This document shows, one piece after another, positions 1 through 64,000 of a stretch of 64,000 nucleotides of DNA. The notes beneath the pieces were generated by a model that worked only from the letters and a program-made list of their open reading frames with translations, was not told where the DNA came from and did no database searches. The stretch spans positions 62,001-126,000 of the forward strand of contig JBFMDV010000023.1 in assembly GCA_040753875.1 (NCBI GenBank). Direction: 5' to 3'. Source of the DNA: Candidatus Zixiibacteriota bacterium. GTDB taxonomy: Bacteria > Zixibacteria > MSB-5A5 > GN15 > FEB-12. Made by a program: the position numbers and the translations under genes. The first letter of the stretch is position 1. Every line of letters begins with the position of its first letter.

Positions 1-460
1 CGTTGATAAGATAACAGGCCAGCGTGAATGGGGAACCGGCGAACCCAATGACCGGAGTCGAGGGGAGTGCCAATTTAATCCGGCGAATCCCCTCGGGTAC
101 GAACCAGAGTTCTTTGTTGACATCAAACCGCCGAAGTTCGGCTACGTCGGCTGGGTTTTTAATAGTCTTCTGAAGCTGCGGTCCACCATCGGGGAACACA
201 ACCGGGATTCCCATTGGTTCGACTATGGTGAGTATATCTGAGAACAAGATCGCGGCATCAAGTCCAAATCTCTCCACGGGCTGGCGGACCACCTCAGCGA
301 TCAGTTCGGGGGTTCGGCACAGTTCCAGAAACGAGACTCGTTCGCGAACAGCACGGTAATCCGGCAGATACCGTCCCGCCTGACGCATGATCCAAACCGG
401 AATCGGCCCATCGTTTTCACCACGGCAGGCCTTAAGGAACGGGCTGTTGCTTATGTCCAT
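1..460 (-). CDS. hemE: Uroporphyrinogen decarboxylase, C-terminus cut by window edge
   Basis: HemE removes four acetate carboxyls from uroporphyrinogen III to give coproporphyrinogen III. The first 153 codons are visible and read openly to the left edge of the window. The family signature MRQAGRYLPDYR, whose arginines bind substrate, lies at residues 25-36, followed by the expected FSDIL and GFAGSPFTLA segments. The ATG at 460 lies inside the end of hemL, overlapping it by 10 nt, so the two are probably translationally coupled. It is the last visible gene of the hem operon and indicates that the operon feeds the coproporphyrin branch rather than only sirohaem. Confidence 0.95.
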   Translation of the reverse strand, partial: MDISNSPFLKACRGENDGPIPVWIMRQAGRYLPDYRAVRERVSFLELCRTPELIAEVVRQPVERFGLDAAILFSDILTIVEPMGIPVVFPDGGPQLQKTIKNPADVAELRRFDVNKELWFVPEGIRRIKLALPSTPVIGFAGSPFTLACYLIN

Positions 461-1758
461 GAATGTGCTTCCTTGCCGATCGCGGAAGCGAGGACCTCGA
501 CCGCTTGATCGAGCATTTCGTTAGTATGCGCGGCTGACAGGAAACAGACCTCGTAGCCCGAAGGAGGCAAATATAGCCCGGCATCGAGAATCCTTTCGTG
601 CACCCGGTTGTAGTGTGAGATACCGTCACTACTGATAGTGTCAGCAGACAAGGGGAGCTCGCGCTGAAACACGATCCAGAAAATGGATGCCACGCCGGCA
701 ATGTTCACGGCTCGCCCGCTCAGCCGCTGCATGAGCGAACCCACAAAACGGCGATTGCGCTCTTCCAGCTGGGCGTGAATCTTCCCGTCAGCGAGTTTTG
801 TGAGTGTCGCCAACCCGGCCGCCATGGCTACCGGATTGCCCGAAAGCGTTCCAGCCTGATAGACCGGTCCAAGCGGGGAGAGCATATCCATAATATCTGT
901 GCGGCCACCGAAGGCGCCGACCGGCATCCCGCCGCCGATGATCTTACCGTACGTTAGAAGGTCAGGTCGAATACCGTAATATGCTGCTGCGCCACCCATC
1001 CCGAGACGGAATCCGGTGATGACTTCGTCGAAAATCAACAGTGCCCCGTGTTTTTCCGTAAGTGCCCGAAGCAGGCGAACGTAGTCATGCCGCTGAATAA
1101 GCAAGCCGTTATTTGCCGGGACCCCTTCGATTATAACGGCCGCCAATTGGTCGCCATGCTGGTCGAAGAAGGTCTGGAGTGCCTCCTCATCGGCAAGCGG
1201 CAGGACTGCAGTGTGGCTGGTGATAGCGTCCGGAACGCCCGCCGATGACGGCTGCCCAAAGGTGGCCAGACCCGAGCCGGCCTTTACCAACAGGTGATCG
1301 CTGTGACCATGATAGCAGCCCTCAAATTTTAGTACGAGGTCTCGCCTGGTGAACCCCCTGGCCAGTCTAATAGCCGACATCACGGCCTCGGTACCTGACG
1401 ACACGAAACGAATCTTTTCTACCGGATCGATCTGTCTGACGATGAAGTCGGCGAGTTCGTATTCAAGCTCAGTCGAAGCGCCAAAAGTCATGCCCCGCTC
1501 GACTTGGGATTTGACAGCGGCAACGACATCCGGATCGCCATGTCCCAGAATGAGCGGTCCCCAGGAACTGCAGAAATCGATATAGCGGTTACCATCGATG
1601 TCATACAGGTACGCCCCCTCGCCCCGGTCGATCACGCGCGGCGTGCCCCCAACCGATTTGAACGCCCGAACCGGAGAGTTTACTCCGCCGGGGATGACCC
1701 GAGATGCGAGGCTGGTCAATTCTCTCGACCGCCCAGTGTTCAGTTTAGCGCCAATCAT
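451..1758 (-). CDS. hemL: Glutamate-1-semialdehyde 2,1-aminomutase
   Basis: This PLP enzyme converts glutamate-1-semialdehyde to 5-aminolevulinate, the second step of the C5 route. The protein has 435 residues, normal for the family. It opens with the typical segment around PGGVNSPVRAFKSVGG, has the phosphate-binding SSGTEAVMSAIRLAR region near residue 120, and carries the PLP lysine in TYGKIIGGGMPVGAFGG near residue 270. The usual EPVAGNMG segment reads EGVPANNGL here, a conservative variant. Its start overlaps the end of hemB by 14 nt. With hemA in the same operon, the cell clearly makes 5-aminolevulinate from glutamyl-tRNA. Confidence 0.97.
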   Translation of the reverse strand: MIGAKLNTGRSRELTSLASRVIPGGVNSPVRAFKSVGGTPRVIDRGEGAYLYDIDGNRYIDFCSSWGPLILGHGDPDVVAAVKSQVERGMTFGASTELEYELADFIVRQIDPVEKIRFVSSGTEAVMSAIRLARGFTRRDLVLKFEGCYHGHSDHLLVKAGSGLATFGQPSSAGVPDAITSHTAVLPLADEEALQTFFDQHGDQLAAVIIEGVPANNGLLIQRHDYVRLLRALTEKHGALLIFDEVITGFRLGMGGAAAYYGIRPDLLTYGKIIGGGMPVGAFGGRTDIMDMLSPLGPVYQAGTLSGNPVAMAAGLATLTKLADGKIHAQLEERNRRFVGSLMQRLSGRAVNIAGVASIFWIVFQRELPLSADTISSDGISHYNRVHERILDAGLYLPPSGYEVCFLSAAHTNEMLDQAVEVLASAIGKEAHSWT

Positions 1759-2719
1759 GTTTGAGAATGTCCCTCAAATGATAGGTGAGAATGATCGAGG
1801 CACCGGCGCGCATGATGGCGGTGAGATTCTCGATCACCATGATCTTCTCATCGGCCAGCCCGGCCTGGGCAAGTAATTTAACGGCTGTGTACTCTCCTGA
1901 AACGTTGTAGGCTGCGACCGGTAATCTGCTGTGAGCCTTGAAATCGGCAATGATATCCAGATAGGGGAGAGCCGGCTTAACCATGACGATGTCCGCCCCT
2001 TCATCAGTATCGAGTGCCAGCTCGTGCAACGCTTCGGCGCGGTTGCGGAAATCCATCTGGTACCCCTTGCGGTCTCCTTTGCCCGGCGCAGATTTAGCCG
2101 CCTCGCGGAACGGACCGTAGTAGGAAGATGCATACTTGGCCGTGTAGGCCAGGATCAACGTTTCGTGCCGACCGTCGGCTTCGAGCGCCCGGCGAATAGC
2201 GCCAATGCGCCCATCCATCATATCCGAGGGCGCTACACAATCGCATCCGGCGTTCGCCAGTGCCAGGGCCATATTCGCCAGCACCGTTACCGACTGGTCG
2301 TTATGCACATGATCGCTTACCGTCACACCACAGTGCCCGGTGTCCGTGTAAGCGCAGAGGCACACATCGGCGCTGACAAAGAGGTCGTCTCCGAATTTGT
2401 CCTTCAGCCGCTTGACAGCCACAAGAACCGGGTTTCTTTCATCCCATGCCGTGGCCGCCATTGGATCTTTGCGATCAGTGACCCCGAAAAGCATCACTTT
2501 GTTAATACCGATCTGCATGTCGGTGACAATCGATTGCGCGAGTCTATCTACAGACTCACGGTAAATGCCCGGGAGCCCCTTGATCTCCTCTCTGATACCG
2601 GTGCCGTCGCATACGAAGTAAGGCTGGATCATCCCGCGCGTGCTGAACGTCGTGTCTGCGGAGAGGTCGCGGATGATCGGATTTCTCCTGAGCCGCCTCG
2701 GGCGAGTTAAGAGTTCCAT
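1745..2719 (-). CDS. hemB: Porphobilinogen synthase (ALA dehydratase)
   Basis: HemB condenses two 5-aminolevulinate molecules into porphobilinogen. I place the start at the ATG at 2719 (324 residues, matching the family); an upstream in-frame extension to 2833 would run through hemD and has no family resemblance. Both Schiff-base lysines are visible, in AYTAKYASSYYGP and in MVKPALPYLDI. The three zinc-ligand cysteines are present in DVCLCAYTDTGHCG, which suggests a Zn-dependent enzyme. The start overlaps hemD by 13 nt. Confidence 0.96.
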   Translation of the reverse strand: MELLTRPRRLRRNPIIRDLSADTTFSTRGMIQPYFVCDGTGIREEIKGLPGIYRESVDRLAQSIVTDMQIGINKVMLFGVTDRKDPMAATAWDERNPVLVAVKRLKDKFGDDLFVSADVCLCAYTDTGHCGVTVSDHVHNDQSVTVLANMALALANAGCDCVAPSDMMDGRIGAIRRALEADGRHETLILAYTAKYASSYYGPFREAAKSAPGKGDRKGYQMDFRNRAEALHELALDTDEGADIVMVKPALPYLDIIADFKAHSRLPVAAYNVSGEYTAVKLLAQAGLADEKIMVIENLTAIMRAGASIILTYHLRDILKHDWR

Positions 2720-3420
2720 GTGATGTACTCCAGGATAGTGTTGACATCGGGGACAGGCATAGTCGAAATTCGCGGCCAACCCAGCAGCGTCATCTCCCGC
2801 TCGGTCGTGCGGCCGATGGCAATCGCCCGGCAACGCGGTTCCCCGAACTGCTCATGCCAGGCCCGCACGGTCGAGGGGGCTGTGAACAGGATGTAATCTG
2901 TTGGTCCGAACGAGCCGACTGCACGTTTGGAAACCGGCGAAGGCTCAGTCCGATAACAGATGAGGGGATAATATTCAACCTGCTTCGCGGCGAGCATGGG
3001 AGCGGGATCAAAATTTATCTCAGCGCCACGAGCATACAGAACCCTATTCCCGGCGGAGACGTGTTCCGCAACCAACAGAGTGAATAGCTGCTCGCCGTAA
3101 GCTTCATCCGGCACCAGGGTGGCGAACCGGCCGAATTGTGCGAGCGCCATGGCGGTTTTGGTGCCGACCGCTGCGATCTTGCTCGAAAAGGAAAGAGGGC
3201 GACCCAGGTCCGACAGACGCCGAAAGAATGATTCGACGCCGTGAGCGCTCGTGAATACAGCCCAGTCGGGAGCAAGACCATTGAGCGCCGGAGGCCATTC
3301 GAAAGCTATCGGGCGGATCGTTTGAAGGGGAATTGGAACTATCTCCACATCCCTCTGCACGGCTTGACTCTTCAAGTCGACCAGTTGCGAGAGATCTCGT
3401 GTGATGCCTACGCGCAACAT
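2707..3420 (-). CDS. hemD: Uroporphyrinogen-III synthase
   Basis: HemD closes and inverts ring D of hydroxymethylbilane to give uroporphyrinogen III. The protein has 237 residues from the ATG at 3420, which overlaps the hemC stop by 13 nt. The family is weakly conserved. The characteristic pieces are the N-terminal MLRVGITR strand, DWAVFTSAHGVESFF, IAAVGTKTA and a late DYILFTAPSTVRAW strand followed by AIGRTTE. Operon position between hemC and hemB supports the call. It is a stand-alone HemD, not fused to a methyltransferase. Confidence 0.92.
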   Translation of the reverse strand: MLRVGITRDLSQLVDLKSQAVQRDVEIVPIPLQTIRPIAFEWPPALNGLAPDWAVFTSAHGVESFFRRLSDLGRPLSFSSKIAAVGTKTAMALAQFGRFATLVPDEAYGEQLFTLLVAEHVSAGNRVLYARGAEINFDPAPMLAAKQVEYYPLICYRTEPSPVSKRAVGSFGPTDYILFTAPSTVRAWHEQFGEPRCRAIAIGRTTEREMTLLGWPRISTMPVPDVNTILEYITWNS

Positions 3421-4334
3421 ACCGAGCTTTCCTGGAGGCTGACAAAGGCGCGTTCTATGATTTCCTCGACATCGGCACCGGTAATATCGGCGCGCTTGAG
3501 GCCGGTCCACGCCTGCTCATTCCGCACCCCCAAAACCGCTTTGAGCCGGAACAAGTGGCCAAGTTTCTCCGAATAAACGCCGAGAGGCAAGGAACAGCCG
3601 GAGTCGAACCGTTCCAGCAGCCCCCGCTCAAGGCGCGCTACGATGGCGTCCTCGCGAGTCCCAAGATTCGATACCACCGACTCCACCCGTGGGTCATCTT
3701 GCCGGATCTGGATTCCCAGAATTCCCTGTGCGGGGGCCGGCAGAAACTGTTCAGGGTCCAGCTCTATCGTCACCAGATCATTCAATTCAAGTTTCAGCCG
3801 TTTCACACCGGCTGCCGCGATGAGGATGGCGTCATACTCACCGTTGCGGAGCTTCCCTACGCGCGTCGGCACGTTCCCGCGGAGGTCGACGATCCGTAGG
3901 TGAGGATTGTAGAATGCGATCTGCGCTTTACGGCGGGCCGCGCTGGTGCCGATGATCGCTCCGGGCTTCACCGGTATAATTCCGCCCTCGATATATGCGT
4001 GAGGTCGTACGAGCAGGAGTTCACGTCGATCAGCGCGATAACCGACTGCGCCGAGCTTGAGCCCCATCGGCTGAGTGGTCATCAGGTCTTTGAGTGAGTG
4101 GACGGCCAGATCGATCTCGGCCGCCAACAACGCATCTTCCAATTCTTTTGTGAAGAACCCCTTGCCTTCCATTTGGTCGAACCCGACACTGTCGATCCGG
4201 TCACCAGAGGTTTTGATGACCCGGATGACCACCGTGCAATTATGGTCGCGTTCGAGGCAGTCACGGATGAAGTTGGCCTGATACAACGCCAGATCGGATC
4301 CTCGCGACCCGATGATCAAATGTGTGCGAGGCAT
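3408..4334 (-). CDS. hemC: Hydroxymethylbilane synthase (porphobilinogen deaminase)
   Basis: HemC joins four porphobilinogens into linear hydroxymethylbilane. The 308-residue protein has the N-terminal IGSRGSDLALYQ motif, the KTSGDR and HSLKDL segments of the active site, and the cysteine that carries the dipyrromethane cofactor in DSGCSLPLGVY. It begins 5 nt after the hemA stop and overlaps hemD, so it is part of one polycistronic message. The C-terminus (SSVCCA) is short but unremarkable. Confidence 0.97.
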   Translation of the reverse strand: MPRTHLIIGSRGSDLALYQANFIRDCLERDHNCTVVIRVIKTSGDRIDSVGFDQMEGKGFFTKELEDALLAAEIDLAVHSLKDLMTTQPMGLKLGAVGYRADRRELLLVRPHAYIEGGIIPVKPGAIIGTSAARRKAQIAFYNPHLRIVDLRGNVPTRVGKLRNGEYDAILIAAAGVKRLKLELNDLVTIELDPEQFLPAPAQGILGIQIRQDDPRVESVVSNLGTREDAIVARLERGLLERFDSGCSLPLGVYSEKLGHLFRLKAVLGVRNEQAWTGLKRADITGADVEEIIERAFVSLQESSVCCA

Positions 4335-4339
4335 ATTGA

Positions 4340-5596
4340 TTACTGCGCCCCACCCAAGTCATTCGGGCACAGGCCGCTGCGCATCTGCGCCAGCCTTTCC
4401 GACAGGACTCGGACCGGCTGGAAAGAGGAATGGCCGATCAATTTCGTCACGAGCCGCTTGACCGCCTCACGCTCATCGTGCTGCAAACTGGTCAGCTTCT
4501 GTGCAAACAGATCATTCAGAGCTCGGTCCGCCAACTCAAGTGACTCTTTGTAGCTGTCGTGAAAGATCGGTTTCAGGGACAATTCCATCCGTCCCGAGAG
4601 ATAGCTGTTGACGGCTTCACGTACGATCTCGCTGGCCTTGCCGACCTCAACAAATTTCTGGCGAAGGTTGCCGTTGCACCGAGACTTGAGTATCGGGATG
4701 TCGATGAATCTCACGCGTGAGTCGCGCTCGAACTCAATCGAAAAATCGCGCGGGACAGCAAGGTCGATACACAGCACCGGATTGGTGCTTGCTGTGAGCC
4801 GATCCAGGAAAGTACAGTCAAAGACCGGCTCGGAAGCCGCGGTCGCAGAAATGATAGCATCGACGCCAGTCGGCTGGCGCAGGAACACCTCAAGCGAGAC
4901 TGCCGTGCCGCCAAACTCCTGCGCCAGCGGCCGGGCGTTTTCCAGCGTACGATTCACAAAAACTATGTCACCCAGGGTGAAGTCTTTAATATAACTGGCC
5001 AGCTTCCGAGTCATCGCGCCTGTGCCAACCAGCGCCACGACTGCTTGCATGTTTGCTTGGAGATGTCGTTGAAGCTCCGAAGCTGCGAGCGATGCCATCG
5101 ACAGCGCTCCTTCACCAACCGAAGTCTCGCGTTTGACCTTTCGTGCAATCTGAAGCGCTTTCTCTGCCAGGTCGGCCAGAACCGGCCCAGAGAGACCATC
5201 CGCGGCAGAGTCCTGCCAGGCTTGCTTGAACTGACCCGTTATTTGCGTTTCACCCACGACCAACGATTCAAGTGATGCGACGGTCCGAAAGAGGTGCGTG
5301 ATGGCCTCGCGGCCGGTGAGATGATAGAAGTCGTTGGGGAAGAAGCCTACGTCATGCTGCCCGGCAAAGAAGAAGTCTATCAACCGATGGAGCGGGCGCT
5401 CGCCCTGATCCTCCCCATTGATAGCGTACATGAATTCCACACGATTACATGTCGCAAGGTAAAGTAGTTCGTTAAGCCCGAGCACCTGCTTGAGCTCCGC
5501 CAGGAAGGTATGCTTTTTCCCCCTCTCGAGCGTCAGCCGCTCAAGAAGCGGCATGTTCTGCTGCCAGATCGATGTCCCAATTATCCCGAACTGCAC
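4340..5596 (-). CDS. hemA: Glutamyl-tRNA reductase
   Basis: HemA reduces glutamyl-tRNA(Glu) to glutamate-1-semialdehyde with NADPH and is usually the controlled step of the C5 pathway. The protein has 418 residues. The catalytic cysteine is in LATCNRVEF near residue 50, VVGETQITGQ follows in the substrate domain, and the NADPH Rossmann segment is VALVGTGAMTRKLA. Translation appears to begin at a GTG at 5596. It is the first gene of the hem operon, and a palindromic operator-like site lies about 90 nt upstream (5687-5704), so haem supply may be co-regulated with the cytochromes further along. Confidence 0.96.
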   Translation of the reverse strand: MQFGIIGTSIWQQNMPLLERLTLERGKKHTFLAELKQVLGLNELLYLATCNRVEFMYAINGEDQGERPLHRLIDFFFAGQHDVGFFPNDFYHLTGREAITHLFRTVASLESLVVGETQITGQFKQAWQDSAADGLSGPVLADLAEKALQIARKVKRETSVGEGALSMASLAASELQRHLQANMQAVVALVGTGAMTRKLASYIKDFTLGDIVFVNRTLENARPLAQEFGGTAVSLEVFLRQPTGVDAIISATAASEPVFDCTFLDRLTASTNPVLCIDLAVPRDFSIEFERDSRVRFIDIPILKSRCNGNLRQKFVEVGKASEIVREAVNSYLSGRMELSLKPIFHDSYKESLELADRALNDLFAQKLTSLQHDEREAVKRLVTKLIGHSSFQPVRVLSERLAQMRSGLCPNDLGGAQ

Positions 5597-5664
5597 GCCT
5601 TAGTCCGTCCTCATTTCTGCCATCACTCGATAACTTTGATGGAGATACAACAAAATTGGTCGCA

Positions 5665-5685
5665 ATTGTCACGGTATTGTCACGG
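5665..5685 (-). repeat. Two tandem 10-bp repeats beside the hemA operator
   Basis: The decamer ATTGTCACGG occurs twice with an 11-bp period (5665-5674 and 5676-5685) and directly abuts the operator palindrome, which itself begins with the related TTGTGA. The spacing of about one helical turn is what a cooperative regulator-binding array would show. No function is proven. Confidence 0.4.
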
Positions 5686-5686
5686 C

Positions 5687-5704
5687 TTGTGAAAAAGATA
5701 ACAA
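5687..5704 (-). promoter_or_regulatory. Rex/CRP-type palindromic operator upstream of hemA
   Basis: The 18-mer TTGTGAAAAAGATAACAA is an imperfect palindrome of the form TTGTGA-N6-TaACAA. An identical 18-mer lies before the large cytochrome operon at 41704, and close variants lie at 20029 and 29782. The pattern fits Rex (NADH/NAD sensing) and also CRP/FNR-family regulators such as HcpR; the sequence alone does not decide which. Confidence 0.6.
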
Positions 5705-5807
5705 AAAACGGGATGATTCTATCGATGAGAGCTATTGACTCGGACTTACGGGCTGGACTATTGCGTACAGTTCGGTATGTTTTGGAGGAATTGGTGCTGA
5801 ATGGAAT

Positions 5808-6818
5808 TCATACACGGCGTAGACATACAGGGAACGAGGCATCCAGATCACCGGTATGTGCAAATGCTGCACCTCGACAGCCACCCAGACAGTCATCGAA
5901 CGCCTCGCAGCCCCGGCAAGGACCATCGATCCTGCCTCGGTCGTACAAGGCGATCTCGCGCATGCGCGGGTCCTGCCATAAATCCCGAAGTGACGTCTCT
6001 CTCACGTTTCCGACTCTGAACCGAGAATCAAGCAACCCGGTGCAAGGATAGACGTCACCGTTGGCCGCCAGGTAACAGGTTTCCACACCAGCGACACATG
6101 TATGAAACAGGTAGCCAGGAGGCAGCGGGCCAAATGCAGGATCGAACAGCACCACGGGTGACTCATACTCCTGCAGGCCCTGCACCAGACGACTGAGTTC
6201 CGGCAAACCAGTGGTGAATTCCAGACGCTGTCTGACTTCGGGTGAGATTCCTCCGCCCCATGGCACGAATCCGCACAAGCGGACCGATTCGACGCCGAGA
6301 CTTCGAGCCAGATCTACATATGGTATTACATCGTTGAGGTTTTCCTGTCCCACCAGCATCGCCATATGTGCCTGAATGCCGAGATCCTTGCAGGTCCGCA
6401 CAGCATCGATAGCCTGTTCGAACTGCTTATCCGAAGCCAGGCGCAAACGCCCGTTGGCCGCGGCCGTGGAACCGTCGATGCTCACCTGGATCGCCTGTAC
6501 GCCGGCAGCGCGCAGCTCTTCGGCTCGCAAGGGGGTGAGGACTAGCCCGTTGGTAGTGATAGCCGACGTGATACCATAGTGATTATGAGCATAAGAGATC
6601 AGCTCATCCAGATCGCGCCGCACCAGCGGCTCGCCGCCGGTCCAGCCGATCACGCTAAACGACAAGTCATTGAGAACGTCGATGACCTGTCGGCACTCAT
6701 CGGTTGTGAGTTCATCGCGTACTGCCGTGTTCGCAGAGCTATAGCAGTGCGGGCAACTCAGATTGCACCGATTGGTGATCCCCCAGCCAAACATGCGTGG
6801 CGTAGTGTTCTGGTCCAT
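5808..6818 (-). CDS. Radical SAM/SPASM protein, candidate peptide maturase
   Basis: The protein of 336 residues begins with GWGITNRCNLSCPHCY, holding the CX3CX2C motif that binds the SAM-cleaving 4Fe-4S cluster, followed by the GGEPL SAM-binding strand. The C-terminus is a SPASM domain with auxiliary-cluster cysteines (CYLAANGDVYPCTG, then CRGCEAFDDCLGGC). This architecture is shared by PqqE-like RiPP maturases and by the haem-pathway enzymes NirJ/AhbC/AhbD. I start at the ATG at 6818; a later ATG seven codons downstream is possible. It follows a 31-codon peptide gene and a second SPASM maturase, and the hem operon lies just beyond it on the same strand. A RiPP role is favoured, a haem role is possible. 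Confidence 0.8.
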   Translation of the reverse strand: MDQNTTPRMFGWGITNRCNLSCPHCYSSANTAVRDELTTDECRQVIDVLNDLSFSVIGWTGGEPLVRRDLDELISYAHNHYGITSAITTNGLVLTPLRAEELRAAGVQAIQVSIDGSTAAANGRLRLASDKQFEQAIDAVRTCKDLGIQAHMAMLVGQENLNDVIPYVDLARSLGVESVRLCGFVPWGGGISPEVRQRLEFTTGLPELSRLVQGLQEYESPVVLFDPAFGPLPPGYLFHTCVAGVETCYLAANGDVYPCTGLLDSRFRVGNVRETSLRDLWQDPRMREIALYDRGRIDGPCRGCEAFDDCLGGCRGAAFAHTGDLDASFPVCLRRV

Positions 6819-6835
6819 TCCTCTTGGCTCTCGAG

Positions 6836-6879
6836 ACTGCGGAACGCTCCGGGGGGAACCCAAGGGAGCGCTCCGCAGT
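6836..6879 (-). other. Strong hairpin between peptide gene and second maturase
   Basis: Arms 6836-6850 and 6865-6879 form a 15-bp stem with a single G-U wobble when transcribed on the minus strand, closing a 14-nt loop. No T-run follows, so it is not a standard terminator. It sits between the peptide stop codon and the next radical SAM gene, where an mRNA-processing or stabilising hairpin would raise peptide output over maturase. Confidence 0.65.
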
Positions 6880-6887
6880 GTGTGTAA

Positions 6888-6983
6888 TTACTTCACCGGG
6901 TTAGGCGGCAGAATATAAAATAACCGGTTGTAGCAGGGACACGGTTTCGCCTGCGCAGTTTTCGGCTTCTCGATAAACTTCAT
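6888..6983 (-). CDS. Candidate RiPP precursor peptide (31 residues)
   Basis: This gene is only 32 codons. Its ATG (6983) overlaps the stop of the upstream radical SAM gene as ATGA, and a near-perfect Shine-Dalgarno GGAGGTG lies 7 nt before it. The N-terminal half is lysine-rich (MKFIEKPKTAQAK) and looks like a leader. The C-terminal half, CPCYNRLFYILPPNPVK, is dense in Cys, Tyr, Phe and Pro, a plausible modified core. It is flanked on both sides by SPASM radical SAM enzymes. I do not recognise the precursor family. Coupling, ribosome site and context support a real gene; the product is inferred. Confidence 0.75.
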   Translation of the reverse strand: MKFIEKPKTAQAKPCPCYNRLFYILPPNPVK

Positions 6984-8306
6984 GTGTTCACCTCCTTCCG
7001 ATGTTCACAAAGGTACCGTAACTCCAATATCTCCTGTAAGTTGAACTTCCAGGAGCAACAATATCCATGTCGGTCACCCGACATTCTCAGTCCTTCGATT
7101 GGACACCCACCCATACACATGGGAAGAATATCGCATTCCACGCAGCCGGGCAGAGCGAACTGGTCCCACCCCATGTACCGGGCGAGGTTCATCTGTTGAC
7201 CAGGCGACATGTCGTCGTTGAAGATCGTGCCGGTCGAGCGGTCAGGACCATGTCCGAGCTCTTCCCAGCATTTGAAGAGATTCCCATCGGGATCGATCAC
7301 GAAGCTGTTGGCGCTGTCCGCACCGCAGTGACCCCCCGCTACGAGGTCGGGATACTCTATGCGATAGAAACCGCGTTCGATGAGCTGCCGATATAACTGC
7401 ACCTGCCGCTTCGCGAACCGCTCCGTGGAAAGGCATTGTCCGCGCACGTCCGCACACGCTGATCCGGACGGATTAACCTGGGCGAAGTAGACGAACACGT
7501 GTTCCAACAGGCCGGCTGATTCCAGTGACTCGATCAACCGGTGCGCGTCGTCGAAATTGCCTTCATCGAGGTTAGCACGGATGACGATCTTCATCAATCT
7601 TGCTGCCGCGTCGAGATTCGAGAGAATGCGGTCAAACGTCCCAGTGCCATTGCTCAATTTGCGGCGTCGGTCGTGAACCTCGCGTGGTCCATCGAGCGTT
7701 ACCTGCGCCGACGAGATTCCTGCCGCTACTAATTTCTTGGCCATCTCGCCATCAAGCAAATAGCCGTTTGTGATTATCGAAGACGGATGGACAACGGCAT
7801 CGTAGCGCAAGGCTGATTCGGCGAATGCCCGTTGGAATCGCTCGATTTGACGGAGACAAAGCGTGGGTTCGCCGCCGAACCAGGTAACCGCCAGGGCATC
7901 GGAGCGCTTGAGTCGGCGCTCCACAAAAGAGATCAACGCATCGGCGGTATCATCTGACATTCGACCTGCATGGCGGTTTTCAAAACAGTATGTACAGGCA
8001 AAATTGCATGCCATGGTCGGCGCGATGGTAAGGGAGAGGGTACTGTTGGCGAACCGTCGGAGACGGTTCTGTGCCTTCAGCCAGGAGACCTCATCAAAGC
8101 TGTCATCAACAAGAAACGAGGCACTCGAAAGCTGCGATAGCAGGGCTTGCTGTTCCGGTTCGGTGCAGTTCCCGTTGCCGGACATGATATGCTGGATGCG
8201 TTCGTGTGTCCCGGTCGAGCTCGGCCAAGGCTGTGGTCGCAGCGTTAAACGCCAACCGGTGGTCGTCATCAGCCACGAAGAAACGATTGTAGCGGGATGG
8301 CTTCAT
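6980..8306 (-). CDS. Radical SAM/SPASM peptide maturase with apparent frameshift
   Basis: The main frame (below about 8205) encodes CNFACTYC, the CX3CX2C radical SAM motif, the TWFGGEPTL SAM strand and a long SPASM domain ending in CVECDILPMCMGGCP and CCSWKFNL. The typical N-terminus of this maturase class, MKPSRYNRFF followed by LAFNAATTALAELDRD, is present but in another frame from the ATG at 8306. The frames must join near 8200-8212, at a GGG / (CA)n run, and need one nucleotide removed or two added; the joined protein would be about 441 residues. It may be a sequencing error, a real lesion or frameshifting. The stop overlaps the peptide gene's ATG. Distant relatives mature sactipeptides or ranthipeptides, or sulfatases. 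Confidence 0.8.
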
Positions 8307-8316
8307 AAGGCGCCCG

Positions 8317-8344
8317 TTGATACTCTCCGTCGTTGCCAGGTCAA
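8317..8344 (-). promoter_or_regulatory. Possible promoter of the RiPP cassette
   Basis: On the minus strand TTGACC (8344-8339) and TATCAA (8322-8317) are separated by 16 nt. A start of transcription would fall only a few bases before the ATG at 8306, which would explain why no ribosome-binding site precedes that ATG. Weak evidence. Confidence 0.3.
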
Positions 8345-8472
8345 GCGAATGGGAGCAGCGTCTCTGCCACCTGACAGTATAGGCTTGCTGGCGTGTGAGT
8401 GTCAAGCGGAAACGAGGAGCAATTGGTCTATCCAGCGGGGTATAATACCGGGTTGTTGATTGTGCGTATACT

Positions 8473-9069
8473 ATGACGTATACTTTAACAATGGGACAGA
8501 ATCCTCGGTCTTCAGGCCGGCGGTCGCACCGGCACGGCGATCCTTCCGGCAAACTATCGGCGCTCAATGAGCATGACCTCATGTCGCTATTGGACAAAGC
8601 CGGTTCCACGCCGTTGCTGCTGGTGCTCGATGGCATTCAGGATCCGCACAACCTGGGCGCCATTCTGCGATCCGCTGACGCGGCTGGTGTGACAGCAGTT
8701 GTAGCGCCGCGGGACAGAGCTGTCACAATTACAGAGACGGTTCGACGGATTGCTTGCGGTGCGGCGGAACGGGTCCCTTTCATACAGGTCACCAACCTCG
8801 CTCGCACGCTGTCTCAACTCCAGGAACGCAGCATATGGATTACTGGAACCGCCGATGACGCTCACGAGACAGTGTGGGATGTGGACCTAACTGGACCCCT
8901 GGCTCTGGTGATGGGGTTCGAGGGTACGGGATTGCGTCGATTGACTCGCGAGCACTGCAACCGGATCGTTCGCATCCCCATGCGCGGATCAGTAGAAAGT
9001 CTGAACGTATCGGTGGCCACTGGCATATGCCTGTTTGAAGCGGTTCGTCAGCGGACACGCAAGACCTGA
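8473..9069 (+). CDS. TrmH/SpoU-family RNA 2'-O-methyltransferase, short RlmB-like
   Basis: SpoU enzymes methylate a ribose 2'-OH in tRNA or 23S rRNA. All three SPOUT motifs are present: [33 protein letters not shown] and [15 protein letters not shown], which form the knotted SAM site. The protein has only 198 residues; RlmB has about 245, and the N-terminal L30e-like RNA-recognition domain is missing here. The first about 45 residues are low-complexity and unlike the family. A second ATG at 8491 could be the start. TATAAT at 8441-8446 could be a -10 element. The exact RNA target cannot be assigned. Confidence 0.85.
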
Positions 9070-9161
9070 AACCACCGATTCGTCAGGAACCATTCCACCA
9101 CGCGGTTGTTTTCCTACCAGAACCAGCTACAACCACAACAAAGATGAAGGAGTGTTACGCG

Positions 9162-9749
9162 ATGGTGAAACGCATCAGTCTGGCCCTTGTTGCGGCCCTG
9201 ACCCTGGCGACAGTTTCATTTGCACAGACCTGGGACATTGACCCTGCCCACAGTCAGATCGGATTCAGTGTCAAGCACCTGGTCATTTCCAACGTATCGG
9301 GCAAGTTTACCGATTTCGACGGCAAGATCGTATTCGACGGTAAGGATCTGGCCGCCGGATCGGCCGAGTTCACGGTTCAGTCCAAGTCGATCACAACTGA
9401 GAACGAAAAACGCGACAATCATCTTCGATCGTCAGACTTTTTTGCGGTCGACAGCTTTCCTACGCTCACGTTCAAGTCAACACAGATCGTCCCTGGCCCC
9501 AACAACTCGTTCAAGATGACCGGCGATCTGAGCATCCGGGGAGTGACCAAGCCGGTCACATTCGACTGCGCGTACAATGGATCGGTGGAGGCATTCGGCG
9601 GGACCCGGGCATCTTTTTCTGCGTCAGCTACGATCAATCGGCAGGATTTTGGCGTTTCGTGGAGCAAGACGCTTGACAATGGCGGGCTTGTCGTGAGCAA
9701 TGACGTAAAGATCAGCATCGAATTGGAGATCGTAAAAGCCAAAGCCTGA
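9162..9749 (+). CDS. YceI-family periplasmic lipid-binding protein
   Basis: YceI proteins are secreted beta-barrels (lipocalin-like fold) that bind polyisoprenoid or similar lipids. The 195-residue product has a clear signal peptide (MVKRISLALVAALTLATVSFAQ) and then the family opening TWDIDPAHSQIGFSVKHLVISNVSGKF, with RDNHLRSSDFFAVDSFPTLTF and DLSIRGVTKPV further on. AAGGAG at 9147-9152 sits 9 nt before the ATG at 9162, which is why I prefer it to the ATG at 9144. It is monocistronic, with a terminator after it. The biological ligand is not known from sequence. Confidence 0.92.
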   Translation: MVKRISLALVAALTLATVSFAQTWDIDPAHSQIGFSVKHLVISNVSGKFTDFDGKIVFDGKDLAAGSAEFTVQSKSITTENEKRDNHLRSSDFFAVDSFPTLTFKSTQIVPGPNNSFKMTGDLSIRGVTKPVTFDCAYNGSVEAFGGTRASFSASATINRQDFGVSWSKTLDNGGLVVSNDVKISIELEIVKAKA

Positions 9750-9775
9750 GCATCGTGGACAGGCGCTCAATATCA

Positions 9776-9802
9776 GGCCCGTTCTCGGCGGGCCTTTTGT
9801 TT
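9776..9802 (+). terminator. Intrinsic terminator after yceI-like gene
   Basis: A GGCCCG/CGGGCC stem (9776-9781 with 9789-9794) is followed by TTTTGTTT. Confidence 0.8.
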
Positions 9803-9991
9803 GCCCGTCGGTGCAGGGCCGGCGTGGGCTATTTAGTCCGCGTTAACCGGTCCAGAAGCGCAGACAGGGGCCAACTCACGGCGAAAAGCGGTTGACTTGG
9901 GCGGGTCGTTTGCGTATTCTCGACAACCTGTGAACGGACTCCGGTAATATTCCGGCCTGGCGGCCGCAACCATAGATTTGGAGGTTTTCCG

Positions 9992-12076
9992 GTGAAGGAA
10001 TTCGCGACTGAGAGGATACGCAATGTCTGCCTTGCAGGTCAGCGGGGCTGTGGCAAGACCAGCCTCGCAGATGGTATTGCATTTGCAACAGGACTCAACA
10101 ATCGAATCGGGCGGGTCGATGATGCCACTTCGTTGCTCGATTTCACTGAGTCGGAAATCTCCCGAAAAACCTCAATCTCGCTGAAGCTCCTGGCCTGTGT
10201 CTGGCAGGATACGAAGATAAACCTGCTCGACTGCCCCGGTCATACCGACTTCATGGGTGAATTTCAATCGGCGTTGCGCGTCGTCGATGCTGTCGGCGTG
10301 CTTGTCGATGCCGCCGCCGGTGTGGAGATCGGCACACAGTTACAGTGGCGAGTGATGCCTGAGTCCGGACTCGCCCGTTTCTTCGTCGTTAATAAAATGG
10401 AAAAAGAACATGTCCGGTGGAAGACCACGCTGGACTCAATCAAGAGAAGTTTCGGCAAGCACGCCGCTGCTCTGCAAATGCCGATCGGGGAAGCTGAGAA
10501 CTTCAAGGGGCTGATCGACCTGCTGAAAATGAAGGCGTATGGCTTTGACCGGGACGGCAAACGGTCCGATATCGACATTCCCGCTGAACTGAAATCTGAA
10601 GCGCAGGCCCAGCGCGATGCGTTGATTGAAGTGGCTGCGGAAGCCGATGACGAACTGCTGGAGAAGTTCTTCGCCGAGGGCTCGCTGACGGACGCTGAAG
10701 TACTGAAGGGACTTCGTTCCGGGATCGCCAAAGGGACGCTGTACCCGGTGCTGTTCAGTTCGACCGGACGCAATATTGGCATCGGCCTCATCCTTGATTT
10801 CATTGCTGAGTACCTGCCGTCGCCGGTCCAGATGCCACCCGTGAAGGCAGTCAAGACCGGCACGGAGAATGCAGTCGAACTCAAACCTGATCCGACCGGT
10901 AAAACCGTAGCGTTCGTGTTCAAGACCATGTCCGAGGGACATCTCGGCGATATGTCGTTGCTTCGATGCATGTCGGGGTCAATTCGTTCCGGCATGGATC
11001 TGTATAACCAACAGACCTCCACAGCCGAGCGCATTGCCCATGTCTACACCTTCCAGGGAAAGAACCGGATCGACGTAGACTCCATTTCGGCCGGGGATAT
11101 CGGCGCACTCGTAAAACTCAAAAATACGCACTCTAACAACACGCTCGCGGATAAGGACTTTGGGGTCAGCATTCCCCTGGTTGTCTATGCGAACCCTGTC
11201 ATGGATGTTGCTGTCCGAGCCAAGGCGAAGGGGGAAGAGGAAAAAATCGGAACCGGTTTGCACCGTCTGGCCGAAGAGGACCCAACGTTCAAAGTAGTCC
11301 TCGATCCGGCTCTGAAGCAGATCGTTCTTTGGGCTCAAGGCTCTACTCACATTGAAGTACTTGTGGAGAAACTACAGAAGCGCTTCGGTGTGAATGTCGA
11401 GCTGGTGAAGCCGAAAATTCCCTATCGCGAAACGGTACGCGGCAAGATCGAGAAACAGTACAAACACAAGAAACAGTCGGGCGGCCGTGGCCAGTACGGC
11501 GATGTTCATATCCGGATCGAGCCGAACACCCGTGGCGCCGGCTTTGAGTTCATTGATGCCATCACCGGCGGCGTCATCCCCGGCAAGTACATTCCGGCTG
11601 TGGAGAAGGGCGTTGTCGAATCGATGGAGCACGGCGGATTGGCCGGTGCGCCCGTGGTTGACGTGAAGGTCACCCTGTTCTTTGGCTCCTACCATGACGT
11701 TGATTCATCGGACATGGCGTTCAAGATCGCTGGTCTGATGGCCTTCAAAGAAGGGTTTCTTGATTGCAAACCGGTCCTTCTGGAACCGATCTACACCGTG
11801 GAAGTCATGGCCCCAAGCGAATACACGGGAGATGTCATGGGGGACCTTTCGGCTCGCCGCGGCAAAGTGCTCGGCATGGACCCTGATGGCTCCAATCAAC
11901 GCATCAAGGCCACGGTGCCTCAGGCGGAGCTGTATCAATATTCGGTGGATCTCCGCTCCATGACCCAGGGGCAGGGCGTCTATTCGGCGCTGTTTTCGCA
12001 CTATGAGGAAGTGCCCAACGAGACGGCCCAGAAGGTGATTGCAGAGGCAAAAGCACAACAGGAGGCGGAGAGCTAA
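9992..12076 (+). CDS. EF-G-like translation GTPase (FusA2-type paralogue)
   Basis: The 694-residue protein has EF-G domain order: GTPase, domain II, and domains III-V with the SGGRGQYGDVHIRIEP and APSEYTGDVMGDLSARRG segments. The GTPase motifs deviate from housekeeping EF-G: the P-loop is GQRGCGKTS instead of AHIDAGKTT, DCPGH is kept, and the NKxD motif reads NKME, which should weaken strict guanine selection. Such divergent EF-G-like proteins occur widely beside a normal fusA, with roles in recycling, stress or unknown. The start is GTG at 9992 with GGAGG 7 nt upstream. It stands alone between terminators, away from rpsL/rpsG/tuf, so it is unlikely to be the main EF-G. Confidence 0.88.
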   Translation: MKEFATERIRNVCLAGQRGCGKTSLADGIAFATGLNNRIGRVDDATSLLDFTESEISRKTSISLKLLACVWQDTKINLLDCPGHTDFMGEFQSALRVVDAVGVLVDAAAGVEIGTQLQWRVMPESGLARFFVVNKMEKEHVRWKTTLDSIKRSFGKHAAALQMPIGEAENFKGLIDLLKMKAYGFDRDGKRSDIDIPAELKSEAQAQRDALIEVAAEADDELLEKFFAEGSLTDAEVLKGLRSGIAKGTLYPVLFSSTGRNIGIGLILDFIAEYLPSPVQMPPVKAVKTGTENAVELKPDPTGKTVAFVFKTMSEGHLGDMSLLRCMSGSIRSGMDLYNQQTSTAERIAHVYTFQGKNRIDVDSISAGDIGALVKLKNTHSNNTLADKDFGVSIPLVVYANPVMDVAVRAKAKGEEEKIGTGLHRLAEEDPTFKVVLDPALKQIVLWAQGSTHIEVLVEKLQKRFGVNVELVKPKIPYRETVRGKIEKQYKHKKQSGGRGQYGDVHIRIEPNTRGAGFEFIDAITGGVIPGKYIPAVEKGVVESMEHGGLAGAPVVDVKVTLFFGSYHDVDSSDMAFKIAGLMAFKEGFLDCKPVLLEPIYTVEVMAPSEYTGDVMGDLSARRGKVLGMDPDGSNQRIKATVPQAELYQYSVDLRSMTQGQGVYSALFSHYEEVPNETAQKVIAEAKAQQEAES

Positions 12077-12106
12077 GACGAATCTCCACATTCCACGACT
12101 TGACAG

Positions 12107-12136
12107 GAGGCGGCCCGACAGGGTCGCCTCTTCTGT
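12107..12136 (+). terminator. Intrinsic terminator after EF-G-like gene
   Basis: A 10-bp stem (12107-12116 with 12121-12130, one G-U pair) and a GACA loop are followed by a short T-rich run. Confidence 0.65.
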
Positions 12137-12364
12137 ATCACATTCTGTCGCTCGTTCGCATCGTTCTTCTTGACAACTGTACAGATGGGCAGTAGGTTGC
12201 CGATAGCGAAATGTCAACGGCGTCGCAGCCTGGCCCTTCTTTCGTCGGTTCGAGCAAAGGCGAGAACCGTTCCGGACCATGCCGACAACGCTGCGCTCAT
12301 CGCGTCTCAACTTCGTTCGACGCGACGACCCTCAGAGGTCAGGAGCTTGTAACACGGAAGGCTT

Positions 12365-12979
12365 ATGAAAGCAGAATTAACGAATCGGCAGCGCCGGGTG
12401 CTGGAGTTTATCGAGGGACAGATACTCCAGCGAGGCCACAGCCCTACGATCCGTGAGATAGGCGAAAAATTCGGGATAGCGTCGACCAACGGTGTACGAA
12501 CCCATTTGACGGCACTTATCAAGAAGGGGTACCTCAAAAAACAGGAGTTCATATCGCGGGGTATCCAGTTGACGCGCAACCTCGCGGGGCAGATCGGAAG
12601 GGTGCCGGTGGTCGGTTCCGTGCCGGCGGGACTGCCGATTGACGCCGTGGAGAACATCGAGGGGGAGATCGCACTCGACCTGTCGTTTCTCCCCAAAGGG
12701 GATTGTTTCAGCTTGCGCGTAAAGGGAGATTCCATGTTAGGCGCCGGGATTCTGAACGGCGACATCGTCGTGGTCAACAAACAGTCCGTGGCGCAAAAGG
12801 GGGATATCGTGGTTGCGGTCATCAACGGCGAGGCGACGGTCAAACGGTACTTCCCGGAAGGGAAGCAAATACGCCTTCAACCTGAGAACGACGCTTACGA
12901 GCCGATACTTATCGAGAAACACTCCGGAGAATTCAGGATAGCCGGCAGAGTGGTAGGACTGATGAGACGCCTTGGCTGA
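12365..12979 (+). CDS. lexA: LexA repressor of the SOS response
   Basis: LexA represses DNA-damage genes and cleaves itself when RecA is activated. The 204-residue protein has the N-terminal winged helix (LTNRQRRVLEFI, SPTIREIGEKFGI, GVRTHLTALIKKGYL), the Ala-Gly cleavage site in VGSVPAGLPID, the catalytic serine in GDSMLGAGILNGD and the catalytic lysine in GEATVKRYF. A CGCGTC-N12-GACGCG inverted repeat at 12301-12324, about 40 nt before the ATG, could be an operator, but it matches no LexA box I know. The 12137-12364 leader shows no other gene. Self-regulation is usual for lexA but not shown here. Confidence 0.96.
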   Translation: MKAELTNRQRRVLEFIEGQILQRGHSPTIREIGEKFGIASTNGVRTHLTALIKKGYLKKQEFISRGIQLTRNLAGQIGRVPVVGSVPAGLPIDAVENIEGEIALDLSFLPKGDCFSLRVKGDSMLGAGILNGDIVVVNKQSVAQKGDIVVAVINGEATVKRYFPEGKQIRLQPENDAYEPILIEKHSGEFRIAGRVVGLMRRLG

Positions 12980-13027
12980 GAGGCCATAATTCCAGTTGAC
13001 AATCCTCGTTGCCGGAATACATTTGAA

Positions 13028-13057
13028 GGGCTTCGGTTATCACTGAAGCCCGTCTTT
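13028..13057 (+). terminator. Intrinsic terminator after lexA
   Basis: GGGCTTC (13028-13034) pairs with GAAGCCC (13045-13051), followed by a short GTCTTTA run. The tRNA gene starts 8 nt later. Confidence 0.65.
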
Positions 13058-13064
13058 ATGTTTG

Positions 13065-13137
13065 GCCACAGTAGCTCAGCTGGTAGAGCAGCTGATTCGT
13101 AATCAGCAGGTCAGCGGTTCGATCCCGCTCTGTGGCT
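13065..13137 (+). tRNA. tRNA-Thr (anticodon CGT)
   Basis: The 73-nt cloverleaf has acceptor GCCACAG/CTGTGGC, D stem GCTC/GAGC, anticodon stem GCTGA/TCAGC with loop TTCGTAA, and T arm AGCGG-TTCGATC-CCGCT. Anticodon CGT reads ACG. CCA is not encoded. Confidence 0.97.
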
Positions 13138-13167
13138 CTTCTGTTGCGAAATGTCGGCCTGAGCGAA

Positions 13168-13944
13168 TCATGGGCACGGCGGCAGATTCGGAACCACTCC
13201 CAATAGCAGCCAATCGATGAGGTAAGAAAGGTCAGAAATGTCGATAGTCCCATCAGGCGAGCCGTCGATATTCCCTTCCTCCGCGCAATCCGGCGGGCGG
13301 CCACCCGGAAAGCCCATGAGGAAGTCGACCAGAAACTGAAGGTCGGAGATATCTACGACCTGGTCGGGCGAGCCATCAATATTCCCCCGGTTGCCAACGC
13401 AACAGGTTACCTGCAGATTGATATACCCACGCCTGAACTGCGGCACGAACGGAACAAACGTCTCATCCGAAAAGGTCGTGCTGCGTTCGATCTGGTTGCT
13501 GAATGTCGTCACGGAATCGATCGTGATCAATTGCGGTGAGATCGGTCCCGTGTAGCTGAAGAACAGGTTCCCAAGCAAACCGCTTCCGGCCGGGATGGTC
13601 TGGGAGGAAGGGACGCAAAAGATCACGACGACGTTGCTGTCGACGGAAAATCCCTGAAAAGCACCGGAATTGAACGTCCTGCCGCCAACGAAGGAGAATG
13701 AGTCGACCTGAATGTTTGTCTTGGTGTGAATGAGGGTGATCTCCAAGGCCCCAAGTGGCTCGTCGTTATAGAACCGTACCGCGACCTGTGGGGTGGTAGG
13801 AAGCGCGACATGGACCGAGTCTACCGATACCGAATCCGGTATACCCGGGTCGTCACGGAGAGTCGGACCGGCTTGCAGCACTGCCGCCGACACGAGAAGA
13901 CAGAAAACGACAATAGTTCCAATGCTCGAATGCCTGGTATTCAT
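13168..13944 (-). CDS. Secreted protein with two C-terminal dockerin-type repeats
   Basis: The 258-residue product starts at ATG 13944 (GAGG 6 nt upstream); a longer reading to 14088 lacks a signal sequence. A signal peptide (TIVVFCLLVSAAVLQA) is followed by a beta-rich, cohesin-like domain of about 150 residues with no catalytic motif. Two duplicated calcium-loop repeats follow: GNIDGSPDQVVDISDLQFLV and GNIDGSPDGTIDISDLSYLI, each with D-x-D/N-x-D spacing and a hydrophobic helix, as in dockerin type I. No cohesin scaffold lies in the window. Such repeats are common in extracellular proteins of FCB-type candidate phyla. The function is unknown; calcium-stabilised surface display is an inference. 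Confidence 0.8.
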   Translation of the reverse strand: MNTRHSSIGTIVVFCLLVSAAVLQAGPTLRDDPGIPDSVSVDSVHVALPTTPQVAVRFYNDEPLGALEITLIHTKTNIQVDSFSFVGGRTFNSGAFQGFSVDSNVVVIFCVPSSQTIPAGSGLLGNLFFSYTGPISPQLITIDSVTTFSNQIERSTTFSDETFVPFVPQFRRGYINLQVTCCVGNRGNIDGSPDQVVDISDLQFLVDFLMGFPGGRPPDCAEEGNIDGSPDGTIDISDLSYLIDWLLLGVVPNLPPCP

Positions 13945-14177
13945 AGAGGCCTCAGCTTCATCCTCAATCTGCGATACATCTGGCGTCGGCACCGGCTCGA
14001 AAAGGTCCGGTAGCCGCGGCAGGCTGGAACATCTATAAGCGAGTAATCGGACTAACCTATAGTATATCCGAAACCGGCCAAAACGCAAGCAATATGCTGA
14101 GTATCGGCCAAAGCAAACGCCCCCTGAAGTGGTGAGGGCAATGTCACAGGGCAGCTAATTATCTGTCATCCGGCAGC

Positions 14178-15389
14178 TTAGTAGAATCTCTCGATCTGAC
14201 CACTGACTGACTGGACATCGGGGTGGAACTCCTGACGTACCCGCCCAAAGCAAAACCCGAGTTGCTCGTACAGCGAAACCTGCCCCAGATCGACATGCCG
14301 CTGCTTGATGGCTTCCTTGATGTTCATGTAATGGATCTTGCCGTCGTGAAATCCCGTTACGGTTACCCCCGTGACCCCATCCAACAGCAGACAGACCGCG
14401 CAGGCTCCAGCCTCCATGCCGAAATTTGCGTCATAAGCGGACGTGAACCCGGACCGGACCAGATGGCTTGGCACAATGACCCGAACTTCAGGAATGGCGT
14501 TCAGCTCCTCGACATACATCCCTTGCTGTTCCATGAACTGCCGTATTTCCGAATCCGCCTTCAGCATTTTCGTGACTTCCTGAGCCACAAACTTGCCTGC
14601 TCCCGCCAGTTTCTTGTGCCCGAACGAATCCAGTCCGGCACTATCGTCATACATTTCGCGCCCGGATGCATCTTTGAGCCCTTCTGCAACCACCACCGTG
14701 TAGGTCCCGGCCTTGATATCGCTCTCCATGATCCGCTTCATATAGACTTTCTTCAAGTGACGGTATAGCTCGTTGAAGTCTACCGGAATCTCGGGGATGA
14801 GGATGGCATCCGCTTCGCCGGCAACGCCACCGCGAAAGGCAGTGTGGCCCGCGTATCGCCCAAAGACCTCGATTACCATAATGCGGTTGTGGGTTCGCCC
14901 GGTGGTTTTGAGGTCGCGCAGGAAGTCGCTGATGCGGTTGATAGTCGAGTCGCCGCCGACACTATACGGCACCAGATCGAGATCCATAGTCTTGGGCGCA
15001 TGCACGCACTTGATCCCCTCGGCGTCCAGATCCAAAATGACCGCGCCGGTGTCATCCCCTCCGCTGATCACCAACCCGCTGATATTGAACTTGGCCAGTC
15101 CTTCGCGAATGCGGTGGAATTTGTTCGGGTCCTTGATCTTGGATATCTTCACTCGTGAGTGCCCGGCTTCGGAGCCAGCCAACCCGATGCTGAACGTGTC
15201 AACCCGCGACGGAGTCAATTCCACCAGGCGCTCCATGTTGACCAGATTGTACAGTCCCGCATAACCGTTTGGTATAGCCACCGCGGACAAACCCCGCCGA
15301 GTCGCCATTTGTGCCGCGCCTTTAACGACTGCATTCAGTCCTCCGCAGTCGCCACCACTGGTTATCAAGCCAATTCGCTTAACAGACAT
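14178..15389 (-). CDS. 6-phosphofructokinase, predicted PPi-dependent
   Basis: The 403-residue protein is a PFK-family enzyme phosphorylating fructose 6-phosphate. It opens with RIGLITSGGDCGGLNAVVKG. The donor-site motif is GGDDT; an aspartate in place of the second glycine excludes ATP and is typical of pyrophosphate-using enzymes. The following lysine in PKTMDLD also matches the PPi class. The catalytic motif is normally TIDND, so TMDLD keeps the first aspartate but changes the residue before the second. EVFGRYAGHTA is present. GGAGG lies 7 nt before the ATG. PPi use would make the step reversible and spare ATP. Donor specificity is inferred from residues. Confidence 0.85.
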   Translation of the reverse strand: MSVKRIGLITSGGDCGGLNAVVKGAAQMATRRGLSAVAIPNGYAGLYNLVNMERLVELTPSRVDTFSIGLAGSEAGHSRVKISKIKDPNKFHRIREGLAKFNISGLVISGGDDTGAVILDLDAEGIKCVHAPKTMDLDLVPYSVGGDSTINRISDFLRDLKTTGRTHNRIMVIEVFGRYAGHTAFRGGVAGEADAILIPEIPVDFNELYRHLKKVYMKRIMESDIKAGTYTVVVAEGLKDASGREMYDDSAGLDSFGHKKLAGAGKFVAQEVTKMLKADSEIRQFMEQQGMYVEELNAIPEVRVIVPSHLVRSGFTSAYDANFGMEAGACAVCLLLDGVTGVTVTGFHDGKIHYMNIKEAIKQRHVDLGQVSLYEQLGFCFGRVRQEFHPDVQSVSGQIERFY

Positions 15390-15578
15390 GAACGTCCTCC
15401 ATCTGAATCAAATGCACCTCACCCGGCATTCGCGAAAGGCGCCGAGAGGTGCAGAGTCCCACCTTGGCAACGAACACAAGACGACAGCCCAGGCGCGGAA
15501 CATAATACGACGACAATGTGTGGGAGTCAAATGGTGCGAGACAGTGAGGTGATGACGAACAACAGAAGAACAGGTGCT

Positions 15579-15782
15579 CTACATCTTGCGATGATCCTTC
15601 AGGACCTGCCTCACCACAACAAACGCGCGGCCATCCTTCTGGGTGAAGTCAAAATCGATATCGTCTTTGCGTGAAAGGCGTTTGTCCCCGTCGGCAGACA
15701 CGTACGGTGTCTTGAACCGCAGTTGCTCATCCACCTGAAGGTAGATCTGCTTGTCATTCACTTCGATTATCCTTGCCCGCAT
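15579..15782 (-). CDS. Small protein of unknown function (67 residues)
   Basis: AAGGAG lies 6 nt before the ATG at 15782, making this a better start than 15815. The product is short, charged and beta-rich (MRARIIEVNDKQIYLQVDE, later KDDIDFDFTQKDGRAFVVV), with no signal peptide, cysteines or membrane segment. It could be a small beta-barrel fold but I recognise no family. It stands alone, upstream of the phosphofructokinase gene on the same strand with 189 nt between them. Confidence 0.6.
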   Translation of the reverse strand: MRARIIEVNDKQIYLQVDEQLRFKTPYVSADGDKRLSRKDDIDFDFTQKDGRAFVVVRQVLKDHRKM

Positions 15783-16264
15783 AACCCGCTCCTTCGTGAT
15801 GATCAGACCGATCATTACGCTACAAACAACAGGCGTGCACTTAGCGGGGCCTATGACCTACTGTGACATCGCCGAAAGGTGCGATCCGAGATGAACGTGT
15901 GCCTGTTGTAATACCCGTTAGTAGACACACAAATCTATATCGGTCCGACGCGCGCTGTCAAGCGGTTTCCGGACGTCGCTTCCCCGTTCCCGGCCAAAGC
16001 GTTCCAAATAGTGCCATTCAGTCTCCGAGCCGGATCCAGGCAATATGGACCACCCGAAGGCGGTTTCCATGCGTAACTTCAATTTTGACAGCCGAATAGA
16101 GGAACCGATAGTCGGCTGAGCTGTTAAAAGAACAATGCGCAGAAACGCGAGCCTTGTGAAAAAATGAGCAAAGGGAATGAATTTTGTTGCGTTTTTCGAG
16201 CGCTGGTCTATTTTGCCCTTCGAGGTTCCGATGATATACACGAAGTCTAACGTGGTCTGATGTT
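15783..16264. other. Gene-free divergent region before ccmC
   Basis: About 480 nt separate two divergent transcripts. No reading frame here has a credible start and composition. The only notable element is the weak operator-like palindrome at 16154-16171. Promoters for both directions are expected here, but I see no convincing -35/-10 pair. Confidence 0.5.
16154..16171 (+). promoter_or_regulatory. Weak operator-like site upstream of ccmC
   Basis: TTGTGAAAAAATGAGCAA keeps the left half-site TTGTGAA of the operators at 5687, 20029, 29782 and 41704, while the right half (TGAGCAA) matches TTCACAA at only 5 of 7 positions. It lies about 95 nt before ccmC. Confidence 0.3.
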
Positions 16265-16918
16265 ATGTGGTGGAAGTTACTGTTGTTTCTCGGCATGGCG
16301 GCCATGATCCTGGCCAGTTTCCTCACGCCGGCACCGCAGGCCCAGATCGGCGAGGCAAGCAGGATATTCTATTATCATATTCCCCAGGCGTGGCTTTGCG
16401 TGGTTGCCTTCGCGGTGGCAATGGTCTATTCAATCCTCTACTTGCGAACCCGCAAGATCGGCTATGATGATAAGGCCTCTTCGGCGGCGGCACTCGGGTT
16501 TGTCTTTTGCCTGTTGGCAACGGTATCGGGCTCGGTGTTTGCAAAAGTCACATGGGGGTCGTTTTGGAACTGGGATCCGCGCGAAACCTCTATCTTCGTA
16601 CTTCTGTTGATCTACGGCGCTTATTTCGCGCTTCGCGGGGCGATCGAGGTCGAAGAACGTCGCGCCAGTCTGGCGGCGGTATACGCGATCTTCGCCTTTG
16701 TTACCGTTCCGTTCCTGATTTTTGTGGTACCGCGCGTGGTGCCGTCGCTGCACCCCGAGGATTCGGTGATCGATAAGAATTTGAAATTCACCATGGGGCC
16801 GCAGGTGCGAGCGATCTTCTTCTCGTCCCTGGCCCTGTTCAGCGTATTGTTCATATGGATGCTTGGTCTGGCCAACCGCGTACAGGCGCTGGCCAGGTAT
16901 AGAATGGAGAAAGAATAA
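16265..16918 (+). CDS. ccmC: Haem exporter CcmC (cytochrome c maturation)
   Basis: CcmC holds haem in the inner membrane and hands it to CcmE. The 217-residue protein has about six membrane segments and the tryptophan-rich periplasmic motif VTWGSFWNWDPRETS (residues about 95-110) that contacts haem. External histidines are seen in IFYYHIPQAW and in VVPSLHPEDS. It is the first gene of ccmC-ccmD-ccmE-ccmF. The ABC subunits ccmA and ccmB, which normally precede ccmC, are not in the window. The single-domain size and CcmD/CcmE partners favour CcmC over the longer CcsA. Confidence 0.92.
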   Translation: MWWKLLLFLGMAAMILASFLTPAPQAQIGEASRIFYYHIPQAWLCVVAFAVAMVYSILYLRTRKIGYDDKASSAAALGFVFCLLATVSGSVFAKVTWGSFWNWDPRETSIFVLLLIYGAYFALRGAIEVEERRASLAAVYAIFAFVTVPFLIFVVPRVVPSLHPEDSVIDKNLKFTMGPQVRAIFFSSLALFSVLFIWMLGLANRVQALARYRMEKE

Positions 16919-16921
16919 CGA

Positions 16922-17035
16922 ATGGATGGCAATTACGTCGCGCTCGCAGTTACGATGGTCGTGTGGATCGGTCTGTTCGTATTCTTACTCCGACTGGACA
17001 AGCGCGTGAAGAAACTCGAGGAGCATAAGTCATGA
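16922..17035 (+). CDS. ccmD: CcmD-like small membrane protein (37 residues)
   Basis: The 37-codon gene begins 3 nt after ccmC and its stop overlaps the ccmE start as ATGA. The product has one membrane helix (VALAVTMVVWIGLFVFLL) and a short positively charged tail (RLDKRVKKLEEHKS), exactly the shape of CcmD, which helps release holo-CcmE from CcmC. Sequence identity in this family is minimal, so size, topology and position carry the call. Confidence 0.85.
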   Translation: MDGNYVALAVTMVVWIGLFVFLLRLDKRVKKLEEHKS

Positions 17036-17472
17036 AGGCAAAATACATTATCGGCGCCGTTATCATCGTGGTGTTCCTGGCCTGGGGGGCCTCGGCCTTC
17101 CTCAAAACGACCGTACAGTACGTCTCCTTGAACGAAGCGATAAAAAGCCAGCGGACAGTTCAGGTGATGGGGAAGGTCGATTTCAACCAGGTGAACTACA
17201 ACGCCGACTTGAAACGACTCGAGTTCGCCGTGTATGATCCGCAGTCGGCAGATTCGACGACCGCCTGGCGAATGAAAGTCATGTACTACGGTGTGGTGCC
17301 CGGAAATTTCGATCAGGCAAAATCGGTCGTGCTCAAGGGCAAAGCGAACGATGGCGTATTTGTGGCCGAACAGATGCTGGTGAAGTGCCCCTCTAAATAT
17401 CAGGGCGAGGGCGGGCAGGAATACCAGGATATGAAAAAACATGATGAGGGCGTGGGTTCGTCCGACGTCTAA
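17032..17472 (+). CDS. ccmE: Haem chaperone CcmE, CxxxY type
   Basis: CcmE carries haem covalently between CcmC and CcmF. The 146-residue protein has an N-terminal membrane anchor and an OB-fold domain (VMGKVDFNQVNYN, VVPGNFDQAKSVVLKGKAN, FVAEQMLVKCPSKYQ). The usual haem-binding HxxxY is replaced by CPSKY, so the attachment residue is predicted to be cysteine, as in the atypical CcmE proteins of some anaerobes and archaea. The tail is acidic and ends shortly before ccmF, which starts 2 nt later. Confidence 0.93.
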   Translation: MKAKYIIGAVIIVVFLAWGASAFLKTTVQYVSLNEAIKSQRTVQVMGKVDFNQVNYNADLKRLEFAVYDPQSADSTTAWRMKVMYYGVVPGNFDQAKSVVLKGKANDGVFVAEQMLVKCPSKYQGEGGQEYQDMKKHDEGVGSSDV

Positions 17473-17474
17473 AC

Positions 17475-19889
17475 ATGACTGCACAGATCCCGGGCGAGCT
17501 TCTCATCTTCGGCGCCTTTGCCGTTAACCTAGTAGCGGGATTTGCATTTCTTCGTGCCACTCGCGGTGATGCGAGCTATGCGCGGCTGGCCAATCGCGCT
17601 TACGCGCTATTCACCGTTCTTGTCGGATTGGCAGTCGCGTATCTGTACTTCCTTTTCTATTCGCATAATTACGCTTTCAAATACGTGTTCGAATACTCAG
17701 CGCGGGATCAATCCAATTTCTATATCCTCTCGGCGTTTTGGGGTGGGCAGGAAGGAACCTACCTGTTATGGCTGTTCTTCAACGCACTGTTCGGATTCAT
17801 AATCATAAGGAAAGGGGCTCAATACGCATCTTGGGCGATGGTTGTATACAGCATCATCAACCTGTTTTTTCTGGCGATTCTCATCAAGCTCTCGCCGTTC
17901 GCTTTGCTTCCGGAGCCGGCTCTTGACGGCCTCGGATTGAATCCACTCCTGAGAGACCCCTGGATGGTGATTCACCCGCCGGTGATCTTTGTAGGCTATG
18001 CCATGGCGGCAGTTCCGTTCGCCATAGCGATGGCTGCTCTGATACTAAACGACTATCAGGGCTGGGCTAGGCGAGTGTTTCCGTGGGTGGCGGTGACAGC
18101 CTTCGCGCTTGGTGCCGGCAATATTCTGGGAGGATTCTGGGCCTACAAGACTCTTGGTTGGGGCGGATACTGGGGCTGGGATCCGGTTGAGAATTCCTCG
18201 TTCGTTCCGTGGGTAATCGCACTGGCGCTGGTGCATGGACTGATCGTCGAACGGCGCTCGGAAGCGCTGCGAAAAACGAACATCCTACTGACTGCTTTTG
18301 TGTTTTTGCTGGTCGTATACGGCACGTTTCTGACCCGAAGCGGGGTATTGGCGGATTTCTCGGTTCACAGCTTCACCGATCTTGGGATCAACAATCTGCT
18401 TATCGGCTTCATGGTGTTCTTCGTGGTCTTGACGGCAGCGCTGTTCGCCTGGAGAGCCCGGAGCATTCGCTCCCTGCCGCTGAACTACAATTTTTATGGA
18501 CGTGAATTCTCGTTGTTTGCGGGATTGGTCATGCTCACGCTGTTTGGCCTAGTGGTCCTGGTCTGGACTTCGCTGCCTCTTCTGACCAGACTGGTTGGAA
18601 TTGAACCGCGCGCGGCCGCCCTTTCCACCTACAACGATTTCGCGCTCCCCCTGGCTACACTGATGGCGTTTCTGCTGGCTATCTCACCGGTAGTAGATTT
18701 CTCGGAGTTCAAACCACATCACTGGTCACGCAAACTGATGACCGGCGCGCTCGTGTCACTGGCGCTCGGATTTGGGCTGTTCTACCTAGTGCTCAAAGCG
18801 CCGCTGGTATTCGCAGTCATCTTTGCGCTTATCGCGACCGGACTGTTCATGTATCTCCTGAAGAAGGTCCTGGTGCGCTTGCTGGCGCCCGCACTGGTGG
18901 CGCTGGCCGGAACGATCACCGCCTGTCTCTGGCTCGGCGTAACCGATTACTCGTACATTTTGTTTTTTGCGACGGCTGCAATGGCGGCCGTTTCTAATGT
19001 CATCGCATTAGCCGGTTACTTTCCGGCTCGGTGGAAGCTCATAGGAGGCCACCTGACGCATGTCGGGTTCGGATTGATGTTAATCGGGATTCTGGCATCG
19101 TCGGCCCTTTCAACCGGCGAAAAGCTGGTCATTCCACGCGGCGAAGCCGGCCGGGCATTTGGGCGAGAGATTCGTTACAGTGGCATGGCCTTTGACATCA
19201 ATCACCCGAACAATGAACTCGTTTTGTCGCTCGATACCGGTGACGGTCCCAGCGAAATCCGCCCCCAGCTTTATTTTTCCGAGCGCATGCAGGGGATCAT
19301 GCGCAAACCGTATGTCGACCGTTCACTCCTATACGATCTGTACCTGGCGCCGGAGCAGATCGAACCCGGCAATACGGGAGAGAGCCTCGTTATCAGGAAA
19401 GGGGAGACGAAAAGAATCGGTGACATTGAACTCACGTTCGATGGGTACGACATGAAAGGGGCACATGGTGAATCCATGGAGTCGGGCATGCGTGTGGCAG
19501 CGAGATTGGCAGTTAAAATCGGAAATGATGCGAGAGCGGTAGCTCCAGCCCTTGTGCAGGAGATGGGGACCGATGGCTCAGCTAAGGTCATCAGCCAGCC
19601 GGCCGTCATTCGAAGTTCGGGCAAGGAGTACAGTGTCACGATCGAGCAGATTTTGGCGGACCAGGGAGCAGTGGCGCTTAGTATCCCCGGATTGACCGAT
19701 ACCAATACGCCTGACCGCCTGATCCTTGACATCTCTCGCAAACCGATCATCAATCTGGTCTGGACAGGGGCGATTCTCATACTCTTTGGTTCATTGATCG
19801 TCTATGTACGCCGCCGCGAAGAAATGGTGCGCACCACAGCCCTACCGGTAGCTTCCAAAGAGTCGGTGCCGCAGCAGGCGACACCGTAA
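17475..19889 (+). CDS. ccmF: Haem lyase CcmF
   Basis: CcmF attaches haem to CXXCH motifs of exported apocytochromes. The 804-residue protein is a large polytopic membrane protein, with the WWD haem motif GWGGYWGWDPVENSSFVPW near residue 230 and conserved TRSGVLADFSVHSF. The C-terminal third holds an extended periplasmic domain between the last membrane helices (FGREIRYSGMAFDINHPN to about residue 750), longer than in enterobacterial CcmF of about 650 residues. With seven cytochromes in this window carrying 91 CXXCH motifs, demand for this enzyme should be high. Confidence 0.95.
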   Translation: MTAQIPGELLIFGAFAVNLVAGFAFLRATRGDASYARLANRAYALFTVLVGLAVAYLYFLFYSHNYAFKYVFEYSARDQSNFYILSAFWGGQEGTYLLWLFFNALFGFIIIRKGAQYASWAMVVYSIINLFFLAILIKLSPFALLPEPALDGLGLNPLLRDPWMVIHPPVIFVGYAMAAVPFAIAMAALILNDYQGWARRVFPWVAVTAFALGAGNILGGFWAYKTLGWGGYWGWDPVENSSFVPWVIALALVHGLIVERRSEALRKTNILLTAFVFLLVVYGTFLTRSGVLADFSVHSFTDLGINNLLIGFMVFFVVLTAALFAWRARSIRSLPLNYNFYGREFSLFAGLVMLTLFGLVVLVWTSLPLLTRLVGIEPRAAALSTYNDFALPLATLMAFLLAISPVVDFSEFKPHHWSRKLMTGALVSLALGFGLFYLVLKAPLVFAVIFALIATGLFMYLLKKVLVRLLAPALVALAGTITACLWLGVTDYSYILFFATAAMAAVSNVIALAGYFPARWKLIGGHLTHVGFGLMLIGILASSALSTGEKLVIPRGEAGRAFGREIRYSGMAFDINHPNNELVLSLDTGDGPSEIRPQLYFSERMQGIMRKPYVDRSLLYDLYLAPEQIEPGNTGESLVIRKGETKRIGDIELTFDGYDMKGAHGESMESGMRVAARLAVKIGNDARAVAPALVQEMGTDGSAKVISQPAVIRSSGKEYSVTIEQILADQGAVALSIPGLTDTNTPDRLILDISRKPIINLVWTGAILILFGSLIVYVRRREEMVRTTALPVASKESVPQQATP

Positions 19890-20011
19890 GAGCCTCTCGT
19901 TTCGCCTTCCAACTCGTATCATTAGGCCCCACAGCGAATTAAAGGCGCACTTCAGAGTGGTCTATTGGCCCCAATATTGCCCTAAGATAGTCATTTAGGT
20001 CTATTTGAACC

Positions 20012-20046
20012 TTGACACGAGGTCCAGATTGTTATATTTTTCACAA
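20012..20046 (+). promoter_or_regulatory. Promoter and palindromic operator of the 11-haem cytochrome
   Basis: TTGACA (20012-20017) is a perfect -35 box; 17 nt later TATTTT (20035-20040) can serve as -10. The 18-bp palindrome TTGTTATATTTTTCACAA (20029-20046) covers that -10 region, the arrangement expected for a repressor. It is the same motif as at 5687, 29782 and 41704. The rest of 19890-20137 holds no gene. Confidence 0.6.
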
Positions 20047-20137
20047 AAGACTGGTGATACAACACGATTATCGTGTCGATTACACCAGCTGGGACGGTAT
20101 GAGAGCGATGGCACGACAAATGGACCGAGGTGACTCG

Positions 20138-22111
20138 ATGATAATAGTGCGGTTTCTGGCACTGGCGATCACGCTGGCATTGGCGGGGGGACTCAAGGCG
20201 CAAGACGACAATCAGAGTTGTCTCACTTGTCATGCCGAACAGGGCATGACCGGCGTAAACGCGCATGGGGAAGAGATTCCGATGACCGTGGTGCAGGCGT
20301 CGCTGGACTCATCGATTCACAAGGGCATGAGCTGTATCGATTGCCATGTTGACCTGGCCGGCACCCAGGACTATCCCCACAAAGAAGCGATCGGAAAGGT
20401 CGATTGCGGGGTCTGCCACGATGATGTCAAGCAGGTGTATCTGACATCGGCACACGGTACCGCGCGCCAGGACAATCCAAATGCCCCAACATGTGCGTCG
20501 TGTCACGGCAAGCACAATATCCGTCCCGATTCCGATCCGGCCTCGATGGCATCGCCGAAAAACCTCCCGTATACCTGCTCGTCCTGCCACGCCAAGATCG
20601 TGCTGAAGAGCGATCCGGATATACGAATCGCAAACTCCTTTGACCGCTACATGCGCGGCATTCACGCCCAAGGGATAGCCAAGGGGATTGGCTCCGCGGC
20701 CACCTGCAACGACTGCCACGGAATGCACGATTTGCGGAAGGCATCGGATCCCAAGTCCCTGGTCAACAAGATGAATATTCCGATGACGTGCGCCAAGTGC
20801 CACAACGATATTTACATCCAGTACAGCCGGGGGATACACGGCAAGGCACTGGCGGCAGGGATATTGGATGCTCCCAACTGCACGGACTGTCATGGTGAGC
20901 ACTCTATTCTGGAGATCAACGATCCCAACTCGCCAGTTAATTCCGCCAACATTGCGGACTACGTGTGCTCCAAGTGCCACAACGACCCGCGTATTGTTGA
21001 GAAGTATGGGTTGGCGAAGGGGAAATTCAGTTCCTATCAGGATTCGTACCATGGGCTGGCAGTGAAGGGCGGGTCGGTGAAAGCCGCCAACTGCGCCTCC
21101 TGCCACATGGCGCATGAGATCCTGCCAAGTGCCAACCCGGCGTCGTCGGTGAACAAAGAGAACATCACCTCGACCTGCCAGAAATGTCACCCGAAAGCGA
21201 ACCTGGCGTTCGCGACCAGCTATTCACACAACACGGCGGAGGCGGAATTCAGCGCGCTGGACGCCTGGGTCAGGAACATTTACATCATCGCCATTGTGCT
21301 GATCATCGGCGCTATGCTCGTACACAACCTGATCATTGTCAGCCGGTACGTTGTTGTGAAACATCGCCAAAACAAGGCGATGCCGACGGTTCAGCGGTTT
21401 ACGGGCGGCATGGTCTTTCAGCACCTGGTCCTGACCGTGGCGTTCATCATCCTGGTCATTACCGGATTCGCCCTTCGCTACCCCAACGAATGGTGGGTGC
21501 GGGTGTTGAATTTCGTAGGCATCTATGAGGATACACGCTCCGTCATTCACCGGATCGCAGCGGTATTCCTGATCTATATTTCTGTCCATCACGCGCTGTT
21601 CCTGCTCCTGACGCGCCGGGGCAAAGAAGAGATGAAGGCAATGCTTCCGATTAAGGAAGACGCCGTCAACATCAAGAAGAACCTGATGTACTATCTTGGC
21701 AAAGCGGTCGAGCGCCCCAGGTTCGATCGATATGATTACACCGAGAAAGCGGAGTATTGGGCGCTGGTATGGGGCACGTTGGTCATGGCCCTGACCGGAT
21801 TTATCCTCTGGTTCCCGACATTCTTCACCGGGTTTCTGCCGCCGTGGATCGTGAAGATCGCGGAGACTGTGCATCTGTACGAGGCCTGGCTGGCCACGCT
21901 GGCGATCGCGGTTTTTCACTTCTTCTTTGTCATTTTCCATCCCGACCAGTACCCCATGTCTCTCACCTGGATCACCGGCCAGATGACAATTGAATCGTGC
22001 AAACATCATCATCCCAAGTGGTATGAGCGTATAACAAGTGAGGATGAACACAGGGAACTGTCGAAAGAGAGCCAGACAACTCACAGGGATGTGCGAAGCC
22101 CGCGCGAGTAG
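20138..22111 (+). CDS. 11-haem cytochrome c fused to cytochrome b-type membrane domain
   Basis: The start at ATG 20138 has GAGG 7 nt upstream and leads into a signal peptide (MIIVRFLALAITLALAGG). Residues about 25-370 contain eleven CXXCH motifs, similar to NrfB/NapC-like multihaem domains. A membrane part follows with about five helices resembling the b561/formate dehydrogenase gamma type (FQHLVLTVAFIILVITGFAL, SVIHRIAAVFLIYISVHH, LAIAVFHFFFVIFH); paired histidines could ligate b haems. The joint architecture suggests quinol oxidation at the membrane with electrons passed to the periplasmic haem chain. It lies directly after the ccm genes under an operator-bearing promoter. Confidence 0.85.
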   Translation: MIIVRFLALAITLALAGGLKAQDDNQSCLTCHAEQGMTGVNAHGEEIPMTVVQASLDSSIHKGMSCIDCHVDLAGTQDYPHKEAIGKVDCGVCHDDVKQVYLTSAHGTARQDNPNAPTCASCHGKHNIRPDSDPASMASPKNLPYTCSSCHAKIVLKSDPDIRIANSFDRYMRGIHAQGIAKGIGSAATCNDCHGMHDLRKASDPKSLVNKMNIPMTCAKCHNDIYIQYSRGIHGKALAAGILDAPNCTDCHGEHSILEINDPNSPVNSANIADYVCSKCHNDPRIVEKYGLAKGKFSSYQDSYHGLAVKGGSVKAANCASCHMAHEILPSANPASSVNKENITSTCQKCHPKANLAFATSYSHNTAEAEFSALDAWVRNIYIIAIVLIIGAMLVHNLIIVSRYVVVKHRQNKAMPTVQRFTGGMVFQHLVLTVAFIILVITGFALRYPNEWWVRVLNFVGIYEDTRSVIHRIAAVFLIYISVHHALFLLLTRRGKEEMKAMLPIKEDAVNIKKNLMYYLGKAVERPRFDRYDYTEKAEYWALVWGTLVMALTGFILWFPTFFTGFLPPWIVKIAETVHLYEAWLATLAIAVFHFFFVIFHPDQYPMSLTWITGQMTIESCKHHHPKWYERITSEDEHRELSKESQTTHRDVRSPRE

Positions 22112-22138
22112 TTTTTGATCGACAGCTTTCCCGACTTG

Positions 22139-22178
22139 AACCGGCGCATCCAAGGATGGTTGCGCCGGTTGTTTTTTT
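22139..22178 (+). terminator. Strong intrinsic terminator after the cytochrome b/c fusion
   Basis: A perfect 10-bp stem, AACCGGCGCA (22139-22148) with TGCGCCGGTT (22161-22170), is followed by G and seven Ts. Confidence 0.92.
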
Positions 22179-22389
22179 GACAGCACCAAAAGCCCGACGC
22201 TGGAACTCTCGTGCCCGCTTGAGTATATAATCCCATTGATGAAAAAGTTCGCCGCTCAGAGGGTCGGCCCATGCTCTTGACAGAGTCCCTGATTAGCTGT
22301 TATGTTGTCAACCCGTTTGTCGTTCGAATGGTCCTCGAACCGACATACCGGAATCACCACAGGCTCAAAGTTTGTCGCGAGGGAAGAGG

Positions 22390-23154
22390 ATGGAGAAAGA
22401 GTCGGTAACGATGATCGAAGCCCGGGGGCTGTCGAAGTTCTATGGCCCCTTTGTGGCCATCAAAGAGATTTCATTCACCATACCACGAGGTCAGATTGTG
22501 GCATTTCTTGGCCCGAATGGGGCAGGCAAATCTACCACTATGCGGATCCTGAGCGGCTACTTGGCCCCCAGCGAAGGGAGCGCGAGCATCGCCGGGTGCG
22601 ACGTGATCGCGGACCGGCTGGAGGCAGCCCGGCACCTTGGGTACCTGCCTGAAAACGGTCCCCTCTACGACTCCATGACGCCCCTTGAACTCCTTCGTTT
22701 TTTCGGCGAAGTGCGTGGCCTCGCGCCGGCGCATTTGGCCCATCGCATTGAGACCGTAGCGTCGCAGTGCGCATTAGCAGACGTTTTGGAGAAGCCCATA
22801 GGCAAGCTCTCACGTGGTTATCGCCAGCGGGTCGGTCTGGCTCAGGCGCTGCTGCATGACCCGGATGTACTCATTATGGACGAGCCCACCGCCGGTCTCG
22901 ACCCCAACCAGATCCGGGACTTTCGGCACAACATCGTAGAGCTTGGCAAGTCCAAGACCATTCTGATGTCAACGCACATCCTCCAGGAAGTCACGGCAAT
23001 CGCACAGCGCGTGTTATTCGTGCACGAAGGAAGACTGGTTTTTGATGGCACGCCTCAGGATCTTGTTAAGAGCGGATCGCTTGAAGAAACGTTCTATACG
23101 ATGACGGCCCCGACGCCAGTGGCGGCCCGCGTGGCCGAGGGAGGGGCGCTGTGA
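22390..23154 (+). CDS. ABC transporter ATP-binding protein, GldA/NosF-like
   Basis: The 254-residue ATPase has Walker [10 protein letters not shown], signature [15 protein letters not shown], Walker [13 protein letters not shown] and the switch histidine in STHILQEV. It precedes a fused permease/GldG-type protein and a DUF4340 protein, the set seen in GldA-GldF-GldG-like exporters. The ATG at 22390 is preferred; an ATG at 22411 is possible. Its stop overlaps the next start as GTGA. The exported cargo is unknown. Confidence 0.9.
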
Positions 23155-25805
23155 AAATCAATTGGACGGCCACGAAAGCCATCATGAGACGCGACCTGCG
23201 CGCCTATTTCAGCAGCCCCACCGGATATGTGTTTACGACACTCTTCATTCTGCTAAGTGCTGCCGCGGCATTCTGGCAGGAGCGATTCTTCGCCGACAAC
23301 CTTGCCAACCTCGATCAGCTTAACCGGTATTTCCCCTTCATACTGCTGTTCTACATCCCGGCTCTTACCATGAACATCTGGGCGGAGGAACGGAAACAGG
23401 GCACCGATGAACTCCTGCTGACACTACCAATATCCGACCTTGAAGTCGTGGCGGGGAAGTACATGGCCTCACTGGCGATTTATACGGCGGCACTTGTCCT
23501 TTCGCTAAGCCATGTTATTGTGCTGTATTGGCTTGGTAGTCCCGACCTTGGGCTGACGATCGGAAATTATTTTGGTTTTTGGTTGTTAGGTGCCTCTCTG
23601 CTTGCCGTGGGGATGCTGGCATCGCTGCTGACCAGCAATCTGACAGTGGGATTCATTCTCGGCGCCGTCTTTTGCTCCGTCTTCATCTTTGGGAGTTCGG
23701 CTTCGGTGGTCCTGAGTGACACACTCCAGCACTGGTTCGCTCCGATCGGCCTGTTCGACCCATTCAATGATTTTGCGCAAGGCATAATCGGACTTTCCGG
23801 TCTGCTATATTTTGTCACGATGTCAGCCGTGTTCCTTTACTTGAATGTCGTTCTGCTGAGCCGCCGCCATTGGCCCAAAGAGGCCGGCGGATATCGCTAT
23901 TGGCTCCACCATCTGGCAAGAGGTATAGCCGTGGTAATCGCGGCCATCAGTCTGAACATCCTCAGTCAGCGCACGGCCCTTCGTCTGGACGTCACCGCCG
24001 AGCAGCTACATTCGCTGTCGCCCGAAACGAAACAACTCATACGGGAGATCCCTGTCGATCGGCCGGTGTTGATCCAGGCCTACATCAGCCCTGAGGTCCC
24101 GCGAGCTTACGTCGAAACCCGTGCGAATCTTTTGAGCACGCTGCGCGAAATCGAGGCGCTGGGTGGCTCCCGATTGCAGGTAGCAGTCAAGGAGACGGAG
24201 CCGTTTAGCGATCGGGCGCGCGAAGCACGCGAGAAATTTGGCATTGGGCCCAAAGAAGTCATGAGTTCCGAAAGCGCCCGCACCAGCAGTTCCCAAGTAT
24301 ATCTCGGGTTAGCCTTCACCAGCGGGCCAAGAGAAGAGGTGATTCCGTTCTTCGACCGGGGTCTAGTGCCGGAGTATGAGTTGACGCGTTCTATTCGGGT
24401 CGTGGCCAACACGCAGCGCAAGCGGATCGGCGTGCTCCAGACTGATGCCAAGTTGTTCGGTGGTTTTGATTTCGAGTCGATGAGCAACAACCCGGCCTGG
24501 TCGGTCGTGGAGGAACTCAAAAAACAATATGAGGTCGTACAGATTTCCGCCTCTGATTCGATCGGAGAGAATGTCGATGCCCTGCTGGCAGTCATGCCAT
24601 CGACCCTGCCCCAGCCGGAACTAGACCAGCTTGCCGCCTACGTGCTCGCCGGTCACCCGACGCTGCTAGTCGACGATCCGCTCCCGATGTTCGATGTCGG
24701 CTTGTCACCAGCGCTGCCGTCAGGCGCACAGACCAACCCGTTCATGCGTCAGAATCAGCCTGAGCCGAAGCCAAAGGGAGATATTGAAGGATTCATGGCC
24801 AAACTGGGTGTGAACTGGAAGTCGCAGCAGTTGGTCTGGGACAGTTATAACCCTCACCCAGACCTGATCCAGCTTCCGCCGGAAGTGATTTTCATGGCGC
24901 GCGGCAATCCGAGTGCTGAGCCGTTCGCACAGGAGAATCCGGCGACTGCAGGGCTCCAGGAAGCAGTGTTCATGTACCCGGGCTATCTCTACAAGGCTGT
25001 GGAGAGTAAAATAGGGTTCACACCGCTTTTGCGAACCGGCCGGGTCTCAGGCATGCTTCGGTGGGATCAGGTAGTCCAACGCAGTTTCTTCGGGATGGGG
25101 ATCAATCGCAATATTCGCCGCCAGGCCGGCAACGATTCATATATACTTGCTGCCGAAGTAACCGGTATGCCGACCGATTCGCCCGACGCCCGCAACATCA
25201 AAGCAATTGTCGTTGCTGATGCCGACTTCATCTCGGAGCAGTTTTTCCGCATCCGCGAGCAGGGGATAGCCTCCCTCAACTTTGATAACGTCACCTTTTT
25301 CCTGAACTGCATAGACCTGCTGCTCGGAGACAAATCCTTTATAGCTCTTCGGAGCAAGCGGGTGAAATATCGAACCCTTGAAACGGTCGAGGCCCAGACG
25401 CGCGAGTTTGTCGAAAAGCGTCTGCAGGAAGAGAAGCAGGCCGAAACCGATGCTCAGAACGCATTGGACGAAGCCCGCAATAGATTGAATCAGAAGGTGG
25501 CGGAGGTACAGAACCGACCCGACCTGGATGCCCAAACGAAGGGGATCATGGTGCAGAACCTTCAGGAGGTGGAGAATCGCCGGTTCGAGGTAGTGAAAGC
25601 GAATATCGAAGCGAACAAGCAGGCCATGATCCAAAAGAGCAAGGAGAACATGGAGGCGTCGGTCCGGACGATTCAGACCCGCATCCGAAGTCTGGCCGTG
25701 CTTCTGCCGCCGGTTCCGGCGTTCGGGCTGGGGATCGTGATTTTCGTCAAGCGACGAAAACGGGAACGCGAGGGGGCTGTTGCGGCCAGAAGGTTGAGGA
25801 GCTAA
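23151..25805 (+). CDS. Fused ABC-2 permease and GldG-like auxiliary protein
   Basis: The 884-residue protein joins two units usually separate. Residues about 1-245 form an ABC-2 permease of six membrane helices (starting [20 protein letters not shown]). After another helix near 260 comes a large periplasmic GldG-type domain ([59 protein letters not shown]). A Glu/Gln/Ala-rich coiled coil (about 745-840) leads to a final membrane helix and a basic tail. The GTG start overlaps the ATPase gene. In Bacteroidota GldA/F/G relate to gliding; outside them the role is unclear, so motility should not be assumed. Confidence 0.88.
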
Positions 25806-25808
25806 ACC

Positions 25809-27194
25809 ATGTACGAGAATAAGAAAACGCTGGCTTTCCTGGGCGTGGCGCTGGTATTGGCGATACTTGCGTTCGTTACGGCACCACGTCAGATCACGCC
25901 ACAGGCATTCTCCGATCAGGGTGAGCCGTTTTTCCCGGGCTTCACAGATCCAAATTCGGCCACAACTCTGGAAATCGTCTCGTACGACCCAGGCACCGGT
26001 TCGGCCAGCCCATTCAAGGTGACGTTCGATGGAGGCAAATGGATCATCCCGTCTCACAACAACTATCCTGCCGATGCCAAAGATCGCCTGGCCAAAACAG
26101 CCGCCGGCATTATCGATCTTCGGCGCGATGACTATCGCTCAGACAACGTCGCCGACTATGAGGCGTTCGGCGTGATCGATCCGCTTGAGGTGAGCGCCAC
26201 CGGATTGACCGGTCGCGGTACGCGCGTGACCGTGAAAGGAACTGATGGTAACGTGTTGGCGGATTTCATCGTCGGTAACGCGGTTGCGGGAATGTCCGGC
26301 GCCCGGTTTGTCCGGGTACCATCAGAAAAGCGCGTTTATGCGGTGAAAACCAACGTCGACCTGTCCGGGCGTTTTGAAGACTGGGTGGAAAAGGACCTAC
26401 TCAAGGTCAGCAAAGGTCAGATCGATCAGGTCATTCTAAAAGACTATTCCATAAACGAGCGGACGTTGTCGGTCGACCAGAGAGATAACCTGGAGCTGAC
26501 TCTTAAGGACGGTGTCTGGAAAGCCAACCGAACAGGCGGCGACCAGATTGTTGACTCTGTCACGATGCAGGGATTGCTGACTGCACTCGATGAATTGACG
26601 CTGGCAGGAGTCCGCACCAAACCTGCTGGATTATCGCAGAGTCTTCAGGCATCCTCCGGACAACACCAGATAACCCAGCAGGACGTGGCGTCTCTGCAGA
26701 GCAAGGGGTTCTACCTGTCTCGCGACGGCCAGCTACTCTCCAACGAAGGAGAATTGAAAGTCCGCACGAAACAGGGAGTGCTGTACACTCTGCGTTTCGG
26801 TGAAGTGCTGTATGGCACCGGGCTTTCGGTTTCTGCCGGCGCCGATGACGGGGCACAATCTCAGTCAGGGGGCGCCGCCAATCGGTACCTATTTGTCACC
26901 GCGAATTTCGATGTTTCCGGCCTTCCGGAGCCAAAGCGCCCCAAAGACGAGTTATACAAAAATAAGCCGGATAGCCTGCTCAGTGAGGCTGACAAGGCGA
27001 ACAAGACACTTGGCGAAGCATATGATCGTTGGGTTCGTGATGTCGAGAGTGCGAGGAAGACGGTCGACGATCTTAACGCGCGATTTGCGGACTGGTACTA
27101 TGTCATCTCCCAAGCCAGTTTTGACAAGTTGCATCTTTCGCGAAAGGACCTCGTGGTCAGCAAGAAGAAGTCTGAGGGGAAGACCACAGGTTGA
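25809..27194 (+). CDS. DUF4340-type membrane-anchored protein
   Basis: The 461-residue protein has one N-terminal membrane anchor (TLAFLGVALVLAILAFVTA) and a long periplasmic region with the repeated beta-rich pattern of DUF4340 (FDGGKWIIPSHNNYPADA, FGVIDPLEVSATG, VYAVKTNVDLSGRFEDWVEK). It starts 3 nt after the permease/GldG gene and is regularly found with such transporters, so it is probably a periplasmic partner of the same complex. The C-terminus is charged and may be helical. There is no enzymatic motif. Confidence 0.82.
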   Translation: MYENKKTLAFLGVALVLAILAFVTAPRQITPQAFSDQGEPFFPGFTDPNSATTLEIVSYDPGTGSASPFKVTFDGGKWIIPSHNNYPADAKDRLAKTAAGIIDLRRDDYRSDNVADYEAFGVIDPLEVSATGLTGRGTRVTVKGTDGNVLADFIVGNAVAGMSGARFVRVPSEKRVYAVKTNVDLSGRFEDWVEKDLLKVSKGQIDQVILKDYSINERTLSVDQRDNLELTLKDGVWKANRTGGDQIVDSVTMQGLLTALDELTLAGVRTKPAGLSQSLQASSGQHQITQQDVASLQSKGFYLSRDGQLLSNEGELKVRTKQGVLYTLRFGEVLYGTGLSVSAGADDGAQSQSGGAANRYLFVTANFDVSGLPEPKRPKDELYKNKPDSLLSEADKANKTLGEAYDRWVRDVESARKTVDDLNARFADWYYVISQASFDKLHLSRKDLVVSKKKSEGKTTG

Positions 27195-27225
27195 TCTGAC
27201 CGGGGGGGGAATCATCCAAAGAATC

Positions 27226-27257
27226 ACGGGAGCGTCGCAAATCGGCGCTCCCGTTTC
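27226..27257 (+). terminator. Bidirectional terminator between convergent operons
   Basis: ACGGGAGCG (27226-27234) pairs with CGCTCCCGT (27246-27254), followed by TTT on the plus strand and a short T-rich run on the minus strand, between the DUF4340 gene and the convergent cytochrome gene. Confidence 0.75.
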
Positions 27258-27284
27258 AATTACCAGTAATCAGCGTGCGTTAAT

Positions 27285-28418
27285 TCATTGAAGCGCTCTG
27301 GCGTGGCACTGGTCGCATCCTTCACCGAACTTGCCGGCTACCGGATCCCAGGCCAACGCAAATGCCTTGTCACTCCCATGCGCTTTATGGCAGGACAGGC
27401 AAAACACACCATTCAGATCCGGGTCGACAACCGTGGCAGACGCATAATCAGCCGCGAAGTGGTTGACGAACCGAAGGCGTGGTGTCGACAGGAAGCCTGC
27501 GCCTGTACCGCCGGACCAGTGAGCCGGGTCAGTCGTCCCACGCGGCTCACCCTGTGTGATATTATTGGTCGAACCGCGCTCCGAATCGTAGGTCGGGTGC
27601 AGGTTGTGAATACCGTTTCCGTTCGGATCTATGTAATAGCTCCCCGAAAACACATGGTGACAATCGGTACACATATTGGTAACCTCCCGCACCGTCGAGA
27701 TGCCGGGATTACCATATCCGATGTTCTGCGATTCATACTTCTGCATACCAGTAGCACCGGCGTTCGTGTACAGCCCGAAATCCGGCTCACCGCCGGGCCA
27801 AGAGGCCCATTGGAGATTTCGAGCCTTGGCGTTACCGTGCGGATTGTGGCAATCGATACACGTCACTGACGCAGTCGCAAACGAGCCGACGAAATGGCAC
27901 CGGTAGCAAAGGTCGTTGGGGTCTGAACTCAGACCATATTCGAGCTTATGGCCACGCGGATTGTCTTCGTTTGCAGAAGCAAAGAAACCGCCGGCACGAT
28001 CGCTCAACCCATTAACATCAGCCCCGACCACGTCAGGAATGCCGGCGAAGCCGTCGTGACACGTCAGGCACAACGCCACCGGGTCGGCGGCCTTAAGCAA
28101 ATGTGGTGAAGGCGTAAAGCTCTGCGGGAACGGTCCAAACGGATCGGGCACGAGAGCGCCGTCGGTCGGGTGCTGAGTGCTGGCGTGCATGACGTGACAC
28201 TGCGAGCAATACAGCGTGGCACCGTTGTGGTAGACATCTCCGGCATCATGAGCACCTAATGTCATGGCGGGTTGACGCGCGGAGGCGCCGCCGGGGTGCA
28301 AAAGAGATCGGGCGGCATTTATATCAGTAAAGCCGTCGGCAAGCGTCGTGACGGAGCCCAGAACAAAACAGACCAGGGCGAACGATGCGAATGCAGTACG
28401 CCGTAGGTGTTTTTCCAT
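27285..28418 (-). CDS. Secreted heptahaem cytochrome c
   Basis: The 377-residue protein has a signal peptide (AFASFALVCFVLGSVTTLA) and seven CXXCH motifs (CSQCH, CLTCH, CYRCH, CIDCH, CTDCH, CLSCH, CDQCH). The order of motifs and linkers (CSQCHVMHAS, then LLKAADPVALCLTCHDG, then CIDCHNPHG, then FCLSCHKAHG, ending CDQCHARAL) matches the two hexahaem cytochromes at 28525 and 36020, so the three are paralogues. There are no membrane helices. A role as a periplasmic or extracellular electron carrier is inferred. It is separated from the upstream cytochrome by a terminator. Confidence 0.9.
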   Translation of the reverse strand: MEKHLRRTAFASFALVCFVLGSVTTLADGFTDINAARSLLHPGGASARQPAMTLGAHDAGDVYHNGATLYCSQCHVMHASTQHPTDGALVPDPFGPFPQSFTPSPHLLKAADPVALCLTCHDGFAGIPDVVGADVNGLSDRAGGFFASANEDNPRGHKLEYGLSSDPNDLCYRCHFVGSFATASVTCIDCHNPHGNAKARNLQWASWPGGEPDFGLYTNAGATGMQKYESQNIGYGNPGISTVREVTNMCTDCHHVFSGSYYIDPNGNGIHNLHPTYDSERGSTNNITQGEPRGTTDPAHWSGGTGAGFLSTPRLRFVNHFAADYASATVVDPDLNGVFCLSCHKAHGSDKAFALAWDPVAGKFGEGCDQCHARALQ

Positions 28419-28449
28419 ACTTGCCTCAGTCTCCGAATTGTTGTCGTTT

Positions 28450-28487
28450 CAAGAAAAGGGAAGGAGAGGGTTGGCCTCTCCTTCCTT
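28450..28487 (-). terminator. Intrinsic terminator of the hexahaem cytochrome gene
   Basis: A perfect 11-bp stem, GGAAGGAGAGG (28459-28469) with CCTCTCCTTCC (28475-28485), is followed on the minus strand by TTTTCTT. Confidence 0.88.
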
Positions 28488-28524
28488 GAGAGTAAAATCT
28501 CAGACTACAAAACCGGTCGGTCGA

Positions 28525-29562
28525 TTACAGACCCCGGGTATGGCACTGCTGGCACAGGTTCTTGTATGCCGTGCCGTCGCCGTTCTCACCGAGATCGGCA
28601 GCGCCTGCCGCGAAGATAAGGCCGTACGAATTCTGGTTGCCATGCCCTTTGTGGCACGAGAAGCAGCTCGGAGTCAGGTCTGTCGGAGCGCCGACCCACG
28701 GCGTGCCGTACGTTCCCCAGTTGCCGGAAGCGCTCATCATCTTCACACGATAGGCTAGACCTGCGTAGCGGTTCAGGAAACTCGTGCTCGATAGATCAGC
28801 ATCGGCGGTGGGGTGACGCAGCCACTCGGTGCCATCGTTCATGTTGGCATCTGTCGACGTGCCATGGAAGTTGGTGTGGCACTGCTTGCAGAAGCCGGCA
28901 TAATTAGAGCCGTTGGTGATCGGCTCGTTGAAATCGACGTTGTTTATATCGTAGTGATCGCCGCCCATGGCATTGCTGCGCTCGAAGACGTCCTTAGCGA
29001 GGTCGTTCGTTCCGACGGCATAGCTGACGCCAGGAGCGGTCGACGCCGGGTAGAGGACATATGAACTCAGGTTGCGATAAGAGCCCTTCGGATCAACAGC
29101 CGACGATATCGGTGTACGGCCGTGCACGGTGTGGCAGTCGGCGCAGTTGAGACCGTTGGCGTTGGCCCAGGTGCCGCCCGGGGCGGTCGCCATGCTGCCA
29201 AGGGTGTGGCCAGTAGCGTCGAAGTACGGCGACGTGTTGTCGCGGTTCAGAGCACCGCCCAAACGACCAGAGGTCGGAACAACACCGCCGTTGGCCGTCA
29301 GGACGTCGGGAGCAAAGCTGCTTCCGTCGTGACAAGACAGGCACAGGTCATTGATGTCGTTGCGCAGCAGGTACTCATAGGGACCGGCGGTTCCGAGAGG
29401 AGTGGTGATACCGCCGCCATTGGCGTTGTAGCCGTGGCTGGTGCTGTAGTGCATCACATGGCACTCTTCGCACGCCAGGGTGCTTCCCTTGTGGTAATCA
29501 CCGGCCATAGCCAGTCCGGCGAGGGCCACGAGGGCAATTCCGATTGCGAATAGCTTTTTCAT
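28525..29562 (-). CDS. Secreted hexahaem cytochrome c
   Basis: The 345-residue product has a signal peptide (MKKLFAIGIALVALAGLAMA) and six CXXCH motifs spread along the chain, separated by long glycine/asparagine/serine-rich linkers rather than packed. Extra histidines (HKGSTLACEECHVMHYSTSH, GHTLG) can serve as distal haem ligands. It forms its own transcription unit: a palindromic operator lies about 220 nt upstream and a strong terminator follows. Size, haem number and secretion resemble extracellular filament cytochromes such as OmcS in general design, but I see no sequence proof of filament formation. Confidence 0.9.
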   Translation of the reverse strand: MKKLFAIGIALVALAGLAMAGDYHKGSTLACEECHVMHYSTSHGYNANGGGITTPLGTAGPYEYLLRNDINDLCLSCHDGSSFAPDVLTANGGVVPTSGRLGGALNRDNTSPYFDATGHTLGSMATAPGGTWANANGLNCADCHTVHGRTPISSAVDPKGSYRNLSSYVLYPASTAPGVSYAVGTNDLAKDVFERSNAMGGDHYDINNVDFNEPITNGSNYAGFCKQCHTNFHGTSTDANMNDGTEWLRHPTADADLSSTSFLNRYAGLAYRVKMMSASGNWGTYGTPWVGAPTDLTPSCFSCHKGHGNQNSYGLIFAAGAADLGENGDGTAYKNLCQQCHTRGL

Positions 29563-29989
29563 ACGTGTTACCTTTTTGATACCTCAAAAAATGGCAAGTT
29601 GCGTTGACAAGTAGTCACATCAAGATGTGTGATGTTTCCGGTGATCCTCCTTTCGCCGCGAAGCAGATGAGTATTTCTGACCTTAAGAATTGGCTGGATT
29701 GGATAAATGAATCGAGTGTAGAAATTGGCTACCGAAAGGGCCAAAGAGGTCAATGAACGCCGTTCTTTGCAACGGGCCATATTGTGATATTCTTCACAAG
29801 CCGTCATACTCTATTGGCCTATTCCTGCGTTTTTCCTGGGGTGTCGCCGCAGCAACTATACCCCATAACTATGGTCGAAAAATACCCAAAAGACGAAAGT
29901 TGTCAAGAATAATCTTTGATTATTTTATCTATTTTTAGTCTACTATTCGGTAGGGAATTAAGGGGTTGTGTTCCAATAAAGTACCGGCG
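29563..29989. other. Intergenic region holding the hexahaem gene control site
   Basis: This 427-nt stretch is AT-richer than its surroundings and has no credible gene; the open frame 29568-29807 lacks a start site and family features. It contains the operator at 29782-29799 and, near the minus-strand 5' end of the cytochrome gene, a small CACATC/GATGTG hairpin. A weak hairpin at 29982-29998 overlaps the end of the propeller gene and may end the nine-gene operon. Confidence 0.5.
29782..29799 (-). promoter_or_regulatory. Palindromic operator upstream of the hexahaem cytochrome
   Basis: TTGTGATATTCTTCACAA has both half-sites of TTGTGA-N6-TCACAA exactly. It is the best copy of the motif in the window and matches both Rex and CRP/HcpR consensus forms. 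Confidence 0.65.
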
Positions 29990-30955
29990 CTACCGGTATT
30001 CGAATTTCTGCACCCGCGCGCCCACTTTCTCGACCACGAAGACGATATTCCGGCCGTCGGACGCTATCCCCGATGGGTACCGGTATTCGCCGAGATTGTA
30101 TCCGAATCCCCCGACTTCCGAAATGAAGTTCCCCTTGGCATCAATCACTTTCACGATCTGGCGCAGCGCGTCGCAGAACCACAGCAGCGGAGTTCCGGAA
30201 CTATCGACAGTTACCGTGATTCCCCCGGGGAGAGAAAAATCGGTCTTTTCAACCTCGTGGGCTCCAAATCCGCTCAGATACGCGCCTGATGTATCGAACA
30301 CTTTGATGGCCGGCTTGGCCAGAAGGTCGGTCAGGTAAAGCCTACCCTGGAACTCGGCTATAGCCAGCAGGGTCGTGAAGTCTGATTCACCGGGGCCTTT
30401 CCGACCGATCTTTCGTTTCAACAGGAAGTCCTGATCCAGAACAAGGATTGTCTGGAGGTCACCACCGACCACCACATAGAGGTTGTCCCTATCGTCGACG
30501 GCCAGGGCGTCACAGGTGAGCCGAAGGGTGGTGTCGCCGATGAGCTGGTTCGGGAACACGCGCTGGAGCGGCTCACCACGGAAATCCAGTACATCGATGA
30601 ACTGGGCCAGATTGTCGAGGAGGATTATCTCGCCCCGGCTGTTCGTGACGACCGCCTTAGGTTCGCCGGGCACAAGGCGGTCCGAATCCCGGGACGGGAC
30701 GAAATGTCGAAACGCGAACTTTGGGATGAGATTCTCATCGTAAATGATCACCTGGTTGTGACCACCATCACAGACGAACAACTCCCGTGCCTGGCGGTCG
30801 AAATACGCGGAGCCGGCGCCGCGAAGGGAAGCCCCGCTGCCGTCGTCAAGGGCAATGGCCGTGACGGAGACACGGTCGCGGAAATCCTGTGCCGACAAGC
30901 CGGCAGGAAGCGCATACAGCAGGACGACAATCGCAAGAGATTTCAACGCAGACAT
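29990..30955 (-). CDS. Secreted NHL-type beta-propeller protein
   Basis: The 321-residue protein starts at ATG 30955, 2 nt after the upstream lipoprotein stop; a longer frame to 31120 has no signal sequence. After a signal peptide (LAIVVLLYALPAGLSAQ) come about six blade-like repeats of the kind xFDRQARELFVCDGGHNQV and YPSGIASDGRNIVFVVE. These propellers usually bind partners; no catalytic residues are evident. It is the last gene of the nine-gene cytochrome operon, so a structural or docking role in that complex is the natural inference. Confidence 0.82.
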   Translation of the reverse strand: MSALKSLAIVVLLYALPAGLSAQDFRDRVSVTAIALDDGSGASLRGAGSAYFDRQARELFVCDGGHNQVIIYDENLIPKFAFRHFVPSRDSDRLVPGEPKAVVTNSRGEIILLDNLAQFIDVLDFRGEPLQRVFPNQLIGDTTLRLTCDALAVDDRDNLYVVVGGDLQTILVLDQDFLLKRKIGRKGPGESDFTTLLAIAEFQGRLYLTDLLAKPAIKVFDTSGAYLSGFGAHEVEKTDFSLPGGITVTVDSSGTPLLWFCDALRQIVKVIDAKGNFISEVGGFGYNLGEYRYPSGIASDGRNIVFVVEKVGARVQKFEYR

Positions 30956-30957
30956 AT

Positions 30958-31548
30958 TTACTGTTTGGCGAACGCGGCTGAGAACTTGACGACAGCATCG
31001 GAGACCATCGACCGGGCCAGATTGTCGGCAGAACGGACCGCCCCGAGACCGAATACAACCTCGCCTTTGTCCCCGCTGCCATTCGCGACACCCACCCAAA
31101 TGGTCTTCCCGGTGCTGCATTCTATGAGGCGGGTATTAAACGAGACCTGAGGTGTCCGGCCGAGATAGGTGTTTTCGAATTCATCATATTCGAGCACCGA
31201 CCCGGTGAGCAGGTAATCCAGGTTGAGCAGAGATGCGACGCTGTCAATCTGCTCGTTGGTGATCAAGGCAGCGGAGCGAACCCGGAGTTTTCGCAGCACG
31301 TCGAAGGACTGACCATAGGGGACAGTTTCGTAGCGCGGGTTGGCGGTCATCAACGAATGAAAATAATCGGTCACCTTGACCCCAGCTTTTTCCTTGCCGC
31401 TGAGATTCTCAAACGGCAGGATGGCTATGCGCGGGTGAACCGGCTTGGCCGGTTGAACGATCCTGCGCGCTGTTAGCGAAGAGGAGCAACCGAACGTCAG
31501 CAGCCCGGCCAGGGCCGCAGTGGCGAAAAATACCGTGTGTCTTGTCAT
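30958..31548 (-). CDS. TolB/CsgG/FlgO-like outer-membrane lipoprotein, copy 2
   Basis: The 196-residue product has a lipobox (LTFGC at about residue 21) and then IAILPFENLSG, the opening strand of the TolB-N/CsgG/FlgO group of periplasmic domains. ALITNEQIDSVASLLNLDYLLTGSV and a C-terminal GKTIWVGVANG strand continue the fold. It resembles the neighbouring lipoprotein at 31561 in length and pattern, which suggests duplication. CsgG-type proteins can oligomerise at the outer membrane. Here it probably accompanies the adjacent beta-barrel. Confidence 0.8.
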   Translation of the reverse strand: MTRHTVFFATAALAGLLTFGCSSSLTARRIVQPAKPVHPRIAILPFENLSGKEKAGVKVTDYFHSLMTANPRYETVPYGQSFDVLRKLRVRSAALITNEQIDSVASLLNLDYLLTGSVLEYDEFENTYLGRTPQVSFNTRLIECSTGKTIWVGVANGSGDKGEVVFGLGAVRSADNLARSMVSDAVVKFSAAFAKQ

Positions 31549-31560
31549 GAGCGACCTCGT

Positions 31561-32148
31561 TTACTTCAGAGTGGCGGCAAATGATGCGGCCGCTTCTCGG
31601 CACACCTTGGCCGTCATCTCGCCGAGCGTGTGAGTCTCGCCGAACGAGAAGATGGGGAATTTGGGCCCGCCTTTCCGCGTGATGTCTTCGCTCCACACCA
31701 CTTGTCCGGACTGACAATCGATGAAGCGGATGGTGACCGAGACAAGCGGAAACTCTTCCTGGCCCGAACGGACCATGCTAAAGTCCTTGACGGCTCCGAC
31801 GAACAGTCCCTGCACCTTGGTCACTTCGCCGATCGATTTTACCTCTTCGGCGGTGAGTCCGTCGAGCCAATTGGTGCGGTCCTCTTTCACGATCTGCCGT
31901 ATGGCGCGCACGAAATCCCCCATCGTGGCCACCTGAACTTTGCCACTGATTAGCAGCTCGGTGACCCATCCGGCGGTGACTTTGTCAGAGGCACTGCGGT
32001 CGGCGGACAGGTTCGAGAACGGTACCACACCGACATTGGTGTAGAAACCGAAATCGGCCTCTTCGTTGACATACGTACGGGATCCGGCGCAACCGACGAG
32101 CGGTACGGCCAGCGCCAACAGCATCAGACAAACAGGTGATCGTTTCAT
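31561..32148 (-). CDS. TolB/CsgG-like outer-membrane lipoprotein, copy 1
   Basis: The 195-residue product has a signal peptide with lipobox LVGC and the segment VGVVPFSNLSADRSASDKVT, comparable to CsgG/TolB-N domains. ITKVQGLFVGAVKDF-like strands and DCQSGQVVWSEDITRKGG follow, close in layout to the downstream lipoprotein. It begins 18 nt after the beta-barrel gene. Lipid anchoring plus position suggests an outer-membrane accessory of the electron conduit; there is no haem motif in it. Confidence 0.8.
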   Translation of the reverse strand: MKRSPVCLMLLALAVPLVGCAGSRTYVNEEADFGFYTNVGVVPFSNLSADRSASDKVTAGWVTELLISGKVQVATMGDFVRAIRQIVKEDRTNWLDGLTAEEVKSIGEVTKVQGLFVGAVKDFSMVRSGQEEFPLVSVTIRFIDCQSGQVVWSEDITRKGGPKFPIFSFGETHTLGEMTAKVCREAAASFAATLK

Positions 32149-32166
32149 TCCATATATCCCAGAAAA

Positions 32167-33879
32167 CTACACTTGAATATTCAGTATGGTTTGCAGCGAC
32201 CTGTTGGTCGTCGCGCCGACGGTAAGGCTCGGCGACTTCGTATACAAGTACGAGATCGACAAGGTCGTGCGGCGACTCAGGTACATAATCATCTGCGCGT
32301 TGACGCTCTGAGGGCGGAGCGTCGATCTCTGAAGGACGGTTGGGACGCCGACCAGTTCTTCACGGATCTGTTCCTGCCGGTTCACGGATACGTACATGCT
32401 GAACGCATGCCGAAACGCGTAACTCACATATCCCGTCAGCGAGCCGGTTTTGGTACGGATCGCGGCATTATACGTCGAGTAAATGTAGGTGATATTGACG
32501 TTGATGTTGCTCTCCGGTATGTACGTGACCCCGGCATTGTAACTCTGGGAGTAGCTGTGGCCGAGCCGCAACCGGCTCCCCTGATACAAGGCGCTATAGG
32601 CGAAGCGTGCCTCGGTGGCTCGCGACAGGTTCATGCGGGTGTCGATGCCTCCCGTCATTTGGTAGCGCTGGTTCGGATCGACCGGATCGCTGTTGTGCGT
32701 CAGGGAAGCATCAAGATACGTCTTCATGTAATTGTACGGTCCCATAACCAGGGAACCGTAGTAGGTGTCGAGTGAGTACTGTCCGCGGGAAGTGGTGGAA
32801 TCATCGGCCAGCTGGAGAACGCGGTCGGACTGCTGGAAGACGGTTCGGGTTACCGAGAACCGGGTGTCCACTCCGTTGCGGAGATACCTCGTCATATGGG
32901 ACGAAAACGCGACATACTCCGTGATCTGATTGCGTCCGCTCTCAGTACCGAGTTGATATCCCTTGGTCAGGTCAAACGAAAGATAGCCGGTCGGCGCGAC
33001 ACTCAGCTGACCTGCGAAGATCTCGTTTCGATAATCTCGTGATATCACAACCTGCTCGGTGCGAAAGAACCGCCCGGAGTAACTGGCGTTGCCGTTGAAC
33101 TTGAGCAGCGTGGGCGACGAGTACATGGCGCTGACGGCATGCGTGCGGGATTTGATGCTGAGGAGGTCGTTGTCGTACCGCCGTGTGGTATAGAGACTAT
33201 ACGAAGTATTTATGGTCCCTAAACGGACCGCCGACTTGCTGTAACCGACTGTCGAGCTGAGGGTCCGCGTGTGGTTATCGGTACCGCCTCCTTGCAGGAA
33301 GGAAGCTTTCAACGAGTTGAAGCTGGCTTGATAGGAGAGTCCGTGGTACAGATAGCTGCTTTGCATGACCAGATTGCTGGACCGTGCGTCGCGCGTGTAA
33401 ATGTACCCCTCATACCAGTTTCGGTTCGACGTATAGGTCATCCCGAAGGATGGCCAGTTGGTGTAGCTCGTAGATAAGGAGCTTCTCCAATCCCGGAAGT
33501 GCTGATAGAACAGCCTCGTACCGGCAGCATCAGTCACCAGGCGTCGATACGGTGAGTAACTGGAAGAGATGGTATAACCAAAGCTCCGCAGGTCCAGATA
33601 GAAGATGGGGCGAAACTCGTGATAACTGGAAAAGGAGTATTCTCGCCGGTTCAGGTTCATGCCGAGCCTGAGCTGATTCTTGGTAAACAGGGCATCCTCG
33701 TAATTGAGGATCGCCGATTCCTGCGTCAGATCATCTGTTCGAGTCTTGAACCCCAGGCTATCGGGCGATGTCTCCCGGAGGCGCTGGTAGGAGAAACTCA
33801 GGTTTCCATACAAGCGATCGCCGAGCGCCGATGTTCCAACCACGCATAGCAAAGCCACCAGAATACCAGACCGGAACAT
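32167..33879 (-). CDS. Outer-membrane beta-barrel (porin-like) of the cytochrome operon
   Basis: The 570-residue protein has a signal peptide (GILVALLCVVGTSALG) and then, end to end, alternating aromatic/polar strands such as NLSFSYQRLRE, SFGYTISSSYSPY and NINVNITYIYSTYNAAIR, with roughly two dozen candidate strands and no globular domain. This is what MtrB-, OmbB- or ExtI-like porins of porin-cytochrome conduits look like, although I cannot show homology from memory. There is no CXXC motif at the N-terminus as in MtrB. Its ATG overlaps the stop of the multihaem gene by 1 nt, so the porin and cytochrome are translationally linked. Confidence 0.85.
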   Translation of the reverse strand: MFRSGILVALLCVVGTSALGDRLYGNLSFSYQRLRETSPDSLGFKTRTDDLTQESAILNYEDALFTKNQLRLGMNLNRREYSFSSYHEFRPIFYLDLRSFGYTISSSYSPYRRLVTDAAGTRLFYQHFRDWRSSLSTSYTNWPSFGMTYTSNRNWYEGYIYTRDARSSNLVMQSSYLYHGLSYQASFNSLKASFLQGGGTDNHTRTLSSTVGYSKSAVRLGTINTSYSLYTTRRYDNDLLSIKSRTHAVSAMYSSPTLLKFNGNASYSGRFFRTEQVVISRDYRNEIFAGQLSVAPTGYLSFDLTKGYQLGTESGRNQITEYVAFSSHMTRYLRNGVDTRFSVTRTVFQQSDRVLQLADDSTTSRGQYSLDTYYGSLVMGPYNYMKTYLDASLTHNSDPVDPNQRYQMTGGIDTRMNLSRATEARFAYSALYQGSRLRLGHSYSQSYNAGVTYIPESNINVNITYIYSTYNAAIRTKTGSLTGYVSYAFRHAFSMYVSVNRQEQIREELVGVPTVLQRSTLRPQSVNAQMIMYLSRRTTLSISYLYTKSPSLTVGATTNRSLQTILNIQV

Positions 33880-36023
33880 TAGTAATCCTCGCCGTTCGGG
33901 TGGTGGCAGTTGGCAAAGCAGGTGTTGTTACTGGCGTTCTTCACCCGCCATCCTTTCAGATAGCCGCCCGTAAGGAATCGCGGTGGCTGAGTGCCCGGCG
34001 TGGCTGCACAGGACGGATAGGTAAAGCTGTAACCGTGGATCCGGCCGATCCCCGAGTTGTTGTCACACGCGGGTAGCTGGTCAGTGTCATATATCCCAGC
34101 ATGACAACCGCGACAGGCCATCGTGTTCTGACCCGAACCTGACGGGGAGTTGTGAGGACCTTCAGTGTGTTCTGGGAACCGGGAATTCTGCGCGTTATTC
34201 GTGTACACATTGATGTCGTGACAGCGCCCGCAGAAATTCCGTTGCGAGGTCGCGAAGTTCGGATTCGGCGTGACTTCGCGGAAATAGGTCTCTTCCAGGA
34301 GCATCCCGCTGTTAACGCTCCCGTGACCGCTCGTTTCATGACAGTCGAAGCAACTGATCAGGTCGTGGGTGGTCTGGTTGAATGGCGGAAGCATCAGCGG
34401 CGTGAAATTGTTGGCCGAGCTTGGAATGGTGTACGGATTCACGCCGCGAACCACGACAGGATGGGAAGTGGTGTTACCGGCTGCGAATTGCGCAGCGACA
34501 TTGATGACCGTAGCCTGAGGATCCGAAAACGGCGCCAACGCACTGCCTCCCGGCACCTGAGCCAGAGGAGAGACGGCACCATCGGCATCGTGACATTTCA
34601 GGCAGAACTGGTTCTGAACATCGGTCACCCACGGCTCCAAGAAGGACGAGGACAACTCACGTGTGAAGGAAAGGAATCCCGGCAGAGGGAAACCCGTGTC
34701 CGGATTTCGCAGGTCCACCTGGCCGTTGGCGTGATAGGTCTGATCCGGGGAACCGTTGGCCGGAGATCCCTCGGCATGGCATACGATGCAGTCGCGATTG
34801 GTGATTGTCCCGTTCTGGCCAATGCGTATACCATGATGGCTTGCGAGTCCGAACTCCGGTACGACCGGACGTCTCCCTGCACGCGTGGTGGAGTGGCAAC
34901 TGATACAGTCACCGCCGGGGCTCGGGTTGTGCACGTTGTTGCTCGTGGGGGTCGTATAGTCGCTGCCATGGCAGCTATAGCAGTGAGTCGTGGAGGAAGA
35001 CTGATGAGCGCCGACCGTCGACGGCAGCGGCGCCAGAGTCAACCCCTCGACTGCTCCGCCAAATTGCATATCGGAAGACCGGTGGCAACCGAAGCAGAAT
35101 CGACGAGCCTGAACCGAATCAGTACGGATCGCGGTAAGACCGGCCCAGCCGGACCGTTCATCGCTCAACAGGAAGCCGTTTGGGCCGGCTCCGGCATTGC
35201 CGATACTTCCGTGTGGGTTATGGCAGTCGTAGCAGGGGAGTCGGGCGCCGGACGGCACATATCCGCCTCCGGTCGTGACACCGTGGCCGCTCGACATGCC
35301 GGGATTGACGGAGCGATCGTAGTAATAGGCGATGTTGCGCGAGGCGTCATCCATTCCCGTGGGACCATTGACGTTGTGACACGAGAGGCAAAGCGTGAAA
35401 TTGTCGGCGGCAGTGCCGAGTTGAGAACCGACTATACCGAGGTGTGTGGAGTCAAGCATGTCGTGCAAGGAGGAGCCGCCGTGAACATCATGGCAGTTGT
35501 CACATGCGCCGCGACCGTAGACATCTTTGATCGGCATGTCCGGATCGGCATAGTGCGTCGAGCTAAGCGCATCCTCCCAGATACTGCGCCCGGGCCACCT
35601 GACGAGATTGTTGAGTCCCGGCGTCCGCACACCTCCGGCATTGTATTCGAAATATCCCGGATCGGCGGAACCGACCGGCATACGATCGGATTCCTGTGCC
35701 GGATAGCCGCTCGAAGCACCGGCAGGCCGGTCGGCGTGGCAGCCTCCGAGCGATGCGCTGAAGCATAGTTCGTTCGAATTTTCTCTGAACAGTCCATACG
35801 GTTGCGCATTGCCGTCATCGTGCGAGGAATGACACTGAGCGCAACTTCCGCGCGGATAGTCATTGACTCTGAGCACACCCGTGGTCTGCGATCCATGCGG
35901 TGACAGATAGTAATCCCCGGCGCCTGCCAACGCCGCCGAAACGGCAACGGTCAGGAGTCCGGCCGGCCACCAACGCTGTAGGTAATTTCCAAATGCACTC
36001 ATGATCGCAAACCGGTCTGTCAT
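33879..36023 (-). CDS. Large multihaem cytochrome c (12 CXXCH plus atypical sites)
   Basis: The 714-residue protein has a signal segment (WWPAGLLTVAVSAALAGAG), twelve canonical CXXCH motifs, one CX3CH (CFANCH near the C-terminus) and a CX7CH (CFSASLGGCH near residue 90) that may or may not bind haem. Linkers are long and Gly/Asn/Ser-rich. The chosen ATG overlaps the upstream gene as ATGA; an ATG at 36002 is an alternative. Downstream it overlaps the beta-barrel gene. By analogy to MtrA- or OmaB-type partners it could be the haem wire threading that barrel, but 12-14 haems in a protein this long could also be an external cytochrome. Confidence 0.88.
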   Translation of the reverse strand: MTDRFAIMSAFGNYLQRWWPAGLLTVAVSAALAGAGDYYLSPHGSQTTGVLRVNDYPRGSCAQCHSSHDDGNAQPYGLFRENSNELCFSASLGGCHADRPAGASSGYPAQESDRMPVGSADPGYFEYNAGGVRTPGLNNLVRWPGRSIWEDALSSTHYADPDMPIKDVYGRGACDNCHDVHGGSSLHDMLDSTHLGIVGSQLGTAADNFTLCLSCHNVNGPTGMDDASRNIAYYYDRSVNPGMSSGHGVTTGGGYVPSGARLPCYDCHNPHGSIGNAGAGPNGFLLSDERSGWAGLTAIRTDSVQARRFCFGCHRSSDMQFGGAVEGLTLAPLPSTVGAHQSSSTTHCYSCHGSDYTTPTSNNVHNPSPGGDCISCHSTTRAGRRPVVPEFGLASHHGIRIGQNGTITNRDCIVCHAEGSPANGSPDQTYHANGQVDLRNPDTGFPLPGFLSFTRELSSSFLEPWVTDVQNQFCLKCHDADGAVSPLAQVPGGSALAPFSDPQATVINVAAQFAAGNTTSHPVVVRGVNPYTIPSSANNFTPLMLPPFNQTTHDLISCFDCHETSGHGSVNSGMLLEETYFREVTPNPNFATSQRNFCGRCHDINVYTNNAQNSRFPEHTEGPHNSPSGSGQNTMACRGCHAGIYDTDQLPACDNNSGIGRIHGYSFTYPSCAATPGTQPPRFLTGGYLKGWRVKNASNNTCFANCHHPNGEDY

Positions 36024-36994
36024 TTGTTGTGACATTGCTGACATCCGCTGATAAAGCTGCTGCCGCCTTCGACATACGGCCAGTGCATGGCGTTGGTATT
36101 TGGACCACCGTGAGCCTTATGGCAACTGAGGCAGAAGACATGGTTCGATTCGAGAGGCGTGGCAGCGGTGGTAAAATCCGTTCCCTGTGAATTCACGAAC
36201 GGCAGCCTGGGTATGCCCGCAGCATCACCACCGTCAACAAATCCGGCACCCGTCCCCATGCGCCAGTGGGTCGCATCGGTATGACTGTCCGGCAGCGCCT
36301 GGTTGATCGCAATATCACTGGGATGGCCGTTGAAATGAGCCGGCGGAGCCGACTGGGTGTTGAAGCGCACCAGATCGTGGCACGATGCGCACCAGGCGGA
36401 GTAGTTGGCCGCGTAGGCAACGTTGCTTCGGTCGTAGGCTCCCGCTGAACCGCTTGCCGTGGGTGGATTATCGGGATCCCTTGCGGTAAAGACGTCGCGG
36501 CCAAGGAGAACTTCCAGCGCGCTTCCAGCACCCGCAGGGTCCTCCAGCAGATTGCGATAATTGGCATTGCCGTGGACCGCGTGGCAATTGGAACACTGCA
36601 GTTCCATCGTTACCCCGGCTGCTTGCAGGGGTGTAGCCGCGGGCAGGCCGAGATCGTGACCACCCGCATTCATCGTCAGTACCGAAAGAAAGAAACCCGC
36701 GCTGCTTTCTTTGGCGGGGCTGGACGAATACATCGGGGTCGGTGACAGAACATCGGGGGCGGTCGGGTCGGTGCCATCATGACACGACAGACATAACTCA
36801 TTCACCGTGTTTTTCTTGAGGAGGGCAGAGAACGGGCCACCGGGAATTTCCTGACCACCTTCGGTCCCGTGCCCAACATGGCAGTCGTTGCAAGGGAGTG
36901 AACCGGCGATGTGCCACTGGCCGGCAGTTGCGGAAACCGCCAGCCAAAGGACGAGCGTGGCCATCAGCCCGATAGTGCGGGTCATCGTGATCAT
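36020..36994 (-). CDS. Secreted hexahaem cytochrome c, paralogue in operon
   Basis: The 324-residue protein has a signal peptide (GLMATLVLWLAVSATA) and six CXXCH motifs (CNDCH, CLSCH, CSNCH, CASCH, CLSCH, CQQCH). It shares the sequence plan of the cytochromes at 28525 and 27285: GSLPCNDCHVGHG, NELCLSCHDG with PDVL after it, CHAVHGNANYRNL, FCLSCHKAHG and a terminal CQQCH. Its ATG overlaps the upstream propeller gene stop (ATGA), and its own stop overlaps the following cytochrome. Confidence 0.9.
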   Translation of the reverse strand: MITMTRTIGLMATLVLWLAVSATAGQWHIAGSLPCNDCHVGHGTEGGQEIPGGPFSALLKKNTVNELCLSCHDGTDPTAPDVLSPTPMYSSSPAKESSAGFFLSVLTMNAGGHDLGLPAATPLQAAGVTMELQCSNCHAVHGNANYRNLLEDPAGAGSALEVLLGRDVFTARDPDNPPTASGSAGAYDRSNVAYAANYSAWCASCHDLVRFNTQSAPPAHFNGHPSDIAINQALPDSHTDATHWRMGTGAGFVDGGDAAGIPRLPFVNSQGTDFTTAATPLESNHVFCLSCHKAHGGPNTNAMHWPYVEGGSSFISGCQQCHNK

Positions 36995-37902
36995 GGCAGA
37001 CTGTATAGCAACAAGGTTCCTCGTTCCTCTACAACGATCATACGGTCATTGGCGGTAAAGGCAACCCCCACCGGGTGAAGCAGACCACCTGTAAATGGGC
37101 GTTTCTCGATCTCATTACCCGTGCGATCAAAGAGGCGCCATTGCGATTCGCGCCAGTCGGCTGCCCAAATGATGCTTTGGCGGTCGATGCCCACGCACGA
37201 GGCTTCCCAACTCCGCTCGCCACCGGGTCGACTCCAGCCTGCACTGAATAATACGGAGCCATCACTGGACACAGCCTGCATCGGAAAATTCCGGCTATCA
37301 CTTATCATGACATGCCCGGACGGATCGAGGGCAAGTCCGGTAGGGGACCAGACTCGGCCCCGCCCCTGGCCGTGCGCAAGAAGCAGACGCATGCGTTTCC
37401 AGTCGCTGTCGAACATGACGATCTGGTCCTTGGCGGCATCGAGAACAACGTGATCTCCGCGCGACGTGGTCAACAACTGATCAATGGCGCCGAGTTTATC
37501 CTGGTAGGCGGACAGGTCCGCTACAGTATCGATACTCAAGAGGTCGCGCGAAGATGCTTTCAGGATCTGCAATTTGTCTTTGAGGCTGAAAAGTAACTCG
37601 GTGTCATTGGTCAGACACACCGCGGTGGGGCGTTCAAGTGTCAGATTCTCGCCAATAGTCCAGATTACATGACCCTGTGTATCGAATACGAATAATCGAT
37701 TGCCGTGTTGGTCCGCAACAGCAAAGGCACCGCCGCTGGGAGAGAGACTAATGCTCACCGGTTTTGAGAGCAGTATATGATCATCGACCGATTTGACCTC
37801 CAGCTCGAGAGTCTGAGCGCGGACCGAAGAAGCCGTCAGGGACAATACCCCCAAGAGGAATACCGCTGCCACGCGATTGGGTATGCCGGTAACCGGGTTC
37901 AC
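36991..37902 (-). CDS. Secreted beta-propeller protein (NHL/SMP-30-like)
   Basis: The 303-residue protein begins at GTG 37902, with AGGAG about 11 nt upstream, 12 nt after the 42-haem gene. A signal peptide (AAVFLLGVLSLTASSVRAQ) precedes about six beta-propeller repeats, for instance SISLSPSGGAFAVADQHGNR and GLALDPSGHVMISDSRN. It is similar in design to the propeller that ends the operon. Propellers of this kind accompany multihaem cytochromes in some metal-reducing bacteria; the role (assembly, docking or sensing) is unknown. Confidence 0.82.
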   Translation of the reverse strand: MNPVTGIPNRVAAVFLLGVLSLTASSVRAQTLELEVKSVDDHILLSKPVSISLSPSGGAFAVADQHGNRLFVFDTQGHVIWTIGENLTLERPTAVCLTNDTELLFSLKDKLQILKASSRDLLSIDTVADLSAYQDKLGAIDQLLTTSRGDHVVLDAAKDQIVMFDSDWKRMRLLLAHGQGRGRVWSPTGLALDPSGHVMISDSRNFPMQAVSSDGSVLFSAGWSRPGGERSWEASCVGIDRQSIIWAADWRESQWRLFDRTGNEIEKRPFTGGLLHPVGVAFTANDRMIVVEERGTLLLYSLP

Positions 37903-37914
37903 AATCTGTCGCTC

Positions 37915-40900
37915 CTACTCATCCATGAGTCCGTGGCAGAGAATGCACAGTTTGCGGTTCTTGTCGGCGATCAGCAGCGGCTTGAATTCGGACGAGTGCG
38001 GCGTATGGCAGCCGATGCAATTAACCGGCTGCTTCGTACGTGGATCGGTGGCTTTGTCGCCCATGGGATGGTAATGCTTCTTCGGGGCGTCTTCATGGCA
38101 CGTCATACACAGATCCATGATGTTGGTGTTGGTGAGCAGATTCCTGGACTCGCCCGCATGCGGTTGATGGCACGTCTGGCAGTCTTCAAAAGCCGGCTGG
38201 TGCTTATTCGAACTTGTGAATTCCGGTGTGTTGTGACAAGTCAGACAGGTCTCAGACCCTTCCTTTTTTTGCAACGCCTTGCCGAATCCCACATGCGGGC
38301 CGTGGCATTTTACGCAGCCGTCAGCATCCTTGAGCGGCGCATGCACGACTGCCTTTTGCAGGTCGGACTTGACCGCTTCATGGCAGGTGAAACAGAGCTC
38401 GCGCGAAGAAGCAGCGACCAGTTCCCGTTTGCCGCCTGTCTGATGGCATTTGGCGCAGTTGGCGCCCTCGAACGGTTCATGCATGACGGGCAACAGCAGC
38501 GCCTTGTTCCCTTTGCGCCCGACATGCGAGGCATGGCAGTTCTGGCAATCGGCATCCGCGAGCGGGAAGCCTTGATGAGCTGTGGACATGGCTGCAGTGT
38601 TCAGGTCGTGACAGCCGGCGCAAAGCAGTTGTTTGTTCTTCGTAAGCAAGCCCGGTTCTTTGCCGGCGTGGGGGAGATGGCAGGCCACACACTGGCCGGT
38701 CCGAGCCGGCGTATGCACCAGCCCCTCTTTCATCTGGTTCTTGAGATCCGTGTGACAGCTGAGGCAAAAACTCTCAGCCGGTTTGTTAACCAGTTTCGGA
38801 TAGTTCGAGGCGTGCGGCAGATGACAATCCATGCACTTCCCCTCGCCAAACGGCTTATGCTGGATCGGCAGCTTGGCGAGAAGTTTCATATCCGAGTGGC
38901 ACGTGACACAGAGAGTATTGGCATCGGCCCGCAAATACTTCGGATAATCGGAACTGTGAGCCGAATGGCACGATGTACACTCTCCGGCTTCGAATGGGGG
39001 GTGCTGATGCGCCTGCCCGCTTTCCTTAGTCAAATCGTGGCATGAGGCGCAGATCTCGGAGACTGCGCCGGCCAATTGCACTTTACCCTCCGGACCCACC
39101 GAATGACAGGACTCGCAAGACTTTTCGTCAAACGGCGGATGGTTATTGGCACGAACAAGTTTGGGCTTCTCTGAAATATGGGGATTGTGGCAGTCCAGAC
39201 AGTTGGCCGATGATAGATCGTACCCGCTGTGTTTTGCGGTCAGAGTGGAGTCAATTGTATGGCAGCTGCCGCACAGTGCCGCCGGCGCATCTTTGATGAA
39301 TGCCGCATGGTCCGAACCGTGGGATGAATGACACGCATCACACTGGCCCAGTGCGACCGGTTTGTGCACACCCTGGTGGCGGAACTTCTCTTCCAGCGAC
39401 TCATGACAAGTATAGCACAGGGACGACATCTGAGCCGTAATGGTTGGTGTTCGGCTCAAGGGGATCCCGTTGACTATGACTTTTTGAGCTCGGCCGGTGA
39501 TCAGCTTCTCCTTCATGGCACCGTGCGGATTGTGGCACCCGGCGCAATCCCCCTCGACGACCGGCGTGTGAACAAAGGCCTTGTCGAGGCTAATAGCGGA
39601 ACTATCGTGGCAGCTTAGACAAAGGTCTTTTTCGTGGCTCAAGAGGAGGTTGATCTCCTTCGAATAGTGCGGCACGTGGCATGACAGGCAGTTTTCTGTA
39701 GCCGGCGGGTGCGGCACTTTCATGTTGGTGCGGCTGACAATCTCCGAATGGCATTGGAAACAGAGCTGCGGGCCTTCCTTTCGCACCAGGTGGTCCAAAT
39801 TGCTGTAGTGAGGCGAGTGACAGGCACCGCAATCCTTATTGACATAGGGGGGATGCTGCGATGGCAATCCGGCCATCGCCTGGTCCGGTTCGTGGCAATC
39901 GGCACAAAGCTGGTCGGACGGTTTGCGCAGGATGTTTGCAGTTTGTCCCTGATGCGGATGGTGGCACTGCAGGCAGTCATCGGCGCCGGCATGAACGGAT
40001 TTCGCGGCGTCTTTGGCCGTCGCGAATTCTTTGTGACAGTCCAGGCAGAGTGAGGCATCAGCCTTTTTGACCAACGCCTTGTGATCCGAGCCGTGAACCT
40101 CGTGGCAGGCGCCGCACTGACCGCTGACAACCGGCATATGCGGCGTGCGTCCGTCCCCCTTGATGATCTCACCATGACATTCGGCGCACAGTTTCGATTC
40201 TTCCTGTTTGAGCAGATGCGGATAGCGCGAGGAATGCGGCGAATGACAATTGTTGCAGTTGTCCGGCTCGACCGCGGCGTGGGGAAACGCCTTTTTGCTC
40301 CCCTCAGCTTGGTCAGAATGGCAGTTAGCACAAAGATTTCCCGGCGTGACACCTTCGGCGAACGCAACTTTACCTGTCGTGTCCGGCAGGGAGTGGCACG
40401 ACTCGCAATCGCCGGATGCAAACGGCGCATGACTGGTTTCGGACATCAGTCCTTTGGTGCTGGTGGAATGGCCAGAGTGACAGTCGATACAGGCAAGGTT
40501 TTCGGTATGCTTGCCGGCATGTGCCGTCTGAATGTTCTTCTCGGAGGCCTTGTGGCAGGCCGCGCACAGTTGATTCGGGGAGGATGTAAGAAGGGCAGGG
40601 TGGTCGCTGTTGTGCGCGTTGTGACAGGCTATACAATCGAGCTTTGCAAAAGGCTGATGCGGCACGGTTCCATTCAAAGCGCCTGTCAGGTCATCCTTAT
40701 GGCACACCAGGCAGGCATTGGGATCATCGGCCCCCTCCGGACCGGTACGCAGAAGCGCGTGTTTGTCGGATGCGTGCGGATCATGGCAATCCCAGCACGC
40801 TCCTTTTTCCACAGGAAAGTGAATCTGGCCTGTAGAAAACTTCTCCTTCGCATCCTGATGACAGGAATAACAGAGATTGGAGGTCTCGTCAGTGAGAATC

Positions 40901-41115
40901 AGCTTGTTGGCAAAACCGTGGCGCTTGTGACAGGTTTCGCAATTCTGCTCTTTGACGGGCTGATGGATGCTCTTTTTGGAACTGAACTCTGCCTGCTGTT
41001 TCTTATGGCAATCGTAGCACTTTTTGGCGGCTTCTGCGGACGGGACCGCCAGCAACAGAATGAGCAGACCTGCCCGCACGACTGCGTCTATCCGTAACGT
41101 CCGGTCGGATTTCAT
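37915..41115 (-). CDS. 42-haem c-type cytochrome
   Basis: The 1066-residue secreted protein (signal peptide AGLLILLLAVPSAEA) contains 42 CXXCH motifs by direct count, about one per 25 residues from residue 33 to the end. The motifs alternate in a roughly 50-residue unit: LCxxCH, then a histidine and proline pair (HxP), then CxxCHxPH, then LL before the next LCxxCH. This is the doubled-CXXCH pattern repeated about 20 times, which indicates growth by tandem duplication. There is no membrane segment after the signal peptide. Nearly every motif is followed by a further histidine, so bis-His ligation is likely. A long haem wire in the periplasm or outside the cell is the natural inference. Confidence 0.95.
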   Translation of the reverse strand: MKSDRTLRIDAVVRAGLLILLLAVPSAEAAKKCYDCHKKQQAEFSSKKSIHQPVKEQNCETCHKRHGFANKLILTDETSNLCYSCHQDAKEKFSTGQIHFPVEKGACWDCHDPHASDKHALLRTGPEGADDPNACLVCHKDDLTGALNGTVPHQPFAKLDCIACHNAHNSDHPALLTSSPNQLCAACHKASEKNIQTAHAGKHTENLACIDCHSGHSTSTKGLMSETSHAPFASGDCESCHSLPDTTGKVAFAEGVTPGNLCANCHSDQAEGSKKAFPHAAVEPDNCNNCHSPHSSRYPHLLKQEESKLCAECHGEIIKGDGRTPHMPVVSGQCGACHEVHGSDHKALVKKADASLCLDCHKEFATAKDAAKSVHAGADDCLQCHHPHQGQTANILRKPSDQLCADCHEPDQAMAGLPSQHPPYVNKDCGACHSPHYSNLDHLVRKEGPQLCFQCHSEIVSRTNMKVPHPPATENCLSCHVPHYSKEINLLLSHEKDLCLSCHDSSAISLDKAFVHTPVVEGDCAGCHNPHGAMKEKLITGRAQKVIVNGIPLSRTPTITAQMSSLCYTCHESLEEKFRHQGVHKPVALGQCDACHSSHGSDHAAFIKDAPAALCGSCHTIDSTLTAKHSGYDLSSANCLDCHNPHISEKPKLVRANNHPPFDEKSCESCHSVGPEGKVQLAGAVSEICASCHDLTKESGQAHQHPPFEAGECTSCHSAHSSDYPKYLRADANTLCVTCHSDMKLLAKLPIQHKPFGEGKCMDCHLPHASNYPKLVNKPAESFCLSCHTDLKNQMKEGLVHTPARTGQCVACHLPHAGKEPGLLTKNKQLLCAGCHDLNTAAMSTAHQGFPLADADCQNCHASHVGRKGNKALLLPVMHEPFEGANCAKCHQTGGKRELVAASSRELCFTCHEAVKSDLQKAVVHAPLKDADGCVKCHGPHVGFGKALQKKEGSETCLTCHNTPEFTSSNKHQPAFEDCQTCHQPHAGESRNLLTNTNIMDLCMTCHEDAPKKHYHPMGDKATDPRTKQPVNCIGCHTPHSSEFKPLLIADKNRKLCILCHGLMDE

Positions 41116-41124
41116 GCGAGGTCC

Positions 41125-41661
41125 TTACTTTGCTGCCGGGACTTTGATGTACTTGTCGGGAACGCGGTACTCGACTATGCGGAAAGCAAAGTAGGCATTC
41201 CTTCGGAAATGCGGTGAGCCGCCGATATTGAACGCCCAGCTTTCCTGCTGAGTGCGGCCGTTGGAGACAACGCGTACATGCACGGCCGGGTTGATGAGCG
41301 AATCGGACACCTGAATTACCCGACCACTGTCGGAGATGCTGAAATCCGGATTGAAAGCATACACGTAAGCCGTGTCTTTCTCTTCTTCACCGAGCACGAA
41401 CGACTGGCCGAAGTACACCGAATCAGTCTGCAGGAAGTTGGCGAAGATACGGTGGCGGGTCTCGATTATAAACCAACCGGCAGCAGAGTCCAGTTTGGGA
41501 ATCTCGGCGATTGGTTTAGGCGTCGTGTCGACCATGGGAGTGTGAGCGGCATCCATAGGCATCTGGGGACTGCCGGTGCTGGGATGCTGGGCAGATATAA
41601 AGGAGGCGGAGATCAATATTGCGATCCCCGCCATCAAGCCGGTGAAGGAAATCCGTTTCAT
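41125..41661 (-). CDS. Secreted protein of unknown function, first gene of cytochrome operon
   Basis: The 178-residue product starts at ATG 41661 with AGAGG 4-5 nt upstream. It has a signal peptide (GLMAGIAILISASFISAQ), a Pro/Thr-rich linker (to about residue 55) and a beta-rich domain with NPAVHVRVVSNGR and FRIVEYRVPDKYIKVP. The NPAV-V segment faintly recalls the soluble domain of ResB-type cytochrome biogenesis proteins, but the match is too thin to name it. It has no cysteines, so it does not bind c-type haem. It heads the operon, 43 nt from the operator and 9 nt before the 42-haem gene. Confidence 0.75.
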   Translation of the reverse strand: MKRISFTGLMAGIAILISASFISAQHPSTGSPQMPMDAAHTPMVDTTPKPIAEIPKLDSAAGWFIIETRHRIFANFLQTDSVYFGQSFVLGEEEKDTAYVYAFNPDFSISDSGRVIQVSDSLINPAVHVRVVSNGRTQQESWAFNIGGSPHFRRNAYFAFRIVEYRVPDKYIKVPAAK

Positions 41662-41703
41662 GTATCCTCTGAACATCATGTCGTTATTCAGGTTAAGTCA
41701 AAC

Positions 41704-41721
41704 TTGTGAAAAAGATAACAA
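41704..41721 (-). promoter_or_regulatory. Palindromic operator of the nine-gene cytochrome operon
   Basis: TTGTGAAAAAGATAACAA is identical over all 18 bases to the site before hemA (5687-5704), although the flanking DNA differs. It sits 43 nt upstream of the first start codon, within reach of the promoter. Confidence 0.65.
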
Positions 41722-41925
41722 ATTCGGTCCGGTTGTCAAGCAGTATTTGGACCTTATTATCGCTCTTTGAAGTCGCTGACATTCGCACGACTGACAATCT
41801 ACTGGATGTGCATCGGTACGGCAATACTTGTCACCGCAATATCTTACGGCATGCCCAAAATATTCAATGGAGAGCGCGATGGTCGATTCAATCGGGTGAA
41901 ATATGTACGAATTTGTGCAGATTCG

Positions 41926-42714
41926 CTATTCGAAGTAATGGCAGGCTCGGCAAAGATCGTCCTTATCTTTGAATCCGGCCAAATGGTGCGGAAGCGGTGA
42001 ACTCAACGAATGACAGGTTTGGCACTCCATGCGGTTGTCAAACAACTGAACGCGGGGATCGAGCTGTTTCAACAGTCGTCTGCCATCGCGTCCGCCGCTT
42101 GGGACGACCCGAACGCCCACCGGGTGGCTGCCGTGCTCGGAGAACCGAGGCGCTTTGGACATGGCCGCTGAAAGCTCGGGTGTTGAGATCGACTGCTCTG
42201 AATGGCACACAAGACAGGTCTGTGACGGGGTGAGCGCGCCTACGATTCGGTAATCTGTGTGATATAATCTCGCCGCCGCCTGGTGTCCCTCGGAAAGGGA
42301 TGCAAGCTGCTGATCGAGGCCGTGGCACGCACGGCATTGACTCAAACGGTTTCGCTGTTCAAATCTCATCAGGAACTGGCGATCGCCGACGGTGATGCCC
42401 ATCGGTTCGTGGAAAGAGTGGCACTCGCGGCAAGGTCGGCTGCTGTTCTGATGGAACGAAAGCGAGTTGGACTGGTCAATCCGGACCAGGTTGGTATGAC
42501 ATGATCGGCATTGAGTGTCGAAGTCGGGCATGGCAGCATTGCCGTCGCCAACAGAAGCGACGACCGCGTGGCACCGGGAGCAATCGATATTGAGGTGGCT
42601 GGCGACCGACGATTCGCCGGCGTTTCCCTGATGGACGCGGGGAAGAAAGACAGCCGTCAGCAAAAGACCGATCCAGGTCGTGAGGGCAGTGAGCAGTACC
42701 AGAGGTCGACGCAT
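41926..42714 (-). CDS. Heptahaem cytochrome c
   Basis: The 262-residue protein has an N-terminal hydrophobic segment (LVLLTALTTWIGLLLTAVFL), which may be an uncleaved anchor, and seven CXXCH motifs (CSRCH, CRSCH, CRECH, CRACH, CLVCH, CQTCH, CRACH). Spacing is regular, about 25-45 residues, and sequence style differs from the 27285/28525/36020 group. An ATGTT-N6-AACAT inverted repeat (42721-42736) lies just upstream of the ATG and could be regulatory. It is transcribed in the same direction as the nine-gene operon but separated from it by 264 nt carrying that operon's operator. Confidence 0.88.
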   Translation of the reverse strand: MRRPLVLLTALTTWIGLLLTAVFLPRVHQGNAGESSVASHLNIDCSRCHAVVASVGDGNAAMPDFDTQCRSCHTNLVRIDQSNSLSFHQNSSRPCRECHSFHEPMGITVGDRQFLMRFEQRNRLSQCRACHGLDQQLASLSEGHQAAARLYHTDYRIVGALTPSQTCLVCHSEQSISTPELSAAMSKAPRFSEHGSHPVGVRVVPSGGRDGRRLLKQLDPRVQLFDNRMECQTCHSLSSPLPHHLAGFKDKDDLCRACHYFE

Positions 42715-42767
42715 ATATAGATGTTATCGGCAACATGAGAGGGTAGGTAAACGGCTTCTGAAGTAAA

Positions 42768-42839
42768 TACCCCCGACAGGAATCGAACCTGTATTCCCAG
42801 CTCCGGAGGCTGGTGCGTTATCCATTACACCACGGGGGC
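42768..42839 (-). tRNA. tRNA-Arg (anticodon CCG)
   Basis: The 72-nt cloverleaf on the minus strand has acceptor GCCCCCG/CGGGGGT (first pair G-U), D stem GTGT/ACGC, anticodon stem CCAGC/GCTGG with loop CTCCGGA, and T arm ACAGG-TTCGATT-CCTGT. Anticodon CCG reads CGG. Confidence 0.95.
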
Positions 42840-42950
42840 AGGCGGACTCGTCCGGCTCAGGCGTTAGGCCCAATGCATGGACGTTTTTCTTCAGGCCTCT
42901 ATGTAAGCAATCCTCGCATGACGGGCAACCACTTTTTGTGGCATTCTGAA

Positions 42951-42998
42951 GTGTCAGGTCACACCATCTGCCTGTCGGCAGATGGCAGGACCTGACAC
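42951..42998. repeat. 48-bp near-perfect palindrome (REP-like)
   Basis: Outer arms GTGTCAGGTC (42951-42960) and GACCTGACAC (42989-42998) are perfect complements. Inner arms CCATCTGCC (42964-42972) and GGCAGATGG (42977-42985) close over a 4-nt loop. No T-run follows. It has the form of a repetitive extragenic palindrome, but only one copy is present in the window. Confidence 0.6.
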
Positions 42999-43041
42999 AA
43001 CTGGGAATGACTCACGTCCTTTCGTGCGTCGGCTAATTTTC

Positions 43042-43355
43042 TTGTCTCTGCAGCCGGCGGTCAAATGAGAAGTGTTTAACGTCGTTCTCGCGACGGGCAT
43101 CCCTTACGGTCGATGCCAAGATCGGTCCGAACCGATTCACCAGTCGTGTTGAGTGGCGCGAGTCACCCGGGTGTGCCTGGCGGGCTCGTTCGCTTTGGTG
43201 AGCGGACAAGCCGGACGAGTGGCGCCCGCGGGAGTCGATCGACGAGCGACGGACTGCGGCGGGGCACTCCGACCAGTTCGGAGACACCCGAGAAGGGTTT
43301 CGGCAGTGGTTGCCAGATGACCGTTCCCTCCATGGCGGGACGGCTGCAGAGACAA
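43042..43355. ncRNA. Candidate structured RNA closed by a 14-bp terminal helix
   Basis: TTGTCTCTGCAGCC (43042-43055) is perfectly complementary to GGCTGCAGAGACAA (43342-43355). Inside lie several short hairpins: CGTCG/CGACG (43080-43095), GGCATC/GATGCC (43096-43117), ATCGGT/ACCGAT with a 4-nt loop (43121-43136), a 12-bp stem with one mismatch and one wobble (43183-43212), CTCCGA/TCGGAG (43267-43283) and GGCA/TGCC (43302-43314). This multibranch layout suggests a folded RNA of about 314 nt. I looked for conserved RNase P, tmRNA, 6S and SRP core sequences and did not find them. The strand is undecided; a small non-coding mobile element with terminal repeats is an alternative. The rest of 42840-43630 holds two other palindromes and no credible gene. 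Confidence 0.45.
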
Positions 43356-43421
43356 CCAGTTTCTACTAAATATAGCTCCGTGCAGGAATCAGCAGCGAAA
43401 CTATAGCGAAATTGATTGACG

Positions 43422-43447
43422 GGTGTCGGGCGGGGACGCCCGACACC
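43422..43447. repeat. 26-bp perfect palindrome with 4-nt loop
   Basis: GGTGTCGGGCG (43422-43432) pairs with CGCCCGACACC (43437-43447) across GGGA. No T-run follows in either direction, so it is more like a REP element than a terminator. Confidence 0.6.
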
Positions 43448-43630
43448 ACAGTCGAACCCTCACCTGCTCCGCGAAGCGCGGGTCAACCTCTCCTATCTGG
43501 AGAAGTGAACGCCTGACAGTTTTCGTTTGATTTCCACGGCAGGTCGCGTTTTCTTCCCTGCAATGAATAACCGGCCACACGCTCGACTCAAAAAGTCGTG
43601 CTAACTGCATAACAGATAAGGACTCACACC

Positions 43631-45349
43631 ATGCGCTGGTCGCAGACATATATCCCGACACTACGAGAGAATCAATCCGAAGCCGAACTTATCTCCCACC
43701 AATTACTGCTGAGGGGCGGGTATATCCGGAAGCTTGCGGCCGGAGTCTACCTCTATCTGCCGCTCATGCAACGGGTGATCGAGAAGTTTGCCAATATTGT
43801 CCGTGACGAGATGAACAAGGCGGGAGCGCTGGAGATCACCATGTCGGTTCTCTGCCCAGCGGAGGTCTGGCAGCAGACTGGACGCTACAGTACGGTCGGC
43901 AAGGAACAGATGCGGATGAAAGACCGTCACCAGCACGAGATGATTCTGTGTGGGACACACGAAGAGACGGTGACCAGCTTGTTGGCGGGCGAGGTGAAAA
44001 GCTATCGGCAGTTGCCGCTCAATCTGTATCAGATTCAGGTGAAATTCCGGGACGAGATCCGGCCCCGGTTCGGCCTCATGCGCGGGCGGGAGTTCATCAT
44101 GAAAGATGCATATACATTCGATGCCGATGAGCAATCGTTCATGGTGGCGTATGAGAAGATGGTGCAGGCCTATTTTAATATCTTCAGGCGGGCTGGAATT
44201 GATGTCGTCAAGGTGGAGTCGGACACGGGCGCAATGGGAGGAAAAGCGGCCCATGAATTCATGATGCTTGTTGACACAACAGCAGGCGAAGAGGTGATCT
44301 TGTTTTGCGACAAGTGCGATTATGCGGCGAATCGCGAGAAGGCACCATTCAAGGACCTGGCAAAGATACCGGCGGAACCGGTGAAAAAGCCAATGCAGGT
44401 AGTGGATACACCAGGTGCTGCGACTATTGAAGAGGTCACATCGTTTTTGAAAGTCGATGCAACTCGTCTGGTGAAGACACTTATCTATATGGCCGACGGC
44501 CAACCGGTCGCGGCGCTGGTGCGCGGGGACCGCGAACTGAATGAAGTGAAACTCAAGAACGCACTTAGTTGCAACGAACTGGTGATGGCTAACGCCGATC
44601 AGGTTCAACAGTATACCAAAGCGCCGGTCGGTTTCGCGGGACCGGTCGGGCTGAAAGAAGTGCCAATCTTAGTAGACCCGTTGGTCGCCGGACTTGTTAA
44701 TTTTGTAGTTGGTGCTAATCAGAACGAAAAGCACATCATCAATGTCAATCTGGATCGGGATTTCAAAGCGACCCGCATGGTGGACCTGAGCCAGGCACAG
44801 GGTGGTGACGGTTGCCCGAAGTGTGACGGTCGGCTGACAGCAAAGAAGGGGATTGAAGTGGGGAACACGTTCATGCTGGGCACTAAGTACTCAATCCCGC
44901 TCAATGCGACGTTTCTGGACGCAGAGGGGAAAGAGCATCCGATGATTATGGGCTCCTATGGTATCGGTATCACACGGACGCCGCAGGCGGCCATAGAGCG
45001 GTATAACGATGAAAAAGGGATAATCTGGCCGAAGCATCTGGCTCCGTATCTTGTCGAAATCATTCCGCTTAATGTCGAAAAGGAGCACATCCGTCAGGCG
45101 TCGGAGAAGGTCTACGCCGACCTGGCGGCAGCGGGGATTGATGCCCTTATGGATGACCGAGACGAACGGGCAGGGGTGAAGTTCAATGACGCCGACCTGA
45201 TCGGCCTGCCGATCAGACTTACGATCGGTGATAAGTCGTTGAAAGATGGGAAAGTAGAGATCAAAGCACGCCGCTCGGCGGCCGTTGAGTTGGTCTCGAT
45301 TGGCGAGGTGGTGGCCGCAGTCAAAAAATTGGCCGCAGAGCTTCCGTAG
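43631..45349 (+). CDS. proS: Prolyl-tRNA synthetase
   Basis: ProRS charges tRNA-Pro. The 572-residue length and layout are of the long bacterial type: catalytic core with motif 2 (FRDEIRPRFGLMRGREFIMKD split here around residue 145), an inserted editing domain (about 225-410), motif 3 (GSYGIGITRTPQAAIE) and an anticodon-binding domain at the C-terminus (YLVEIIPLN, MDDRDERAGVKFNDADLIG). It begins the long translation cluster on the plus strand. Confidence 0.97.
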   Translation: MRWSQTYIPTLRENQSEAELISHQLLLRGGYIRKLAAGVYLYLPLMQRVIEKFANIVRDEMNKAGALEITMSVLCPAEVWQQTGRYSTVGKEQMRMKDRHQHEMILCGTHEETVTSLLAGEVKSYRQLPLNLYQIQVKFRDEIRPRFGLMRGREFIMKDAYTFDADEQSFMVAYEKMVQAYFNIFRRAGIDVVKVESDTGAMGGKAAHEFMMLVDTTAGEEVILFCDKCDYAANREKAPFKDLAKIPAEPVKKPMQVVDTPGAATIEEVTSFLKVDATRLVKTLIYMADGQPVAALVRGDRELNEVKLKNALSCNELVMANADQVQQYTKAPVGFAGPVGLKEVPILVDPLVAGLVNFVVGANQNEKHIINVNLDRDFKATRMVDLSQAQGGDGCPKCDGRLTAKKGIEVGNTFMLGTKYSIPLNATFLDAEGKEHPMIMGSYGIGITRTPQAAIERYNDEKGIIWPKHLAPYLVEIIPLNVEKEHIRQASEKVYADLAAAGIDALMDDRDERAGVKFNDADLIGLPIRLTIGDKSLKDGKVEIKARRSAAVELVSIGEVVAAVKKLAAELP

Positions 45350-45402
45350 GCAACAATTTGGTTGCTTGATAACGAGTTAATCCCTACATTAGCAGGTTCG
45401 GG

Positions 45403-45425
45403 AAGTGGGCATTTGCCCACTTTCT
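45403..45425 (+). terminator. Hairpin between proS and rimP, terminator-like
   Basis: AAGTGGGC (45403-45410) pairs with GCCCACTT (45415-45422) over ATTT, followed by a short T run. It could end proS messages, or act as a leader structure of the rimP-nusA-infB operon. Confidence 0.5.
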
Positions 45426-45448
45426 CGTATTGGACTATTGGTGCAAAC

Positions 45449-45898
45449 ATGGCTGACCAGGATAAGGACAGGGTCATACAGTTGATTCAGGCGCCGCTCG
45501 AAGCGGAAGGGTGCGAACTGGCGGATATTGCGTTGTCTCGTTACCGTACCAGTGTAACGTTGCGCGTTTTTGTCTATTCGGCGCAGGGTCCGACACTCGA
45601 GCAATGCACCCGTCTGTCGCGTGCGATCGGGGACGTTATCGATGGAACCGAGCTGTTCGGGAAAGGTTATACTCTTGAAGTGTCCTCCCCGGGTCTGGAT
45701 CGACCGCTGCAATCAGCCAGAGATTTCAAGTACCGCATCGGCGAGACGGTTCGGGTGCTGTTTGCCGACCCGAAGCGGAAGCATGTGACGGCCCAGATCG
45801 TCGCAGCAGCCGATGACCAGGTGGAGTTCAGGGATGACCTCGGCGGCACGTTTAGTGTCCCCCTGGTCGACATAGCGAAGGCAAAAATCGTTTTTTAG
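45449..45898 (+). CDS. rimP: Ribosome maturation factor RimP
   Basis: RimP helps assemble the 30S subunit. I start at ATG 45449 (149 residues), because the earlier in-frame ATG at 45362 would place the hairpin inside the gene. Family segments include LIQAPLEAEGCELADIALSR, DGTELFGKGYTLEVSSPGLDRPL, where SSPGLDRPL is the signature, and a C-terminal Sm-like domain. It lies 15 nt before nusA, the standard gene order. Confidence 0.95.
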   Translation: MADQDKDRVIQLIQAPLEAEGCELADIALSRYRTSVTLRVFVYSAQGPTLEQCTRLSRAIGDVIDGTELFGKGYTLEVSSPGLDRPLQSARDFKYRIGETVRVLFADPKRKHVTAQIVAAADDQVEFRDDLGGTFSVPLVDIAKAKIVF

Positions 45899-45913
45899 TG
45901 GGAGACTGTCGAT

Positions 45914-47320
45914 ATGGCATTTGACATGGTCGAAGCGATGACACTCATCGCGCGGGAAAAGAATATCGATTTCGATGCGGTCGTGGAGACGCTTGAGACC
46001 AGTCTCATGGCGGCGGCGAAGAAGAAATACGCGTTCACCGACAATATCTCCTTCAAGTTCGACAAGAAGGCCAACGAGCTGTACATGATCCGGACCCGCA
46101 AGGTGATGGAGCAGGTGACGGACCCGACGATCGAGATCGGGCTGGCAGAAGCTCGCGAGATCGACTCGGACGCCAAACTCGGGGATGATCTCGATGAATA
46201 CCTTGATTACGAATCCGAGTTCGGCCGCAACGCCATCAACTCGGCCAAGCAGATCCTGATCCAGAAGATCCGTGACGCCGAGCACGAGCGAATCTATGCC
46301 GAGTACATCGACAAGGTGGGGACGCTGATCACCGGCGTGGTGCAGCATATCGACAAGGGAAATGTGATTGTCAATCTGGGGCGTGGCGAGGCGATTCTGC
46401 CGATCAAGGAGCAGATCCCGCGTGAGAAGTTCCGCCAGGGGGACCGGATCAGGGCGTATATCCAGGACGTGCAGAAATCGCCGCGCGGGCCGCAGATCGT
46501 GTTGTCGCGCGTGAACAACGAATTTCTGCGCGCCTTGTTCGCACTGGAGGTGCCGGAGATATACGAGAAAGTGATCGAAATCCGCGCGATCGCCCGTGAA
46601 CCCGGCGAGCGGGCCAAAATCGCCGTGTATTCCTCCGATGAACGGATCGATCCGGTGGGGGCCTGCGTGGGGATCAAGGGGGTGCGGGTACAGAGTATTG
46701 TCCGCGAGTTGAACAATGAGCGGATCGATATCGTGCCGTTCTCATCGAATTCCGAGGTGTTTGTCACGCGCGCGCTGGCGCCGGCCAAGGTGTACCATAT
46801 CGATGTATTCGATATGGAGAAAAAAATGCGGGTGGCGGTCGAGGATGAGAAGCTATCGCTGGCGATCGGTCGGAATGGCCAGAATGCCCGTCTGGCATCG
46901 AAGCTGACGGGTTGGAAAGTGGACATTGTCTCCGAGTCCGAATACAACGAAATGAAGCGTCGTGAGGCCGAACTGCTGGTGCCGGTGGGTGAGCTGGAAG
47001 GCGTTGGGACGAAATTGCGCGATCGGCTGCTTGATGCGGATATCAGCTCGGTACAGCGCCTGGCGCTGGCCTCGCCGGAGATATTGATGAAGATCGAAGG
47101 GATCGGCCAGAAGACGGCCGACACCCTGATCGAGAAGGCCAAGGCGTTTGTCGAACGGCTGGAGAGGGAGCGGAGCCAGCGCGAGGCCGCGGAGAAGAAG
47201 GCGGGCACGGCCCAGCCGGAAGAGGAAGCGAAGCTGGAAGTCAGCGATGTGTTTGTCGACGAGGGGTCGGAGACCCCGCACGTGAATGACACGGCCGACA
47301 AGGGCGAGGAGCGCCCATAG
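45914..47320 (+). CDS. nusA: Transcription factor NusA
   Basis: NusA binds RNA polymerase and modulates pausing, termination and antitermination. The 468-residue protein has the N-terminal polymerase-binding domain (to about 125), an S1 domain (TGVVQHIDKGNVIVNLGRGEAILP), two KH domains (RIDPVGACVGIKGVRVQSIV and KLSLAIGRNGQNARLASKLTG) and a C-terminal helix-hairpin-helix pair (IEGIGQKTADTLIEKA) with an acidic tail. Operon position between rimP and infB is canonical. Confidence 0.97.
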   Translation: MAFDMVEAMTLIAREKNIDFDAVVETLETSLMAAAKKKYAFTDNISFKFDKKANELYMIRTRKVMEQVTDPTIEIGLAEAREIDSDAKLGDDLDEYLDYESEFGRNAINSAKQILIQKIRDAEHERIYAEYIDKVGTLITGVVQHIDKGNVIVNLGRGEAILPIKEQIPREKFRQGDRIRAYIQDVQKSPRGPQIVLSRVNNEFLRALFALEVPEIYEKVIEIRAIAREPGERAKIAVYSSDERIDPVGACVGIKGVRVQSIVRELNNERIDIVPFSSNSEVFVTRALAPAKVYHIDVFDMEKKMRVAVEDEKLSLAIGRNGQNARLASKLTGWKVDIVSESEYNEMKRREAELLVPVGELEGVGTKLRDRLLDADISSVQRLALASPEILMKIEGIGQKTADTLIEKAKAFVERLERERSQREAAEKKAGTAQPEEEAKLEVSDVFVDEGSETPHVNDTADKGEERP

Positions 47321-47385
47321 GACAGGGACACGAAACCGGCCCGCACCGGTCAGAGCGGCGCAGCGGCTCCGGGAGGTGAAAGAAC

Positions 47386-49674
47386 ATGGCAATAAAGACA
47401 GTACGCATCTACGAACTGGCCAAGGAGCATAATGTCTCCGCAGCGGCGATGATGAAGATCGTCCTGGAGCTTGGGTTCACGCCGAAGTCGCATATGTCGG
47501 TGGCGACGACCGAGTTGGTTCTGGCGGTTGAGCAGAAATTCGCCCGCGAGAAGCAGGAAGCCAAAAAGGAGATGGAGCAGAAGGTTCAGGTGCGTGAAAA
47601 GGTAACGGCCGCCGCCGCTGCTGCCGCAGCGCCGCCGACACCTGTGCCGCCAGTTCCAGGCGCGCCGGTTCAGCCGATCTCGTCACAGATGAACATCGGC
47701 GGTATCAAAGTGTCCGGCACGCAGAGTCCGGTAACCGATCTCATGCGACGTATCGATAAGAAGAAAAAGAAAAAGGAGCGCCGCAAACGGAAAGACCGAC
47801 GTGACGTCAATCAACTCGAAGTGGCACGTGCGTTCAAGGCCACCATGGCCAACCTTTCCACGGCACGCACCAAACGGAAAGTCAGACGGTCCGACAGTGA
47901 CGATGTCTCGACGCAGGTCGAGGAGACCAATGTGATCGAGGTCAATGAGTTTATGTCGGTGGCCGAGTTGGCCAGACTGCTGGACCGGAAGCCGGTTGAG
48001 GTAGTGGCCAAGCTGATGGAAATGGGCATGATGGCGACCATCAATCAGCGTCTGGATATGGATACGATCGAGATGGTGGCTGCGGAATATGACTTTGAGG
48101 TCCGGCCAGTGGCGGAGATCGGCGAAGAAGCTCGCGAAGAGGAAAGCGAAGAGAGTCTCGCCACCCGGGCGCCGGTGGTGACCGTCATGGGGCACGTGGA
48201 CCACGGCAAGACTTCGCTGTTGGACTATATCCGCAAGACGAATGTTGTTGCCGGCGAGGCGGGTGCGATCACGCAGCATATCGGGGCGTATGAGGTCACG
48301 CATGGCGACCAGCGGATCGTGTTTTTGGATACGCCGGGGCATGAGGCGTTCACGGCCATGCGTGCCCGCGGAGCACAAATCACCGACCTGGTCGTGCTGG
48401 TGGTGGCGGCGGATGAATCGGTTATGCCGCAGACGGTAGAGGCGATCGACCACGCACGGGCCGCCAACGTGCCGATCATTGTGGCGATCAATAAAGTCGA
48501 CAAGCCGACCGCCAACCCTGAAGCGGTCCGCACGCAACTGGCGCAGCACAACCTGTTGGCCGAGGAATGGGGCGGCAAGACCATCATGGTCGAAGTTTCA
48601 GCCAAGTCCGGCCTTGGGGTCGACAAGCTGCTTGATATGATAGTCCTGCAGGCGGAGATGATGGATCTCAAGGCGGACCCGGAGATCCGGGCTCAGGGTG
48701 TGGTGGTGGACGCTCGACTGGAAAGGGGACGTGGTCCTGTGGCCACTGTTCTCATCCAGAAGGGAACGTGCGAGGTTGGGGACCCGATCGTGGCCGGTGT
48801 CTGGAGCGGACGTATCCGCACTATTACCAATGACCGGGACAAAAGGTTGTCAATAGTAGGGCCGGCGACGCCTGCGCAGATCACCGGTTTAGGCGGCGTG
48901 CCGCAAGCCGGCGACAGCTTCCTCGCGGTCAAGGATGACCAGGAAGCCAAGGAGATCTCGCTCAAGCGAAGCCAGGTGAAGCGCGAATCGGATTTCCGTC
49001 GTCCCCACGGGGCGGTTACACTTGACCGAGTATTCGACCAGATCAAAGAGGGGCAGATCAAAGAAGTCCGTCTGGTTATCAAGGGGGATGTGGATGGCTC
49101 GGTAGAGGTGCTGTCGGACACGCTCGGCAAGATCTCGACCAGCGAGGTGAAAACAAACATCATTCGTCAGGGTGTGGGCGGGATCACGGAATCGGATGTC
49201 CTGCTGGCGGCCGCTTCCAATGCGATCATTATCGGATTCCAGGTGACACCGGACAGCCGGGCCCGCGAGTTGGCGCGTCGTGAGAAAGTGGATATCCGGC
49301 AGTACAATATCATCTATGAAGCCGAACAGGACGTCCGGAAGGCGCTCGAAGGGCTGCTGGCGCCCACGATTTCGGAGAAGTTTGTAGGCATGGCAGAGGT
49401 GCGCAATACGTTCCGGGTGCCCAAGGTAGGAGTGATAGCGGGTTGCTATGTTAAGGAGGGGCGCATCAACAGAAAAGACCATATTCGCCTGACGCGTGAC
49501 GGCAAGGTGATACTGAGCGGGACGGTCGGCTCCCTCAAACGGTTCAAAGACGATGCGCGCGAAGTAAAAGAGGGGTTTGAGTGCGGTATCGGCATCGAGA
49601 ATTTCAATGACGTCAAGGTCGGCGATATTATCGAGGCATTCGAGACCGTCGAGACGGCACGGACGCTGGATTGA
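47386..49674 (+). CDS. infB: Translation initiation factor IF-2
   Basis: IF-2 is the GTPase that brings initiator tRNA to the 30S subunit. The 762-residue protein has the IF2-N segment ([20 protein letters not shown]), an Ala/Pro linker, a run of lysines and arginines near residue 125-140, a second IF2-N-like segment, and the G domain with [31 protein letters not shown] and [10 protein letters not shown]. Domains II-IV follow. A GGAGGTG ribosome site lies before the ATG. The small ylxR/ylxQ genes often found between nusA and infB are absent. Confidence 0.98.
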
Positions 49675-49736
49675 TAGAGCGATCCTGGAGGACCGGAGCT
49701 CGTGCTACCTTGCGGAGCTGTGCGCAACGGGGGTAG

Positions 49737-50102
49737 ATGGCTGTGAAGCAATATAAGCGATCGGACCGACTGGCCGAGCAAATCCTGCGCGACATCTCGA
49801 GTCTGCTGGCACAGGAGTTGGCCGATAAGATGCCCGGCCTGGTGACGTTCACCCATGTTCGGCTCAGCGACGATCTTCGCTACGCCACTGTCTATTACTC
49901 GTACCTGGGGGACCAGGCGCATCGGGACAAGCTGGATGGATATCTGATTAAAGAAAACAAGCGAATACGGTCATTGGTGGGACGAAATTTGCGAGTGCGC
50001 ACAATTCCGGAGTTCCGGTTTAAGTTCGACCCATCGATTGAAGAGGGCATCCGGATCGAGCAATTGCTGAATGAAATCAGGAATGAACGCAAAGACACAT
50101 AA
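49737..50102 (+). CDS. rbfA: Ribosome-binding factor A
   Basis: RbfA binds 16S rRNA helix 1 and is needed for late 30S maturation and cold tolerance. The 121-residue protein has the expected KH-like fold and segments (YKRSDRLAEQILRDISSLLA, FTHVRLSDDLRYATVYYSYL, VRTIPEFRFKFDPSIEEG). Its end overlaps the following phosphoesterase gene. Confidence 0.95.
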   Translation: MAVKQYKRSDRLAEQILRDISSLLAQELADKMPGLVTFTHVRLSDDLRYATVYYSYLGDQAHRDKLDGYLIKENKRIRSLVGRNLRVRTIPEFRFKFDPSIEEGIRIEQLLNEIRNERKDT

Positions 50103-51090
50103 CGCCATATCGACCACGGTGATGCCGGCCGGTGCGATCCGAGAGATCCTGCTTGGCGCCCGGCGTATCCTTGTTGCCTCCCATATCGACCCGGACGGCG
50201 ATGCCCTGGGAACACAGCTGGCGTTCGCCAGCTACGTGCGCCATCTGGGAAAAGAACCGCTCCTGGTCCGCGATTCGGAGGTTCCGCACAAGTACCGCTT
50301 TCTCCATGGAGCTGAGTCGATACCCCGAACCGAATCGCTGCCCGACGATACGACTATCGACGCTGCCGTCATCCTGGAGTGTCCGAATATCGAACGGATT
50401 GGGACCGCCTGTCGGTGGCTGAAGGACGGCTTGCCGATCGTGAACATCGATCATCATCGGGACAACGCGGCTTTCGGGCGAATCAATTGGGTGGACAGCA
50501 GCATGTCATCGGTCGGTGAGATGGTGTATGAATATTTCCGGGCGGACGGTTACAGACCAACTGCCGATGTGGCCGAGCAATTGTATACGGCCATACTGAC
50601 CGATACCGGACGATTCCGGTACAGCTCCACGTCACCTCGCACCATGGCCGTGGCCGGCGAACTGATCGCAGCGGGAGCTGACCCGCACAAGATCTGCAAT
50701 ATGGTGTACTACAACGTTCGTCCGAGCACAATGAAGCTGATCGGAGCGGTGCTGAACACTCTTGAATTCCACGACCATGGTCGGATCTGTTTACTGACGC
50801 TGACAAAGCAGATGTTACGGGAGGCGGGCGCAGAGGAGTCGGAATCGGACGGCCTGGTGGACTACACGTTATTCAGCGAAGGGGTGTTGGCCGGCGCGCT
50901 GCTAAAAGAGCTCGATGTTGCCAGGACCAAGGTCTCCTTGCGTTCGGCCAACGGCATCAATGTATCGGGTATCGCCGCACAATTCGGCGGGGGCGGTCAT
51001 TACAACGCGGCCGGTTGTACCCTGCCGCTGCCTTTGGAGCGAGCGCGGGCGGAGATAGTTCGTTTATTGACGGAGGCAGGCAATGGGTGA
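50083..51090 (+). CDS. nrnA: DHH-family phosphoesterase, NrnA-like (nanoRNase/pAp phosphatase)
   Basis: NrnA degrades very short RNAs and dephosphorylates pAp. The protein of about 335 residues has DPDGDALGTQLAF (first metal motif), the DHH motif in VNIDHHRDNAAFG, TDTGRFRYSSTSPR, and the DHHA1 signature FGGGGHYNAAG at the C-terminus. The start is uncertain (50071, 50083 or 50122 ATG); all but the last overlap rbfA. rbfA-nrnA-truB is a common order. Confidence 0.92.
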   Translation: MNAKTHNAISTTVMPAGAIREILLGARRILVASHIDPDGDALGTQLAFASYVRHLGKEPLLVRDSEVPHKYRFLHGAESIPRTESLPDDTTIDAAVILECPNIERIGTACRWLKDGLPIVNIDHHRDNAAFGRINWVDSSMSSVGEMVYEYFRADGYRPTADVAEQLYTAILTDTGRFRYSSTSPRTMAVAGELIAAGADPHKICNMVYYNVRPSTMKLIGAVLNTLEFHDHGRICLLTLTKQMLREAGAEESESDGLVDYTLFSEGVLAGALLKELDVARTKVSLRSANGINVSGIAAQFGGGGHYNAAGCTLPLPLERARAEIVRLLTEAGNG

Positions 51091-52027
51091 CCGTGACCGA
51101 TTCCACGGCGTGCTGCTGGTAGACAAACCGACGGGCATGTCGAGCCATGACGTAGTGGGGAAGGTGCGCCGGATAGTGGGACAACAGACCGTGGGGCATA
51201 CCGGTACGCTTGACCCGCTCGCGACCGGCCTTCTGGTCATGTGCCTCGGCAAAGCCACCAAGATTTCGCAATACTTGATGATCGAAGAGAAGGAGTACCT
51301 GGCACAACTGCGGCTGGGTGTCCGATCCACCACGTACGATGCCGAAGGCGTTATTGGCGACCCCGCATCGGCGACCGTGCCGATAATTACCCTTGACGAC
51401 ATCTCGCGCATACTTCCGGATTTTACCGGCTCTATTCGCCAGAGAGTTCCAGCGTATTCTTCGGTACAGATCGACGGAAAACGCCTGTATAAGATCGCCC
51501 GCAAGGGGAAAGAAATAGCATTGCCCGAACGCGAGGTAGTGATCAGCTCGCTCTGTGTCGTTCAGTACGATCCGCCGTTCCTGGCGCTTGCGGTGACGTG
51601 TTCAAAGGGGACGTACGTTCGGTCTCTGGCGCATGATATCGGCGAACGACTGGGCTGTGGGGCATACCTTTCAGGTCTGCGGCGGACCCGCATGGGCTCG
51701 TTTCGGATCGAGCAGGCGCTGACATTGGAACAACTGGCGTCGCGGGCCGGGGGCGGAGCACTGCCAGACCTGATCTCTCCGATCGACAGCGCCCTTCCCT
51801 GGGGGGCAATTCAGATCGCAGAACAGTTCAGCGAATCGGTAGGGTTCGGAAGACTGCCTCACTGGACCGACATCGCTGGGTATCGGGGCGATTTCAGAGC
51901 CGGGGACAGGGTGATCGTCAAGGACAGTCACGATGTGCTGGCCATGGGCGTAGCCGGAGCGGATTCCTGCCAGTTCGCATTGCACGTCGGAACGCCGCTG
52001 ACAGAATACTTGCGGGTGCTGGCGTGA
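51083..52027 (+). CDS. truB: tRNA pseudouridine-55 synthase
   Basis: TruB makes pseudouridine 55 in the T loop. The 314-residue protein begins GVLLVDKPTGMSSHDVVGKV, has the catalytic aspartate in GHTGTLDPLATGLL, the AYSSVQIDGKRLYKIARKG segment and CSKGTYVRSLAHDIGERLG. A short C-terminal domain (RAGDRVIVKDSHDVLAMG) is PUA-like. It overlaps nrnA by 8 nt and ribF by 4 nt (GTGA). Confidence 0.96.
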   Translation: MGDRDRFHGVLLVDKPTGMSSHDVVGKVRRIVGQQTVGHTGTLDPLATGLLVMCLGKATKISQYLMIEEKEYLAQLRLGVRSTTYDAEGVIGDPASATVPIITLDDISRILPDFTGSIRQRVPAYSSVQIDGKRLYKIARKGKEIALPEREVVISSLCVVQYDPPFLALAVTCSKGTYVRSLAHDIGERLGCGAYLSGLRRTRMGSFRIEQALTLEQLASRAGGGALPDLISPIDSALPWGAIQIAEQFSESVGFGRLPHWTDIAGYRGDFRAGDRVIVKDSHDVLAMGVAGADSCQFALHVGTPLTEYLRVLA

Positions 52028-52977
52028 AGAATCGGTTTGTTCGTGGATTGGCGAATCTGGGACCTCGTCCCGAATCGGGCGCCGTGGTGACTATCGGGAC
52101 GTTCGACGGGATCCACCGCGGTCATCAGGCGATTTTCGCACGCGTTCGGGAAGCCGGCAAGGTGACCGGACTGGAATCAATCCTGGTCACGTTCGATCCA
52201 CACCCACGCGTGGTGGTGCAGCCGGAGCGGCCACCCCGGTTATTAACGACCATCGAAGAGAAGGAACAGTTCATCCCGTGTTTTTTCGAGGGCCGGGTGC
52301 TCGTGCTCGCATTTGACCAGGTGCTCATGAACAAGTCGGCCGAGCAATTCGTGAAAGAAGTTCTCATTGCAGGTATCGGAGTGCGTCGGTTAATTGTAGG
52401 TTACGACCACGCGTTCGGCAAGAATCGCACGGGGAATCCGGCCGAGTTGAAACGATTGGGACAGGAATACGGTTTTGAGGTTGAGGTTGTGGAGCCCGTC
52501 ATGGTGGCGGGGATGGCAGTCTCGTCGTCGCGGATACGCAAGGCGTTCGACAGCGGGCGATTTGACGAGGCCGTGCGGTTGCTGGGCCACGATTACGCGA
52601 TATACGGCACGGTGGAGCGGGGGATCGGGCTTGGCCGCAAGCTGGGCTACCCGACCGCAAATGTACATCACGGCGCCGCCAAACTGCTGCCGACCGAGGG
52701 CGTGTATGCATGCCGTGTGCAGGTAGAGGGTGAAGAATTCAAGGGAATGATGTTTATCGGGCGCAACCACTTCAATCCGGCGGGACGGATCACGGTCGAA
52801 GCCAACATCTTCGACTTCGATCGCGATATTTACGATGAAGAGATCACCGTGTACCCGACCCGGTTCGTGCGGGAGAATCGGGTGTTCCCGTCGACCGGCG
52901 ACTTGGTGCAGCAGATCGAAAAAGACAAACAGCATATTATGGGAATAGTGAAACAAGGAGAAACAGCATGCCAGTAA
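52024..52977 (+). CDS. ribF: Bifunctional riboflavin kinase / FAD synthetase
   Basis: RibF converts riboflavin to FMN and FAD. The N-terminal adenylyltransferase domain has [15 protein letters not shown] with the HxGH-type motif and [19 protein letters not shown]. The C-terminal kinase domain has [16 protein letters not shown] and the late [10 protein letters not shown] segment. The start is a GTG overlapping the truB stop. No FMN riboswitch precedes it. The end overlaps rpsO by 10 nt. Confidence 0.96.
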
Positions 52978-53237
52978 CGAAGGAGCAGAAGGCCAAGACC
53001 ATTCTGCAGCATCGCCTTCACGAGTCGGACACCGGCTCGCCCGAGGTGCAGATCGCTCTGTTGACGGAGCGGGTGAACATGATCACAGAGCATCTCAAGA
53101 CGCACAAGAAGGATTATCACACCCGACACGGACTGTTGAAGCTGGTCGGACAGCGTCGCCGTTTGTTGGATTATTTGAAAGATCGCGATATCGTCAGCTA
53201 TCGCGAGGTCATTGCCGAGCTTGGGCTGCGGCGATAG
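52968..53237 (+). CDS. rpsO: 30S ribosomal protein S15
   Basis: The 89-residue protein is full-length S15: the family segments [40 protein letters not shown] and [12 protein letters not shown] are all present. AAGGAG lies 7 nt before the ATG, inside the end of ribF. It precedes pnp by 22 nt, the classical rpsO-pnp pair. Confidence 0.98.
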
Positions 53238-53259
53238 GTAAGGAACAGGTATTTCATTT

Positions 53260-55359
53260 ATGGTTCACAAAGTAGAATTTGAGATCGGCGGTCGTACGAT
53301 GACGATCGAATGCGGCAGGATGGCCAAGCAGGCCAACGGCGCCGTCACCGTCCGCTATGCCGATTCGATGGTCATCAGCACGGTCTGTGCAAACCAGGAA
53401 CCCAAAGAGGGGCAGGATTTCTTCCCGCTCACGGTCGAGTATCGCGAGAAATCATATGCAGCAGGGAAGATCCCGGGCGGGTTTTTCAAGCGTGAGGGAC
53501 GACCGTCGGAGAAGGAGATCCTTTCGGCCCGCATTATCGACCGGCCGATCCGTCCGCTCTTTCCGGAGGACTTTCGCGGCGAGACACAGTGCATCAGCTA
53601 CGTCATTTCGCACGACCAGCAAAACGACACGGACATCCTGGCGCTGATCGGCACGGGCGCCGCTATTGCCGTGTCGGATGTGCCGATTCAGATGACGATA
53701 GCCGGCGTTCGCGTGGGGCGTGTCGACGGACAGCTGGTCATAAACCCCACGATTGAGCAGCTTGAGGGGAGCACCCTGTCCATCACCATGGCCGGTTCCG
53801 CTGACAGCATTACGATGGTTGAGGGGGGAGCCCGAGAGGTCTCCGAGGAGGACATCGTGCAGGCGATTATGTTCGGTCATGATCATATCAAAATGATCGT
53901 GGCGAAGATCGAGGAACTGAAGGCGGCCTGCGGGAAGCCGAAGTTCACATACACGCCGGTGGCGGTTGATGCGACGATGGTGGCGAAGGTGAAGGAACTG
54001 GCCGGCAGCAAGTACGACGAGTTCAACCGGATCGCCGACAAAGAAACCCGTCGCAACCAGAAGAAGGAATTCCAGATGAAGGTCCTGACCGATCTGGCGG
54101 AAGCGTTTCCGGAGATGGAAGGGAAGATCAAGGGAGTCCTGGAGGAACTCGATTCGGCCTCCATGCGTGAGATGATCCTGCGCGAGAACAAGCGCATCGA
54201 CGGTCGTGGACCGGACGACATTCGCGAGATCACATGCGATGTGGGTGTTCTGCCGCGCGCACACGGCTCGGCGCTGTTCACCCGCGGTCAGACACAGGCA
54301 TTGGTGGCGATCACGCTCGGCACCAAGATGGATGAGCAGAAACTCGATGAGCTCGAGGGGGAATCCTCCAAGAGTTACATGCTGCACTACAACTTCCCGC
54401 CGTTCTCAACGGGCGAGACCAAGCCGATCCGCGGCACCAGCCGTCGTGAGGTCGGACACGGCGCGCTCGCCGAGCGGGCACTCGTGCCGGTGATCCCGTC
54501 CGAGGTCAGTTTCCCATACACCGTGCGCGTGGTATCCGATATTCTCGAATCCAACGGTTCGTCATCGATGGCCACCGTGTGCGGCGGTTCGCTGGCGCTC
54601 ATGGATGCCGGCGTGCCGATCAAGACCGCGATAGCGGGAATTGCGATGGGACTCATCAAGGAGCAGGAGAAAGTGGTCATTCTGACGGACATTCTCGGCG
54701 ACGAGGACCATTTCGGCGACATGGATTTCAAAGTGGCCGGCTCGGTTACCGGAGTCACCTCGATCCAGATGGATATCAAGATCGTCGGGCTCGATATCGA
54801 GACGATGCGCCGTGCACTGGAGAATGCCCGCAAGGCGCGGTTGTTCATTCTTGGCAAAATGAACGCCACTATCTCCAAACACCGCGACGATATTTCCAAC
54901 TTTGCACCGCGCATCCTGATCCTCAAGATCAACCCGTCCAAGATCGGCGAGGTGATCGGCCCCGGCGGCAAGATCATTCGTGGCATCATCGAGGAGACCG
55001 GCGCCAAGATCGACATCACCGATGACGGCACGGTGCTGATCGCCAGTGTCGATGCGGAGGCCGGCAAGGCAGCCATGGCGCGCGTGCAGGCTATCGTTGA
55101 AGAGGCCGAGATAGGCAAGGTGTACAACGGTACGGTCCGCCGCGTGGCGGAATTCGGCGCCTTTGTCGAGATCCTGCCCGGCACCGACGGCCTTGTGCAT
55201 ATATCGGAACTCGATACCGCCCGCGTGCGACGCGTCGAGGATATCTGTAAGGTCGGCGACCGCATGGAGGTCAAAGTGATCAACATCGACGGTGACGGTA
55301 AGATCCGTCTCTCCCGCAAGGCCCTGCTGCAAGGGTCCAAGGAAAGGGAGAAGGTCTGA
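53260..55359 (+). CDS. pnp: Polynucleotide phosphorylase
   Basis: PNPase degrades RNA from the 3' end using phosphate and is a core part of RNA-decay complexes. The 699-residue protein has two RNase PH domains (N-terminal; second starting near RIDGRGPDDIREITCDVG with FPPFSTGETKPIRGTSRREV), a KH domain (INPSKIGEVIGPGGKIIRGI) and an S1 domain (YNGTVRRVAEFGAFVEILPG). The start is ATG 53260. Its stop overlaps the probable start of the peptidase gene. Confidence 0.98.
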   Translation: MVHKVEFEIGGRTMTIECGRMAKQANGAVTVRYADSMVISTVCANQEPKEGQDFFPLTVEYREKSYAAGKIPGGFFKREGRPSEKEILSARIIDRPIRPLFPEDFRGETQCISYVISHDQQNDTDILALIGTGAAIAVSDVPIQMTIAGVRVGRVDGQLVINPTIEQLEGSTLSITMAGSADSITMVEGGAREVSEEDIVQAIMFGHDHIKMIVAKIEELKAACGKPKFTYTPVAVDATMVAKVKELAGSKYDEFNRIADKETRRNQKKEFQMKVLTDLAEAFPEMEGKIKGVLEELDSASMREMILRENKRIDGRGPDDIREITCDVGVLPRAHGSALFTRGQTQALVAITLGTKMDEQKLDELEGESSKSYMLHYNFPPFSTGETKPIRGTSRREVGHGALAERALVPVIPSEVSFPYTVRVVSDILESNGSSSMATVCGGSLALMDAGVPIKTAIAGIAMGLIKEQEKVVILTDILGDEDHFGDMDFKVAGSVTGVTSIQMDIKIVGLDIETMRRALENARKARLFILGKMNATISKHRDDISNFAPRILILKINPSKIGEVIGPGGKIIRGIIEETGAKIDITDDGTVLIASVDAEAGKAAMARVQAIVEEAEIGKVYNGTVRRVAEFGAFVEILPGTDGLVHISELDTARVRRVEDICKVGDRMEVKVINIDGDGKIRLSRKALLQGSKEREKV

Positions 55360-56645
55360 CCACCATTCGGAAAGGGCGAAACATAGGGGATACCGGCGTC
55401 TTTCGGAAAACCACTCTGGCCAGCGGGCTTCGGGTGGTCACGGAAGCGCTGCCGTCGATACGTTCCGTCTCGCTGGGGGTATGGATCGATATCGGCTCAC
55501 GAAATGAGAGACCGGAGGAAAACGGTCTCTCTCATTTTATCGAGCACATGTTGTTCAAGGGAACCCGGAAACGGACCGCCCGGGAATTGGCCTCGGCGCT
55601 GGAATCACTGGGTGGCTCGCTGAACGGGTTCACCTCGCGCGAGCAGACCTGCTATCACGCCCGGTTCCTGGACCGGCATCTGGACACCGCCATCGACGTG
55701 TTGTCGGACCTCACCTGCAACTCGACGTTGACGTCCGTCCACGTCAACCGGGAGAAGCAGGTAGTGCTCGAGGAGATCAAGGAATCGCTCGACAATCCGT
55801 CGGACCGGATCCACGACGTCTTCGCGCGAACCTACTGGGGGGAACATCCGCTCGGTCAGCCGATCATGGGTTCGCCGGAGAACATCCGGGGGCTGACCCG
55901 AGAGAAAGTGGTCGGTTTTCTCAAGAGAAACTACTGTGCGGGGTCGATCGTGGTCGCGGCGAGTGGCGCCATTTCGCACGACAAACTGGTAGCATTGGTC
56001 CGGAAGAAATTTCATTTCCCGAGCTGCCAGGCTGCACCCGCAGAAAGGGCAGGGCGTTCAAAGCTGCATCAGATCACTATCGAACGGACGCCGCAGAAGC
56101 AGACGCATTTCTGTCTGGGATTTGGTGCCCCGAGTTACAGTTCGCGGGACAAAATGGCGTTACTGGCTCTCAGCTCGTATCTGGGGGGCGGTATGTCATC
56201 AGTGCTATTTCAGAAAATCCGCGAGGACCGCGGGTTGGCCTATTCGGTATACACGTTCACCGATTTTTATCGCGATGCCGGTGTCTTCGGCGCATATCTT
56301 GGCACCGACAAGCGGCATTTACGAAAAGCGCTTGAGTTGATACTGGGCGAGCTGCGGCGATTGAAACGGGAGCGGCTGCCCGGGCTTCAGCTGCGGCAGT
56401 TGAAATCACAGATGCAGGGGCATCTGATTTTAGGGATGGAATCGACCACCAGCCGGATGAACCGCATCGCCCTGCAGGAGTTGATGATCGGCACGTATCA
56501 GTCACTGGGGGAGATGGTGAAGGAGATCGACGACATCAGATCGTCGAAGTTGATGGAGCTGGCGAACGAGATATTCGATGAAACCAAAGCAGCAGCGGCA
56601 GTACTTGGACCAGTCGAGGCGCGGGCGCTCCGCGGTCTTATCTGA
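55356..56645 (+). CDS. M16-family zinc peptidase with probable non-ATG start
   Basis: The protein is an M16 (pitrilysin/processing-peptidase) metallopeptidase. The inverted zinc motif HxxEH is in SHFIEHMLFKGT, and the downstream glutamate lies in the EIKESLDNPSDRIHDVF region. The conserved N-terminal strand TTLASGLRVVTEALP starts upstream of the first GTG (55434), so the true start must be earlier. In-frame candidates are CTG 55356, which overlaps the pnp stop as CTGA and has GGGAG upstream, ATT 55365 or ATA 55383. I use CTG (about 429 residues). Such genes often follow pnp; the function is probably protein or peptide processing at the membrane. Confidence 0.85.
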   Translation: MTTIRKGRNIGDTGVFRKTTLASGLRVVTEALPSIRSVSLGVWIDIGSRNERPEENGLSHFIEHMLFKGTRKRTARELASALESLGGSLNGFTSREQTCYHARFLDRHLDTAIDVLSDLTCNSTLTSVHVNREKQVVLEEIKESLDNPSDRIHDVFARTYWGEHPLGQPIMGSPENIRGLTREKVVGFLKRNYCAGSIVVAASGAISHDKLVALVRKKFHFPSCQAAPAERAGRSKLHQITIERTPQKQTHFCLGFGAPSYSSRDKMALLALSSYLGGGMSSVLFQKIREDRGLAYSVYTFTDFYRDAGVFGAYLGTDKRHLRKALELILGELRRLKRERLPGLQLRQLKSQMQGHLILGMESTTSRMNRIALQELMIGTYQSLGEMVKEIDDIRSSKLMELANEIFDETKAAAAVLGPVEARALRGLI

Positions 56646-57432
56646 TGGCGGGCCAACTGTACGATCACAAGGGGAGACGTCGGGAGAAACGACGCTTGTT
56701 TTCCACAAGAGTGTCTCACGGTTCAGTTATAGTGTAACCAACTTCTCGCCCAGGAGAATCTTCGGCCTGCTCGACCAACTGCATCGGGCAGGTTTTTCTT
56801 TTGGCGGGCGGCATTCAGTGCCACACGCTCACAGTCTCGTTGTCTCATTTGACGATGGCTACGGACACCTGATGGACCTTCTGCCGTCGCTTATCGACCA
56901 ATTCGACATACGACCGCACGTGTTTATGCCAACTGAACTTATTGGGAAGTCAAACAAATGGGATTATTCGCACTTGTTGTTTCCGTGCAAGCATCTGAAC
57001 CGGGAGGAGATTCGCCGGCTCGACGAATGGGGAGTTGAATTCGGTTCACACGGACACAGACATGTCGATCTTCGCTCACTGGATGACCGGCAGCTGTTTG
57101 CTGAGCTGCGTCATTCCAAAGGGATTCTGGAAGACCTTCTGGGCAAAACGGTCACGCGGTTGAGCTATCCTTTCGGGCGAACCGACGCCAGAGTGGCCAG
57201 GATCGCACACTCGGTCGGCTTCACGCGCGGATACACCATGAAATTCCCGACGGGATCGGACTCGCATTTGTCCACCGGCCGGATCCCGATCTACGGATAC
57301 GATACGTCGCTGTCCGTCAGAATGAAGCTGTCCCACGGACCGTGGAGGCAGGTTGAAGCGCTGAAGGTAGCGATCACGAACTATCTTTCCGGCGGAACAA
57401 TTCTCCTGAATACCCTTCGACGACAGTCCTGA
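56578..57432 (+). CDS. Polysaccharide deacetylase (NodB homology), short type
   Basis: NodB-domain enzymes remove acetyl groups from polysaccharide or sugar amides. The 284-residue frame contains SFDDGYGHLMDLLPSL (the metal-binding DD pair), FGSHGHRHVDLRSLD (the HxxxH metal histidines) and YPFGRTDARVARIA. The first about 40 residues overlap the peptidase gene and are unlike the family; the domain proper begins near LVFHKSVSRFSYSVTNFS. A separate ATG at 56645, coupled as TGATG to the peptidase stop, reads a different frame that soon ends, so the start is unresolved. The substrate is unknown. Confidence 0.78.
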   Translation: MKPKQQRQYLDQSRRGRSAVLSDGGPTVRSQGETSGETTLVFHKSVSRFSYSVTNFSPRRIFGLLDQLHRAGFSFGGRHSVPHAHSLVVSFDDGYGHLMDLLPSLIDQFDIRPHVFMPTELIGKSNKWDYSHLLFPCKHLNREEIRRLDEWGVEFGSHGHRHVDLRSLDDRQLFAELRHSKGILEDLLGKTVTRLSYPFGRTDARVARIAHSVGFTRGYTMKFPTGSDSHLSTGRIPIYGYDTSLSVRMKLSHGPWRQVEALKVAITNYLSGGTILLNTLRRQS

Positions 57433-57530
57433 CGGGCTTGTGACAGTCGTAGGGGATGTTTTGGAATCTTGCAAAACGGCAGGTGATATACTACTATTCG
57501 CGTCACTATGAGAGCGCGAGGATGTCTGTA

Positions 57531-60026
57531 ATGGAACCATCGACCAAAACGAAACGGTACGACTTCAAGCGAATAGAAGAAAAGTGGCAGCAGCGGTGGG
57601 AGAAGGAGCAGCTCCATAAGGCCCCGGAATCCCCCGACCATGACAACAAGTTCTACATGCTGGTCATGTTCGCCTATCCGTCAGGGGATATCCATATGGG
57701 GCATTTCAGAAACTACATTATCGGTGACGCCGTGGCACGGCGACAGATGATGCTGGGAAAAGCGGTTTTGCACCCGTTCGGCTGGGATGCTTTTGGGCTG
57801 CCGGCGGAGCGGGCGGCCATACAACGCGGCATTCACCCGGAAGCATGGACTCTCGAAAACATAGCCGTCTCGCGCAAGACTCTCCAGCAGGTCGGCATCT
57901 CGTTCGACTGGTCGCGGGAGGTCAACTCCTGCCTGCCTGATTACTACAAATGGACCCAGTGGATGTTTGTTCAACTCTTCAAGAAGGGGCTGGCATACCG
58001 CAAACGCGGTTTTGTCAATTGGTGCCCCGAAGACAAGACGGTCCTGGCCAACGAACAGGTGAAGGACGGCAAATGCGAACGCTGCGGCACGGCCGTGGTC
58101 AAGAAGGATCAGATCCAATGGTATTTCAAGATTACCGCGTATGCCGACCGGTTGATCGACGACCTAGACAAACTGCCCGGGTGGCCCGACAACGTCAAGA
58201 CTATGCAAAAGGAGTGGATCGGTCGCTCATATGGGCTTGAAGTGGACTTCACGATCGAGGGGACTGGGGAGAAGCTGCCGATCTTCACGACGCGGCCAGA
58301 CACGATATTCGGTGTGACATTCATGGCTATTTCGCCGGAGTCGGAGATTTTGGAGCGGTTGAATCTTGCGCCCGATTACAAGCTAAAGGTGCAGGAGTAT
58401 CAGCGGCTGGCCGCCGGGCGGAGCGATATCGAGCGCGCCACGGTCACTCTCGATAAGGATGGTGTCTTCACCGGCAAGTATGCCGTTAATCCGTTCAACG
58501 GGGAGAGAGTGCAGCTTTGGGTGGCCGACTATGTTCTGGCCGGGTACGGCACCGGGGTGGTCATGGCAGTGCCGGCGCATGACACGAGAGATTTCGCGTT
58601 CGCCAAGAAATACGCCATTCCAATTAAAGTGGTAATTCATCCTGACCAGCATACCGTGCTGGATGTCAATAAGATGACAGACGCATTCGTGGACTATGGC
58701 CCTATGGTCAACTCGGGCCAGTTCAATGGCCTCTCGGGAGAGGAGGCAATTGCAAAGCTGTCCGACTTTGCCGAGAGAAGCGGTATTGGGCGTCGAAAGG
58801 TGAATTACAAGCTGAAAGATTGGTCCATATCGCGCCAGCGCTACTGGGGTTGTCCCATTCCCATCATCCACTGTCCCAAGTGTGGCGAACTGCCGGTGCC
58901 CGACAGGGATCTACCGGTGATACTGCCCAGGGTCGAGAATTACATGCCCAAGGGGAGATCCCCACTGGCCGATGTCCCGGAGTTCACAAACGTGACCTGT
59001 CCGAGTTGTGGTGGCAAGGCTCAACGAGACCCGGACACCATGGATACCTTTGTCTGCTCGTCATGGTATTTCCTGCGCTACTTAGACCCGTCAAACTCCA
59101 ACGAGCCGTTCGCCAGGGACAAGGCGAATCGGTGGATGCCGATCGATCTTTATGTGGGGGGAGTGACCCACGCGACCGGACACCTGCTCTATTTCCGGTT
59201 CTTTACCAAGTTCCTGAAGGATATCGGGTGGCTGACCTGTGACGAACCGTCGACCCGTTTGTTCAATCATGGCATGGTGATGGATGCTGAGGGGGAGGTC
59301 ATGTCAAAGTCCAAGGGGAATGTCGTGTCACCGATCGGCTTGATGGCCGAGCGGGGCGTGGATATCACACGCCTGGCGATGTATTTCACGGCACCGTCGG
59401 AGAAAGAAGTACTCTGGAGCAACGAAGGGATCACGGGAGTCGAGAAATTCGTTCTCAACCGCATGTACCCCTCGATGTCAAAGTATCGCGGCTCCAACCC
59501 CGACTTAAAGCGATACTTTAAGCTCGACACGCTCACTGATAGCGAGCGGAACATCTACGTCAAACTAAACCAGACGGTTAAGAAGGTTTCGGAGAGTATC
59601 GACCGGCTTCAGTTTAATACTGCTATTTCCGCCCTGATGGAGTTGGTGCGCGACTACGATGCCGAGCAGATCAACAACGAGGAGCTCAACGATCAGATAC
59701 TTCTCAAAGCGACGCAGTTGCTGGCACCGATGGCACCGCATCTGGCCGAGGAGCTGTGGGAACTGACCGGCTTCTGCGAGTCAATATTTCGTTCGCGGTG
59801 GCCTCAGCATGATCCCGAAGCTGTCGTGGGCGAATCTATTGAGATTGCCGTACAGGTCAACGGGAAGCTCCGTGACGCAATTGTGGTACCGAAGGACGCG
59901 ACTCAGACGACCATAGAAGAAGCGGCCGAGGCGAGCCCAAAGGTGAAGTCATTCACTGCCGGTAAGCAAATACTCAAGAAGATATATGTGCCTGGGCGGC
60001 TACTGAATATCGTTGTGAGAGGGTAG
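57531..60026 (+). CDS. leuS: Leucyl-tRNA synthetase
   Basis: LeuRS charges tRNA-Leu. I choose ATG 57531 (831 residues) with GAGG 9 nt upstream. The HIGH motif reads DIHMGHFRNYIIGD, KMSKS reads EVMSKSKGNVV, and zinc-binding cysteine pairs are seen in VNWCPEDKTVL/CERCGTA and CPKCGEL/CPSCGGK. The editing domain (about residues 230-430) includes FTTRPDTIFGVTF and GYGTGVVMAVPAHDTRDF. It ends the plus-strand cluster; 60027-60205 beyond it holds no recognisable feature. Confidence 0.97.
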   Translation: MEPSTKTKRYDFKRIEEKWQQRWEKEQLHKAPESPDHDNKFYMLVMFAYPSGDIHMGHFRNYIIGDAVARRQMMLGKAVLHPFGWDAFGLPAERAAIQRGIHPEAWTLENIAVSRKTLQQVGISFDWSREVNSCLPDYYKWTQWMFVQLFKKGLAYRKRGFVNWCPEDKTVLANEQVKDGKCERCGTAVVKKDQIQWYFKITAYADRLIDDLDKLPGWPDNVKTMQKEWIGRSYGLEVDFTIEGTGEKLPIFTTRPDTIFGVTFMAISPESEILERLNLAPDYKLKVQEYQRLAAGRSDIERATVTLDKDGVFTGKYAVNPFNGERVQLWVADYVLAGYGTGVVMAVPAHDTRDFAFAKKYAIPIKVVIHPDQHTVLDVNKMTDAFVDYGPMVNSGQFNGLSGEEAIAKLSDFAERSGIGRRKVNYKLKDWSISRQRYWGCPIPIIHCPKCGELPVPDRDLPVILPRVENYMPKGRSPLADVPEFTNVTCPSCGGKAQRDPDTMDTFVCSSWYFLRYLDPSNSNEPFARDKANRWMPIDLYVGGVTHATGHLLYFRFFTKFLKDIGWLTCDEPSTRLFNHGMVMDAEGEVMSKSKGNVVSPIGLMAERGVDITRLAMYFTAPSEKEVLWSNEGITGVEKFVLNRMYPSMSKYRGSNPDLKRYFKLDTLTDSERNIYVKLNQTVKKVSESIDRLQFNTAISALMELVRDYDAEQINNEELNDQILLKATQLLAPMAPHLAEELWELTGFCESIFRSRWPQHDPEAVVGESIEIAVQVNGKLRDAIVVPKDATQTTIEEAAEASPKVKSFTAGKQILKKIYVPGRLLNIVVRG

Positions 60027-60205
60027 GGTTCCAAGCAGATGAATACTTTGACGGGTCAGGTTATGATTCCGGTTCCGTATGTTAACATAATATATCTTAT
60101 GGGACACTATCGCCTCGCTCATTGGTCTCTTTGGCCACCAAGCTCGGCCCACCCTCGCGGCCAGTTCACACCTCAACTCCGATCGGTGCGACTTGGTGGG
60201 ATTAT

Positions 60206-61114
60206 TTAGATCTGCTTGAAGCCCCAGAGGGCCAGCTTGCGGGCCTCGCGGAAGCGCAACTTGCCACCCGGAGCGCCAAGGACGACCAGCGTGAGCTTCT
60301 CCCCCGCCGGGTTTGCAACCAGCGTGGCGAGGCAATAGGCGGATTCATCGATATGCCCGGTCTTGCCGGCAAGGACGGTGAATGGCGAGTAGTTGACAAG
60401 GCGGTTGGAATTGCCAAGCCGGAGAACCCGCCGTTTGCGATTGAGCACCCGGATCTGGTAATTTTTGTCTGACGTGATTTGCGCGATCTGAGGGTATTTG
60501 TAGGCATAGTGCATGATCAACGCGACCTCATGGGCGGTCGACACGTTGCGGGCATCGAGGCCGGTCGGGTCGAAGAACACGGTGTTGCGCAGGCCGAGTC
60601 GTTGCGCCTTTTCATTCATGGCGATCACGAAGTTTTCGACCGACCCGGAGACGGCGCGCGCCAGCGCCCGGGTCGAGCGGTTGTCGGAGATCATGAGCGC
60701 CGCATGAAGCAGATCATTGAGAGTCAATTCCCAGCCGGCGGCCAGATGCGACCGTGAAGAACGATAGGCATCCTCTTTGGATATAACCTGTGTCTTGGAC
60801 AGGTCGATCTTCGAGTCCAGCACGACCATCGCAGCTACCAGTTTGCTGATGGAGGCGATTGGATGCACCATATCGGCGTTCTTGGCATACAGCACCTCGC
60901 CGTTCTGGTAGTTCACGAGGATGGCGGAGCGCAGAGACAACTTGGGGCCATTGGACCGGACCTTTTCGAAGTCCAAGTCTGCAAACGGCATTTTGGAGGT
61001 CGATGGGGCTGTTGGTGCGTTCGATCCGCTGACACCGGACAATTGGCCGGCGGCAAAGAGCGCCGAAATGGCCAGCGCGATGACGACTGTTATCCCGGAG
61101 ATTAAGCGGCGCAT
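60206..61114 (-). CDS. D-alanyl-D-alanine carboxypeptidase (S11 family)
   Basis: This low-molecular-mass penicillin-binding protein trims the terminal D-Ala of peptidoglycan stem peptides. The 302-residue protein has a signal sequence or anchor (GITVVIALAISALFAAG), the active-site SxxK in HPIASISKLVAAM, SxN in ALMISDNRSTRALA and KTG in VLAGKTGHIDESAYC. The C-terminal beta-domain of DacA is missing, so it is a minimal catalytic form like PbpG. It lies 20 nt downstream of the ABC exporter genes. Confidence 0.93.
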   Translation of the reverse strand: MRRLISGITVVIALAISALFAAGQLSGVSGSNAPTAPSTSKMPFADLDFEKVRSNGPKLSLRSAILVNYQNGEVLYAKNADMVHPIASISKLVAAMVVLDSKIDLSKTQVISKEDAYRSSRSHLAAGWELTLNDLLHAALMISDNRSTRALARAVSGSVENFVIAMNEKAQRLGLRNTVFFDPTGLDARNVSTAHEVALIMHYAYKYPQIAQITSDKNYQIRVLNRKRRVLRLGNSNRLVNYSPFTVLAGKTGHIDESAYCLATLVANPAGEKLTLVVLGAPGGKLRFREARKLALWGFKQI

Positions 61115-61133
61115 AACGTCAGAGTAATTCCTC

Positions 61134-62442
61134 TCAATACCTTATCCATTTCACCAGCTCGGGCAGCGTTGGGCGCTTGCCGTACATGAGAACCCCCACG
61201 CGGAAGATCTTGCCGGTCACCCAGATCATACCGGCAATCGCCAGCAGTACGAGGATAAAAGCGACAATCGCCTGCAGAATGATGCCAGAAAACAACGAAT
61301 ACTCGGTGAGCCCCGGTGCAAGGATTGCGACTCGTGCCATCATCATGGTCGGAGCGAAAAACGGAAACAAGGAAAGGGCGATGGACACGGTGGAATTGGG
61401 CTGTTGGATCAGATAGCCCGACAAAAAGAGCGGCATCATAACAGCTATAATAATGGGGAAATAGAAATTCTGTGCTTCTTTTTCACTGTTGATGATCGAG
61501 CCGAGTAACGCGAAGATGGTTGAATAGAGTACATAGCCCGAAGTGAGGAACAGCACGAAACAGACTACGATCACCGGATTTGAGATGATGGCGCCCACCG
61601 CCGGGGAGACCGGAATAGCGAAGGCGCCGCTGCCCAGATAGGCCGCCAGTCCCAGCACGACCCATGCCAGAACCGAGGTCATGGTGGCGCCGGCCAGGCC
61701 GATGATCTTGCCCATCATGAGCTCGAACGGTGACACCGACGATACGAGCAGCTCCATGATGCGACTGCTCTTTTCGTCCACTACCGAACGCAGCAGCGTG
61801 GCGCCGTAGGTGATAATCATGATATAGATGAGCATGATCATAATCAGCAGAGCAAACAGCTTGACTTCACTCGATACCGCCTGTCCACGAGTATCCTGTA
61901 TAGGCAATTCGACCGATCGGGTGAGGTGGAGGACCGAATCCACCGGCAGGTTGACATTGGACACGGTCAGCCGTTTGGCTGAAAGAAGTTCGGATATGTG
62001 CCTCTCGAAACGGTTCACTGTCCGGGGGTTGTCCTCGTTGGTGATGAGAAGGGTGGCCGAGTCGATTACATGGGCCTGAGGCCCGAACACCAGGGCGTAC
62101 TTAGCCTCTTTCCTGTTGATCACTTCTCTCAGAGAATCGAGGAGATGACCGTATGCGACCGTGTCATCGGGCGCGGATGTCAGGACGCCGGTCACGAGGT
62201 ACGCCGGCACAGTCCCCTCTTTCAGCGTATACTGCTGGATCGCTTCGATGAACGGACTGGTCAACTGCAGGCCGGAATGGTCGAGGATCACCAGTTTCTC
62301 GCTGTCGCTTACTTCAGCTTTCGCGAACAATGCCGGCAGCACCATGAAGGTCACCATGATGACCGGTGTCAGCAGCAGACCTATTAAGAAGGAGCGCTTC
62401 TTCACCACTTGTGCATATTCGTACTTGCAAACCGTCCAGAAT

Positions 62443-62450
<8 letters not shown>
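61134..62450 (-). CDS. ABC-2 type permease, NatB-like
   Basis: The 438-residue membrane protein has an N-terminal helix (RSFLIGLLLTPVIMVTFMVLP), a large extracytoplasmic loop (about 45-215) and then five to six helices (IMLIYIMIITYGATLLRSVV through AIVAFILVLLAIAGMIWV). The DEKSSRIMELLVSSVSPFELMMGKI segment is typical of NatB/ABC-2 export permeases. It overlaps the ATPase gene by 8 nt. The exported substrate is unknown; sodium or peptide export is known for relatives. Confidence 0.9.
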
Positions 62451-63378
<928 letters not shown>

Positions 63379-63465
63379 TATAGCGTTCTCTTTCAACAGG
63401 TGAGCAAATGTCGGCGTCGCTTGGCACTGGGTCAACAAAAAACCCGCGCCGCGCATAGCCATCTG

Positions 63466-63624
63466 TTACGCGTCATTGCCGCAGTTTGTTTCGGCGTCCG
63501 CGGCGCTCGCTTTGCGGACGCGTTGCATGCGCACTCGTCCGCATTTCGGGCAGATCCATTTGCGCTGCTTGTGATAGGTTCGGCGGCGTTCTTTCATGCG
63601 GTGTTTGCAGCGGGGGCAGATCAC
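63466..63624 (-). CDS. Small zinc-ribbon protein (about 52 residues)
   Basis: A short frame on the minus strand encodes VICPRCKHRMKERRRTYHKQ, then RKWICPKCGRVRMQRV and an Ala/Asp/Asn tail. Two CPxC knuckles 22 residues apart form a likely zinc ribbon with a basic spacer, a nucleic-acid-binding style. The probable start is GTG 63624, 7 nt after the upstream gene's stop; an earlier non-ATG start would add another cysteine pair (CFTWC). No strong ribosome site is visible. Confidence 0.5.
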   Translation of the reverse strand: MICPRCKHRMKERRRTYHKQRKWICPKCGRVRMQRVRKASAADAETNCGNDA

Positions 63625-63631
63625 GGCGGAG

Positions 63632-64000
63632 TCACCGCACCAGGTGAAGCACGTCGCCGAGGAGGAACTCCATCCGGCCGATCAGCGTCGACATGCGGGA
63701 CATGACGGTGTAGCCGAACGTGGCACCGAAGAAGATCATCAGGAAGAAGGTCCCGGATTTGGCGGCAACGCCCAGGACCCCGCCGCGGACACGGGAAAAA
63801 TAGAAGTAGGCCAGGGTGCAAACCAGGCCCACCAGGACGACAAGGCCGGATATATCGACCGAACCACCGGCTGCGAACAGCGGTGCCACTGATTCCGATA
63901 CCTGTTTCATCACGCGCGGACCAAGCATGGCCGGTATGGCCACACCGGCGCCCGAGCCGATAAGGACGGCGAGCGGGATTCGCGACAGGTGACTGGTGCG
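63632..64000 (-). CDS. Membrane protein of unknown function, N-terminus outside window
   Basis: The frame is open to the right edge, so the start is beyond the window; 122 codons are visible. The sequence holds three hydrophobic stretches (IPLAVLIGSGAGVAIPAML, ISGLVVLVGLVCTLAYFYFS, GTFFLMIFFGATFGYTVM) and ends with IGRMEFLLGDVLHLVR. I do not recognise a family. It probably shares a message with the zinc-ribbon protein. Confidence 0.65.
   Translation of the reverse strand, partial: RTSHLSRIPLAVLIGSGAGVAIPAMLGPRVMKQVSESVAPLFAAGGSVDISGLVVLVGLVCTLAYFYFSRVRGGVLGVAAKSGTFFLMIFFGATFGYTVMSRMSTLIGRMEFLLGDVLHLVR

Follow-up and report, generated by a model that had tools for sequence, protein, structure and literature searches.

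A cluster of multihaem cytochrome genes in the window (the whole 64,000 nt stretch of DNA analysed here) is probably a diverged osc/oet-type locus, whose products would export, anchor and electrically charge a filament of OmcS-like hexahaem cytochromes. Its core parts are homologous to osc/oet components, its gene order is conserved, and its 42-haem cytochrome equals a 26-haem plus a 16-haem protein and belongs to a single fusion clade. On this reading, Zixibacteria-type bacteria have a nanowire cluster of the osc/oet type, as do related MAGs with the labels Eisenbacteria and Gemmatimonadetes. Zixibacteria-type bacteria have not been cultivated and have been connected with iron cycling in the subsurface (PMC8478452).

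The nine same-strand genes of the initial annotation were all present in the ORF list at their given places, closely spaced on the minus strand from 41661 to 29990 (Table 1). From G1 to prop2, the intergenic spacings are 9, 12, −4, −25, −1 (TAATG), 18, 12 and 2 nt, in agreement with the gaps and overlaps described earlier; the −25 overlap between c6 and c12 becomes −4 if c12 starts at 36023. The protein calls were also sound. CXXCH occurs exactly 42 times in the large cytochrome, which contains 84 cysteines, c6 is indeed hexahaem, and '12–14-haem' is a fair label for c12, given its two non-canonical sites (CX7CH and CX3CH). Both propellers are of the NHL type, and the two lipoproteins, described as TolB/CsgG-like, combine lipoboxes with weak LpoB and GNA1162/CsgG matches. 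G1 gave no Pfam matches.

Table 1. Genes and promoter-like sites of the locus and its surroundings (positions in the window).
Feature	Position	Strand	Description
11-haem/b561 gene	20012..22111	+	11 CXXCH fused with cytochrome b561-type membrane domain; PF14522, PF01292
up6b	27285..28418	−	OmcS-like 7-haem cytochrome; 7 CXXCH
up6a	28525..29562	−	OmcS-like hexahaem cytochrome, 6 CXXCH; candidate main filament subunit
Putative up6a promoter	29879..29906	−	TTGACA-16-TATTTT
prop2	29990..30955	−	Second NHL propeller, PF01436; start 30955, ORF extendable to 31120
lpo2	30958..31548	−	OscG-like lipoprotein; lipobox
lpo1	31561..32148	−	OscE-like lipoprotein, LpoB/CsgG-like fold family; lipobox; weak PF13036
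barrel	32167..33879	−	Outer-membrane beta-barrel, about 28 strands, OscD-like
c12	33879..36023	−	Multihaem cytochrome; 12 CXXCH + CX7CH + CX3CH
c6	36020..36994	−	OmcS-like hexahaem cytochrome; 6 CXXCH
prop1	36991..37902	−	Secreted NHL beta-propeller, OscK-like; PF01436
cyt42	37915..41115	−	42-haem c-type cytochrome; OscI(26)+OscJ(16) counterpart, single chain
G1	41125..41661	−	Small secreted protein without assigned family; 178 aa from second start; ORF reaches 41679
Putative operon promoter	41712..41739	−	TTGACA-16-TATCTT, extended −10; upstream of nine genes; consensus match only
dn7	41926..42714	−	7-haem cytochrome, 7 CXXCH; linkage to block loose

The same genes occur in the same order in relatives, mostly at 33–67% identity. 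This recurrence makes the locus more than a chance assembly, and the refuting condition that it is confined to one strain does not apply. The unit does not end with the nine genes: up6a and up6b (29562–27285) recur alongside the operon in relatives. In the loci with a fused 42-haem gene that were examined (fused loci), up6a sits 3′ of prop2 wherever that part was retrieved, while up6b was found in L024, L026 and L027. The position of prop2 after lpo2 is likewise conserved. At the other end, G1 opens the block in L015, L019, L020, L021, L024, L025, L151 and L154–L156; dn7 lies upstream of the operon in the window and adjoins G1 in L024, and in L149 and L150 a dn7-type gene is the neighbour of the 16-haem gene. 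The TGACAA of the promoter-like site of up6a is invariant in all seven aligned intergenic regions, and a conserved promoter of its own is in line with a subunit produced in surplus.

By alignment, cyt42 is the 26-haem and 16-haem osc cytochromes joined in one chain. It has all 42 haem columns in common with the 26+16 pair of L047, and 41 of 42 with that of L050. The two genes are separate and adjacent in the osc (also oet) blocks of Geobacter and Desulfobacterota. Split versions of the cluster are also present in the window's own phylum, and D-E-F-G-H-26-16-propeller blocks in genomes from the phylum to which L050 belongs. The fused form makes up one clade (support 100/100), every uninterrupted full-length copy retains all 42 haem sites, and haems 26 and 27 are separated by no more than a short linker, with no special segment. 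Among the papers listed in a literature search (20 of 63), none reported a 42-haem cytochrome.

The fusion acts as a Rosetta stone, indicating that the 26-haem and 16-haem cytochromes together form one 42-haem functional unit. Either both should then be found on one and the same side of the outer membrane, or a single chain should traverse it, and this offers a test of published models that place the two conduit cytochromes on opposite sides of that membrane. One account has OetA in the periplasm and the lipoprotein OetB outside (PMC10553843); should these be the 16- and 26-haem proteins, the fusion must cross the membrane, and cyt42 could itself be a trans-envelope wire threaded through the barrel, half of it periplasmic and half outside. 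We regard this as very unlikely: the complete retention of haem sites would suit such a wire, but the plain linker at the 26/27 junction argues against it, as does the prediction that Geobacter OscI and OscJ are both periplasmic (PMC13194489).

The remaining parts were related to osc components by profile-profile comparison with hhalign, in which unrelated controls scored at most 1.3%. The barrel matched the OscD set at 99.1% (E = 1.6e-18, 526 columns), lpo1 matched OscE at 99.95% and lpo2 matched OscG at 99.9%. The two propellers matched OscK (prop1 against the OscK set, 99.5%; prop2, 99.8%), and c6, up6a and up6b matched the OmcS-like set at 99.9%, 99.8% and 99.3%, respectively. The region around the first haem of c12 matched the x8 cytochrome of osc loci (98.4%, 66 columns). 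It is these matches of the barrel, lipoproteins, propellers and OmcS-like cytochromes that argue for an osc/oet-type filament machine. The trans-outer-membrane electron path proposed initially is supported in so far as a conserved, secreted multihaem electron-transfer operon with a large barrel occurs in many genomes; its 'new composition' is not supported, since these parts have osc/oet counterparts and cyt42 corresponds to the 26+16 pair.

The fused loci lack two osc components. The OscH peptidyl-prolyl isomerase was found neither in these loci with an OscH query nor among the operon ORFs of the window, and the best OscH-like gene of the genome is on another contig (E = 6e-52). OscF (about 490 aa) was not found between the OscE- and OscG-like genes, with lpo1 and lpo2 only 12 nt apart; lpo2 has a domain in common with OscF (hhalign 99.5%). 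Both absences weigh against the filament reading. So do the lack of c6 in L025 and the f5 loci and the low sequence identity between barrel and OscD (12% across their profile alignment). With neither OscH nor OscF, the locus would define a shortened set of parts for assembling a filament, attractive for heterologous reconstruction.

The likeness of the hexahaem proteins to OmcS had not been remarked upon in the initial annotation, and it favours a nanowire-assembly locus over a fixed porin-cytochrome conduit. Profiles of c6 and up6a matched OmcS in the PDB (E = 3.9e-9 and 7.7e-5), as did that of the OmcS-like set (E = 4.9e-18). Profiles were required, single-sequence PDB searches of up6a, c6 and c12 having given no matches. 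The second histidine of the N-terminal CXXCHxxH, equivalent to the subunit-bridging His16 of OmcS, is invariant in the alignments of up6a, c6 and the Desulfobacterota OmcS-like proteins (H38 in A4, H42 in A5 and H36 in A6). An OmcS-like sequence alone is no proof of filament formation, and it counts against the filament reading that, among the Geobacter OmcS homologues, wire formation is known only for OmcS itself (PMC12977616).

The barrel gave no Pfam matches, yet its AlphaFold2 model (pLDDT 85.2, pTM 0.66) has about 28 strands, which upholds the original barrel call. Its best cytochrome-related fold match by Foldseek was MtrB (TM 0.51/0.46); TonB receptors and LptD also came up, as barrels resemble one another in general, and MtrB is only the most relevant of the matches. 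The barrel profile had no matches among PDB sequences at E ≤ 10, and a barrel-only query found nothing in a search of named genomes, whereas the c12 profile did give matches there. c12 consists of a conserved N-terminal seven-haem module, poorly modelled by AlphaFold2 (pLDDT 36.6), and a lineage-specific C-terminal half. In fused-type loci, even the permuted ones of Eisenbacteria, c12, barrel and lpo1 are adjacent in that order. This adjacency, the MtrB size class of the barrel and the description of Oet clusters as porin:cytochrome conduits (PMC10553843) would fit a fixed conduit, in which c12 or its seven-haem module sits in the barrel, no filament is made, and the 42-haem and hexahaem proteins act as partners in solution or at the surface. 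Such an arrangement seems unlikely. Relatives of c12 occur in actinobacteria with no barrel detected nearby (one covers most of the length of c12, on a 4.6-Mb contig), which weakens the plug role for this cytochrome and the idea of c12 as a universal barrel plug; three neighbouring genes are related to OmcS, pointing to a filament; and neither the c12 nor the barrel profile matched the sequence of any solved porin-cytochrome part in the PDB profile search.

In the favoured filament reading, electrons would leave the quinol pool, perhaps via the 11-haem/b561 protein, travel on the periplasmic side through secreted cyt42, and pass to the OmcS-like proteins up6a, c6 and up6b, which would be assembled into subunits of a filament at the outer membrane. 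Exit and anchoring would take place at the large barrel together with both lipoproteins, the propellers may be assembly or docking factors, and c12 probably links barrel and filament as a cytochrome of the surface or exit side. The 11-haem/b561 protein is a candidate inner-membrane quinol partner; a homologue (50.5% identical) is encoded directly 3′ of up6b in L032. A bolder version is clearly unlikely: that cyt42 is a single-molecule wire of sufficient length to span the periplasm and enter the barrel, so coupling filament base, periplasmic wire and inner-membrane quinol protein without diffusible cytochromes, and that the OscI lipoprotein anchor and the OscH and OscF steps were replaced in this lineage. 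For cyt42, a cleavable signal peptide is predicted and there is no lipobox. The missing lipobox, with the many haems and the absence of a cell-surface lipoprotein cytochrome, might suggest that the system stores electrons in the periplasm or serves detoxification, with no electron transfer out of the cell, but the conserved outer-membrane barrel and lipoproteins, the OmcS-like subunits and the homology to clusters tied to extracellular electron transfer make this highly improbable.

Among known systems, MtrCAB and the Geobacter Omb/Ext conduits resemble the locus in encoding a barrel of similar size class together with multihaem proteins, but the window barrel and c12 profiles have no sequence match to their solved members, and the likeness to MtrB is one of fold only. 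The OmcS nanowire (PDB 6EF8, 6NEF) and the window proteins are alike in hexahaem content, N-terminal CXXCHxxH and a profile match across most of the chain; the window precursors are shorter (324–345 aa against the 407 aa OmcS chain) and are divergent paralogues. The OetABI direct-interspecies-electron-transfer cluster, from sulfate-reducing partners of methanotrophic archaea, likewise combines a porin with multihaem, OmcS-like and other extracellular cytochromes, but the part of its description available has OetA and OetB as separate proteins and mentions no fused pair (PMC10553843). In Geobacter, OscH is reported to act in folding, OscE/F/G in secretion and OscD in morphology (PMC13194489; PMC12977616). 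The osc (omcS companion) cluster of Geobacter sulfurreducens (GSU2493–GSU2504; Shen et al. 2025, as cited in these two papers) differs from the window in having separate 26-haem and 16-haem genes, where the window protein is fused and without a lipid anchor, and in including the OscH isomerase and a separate OscF; the window adds a second propeller, G1 and c12, in a different gene order. The two have in common a large barrel, two LpoB/CsgG-like lipoproteins, the 26+16 haems, an NHL propeller and neighbouring OmcS-like hexahaem genes.

The nine ORFs that the initial annotation had assembled into one operon (small secreted protein G1, 42-haem cytochrome cyt42, propeller prop1, hexahaem cytochrome c6, cytochrome c12, a barrel, lipoproteins lpo1 and lpo2, and propeller prop2) were all confirmed at their stated positions. 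They share the minus strand, and neighbouring genes either overlap slightly or are 2–18 nt apart. The haem number claimed for cyt42 was exact: its 84 cysteines all lie within 42 CXXCH motifs. There are six CXXCH motifs in c6, and c12 has 12 canonical motifs, one CX7CH and one CX3CH; the CX7CH is likely a true haem site because a relative (L025) has a canonical CYHCH at the same position. In Pfam, the operon proteins gave NHL repeats, paired-CXXCH domains and, weakly, LpoB/CsgG-like families; the barrel and G1 had no match. The predicted barrel structure is of good quality (pLDDT 85.2) and has about 28 strands, counting 515–521/524–535 as one bent strand; the folds it resembles most include MtrB (TM 0.51/0.46).

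Of 98 relatives searched, 13 carry the barrel, and their sequences align to that of the window with 18–44% identity. The same gene order, proposed earlier as something to seek in other genomes, recurs in the neighbourhoods of these relatives as G1–cyt42–prop1–c6–c12–barrel–lpo1–lpo2–prop2–up6a, with prop1 and/or c6 absent in the most distant families. The named relatives are Zixibacteria/GN15 MAGs, together with MAGs labelled Eisenbacteria and Gemmatimonadetes in which the order is permuted. The count of exactly 42 haems holds without exception in the large cytochromes that are full-length and uninterrupted, at identities down to 37%.

Two extra cytochromes, up6a and up6b, belong to the unit (see table). 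up6a comes after prop2 in those fused loci whose retrieved stretch covers that part; in the window the gap is about 430 nt. TGACAA is invariant across seven aligned intergenic regions before up6a; most of them have a TATTTT-like element after it, and a promoter of its own fits a subunit that would be made in excess. A strong terminator-like hairpin (28459-28485, minus strand; 11 pairs, 7 G-C) lies between the two genes, and up6b transcription may be much lower than that of up6a. A tRNA gene at 42768-42839, directly upstream of the seven-haem cytochrome gene dn7 and on the same strand, may mark a boundary at which the cluster was inserted.

Features at the downstream end of the unit
Feature	Position	Strand	Type
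up6a	29562–28525	minus	cytochrome
up6b	28418–27285	minus	cytochrome
promoter-like site ahead of up6a	29906–29879	minus	sequence match

Loci of other phyla, found via c12, carry adjacent 26-haem and 16-haem genes near a propeller and an OmcS-like protein. One of them (L047) adds a prolyl isomerase, LpoB-like lipoproteins and a barrel; a search with this barrel matched 37 of 297 genomes in the phylum to which L050 (titled Thermosulfurimonas) belongs. All sixteen neighbourhoods examined there show, with some variation and as far as each stretch reaches, the order barrel–lipoprotein–(about 490 aa)–lipoprotein–isomerase–26-haem–16-haem–propeller, with 26 canonical motifs in the larger cytochrome and 15–16 in the smaller. 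Geobacter has this block as the eight genes GSU2500–GSU2493 (osc), of which GSU2495 (OscI) has 26 haems (PMC12977616). The letters D–K are assigned here by gene order; the cited papers give locus tags for OscC, OscI and OscJ. Beside the osc block in several L050-phylum genomes are pairs of 12-haem cytochromes (L091:3746-5507, L097:6930-8634, L105:2336-4189, L101:2610-4284), most with a propeller nearby.

Aligned to the concatenated 26+16 pair of L047, cyt42 coincides in 42 of 42 haem columns. With L050 it does so in 41 of 42, and the one other site reads C-X4-CH. The 132 genomes of the window's phylum hold both forms in different genomes, either a fused 42-haem gene or split 26+16 genes with the isomerase alongside; no listed genome had both among the five candidates scored in each. 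In an unrooted tree of 38 fused or concatenated sequences, the fused proteins group in a single clade (100/100), and the split ones of this phylum in a separate clade (100/100). Fusion rather than splitting is the inferred direction, since the split form is more widely spread. A lipobox was recognised by eye in 15 of 16 26-haem proteins from outside the phylum (automatically in 12 of 27 overall, a pattern that overlooked some and misread one), and no convincing one occurs among its split or fused proteins, so the lipid anchor is absent from both forms there. Interrupted copies of a 42-haem gene (L154:8367-11490, 18+22 haems) and a 26-haem gene (L141:8092-10019, 7+17 haems) could reflect either assembly errors or genuine splits. 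Among the papers listed by a literature search, no earlier description of the fused form was seen; the main osc paper was outside its reach, so earlier notice is possible.

Profile comparisons tie every core part of the locus to its osc counterpart: the barrel to OscD (99.1%), lpo1 to OscE (99.95%), lpo2 to OscG (99.9%), the propellers to OscK (99.5/99.8%), and c6, up6a and up6b to the OmcS-like set (99.9/99.8/99.3%), with unrelated controls at ≤1.3%. Each lipoprotein also matches the other's family, so that assignment rests on the better score and gene order. Because cytochrome profiles partly cross-match (c6 against x8, a cytochrome of osc loci, 97.6%), the OmcS assignment depends more on PDB searches, in which OmcS was the top match for up6a (7.7e-5), c6 (3.9e-9) and the other-phylum OmcS-like set (4.9e-18). 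The His after the first CXXCH (OmcS His16, which bridges subunits in the OmcS structure) is invariant in all three sets. The OscH-type isomerase has no copy in the fused locus, but a related gene lies elsewhere in the genome, so its absence is only local.

c12 is less likely to be a universal barrel plug, because giant cytochromes of actinobacteria also contain its module, and because no barrel of the window type was detected near a Thermoleophilia relative on its 4.6-Mb contig. That relative (L042:8087-11845) has 15 CXXCH, is homologous to both c12 halves (37% over residues 120–714) and lies next to a propeller and to ORFs with 20 and 10 haems. The giant ORFs of Coriobacteriia/Actinobacteria MAGs, L036:2741-15097 (4118 aa) and L043:2-15355 (at least 5117 aa), have 75 CXXCH each, contain the c12 7-haem module several times over, and are possibly cell-wall-spanning cytochromes of Gram-positive bacteria.

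With the parts, gene order, homology and fusion of the locus established, we infer that the cluster would export and charge an OmcS-type filament, the 42-haem protein serving as a long, periplasmic-side wire. Dodecahaem structures span roughly 1 nm per haem, at which this protein could be longer than the periplasm is wide. Genes for CcmC/CcmF-like cytochrome c assembly, then an 11-haem/cytochrome b561 fusion, occupy 16265-22111. The fusion, a membrane protein (20012–22111), is a plausible electron source and a candidate inner-membrane quinol oxidase for the pathway; in L032, the gene that immediately follows up6b encodes a 50.5% identical relative. For OmcS wires, it has been proposed that OscH folds, OscE/F/G secrete and OscD shapes them (PMC13194489). 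The description of the Oet clusters of sulfate reducers resembles that of the osc block (PMC10553843).
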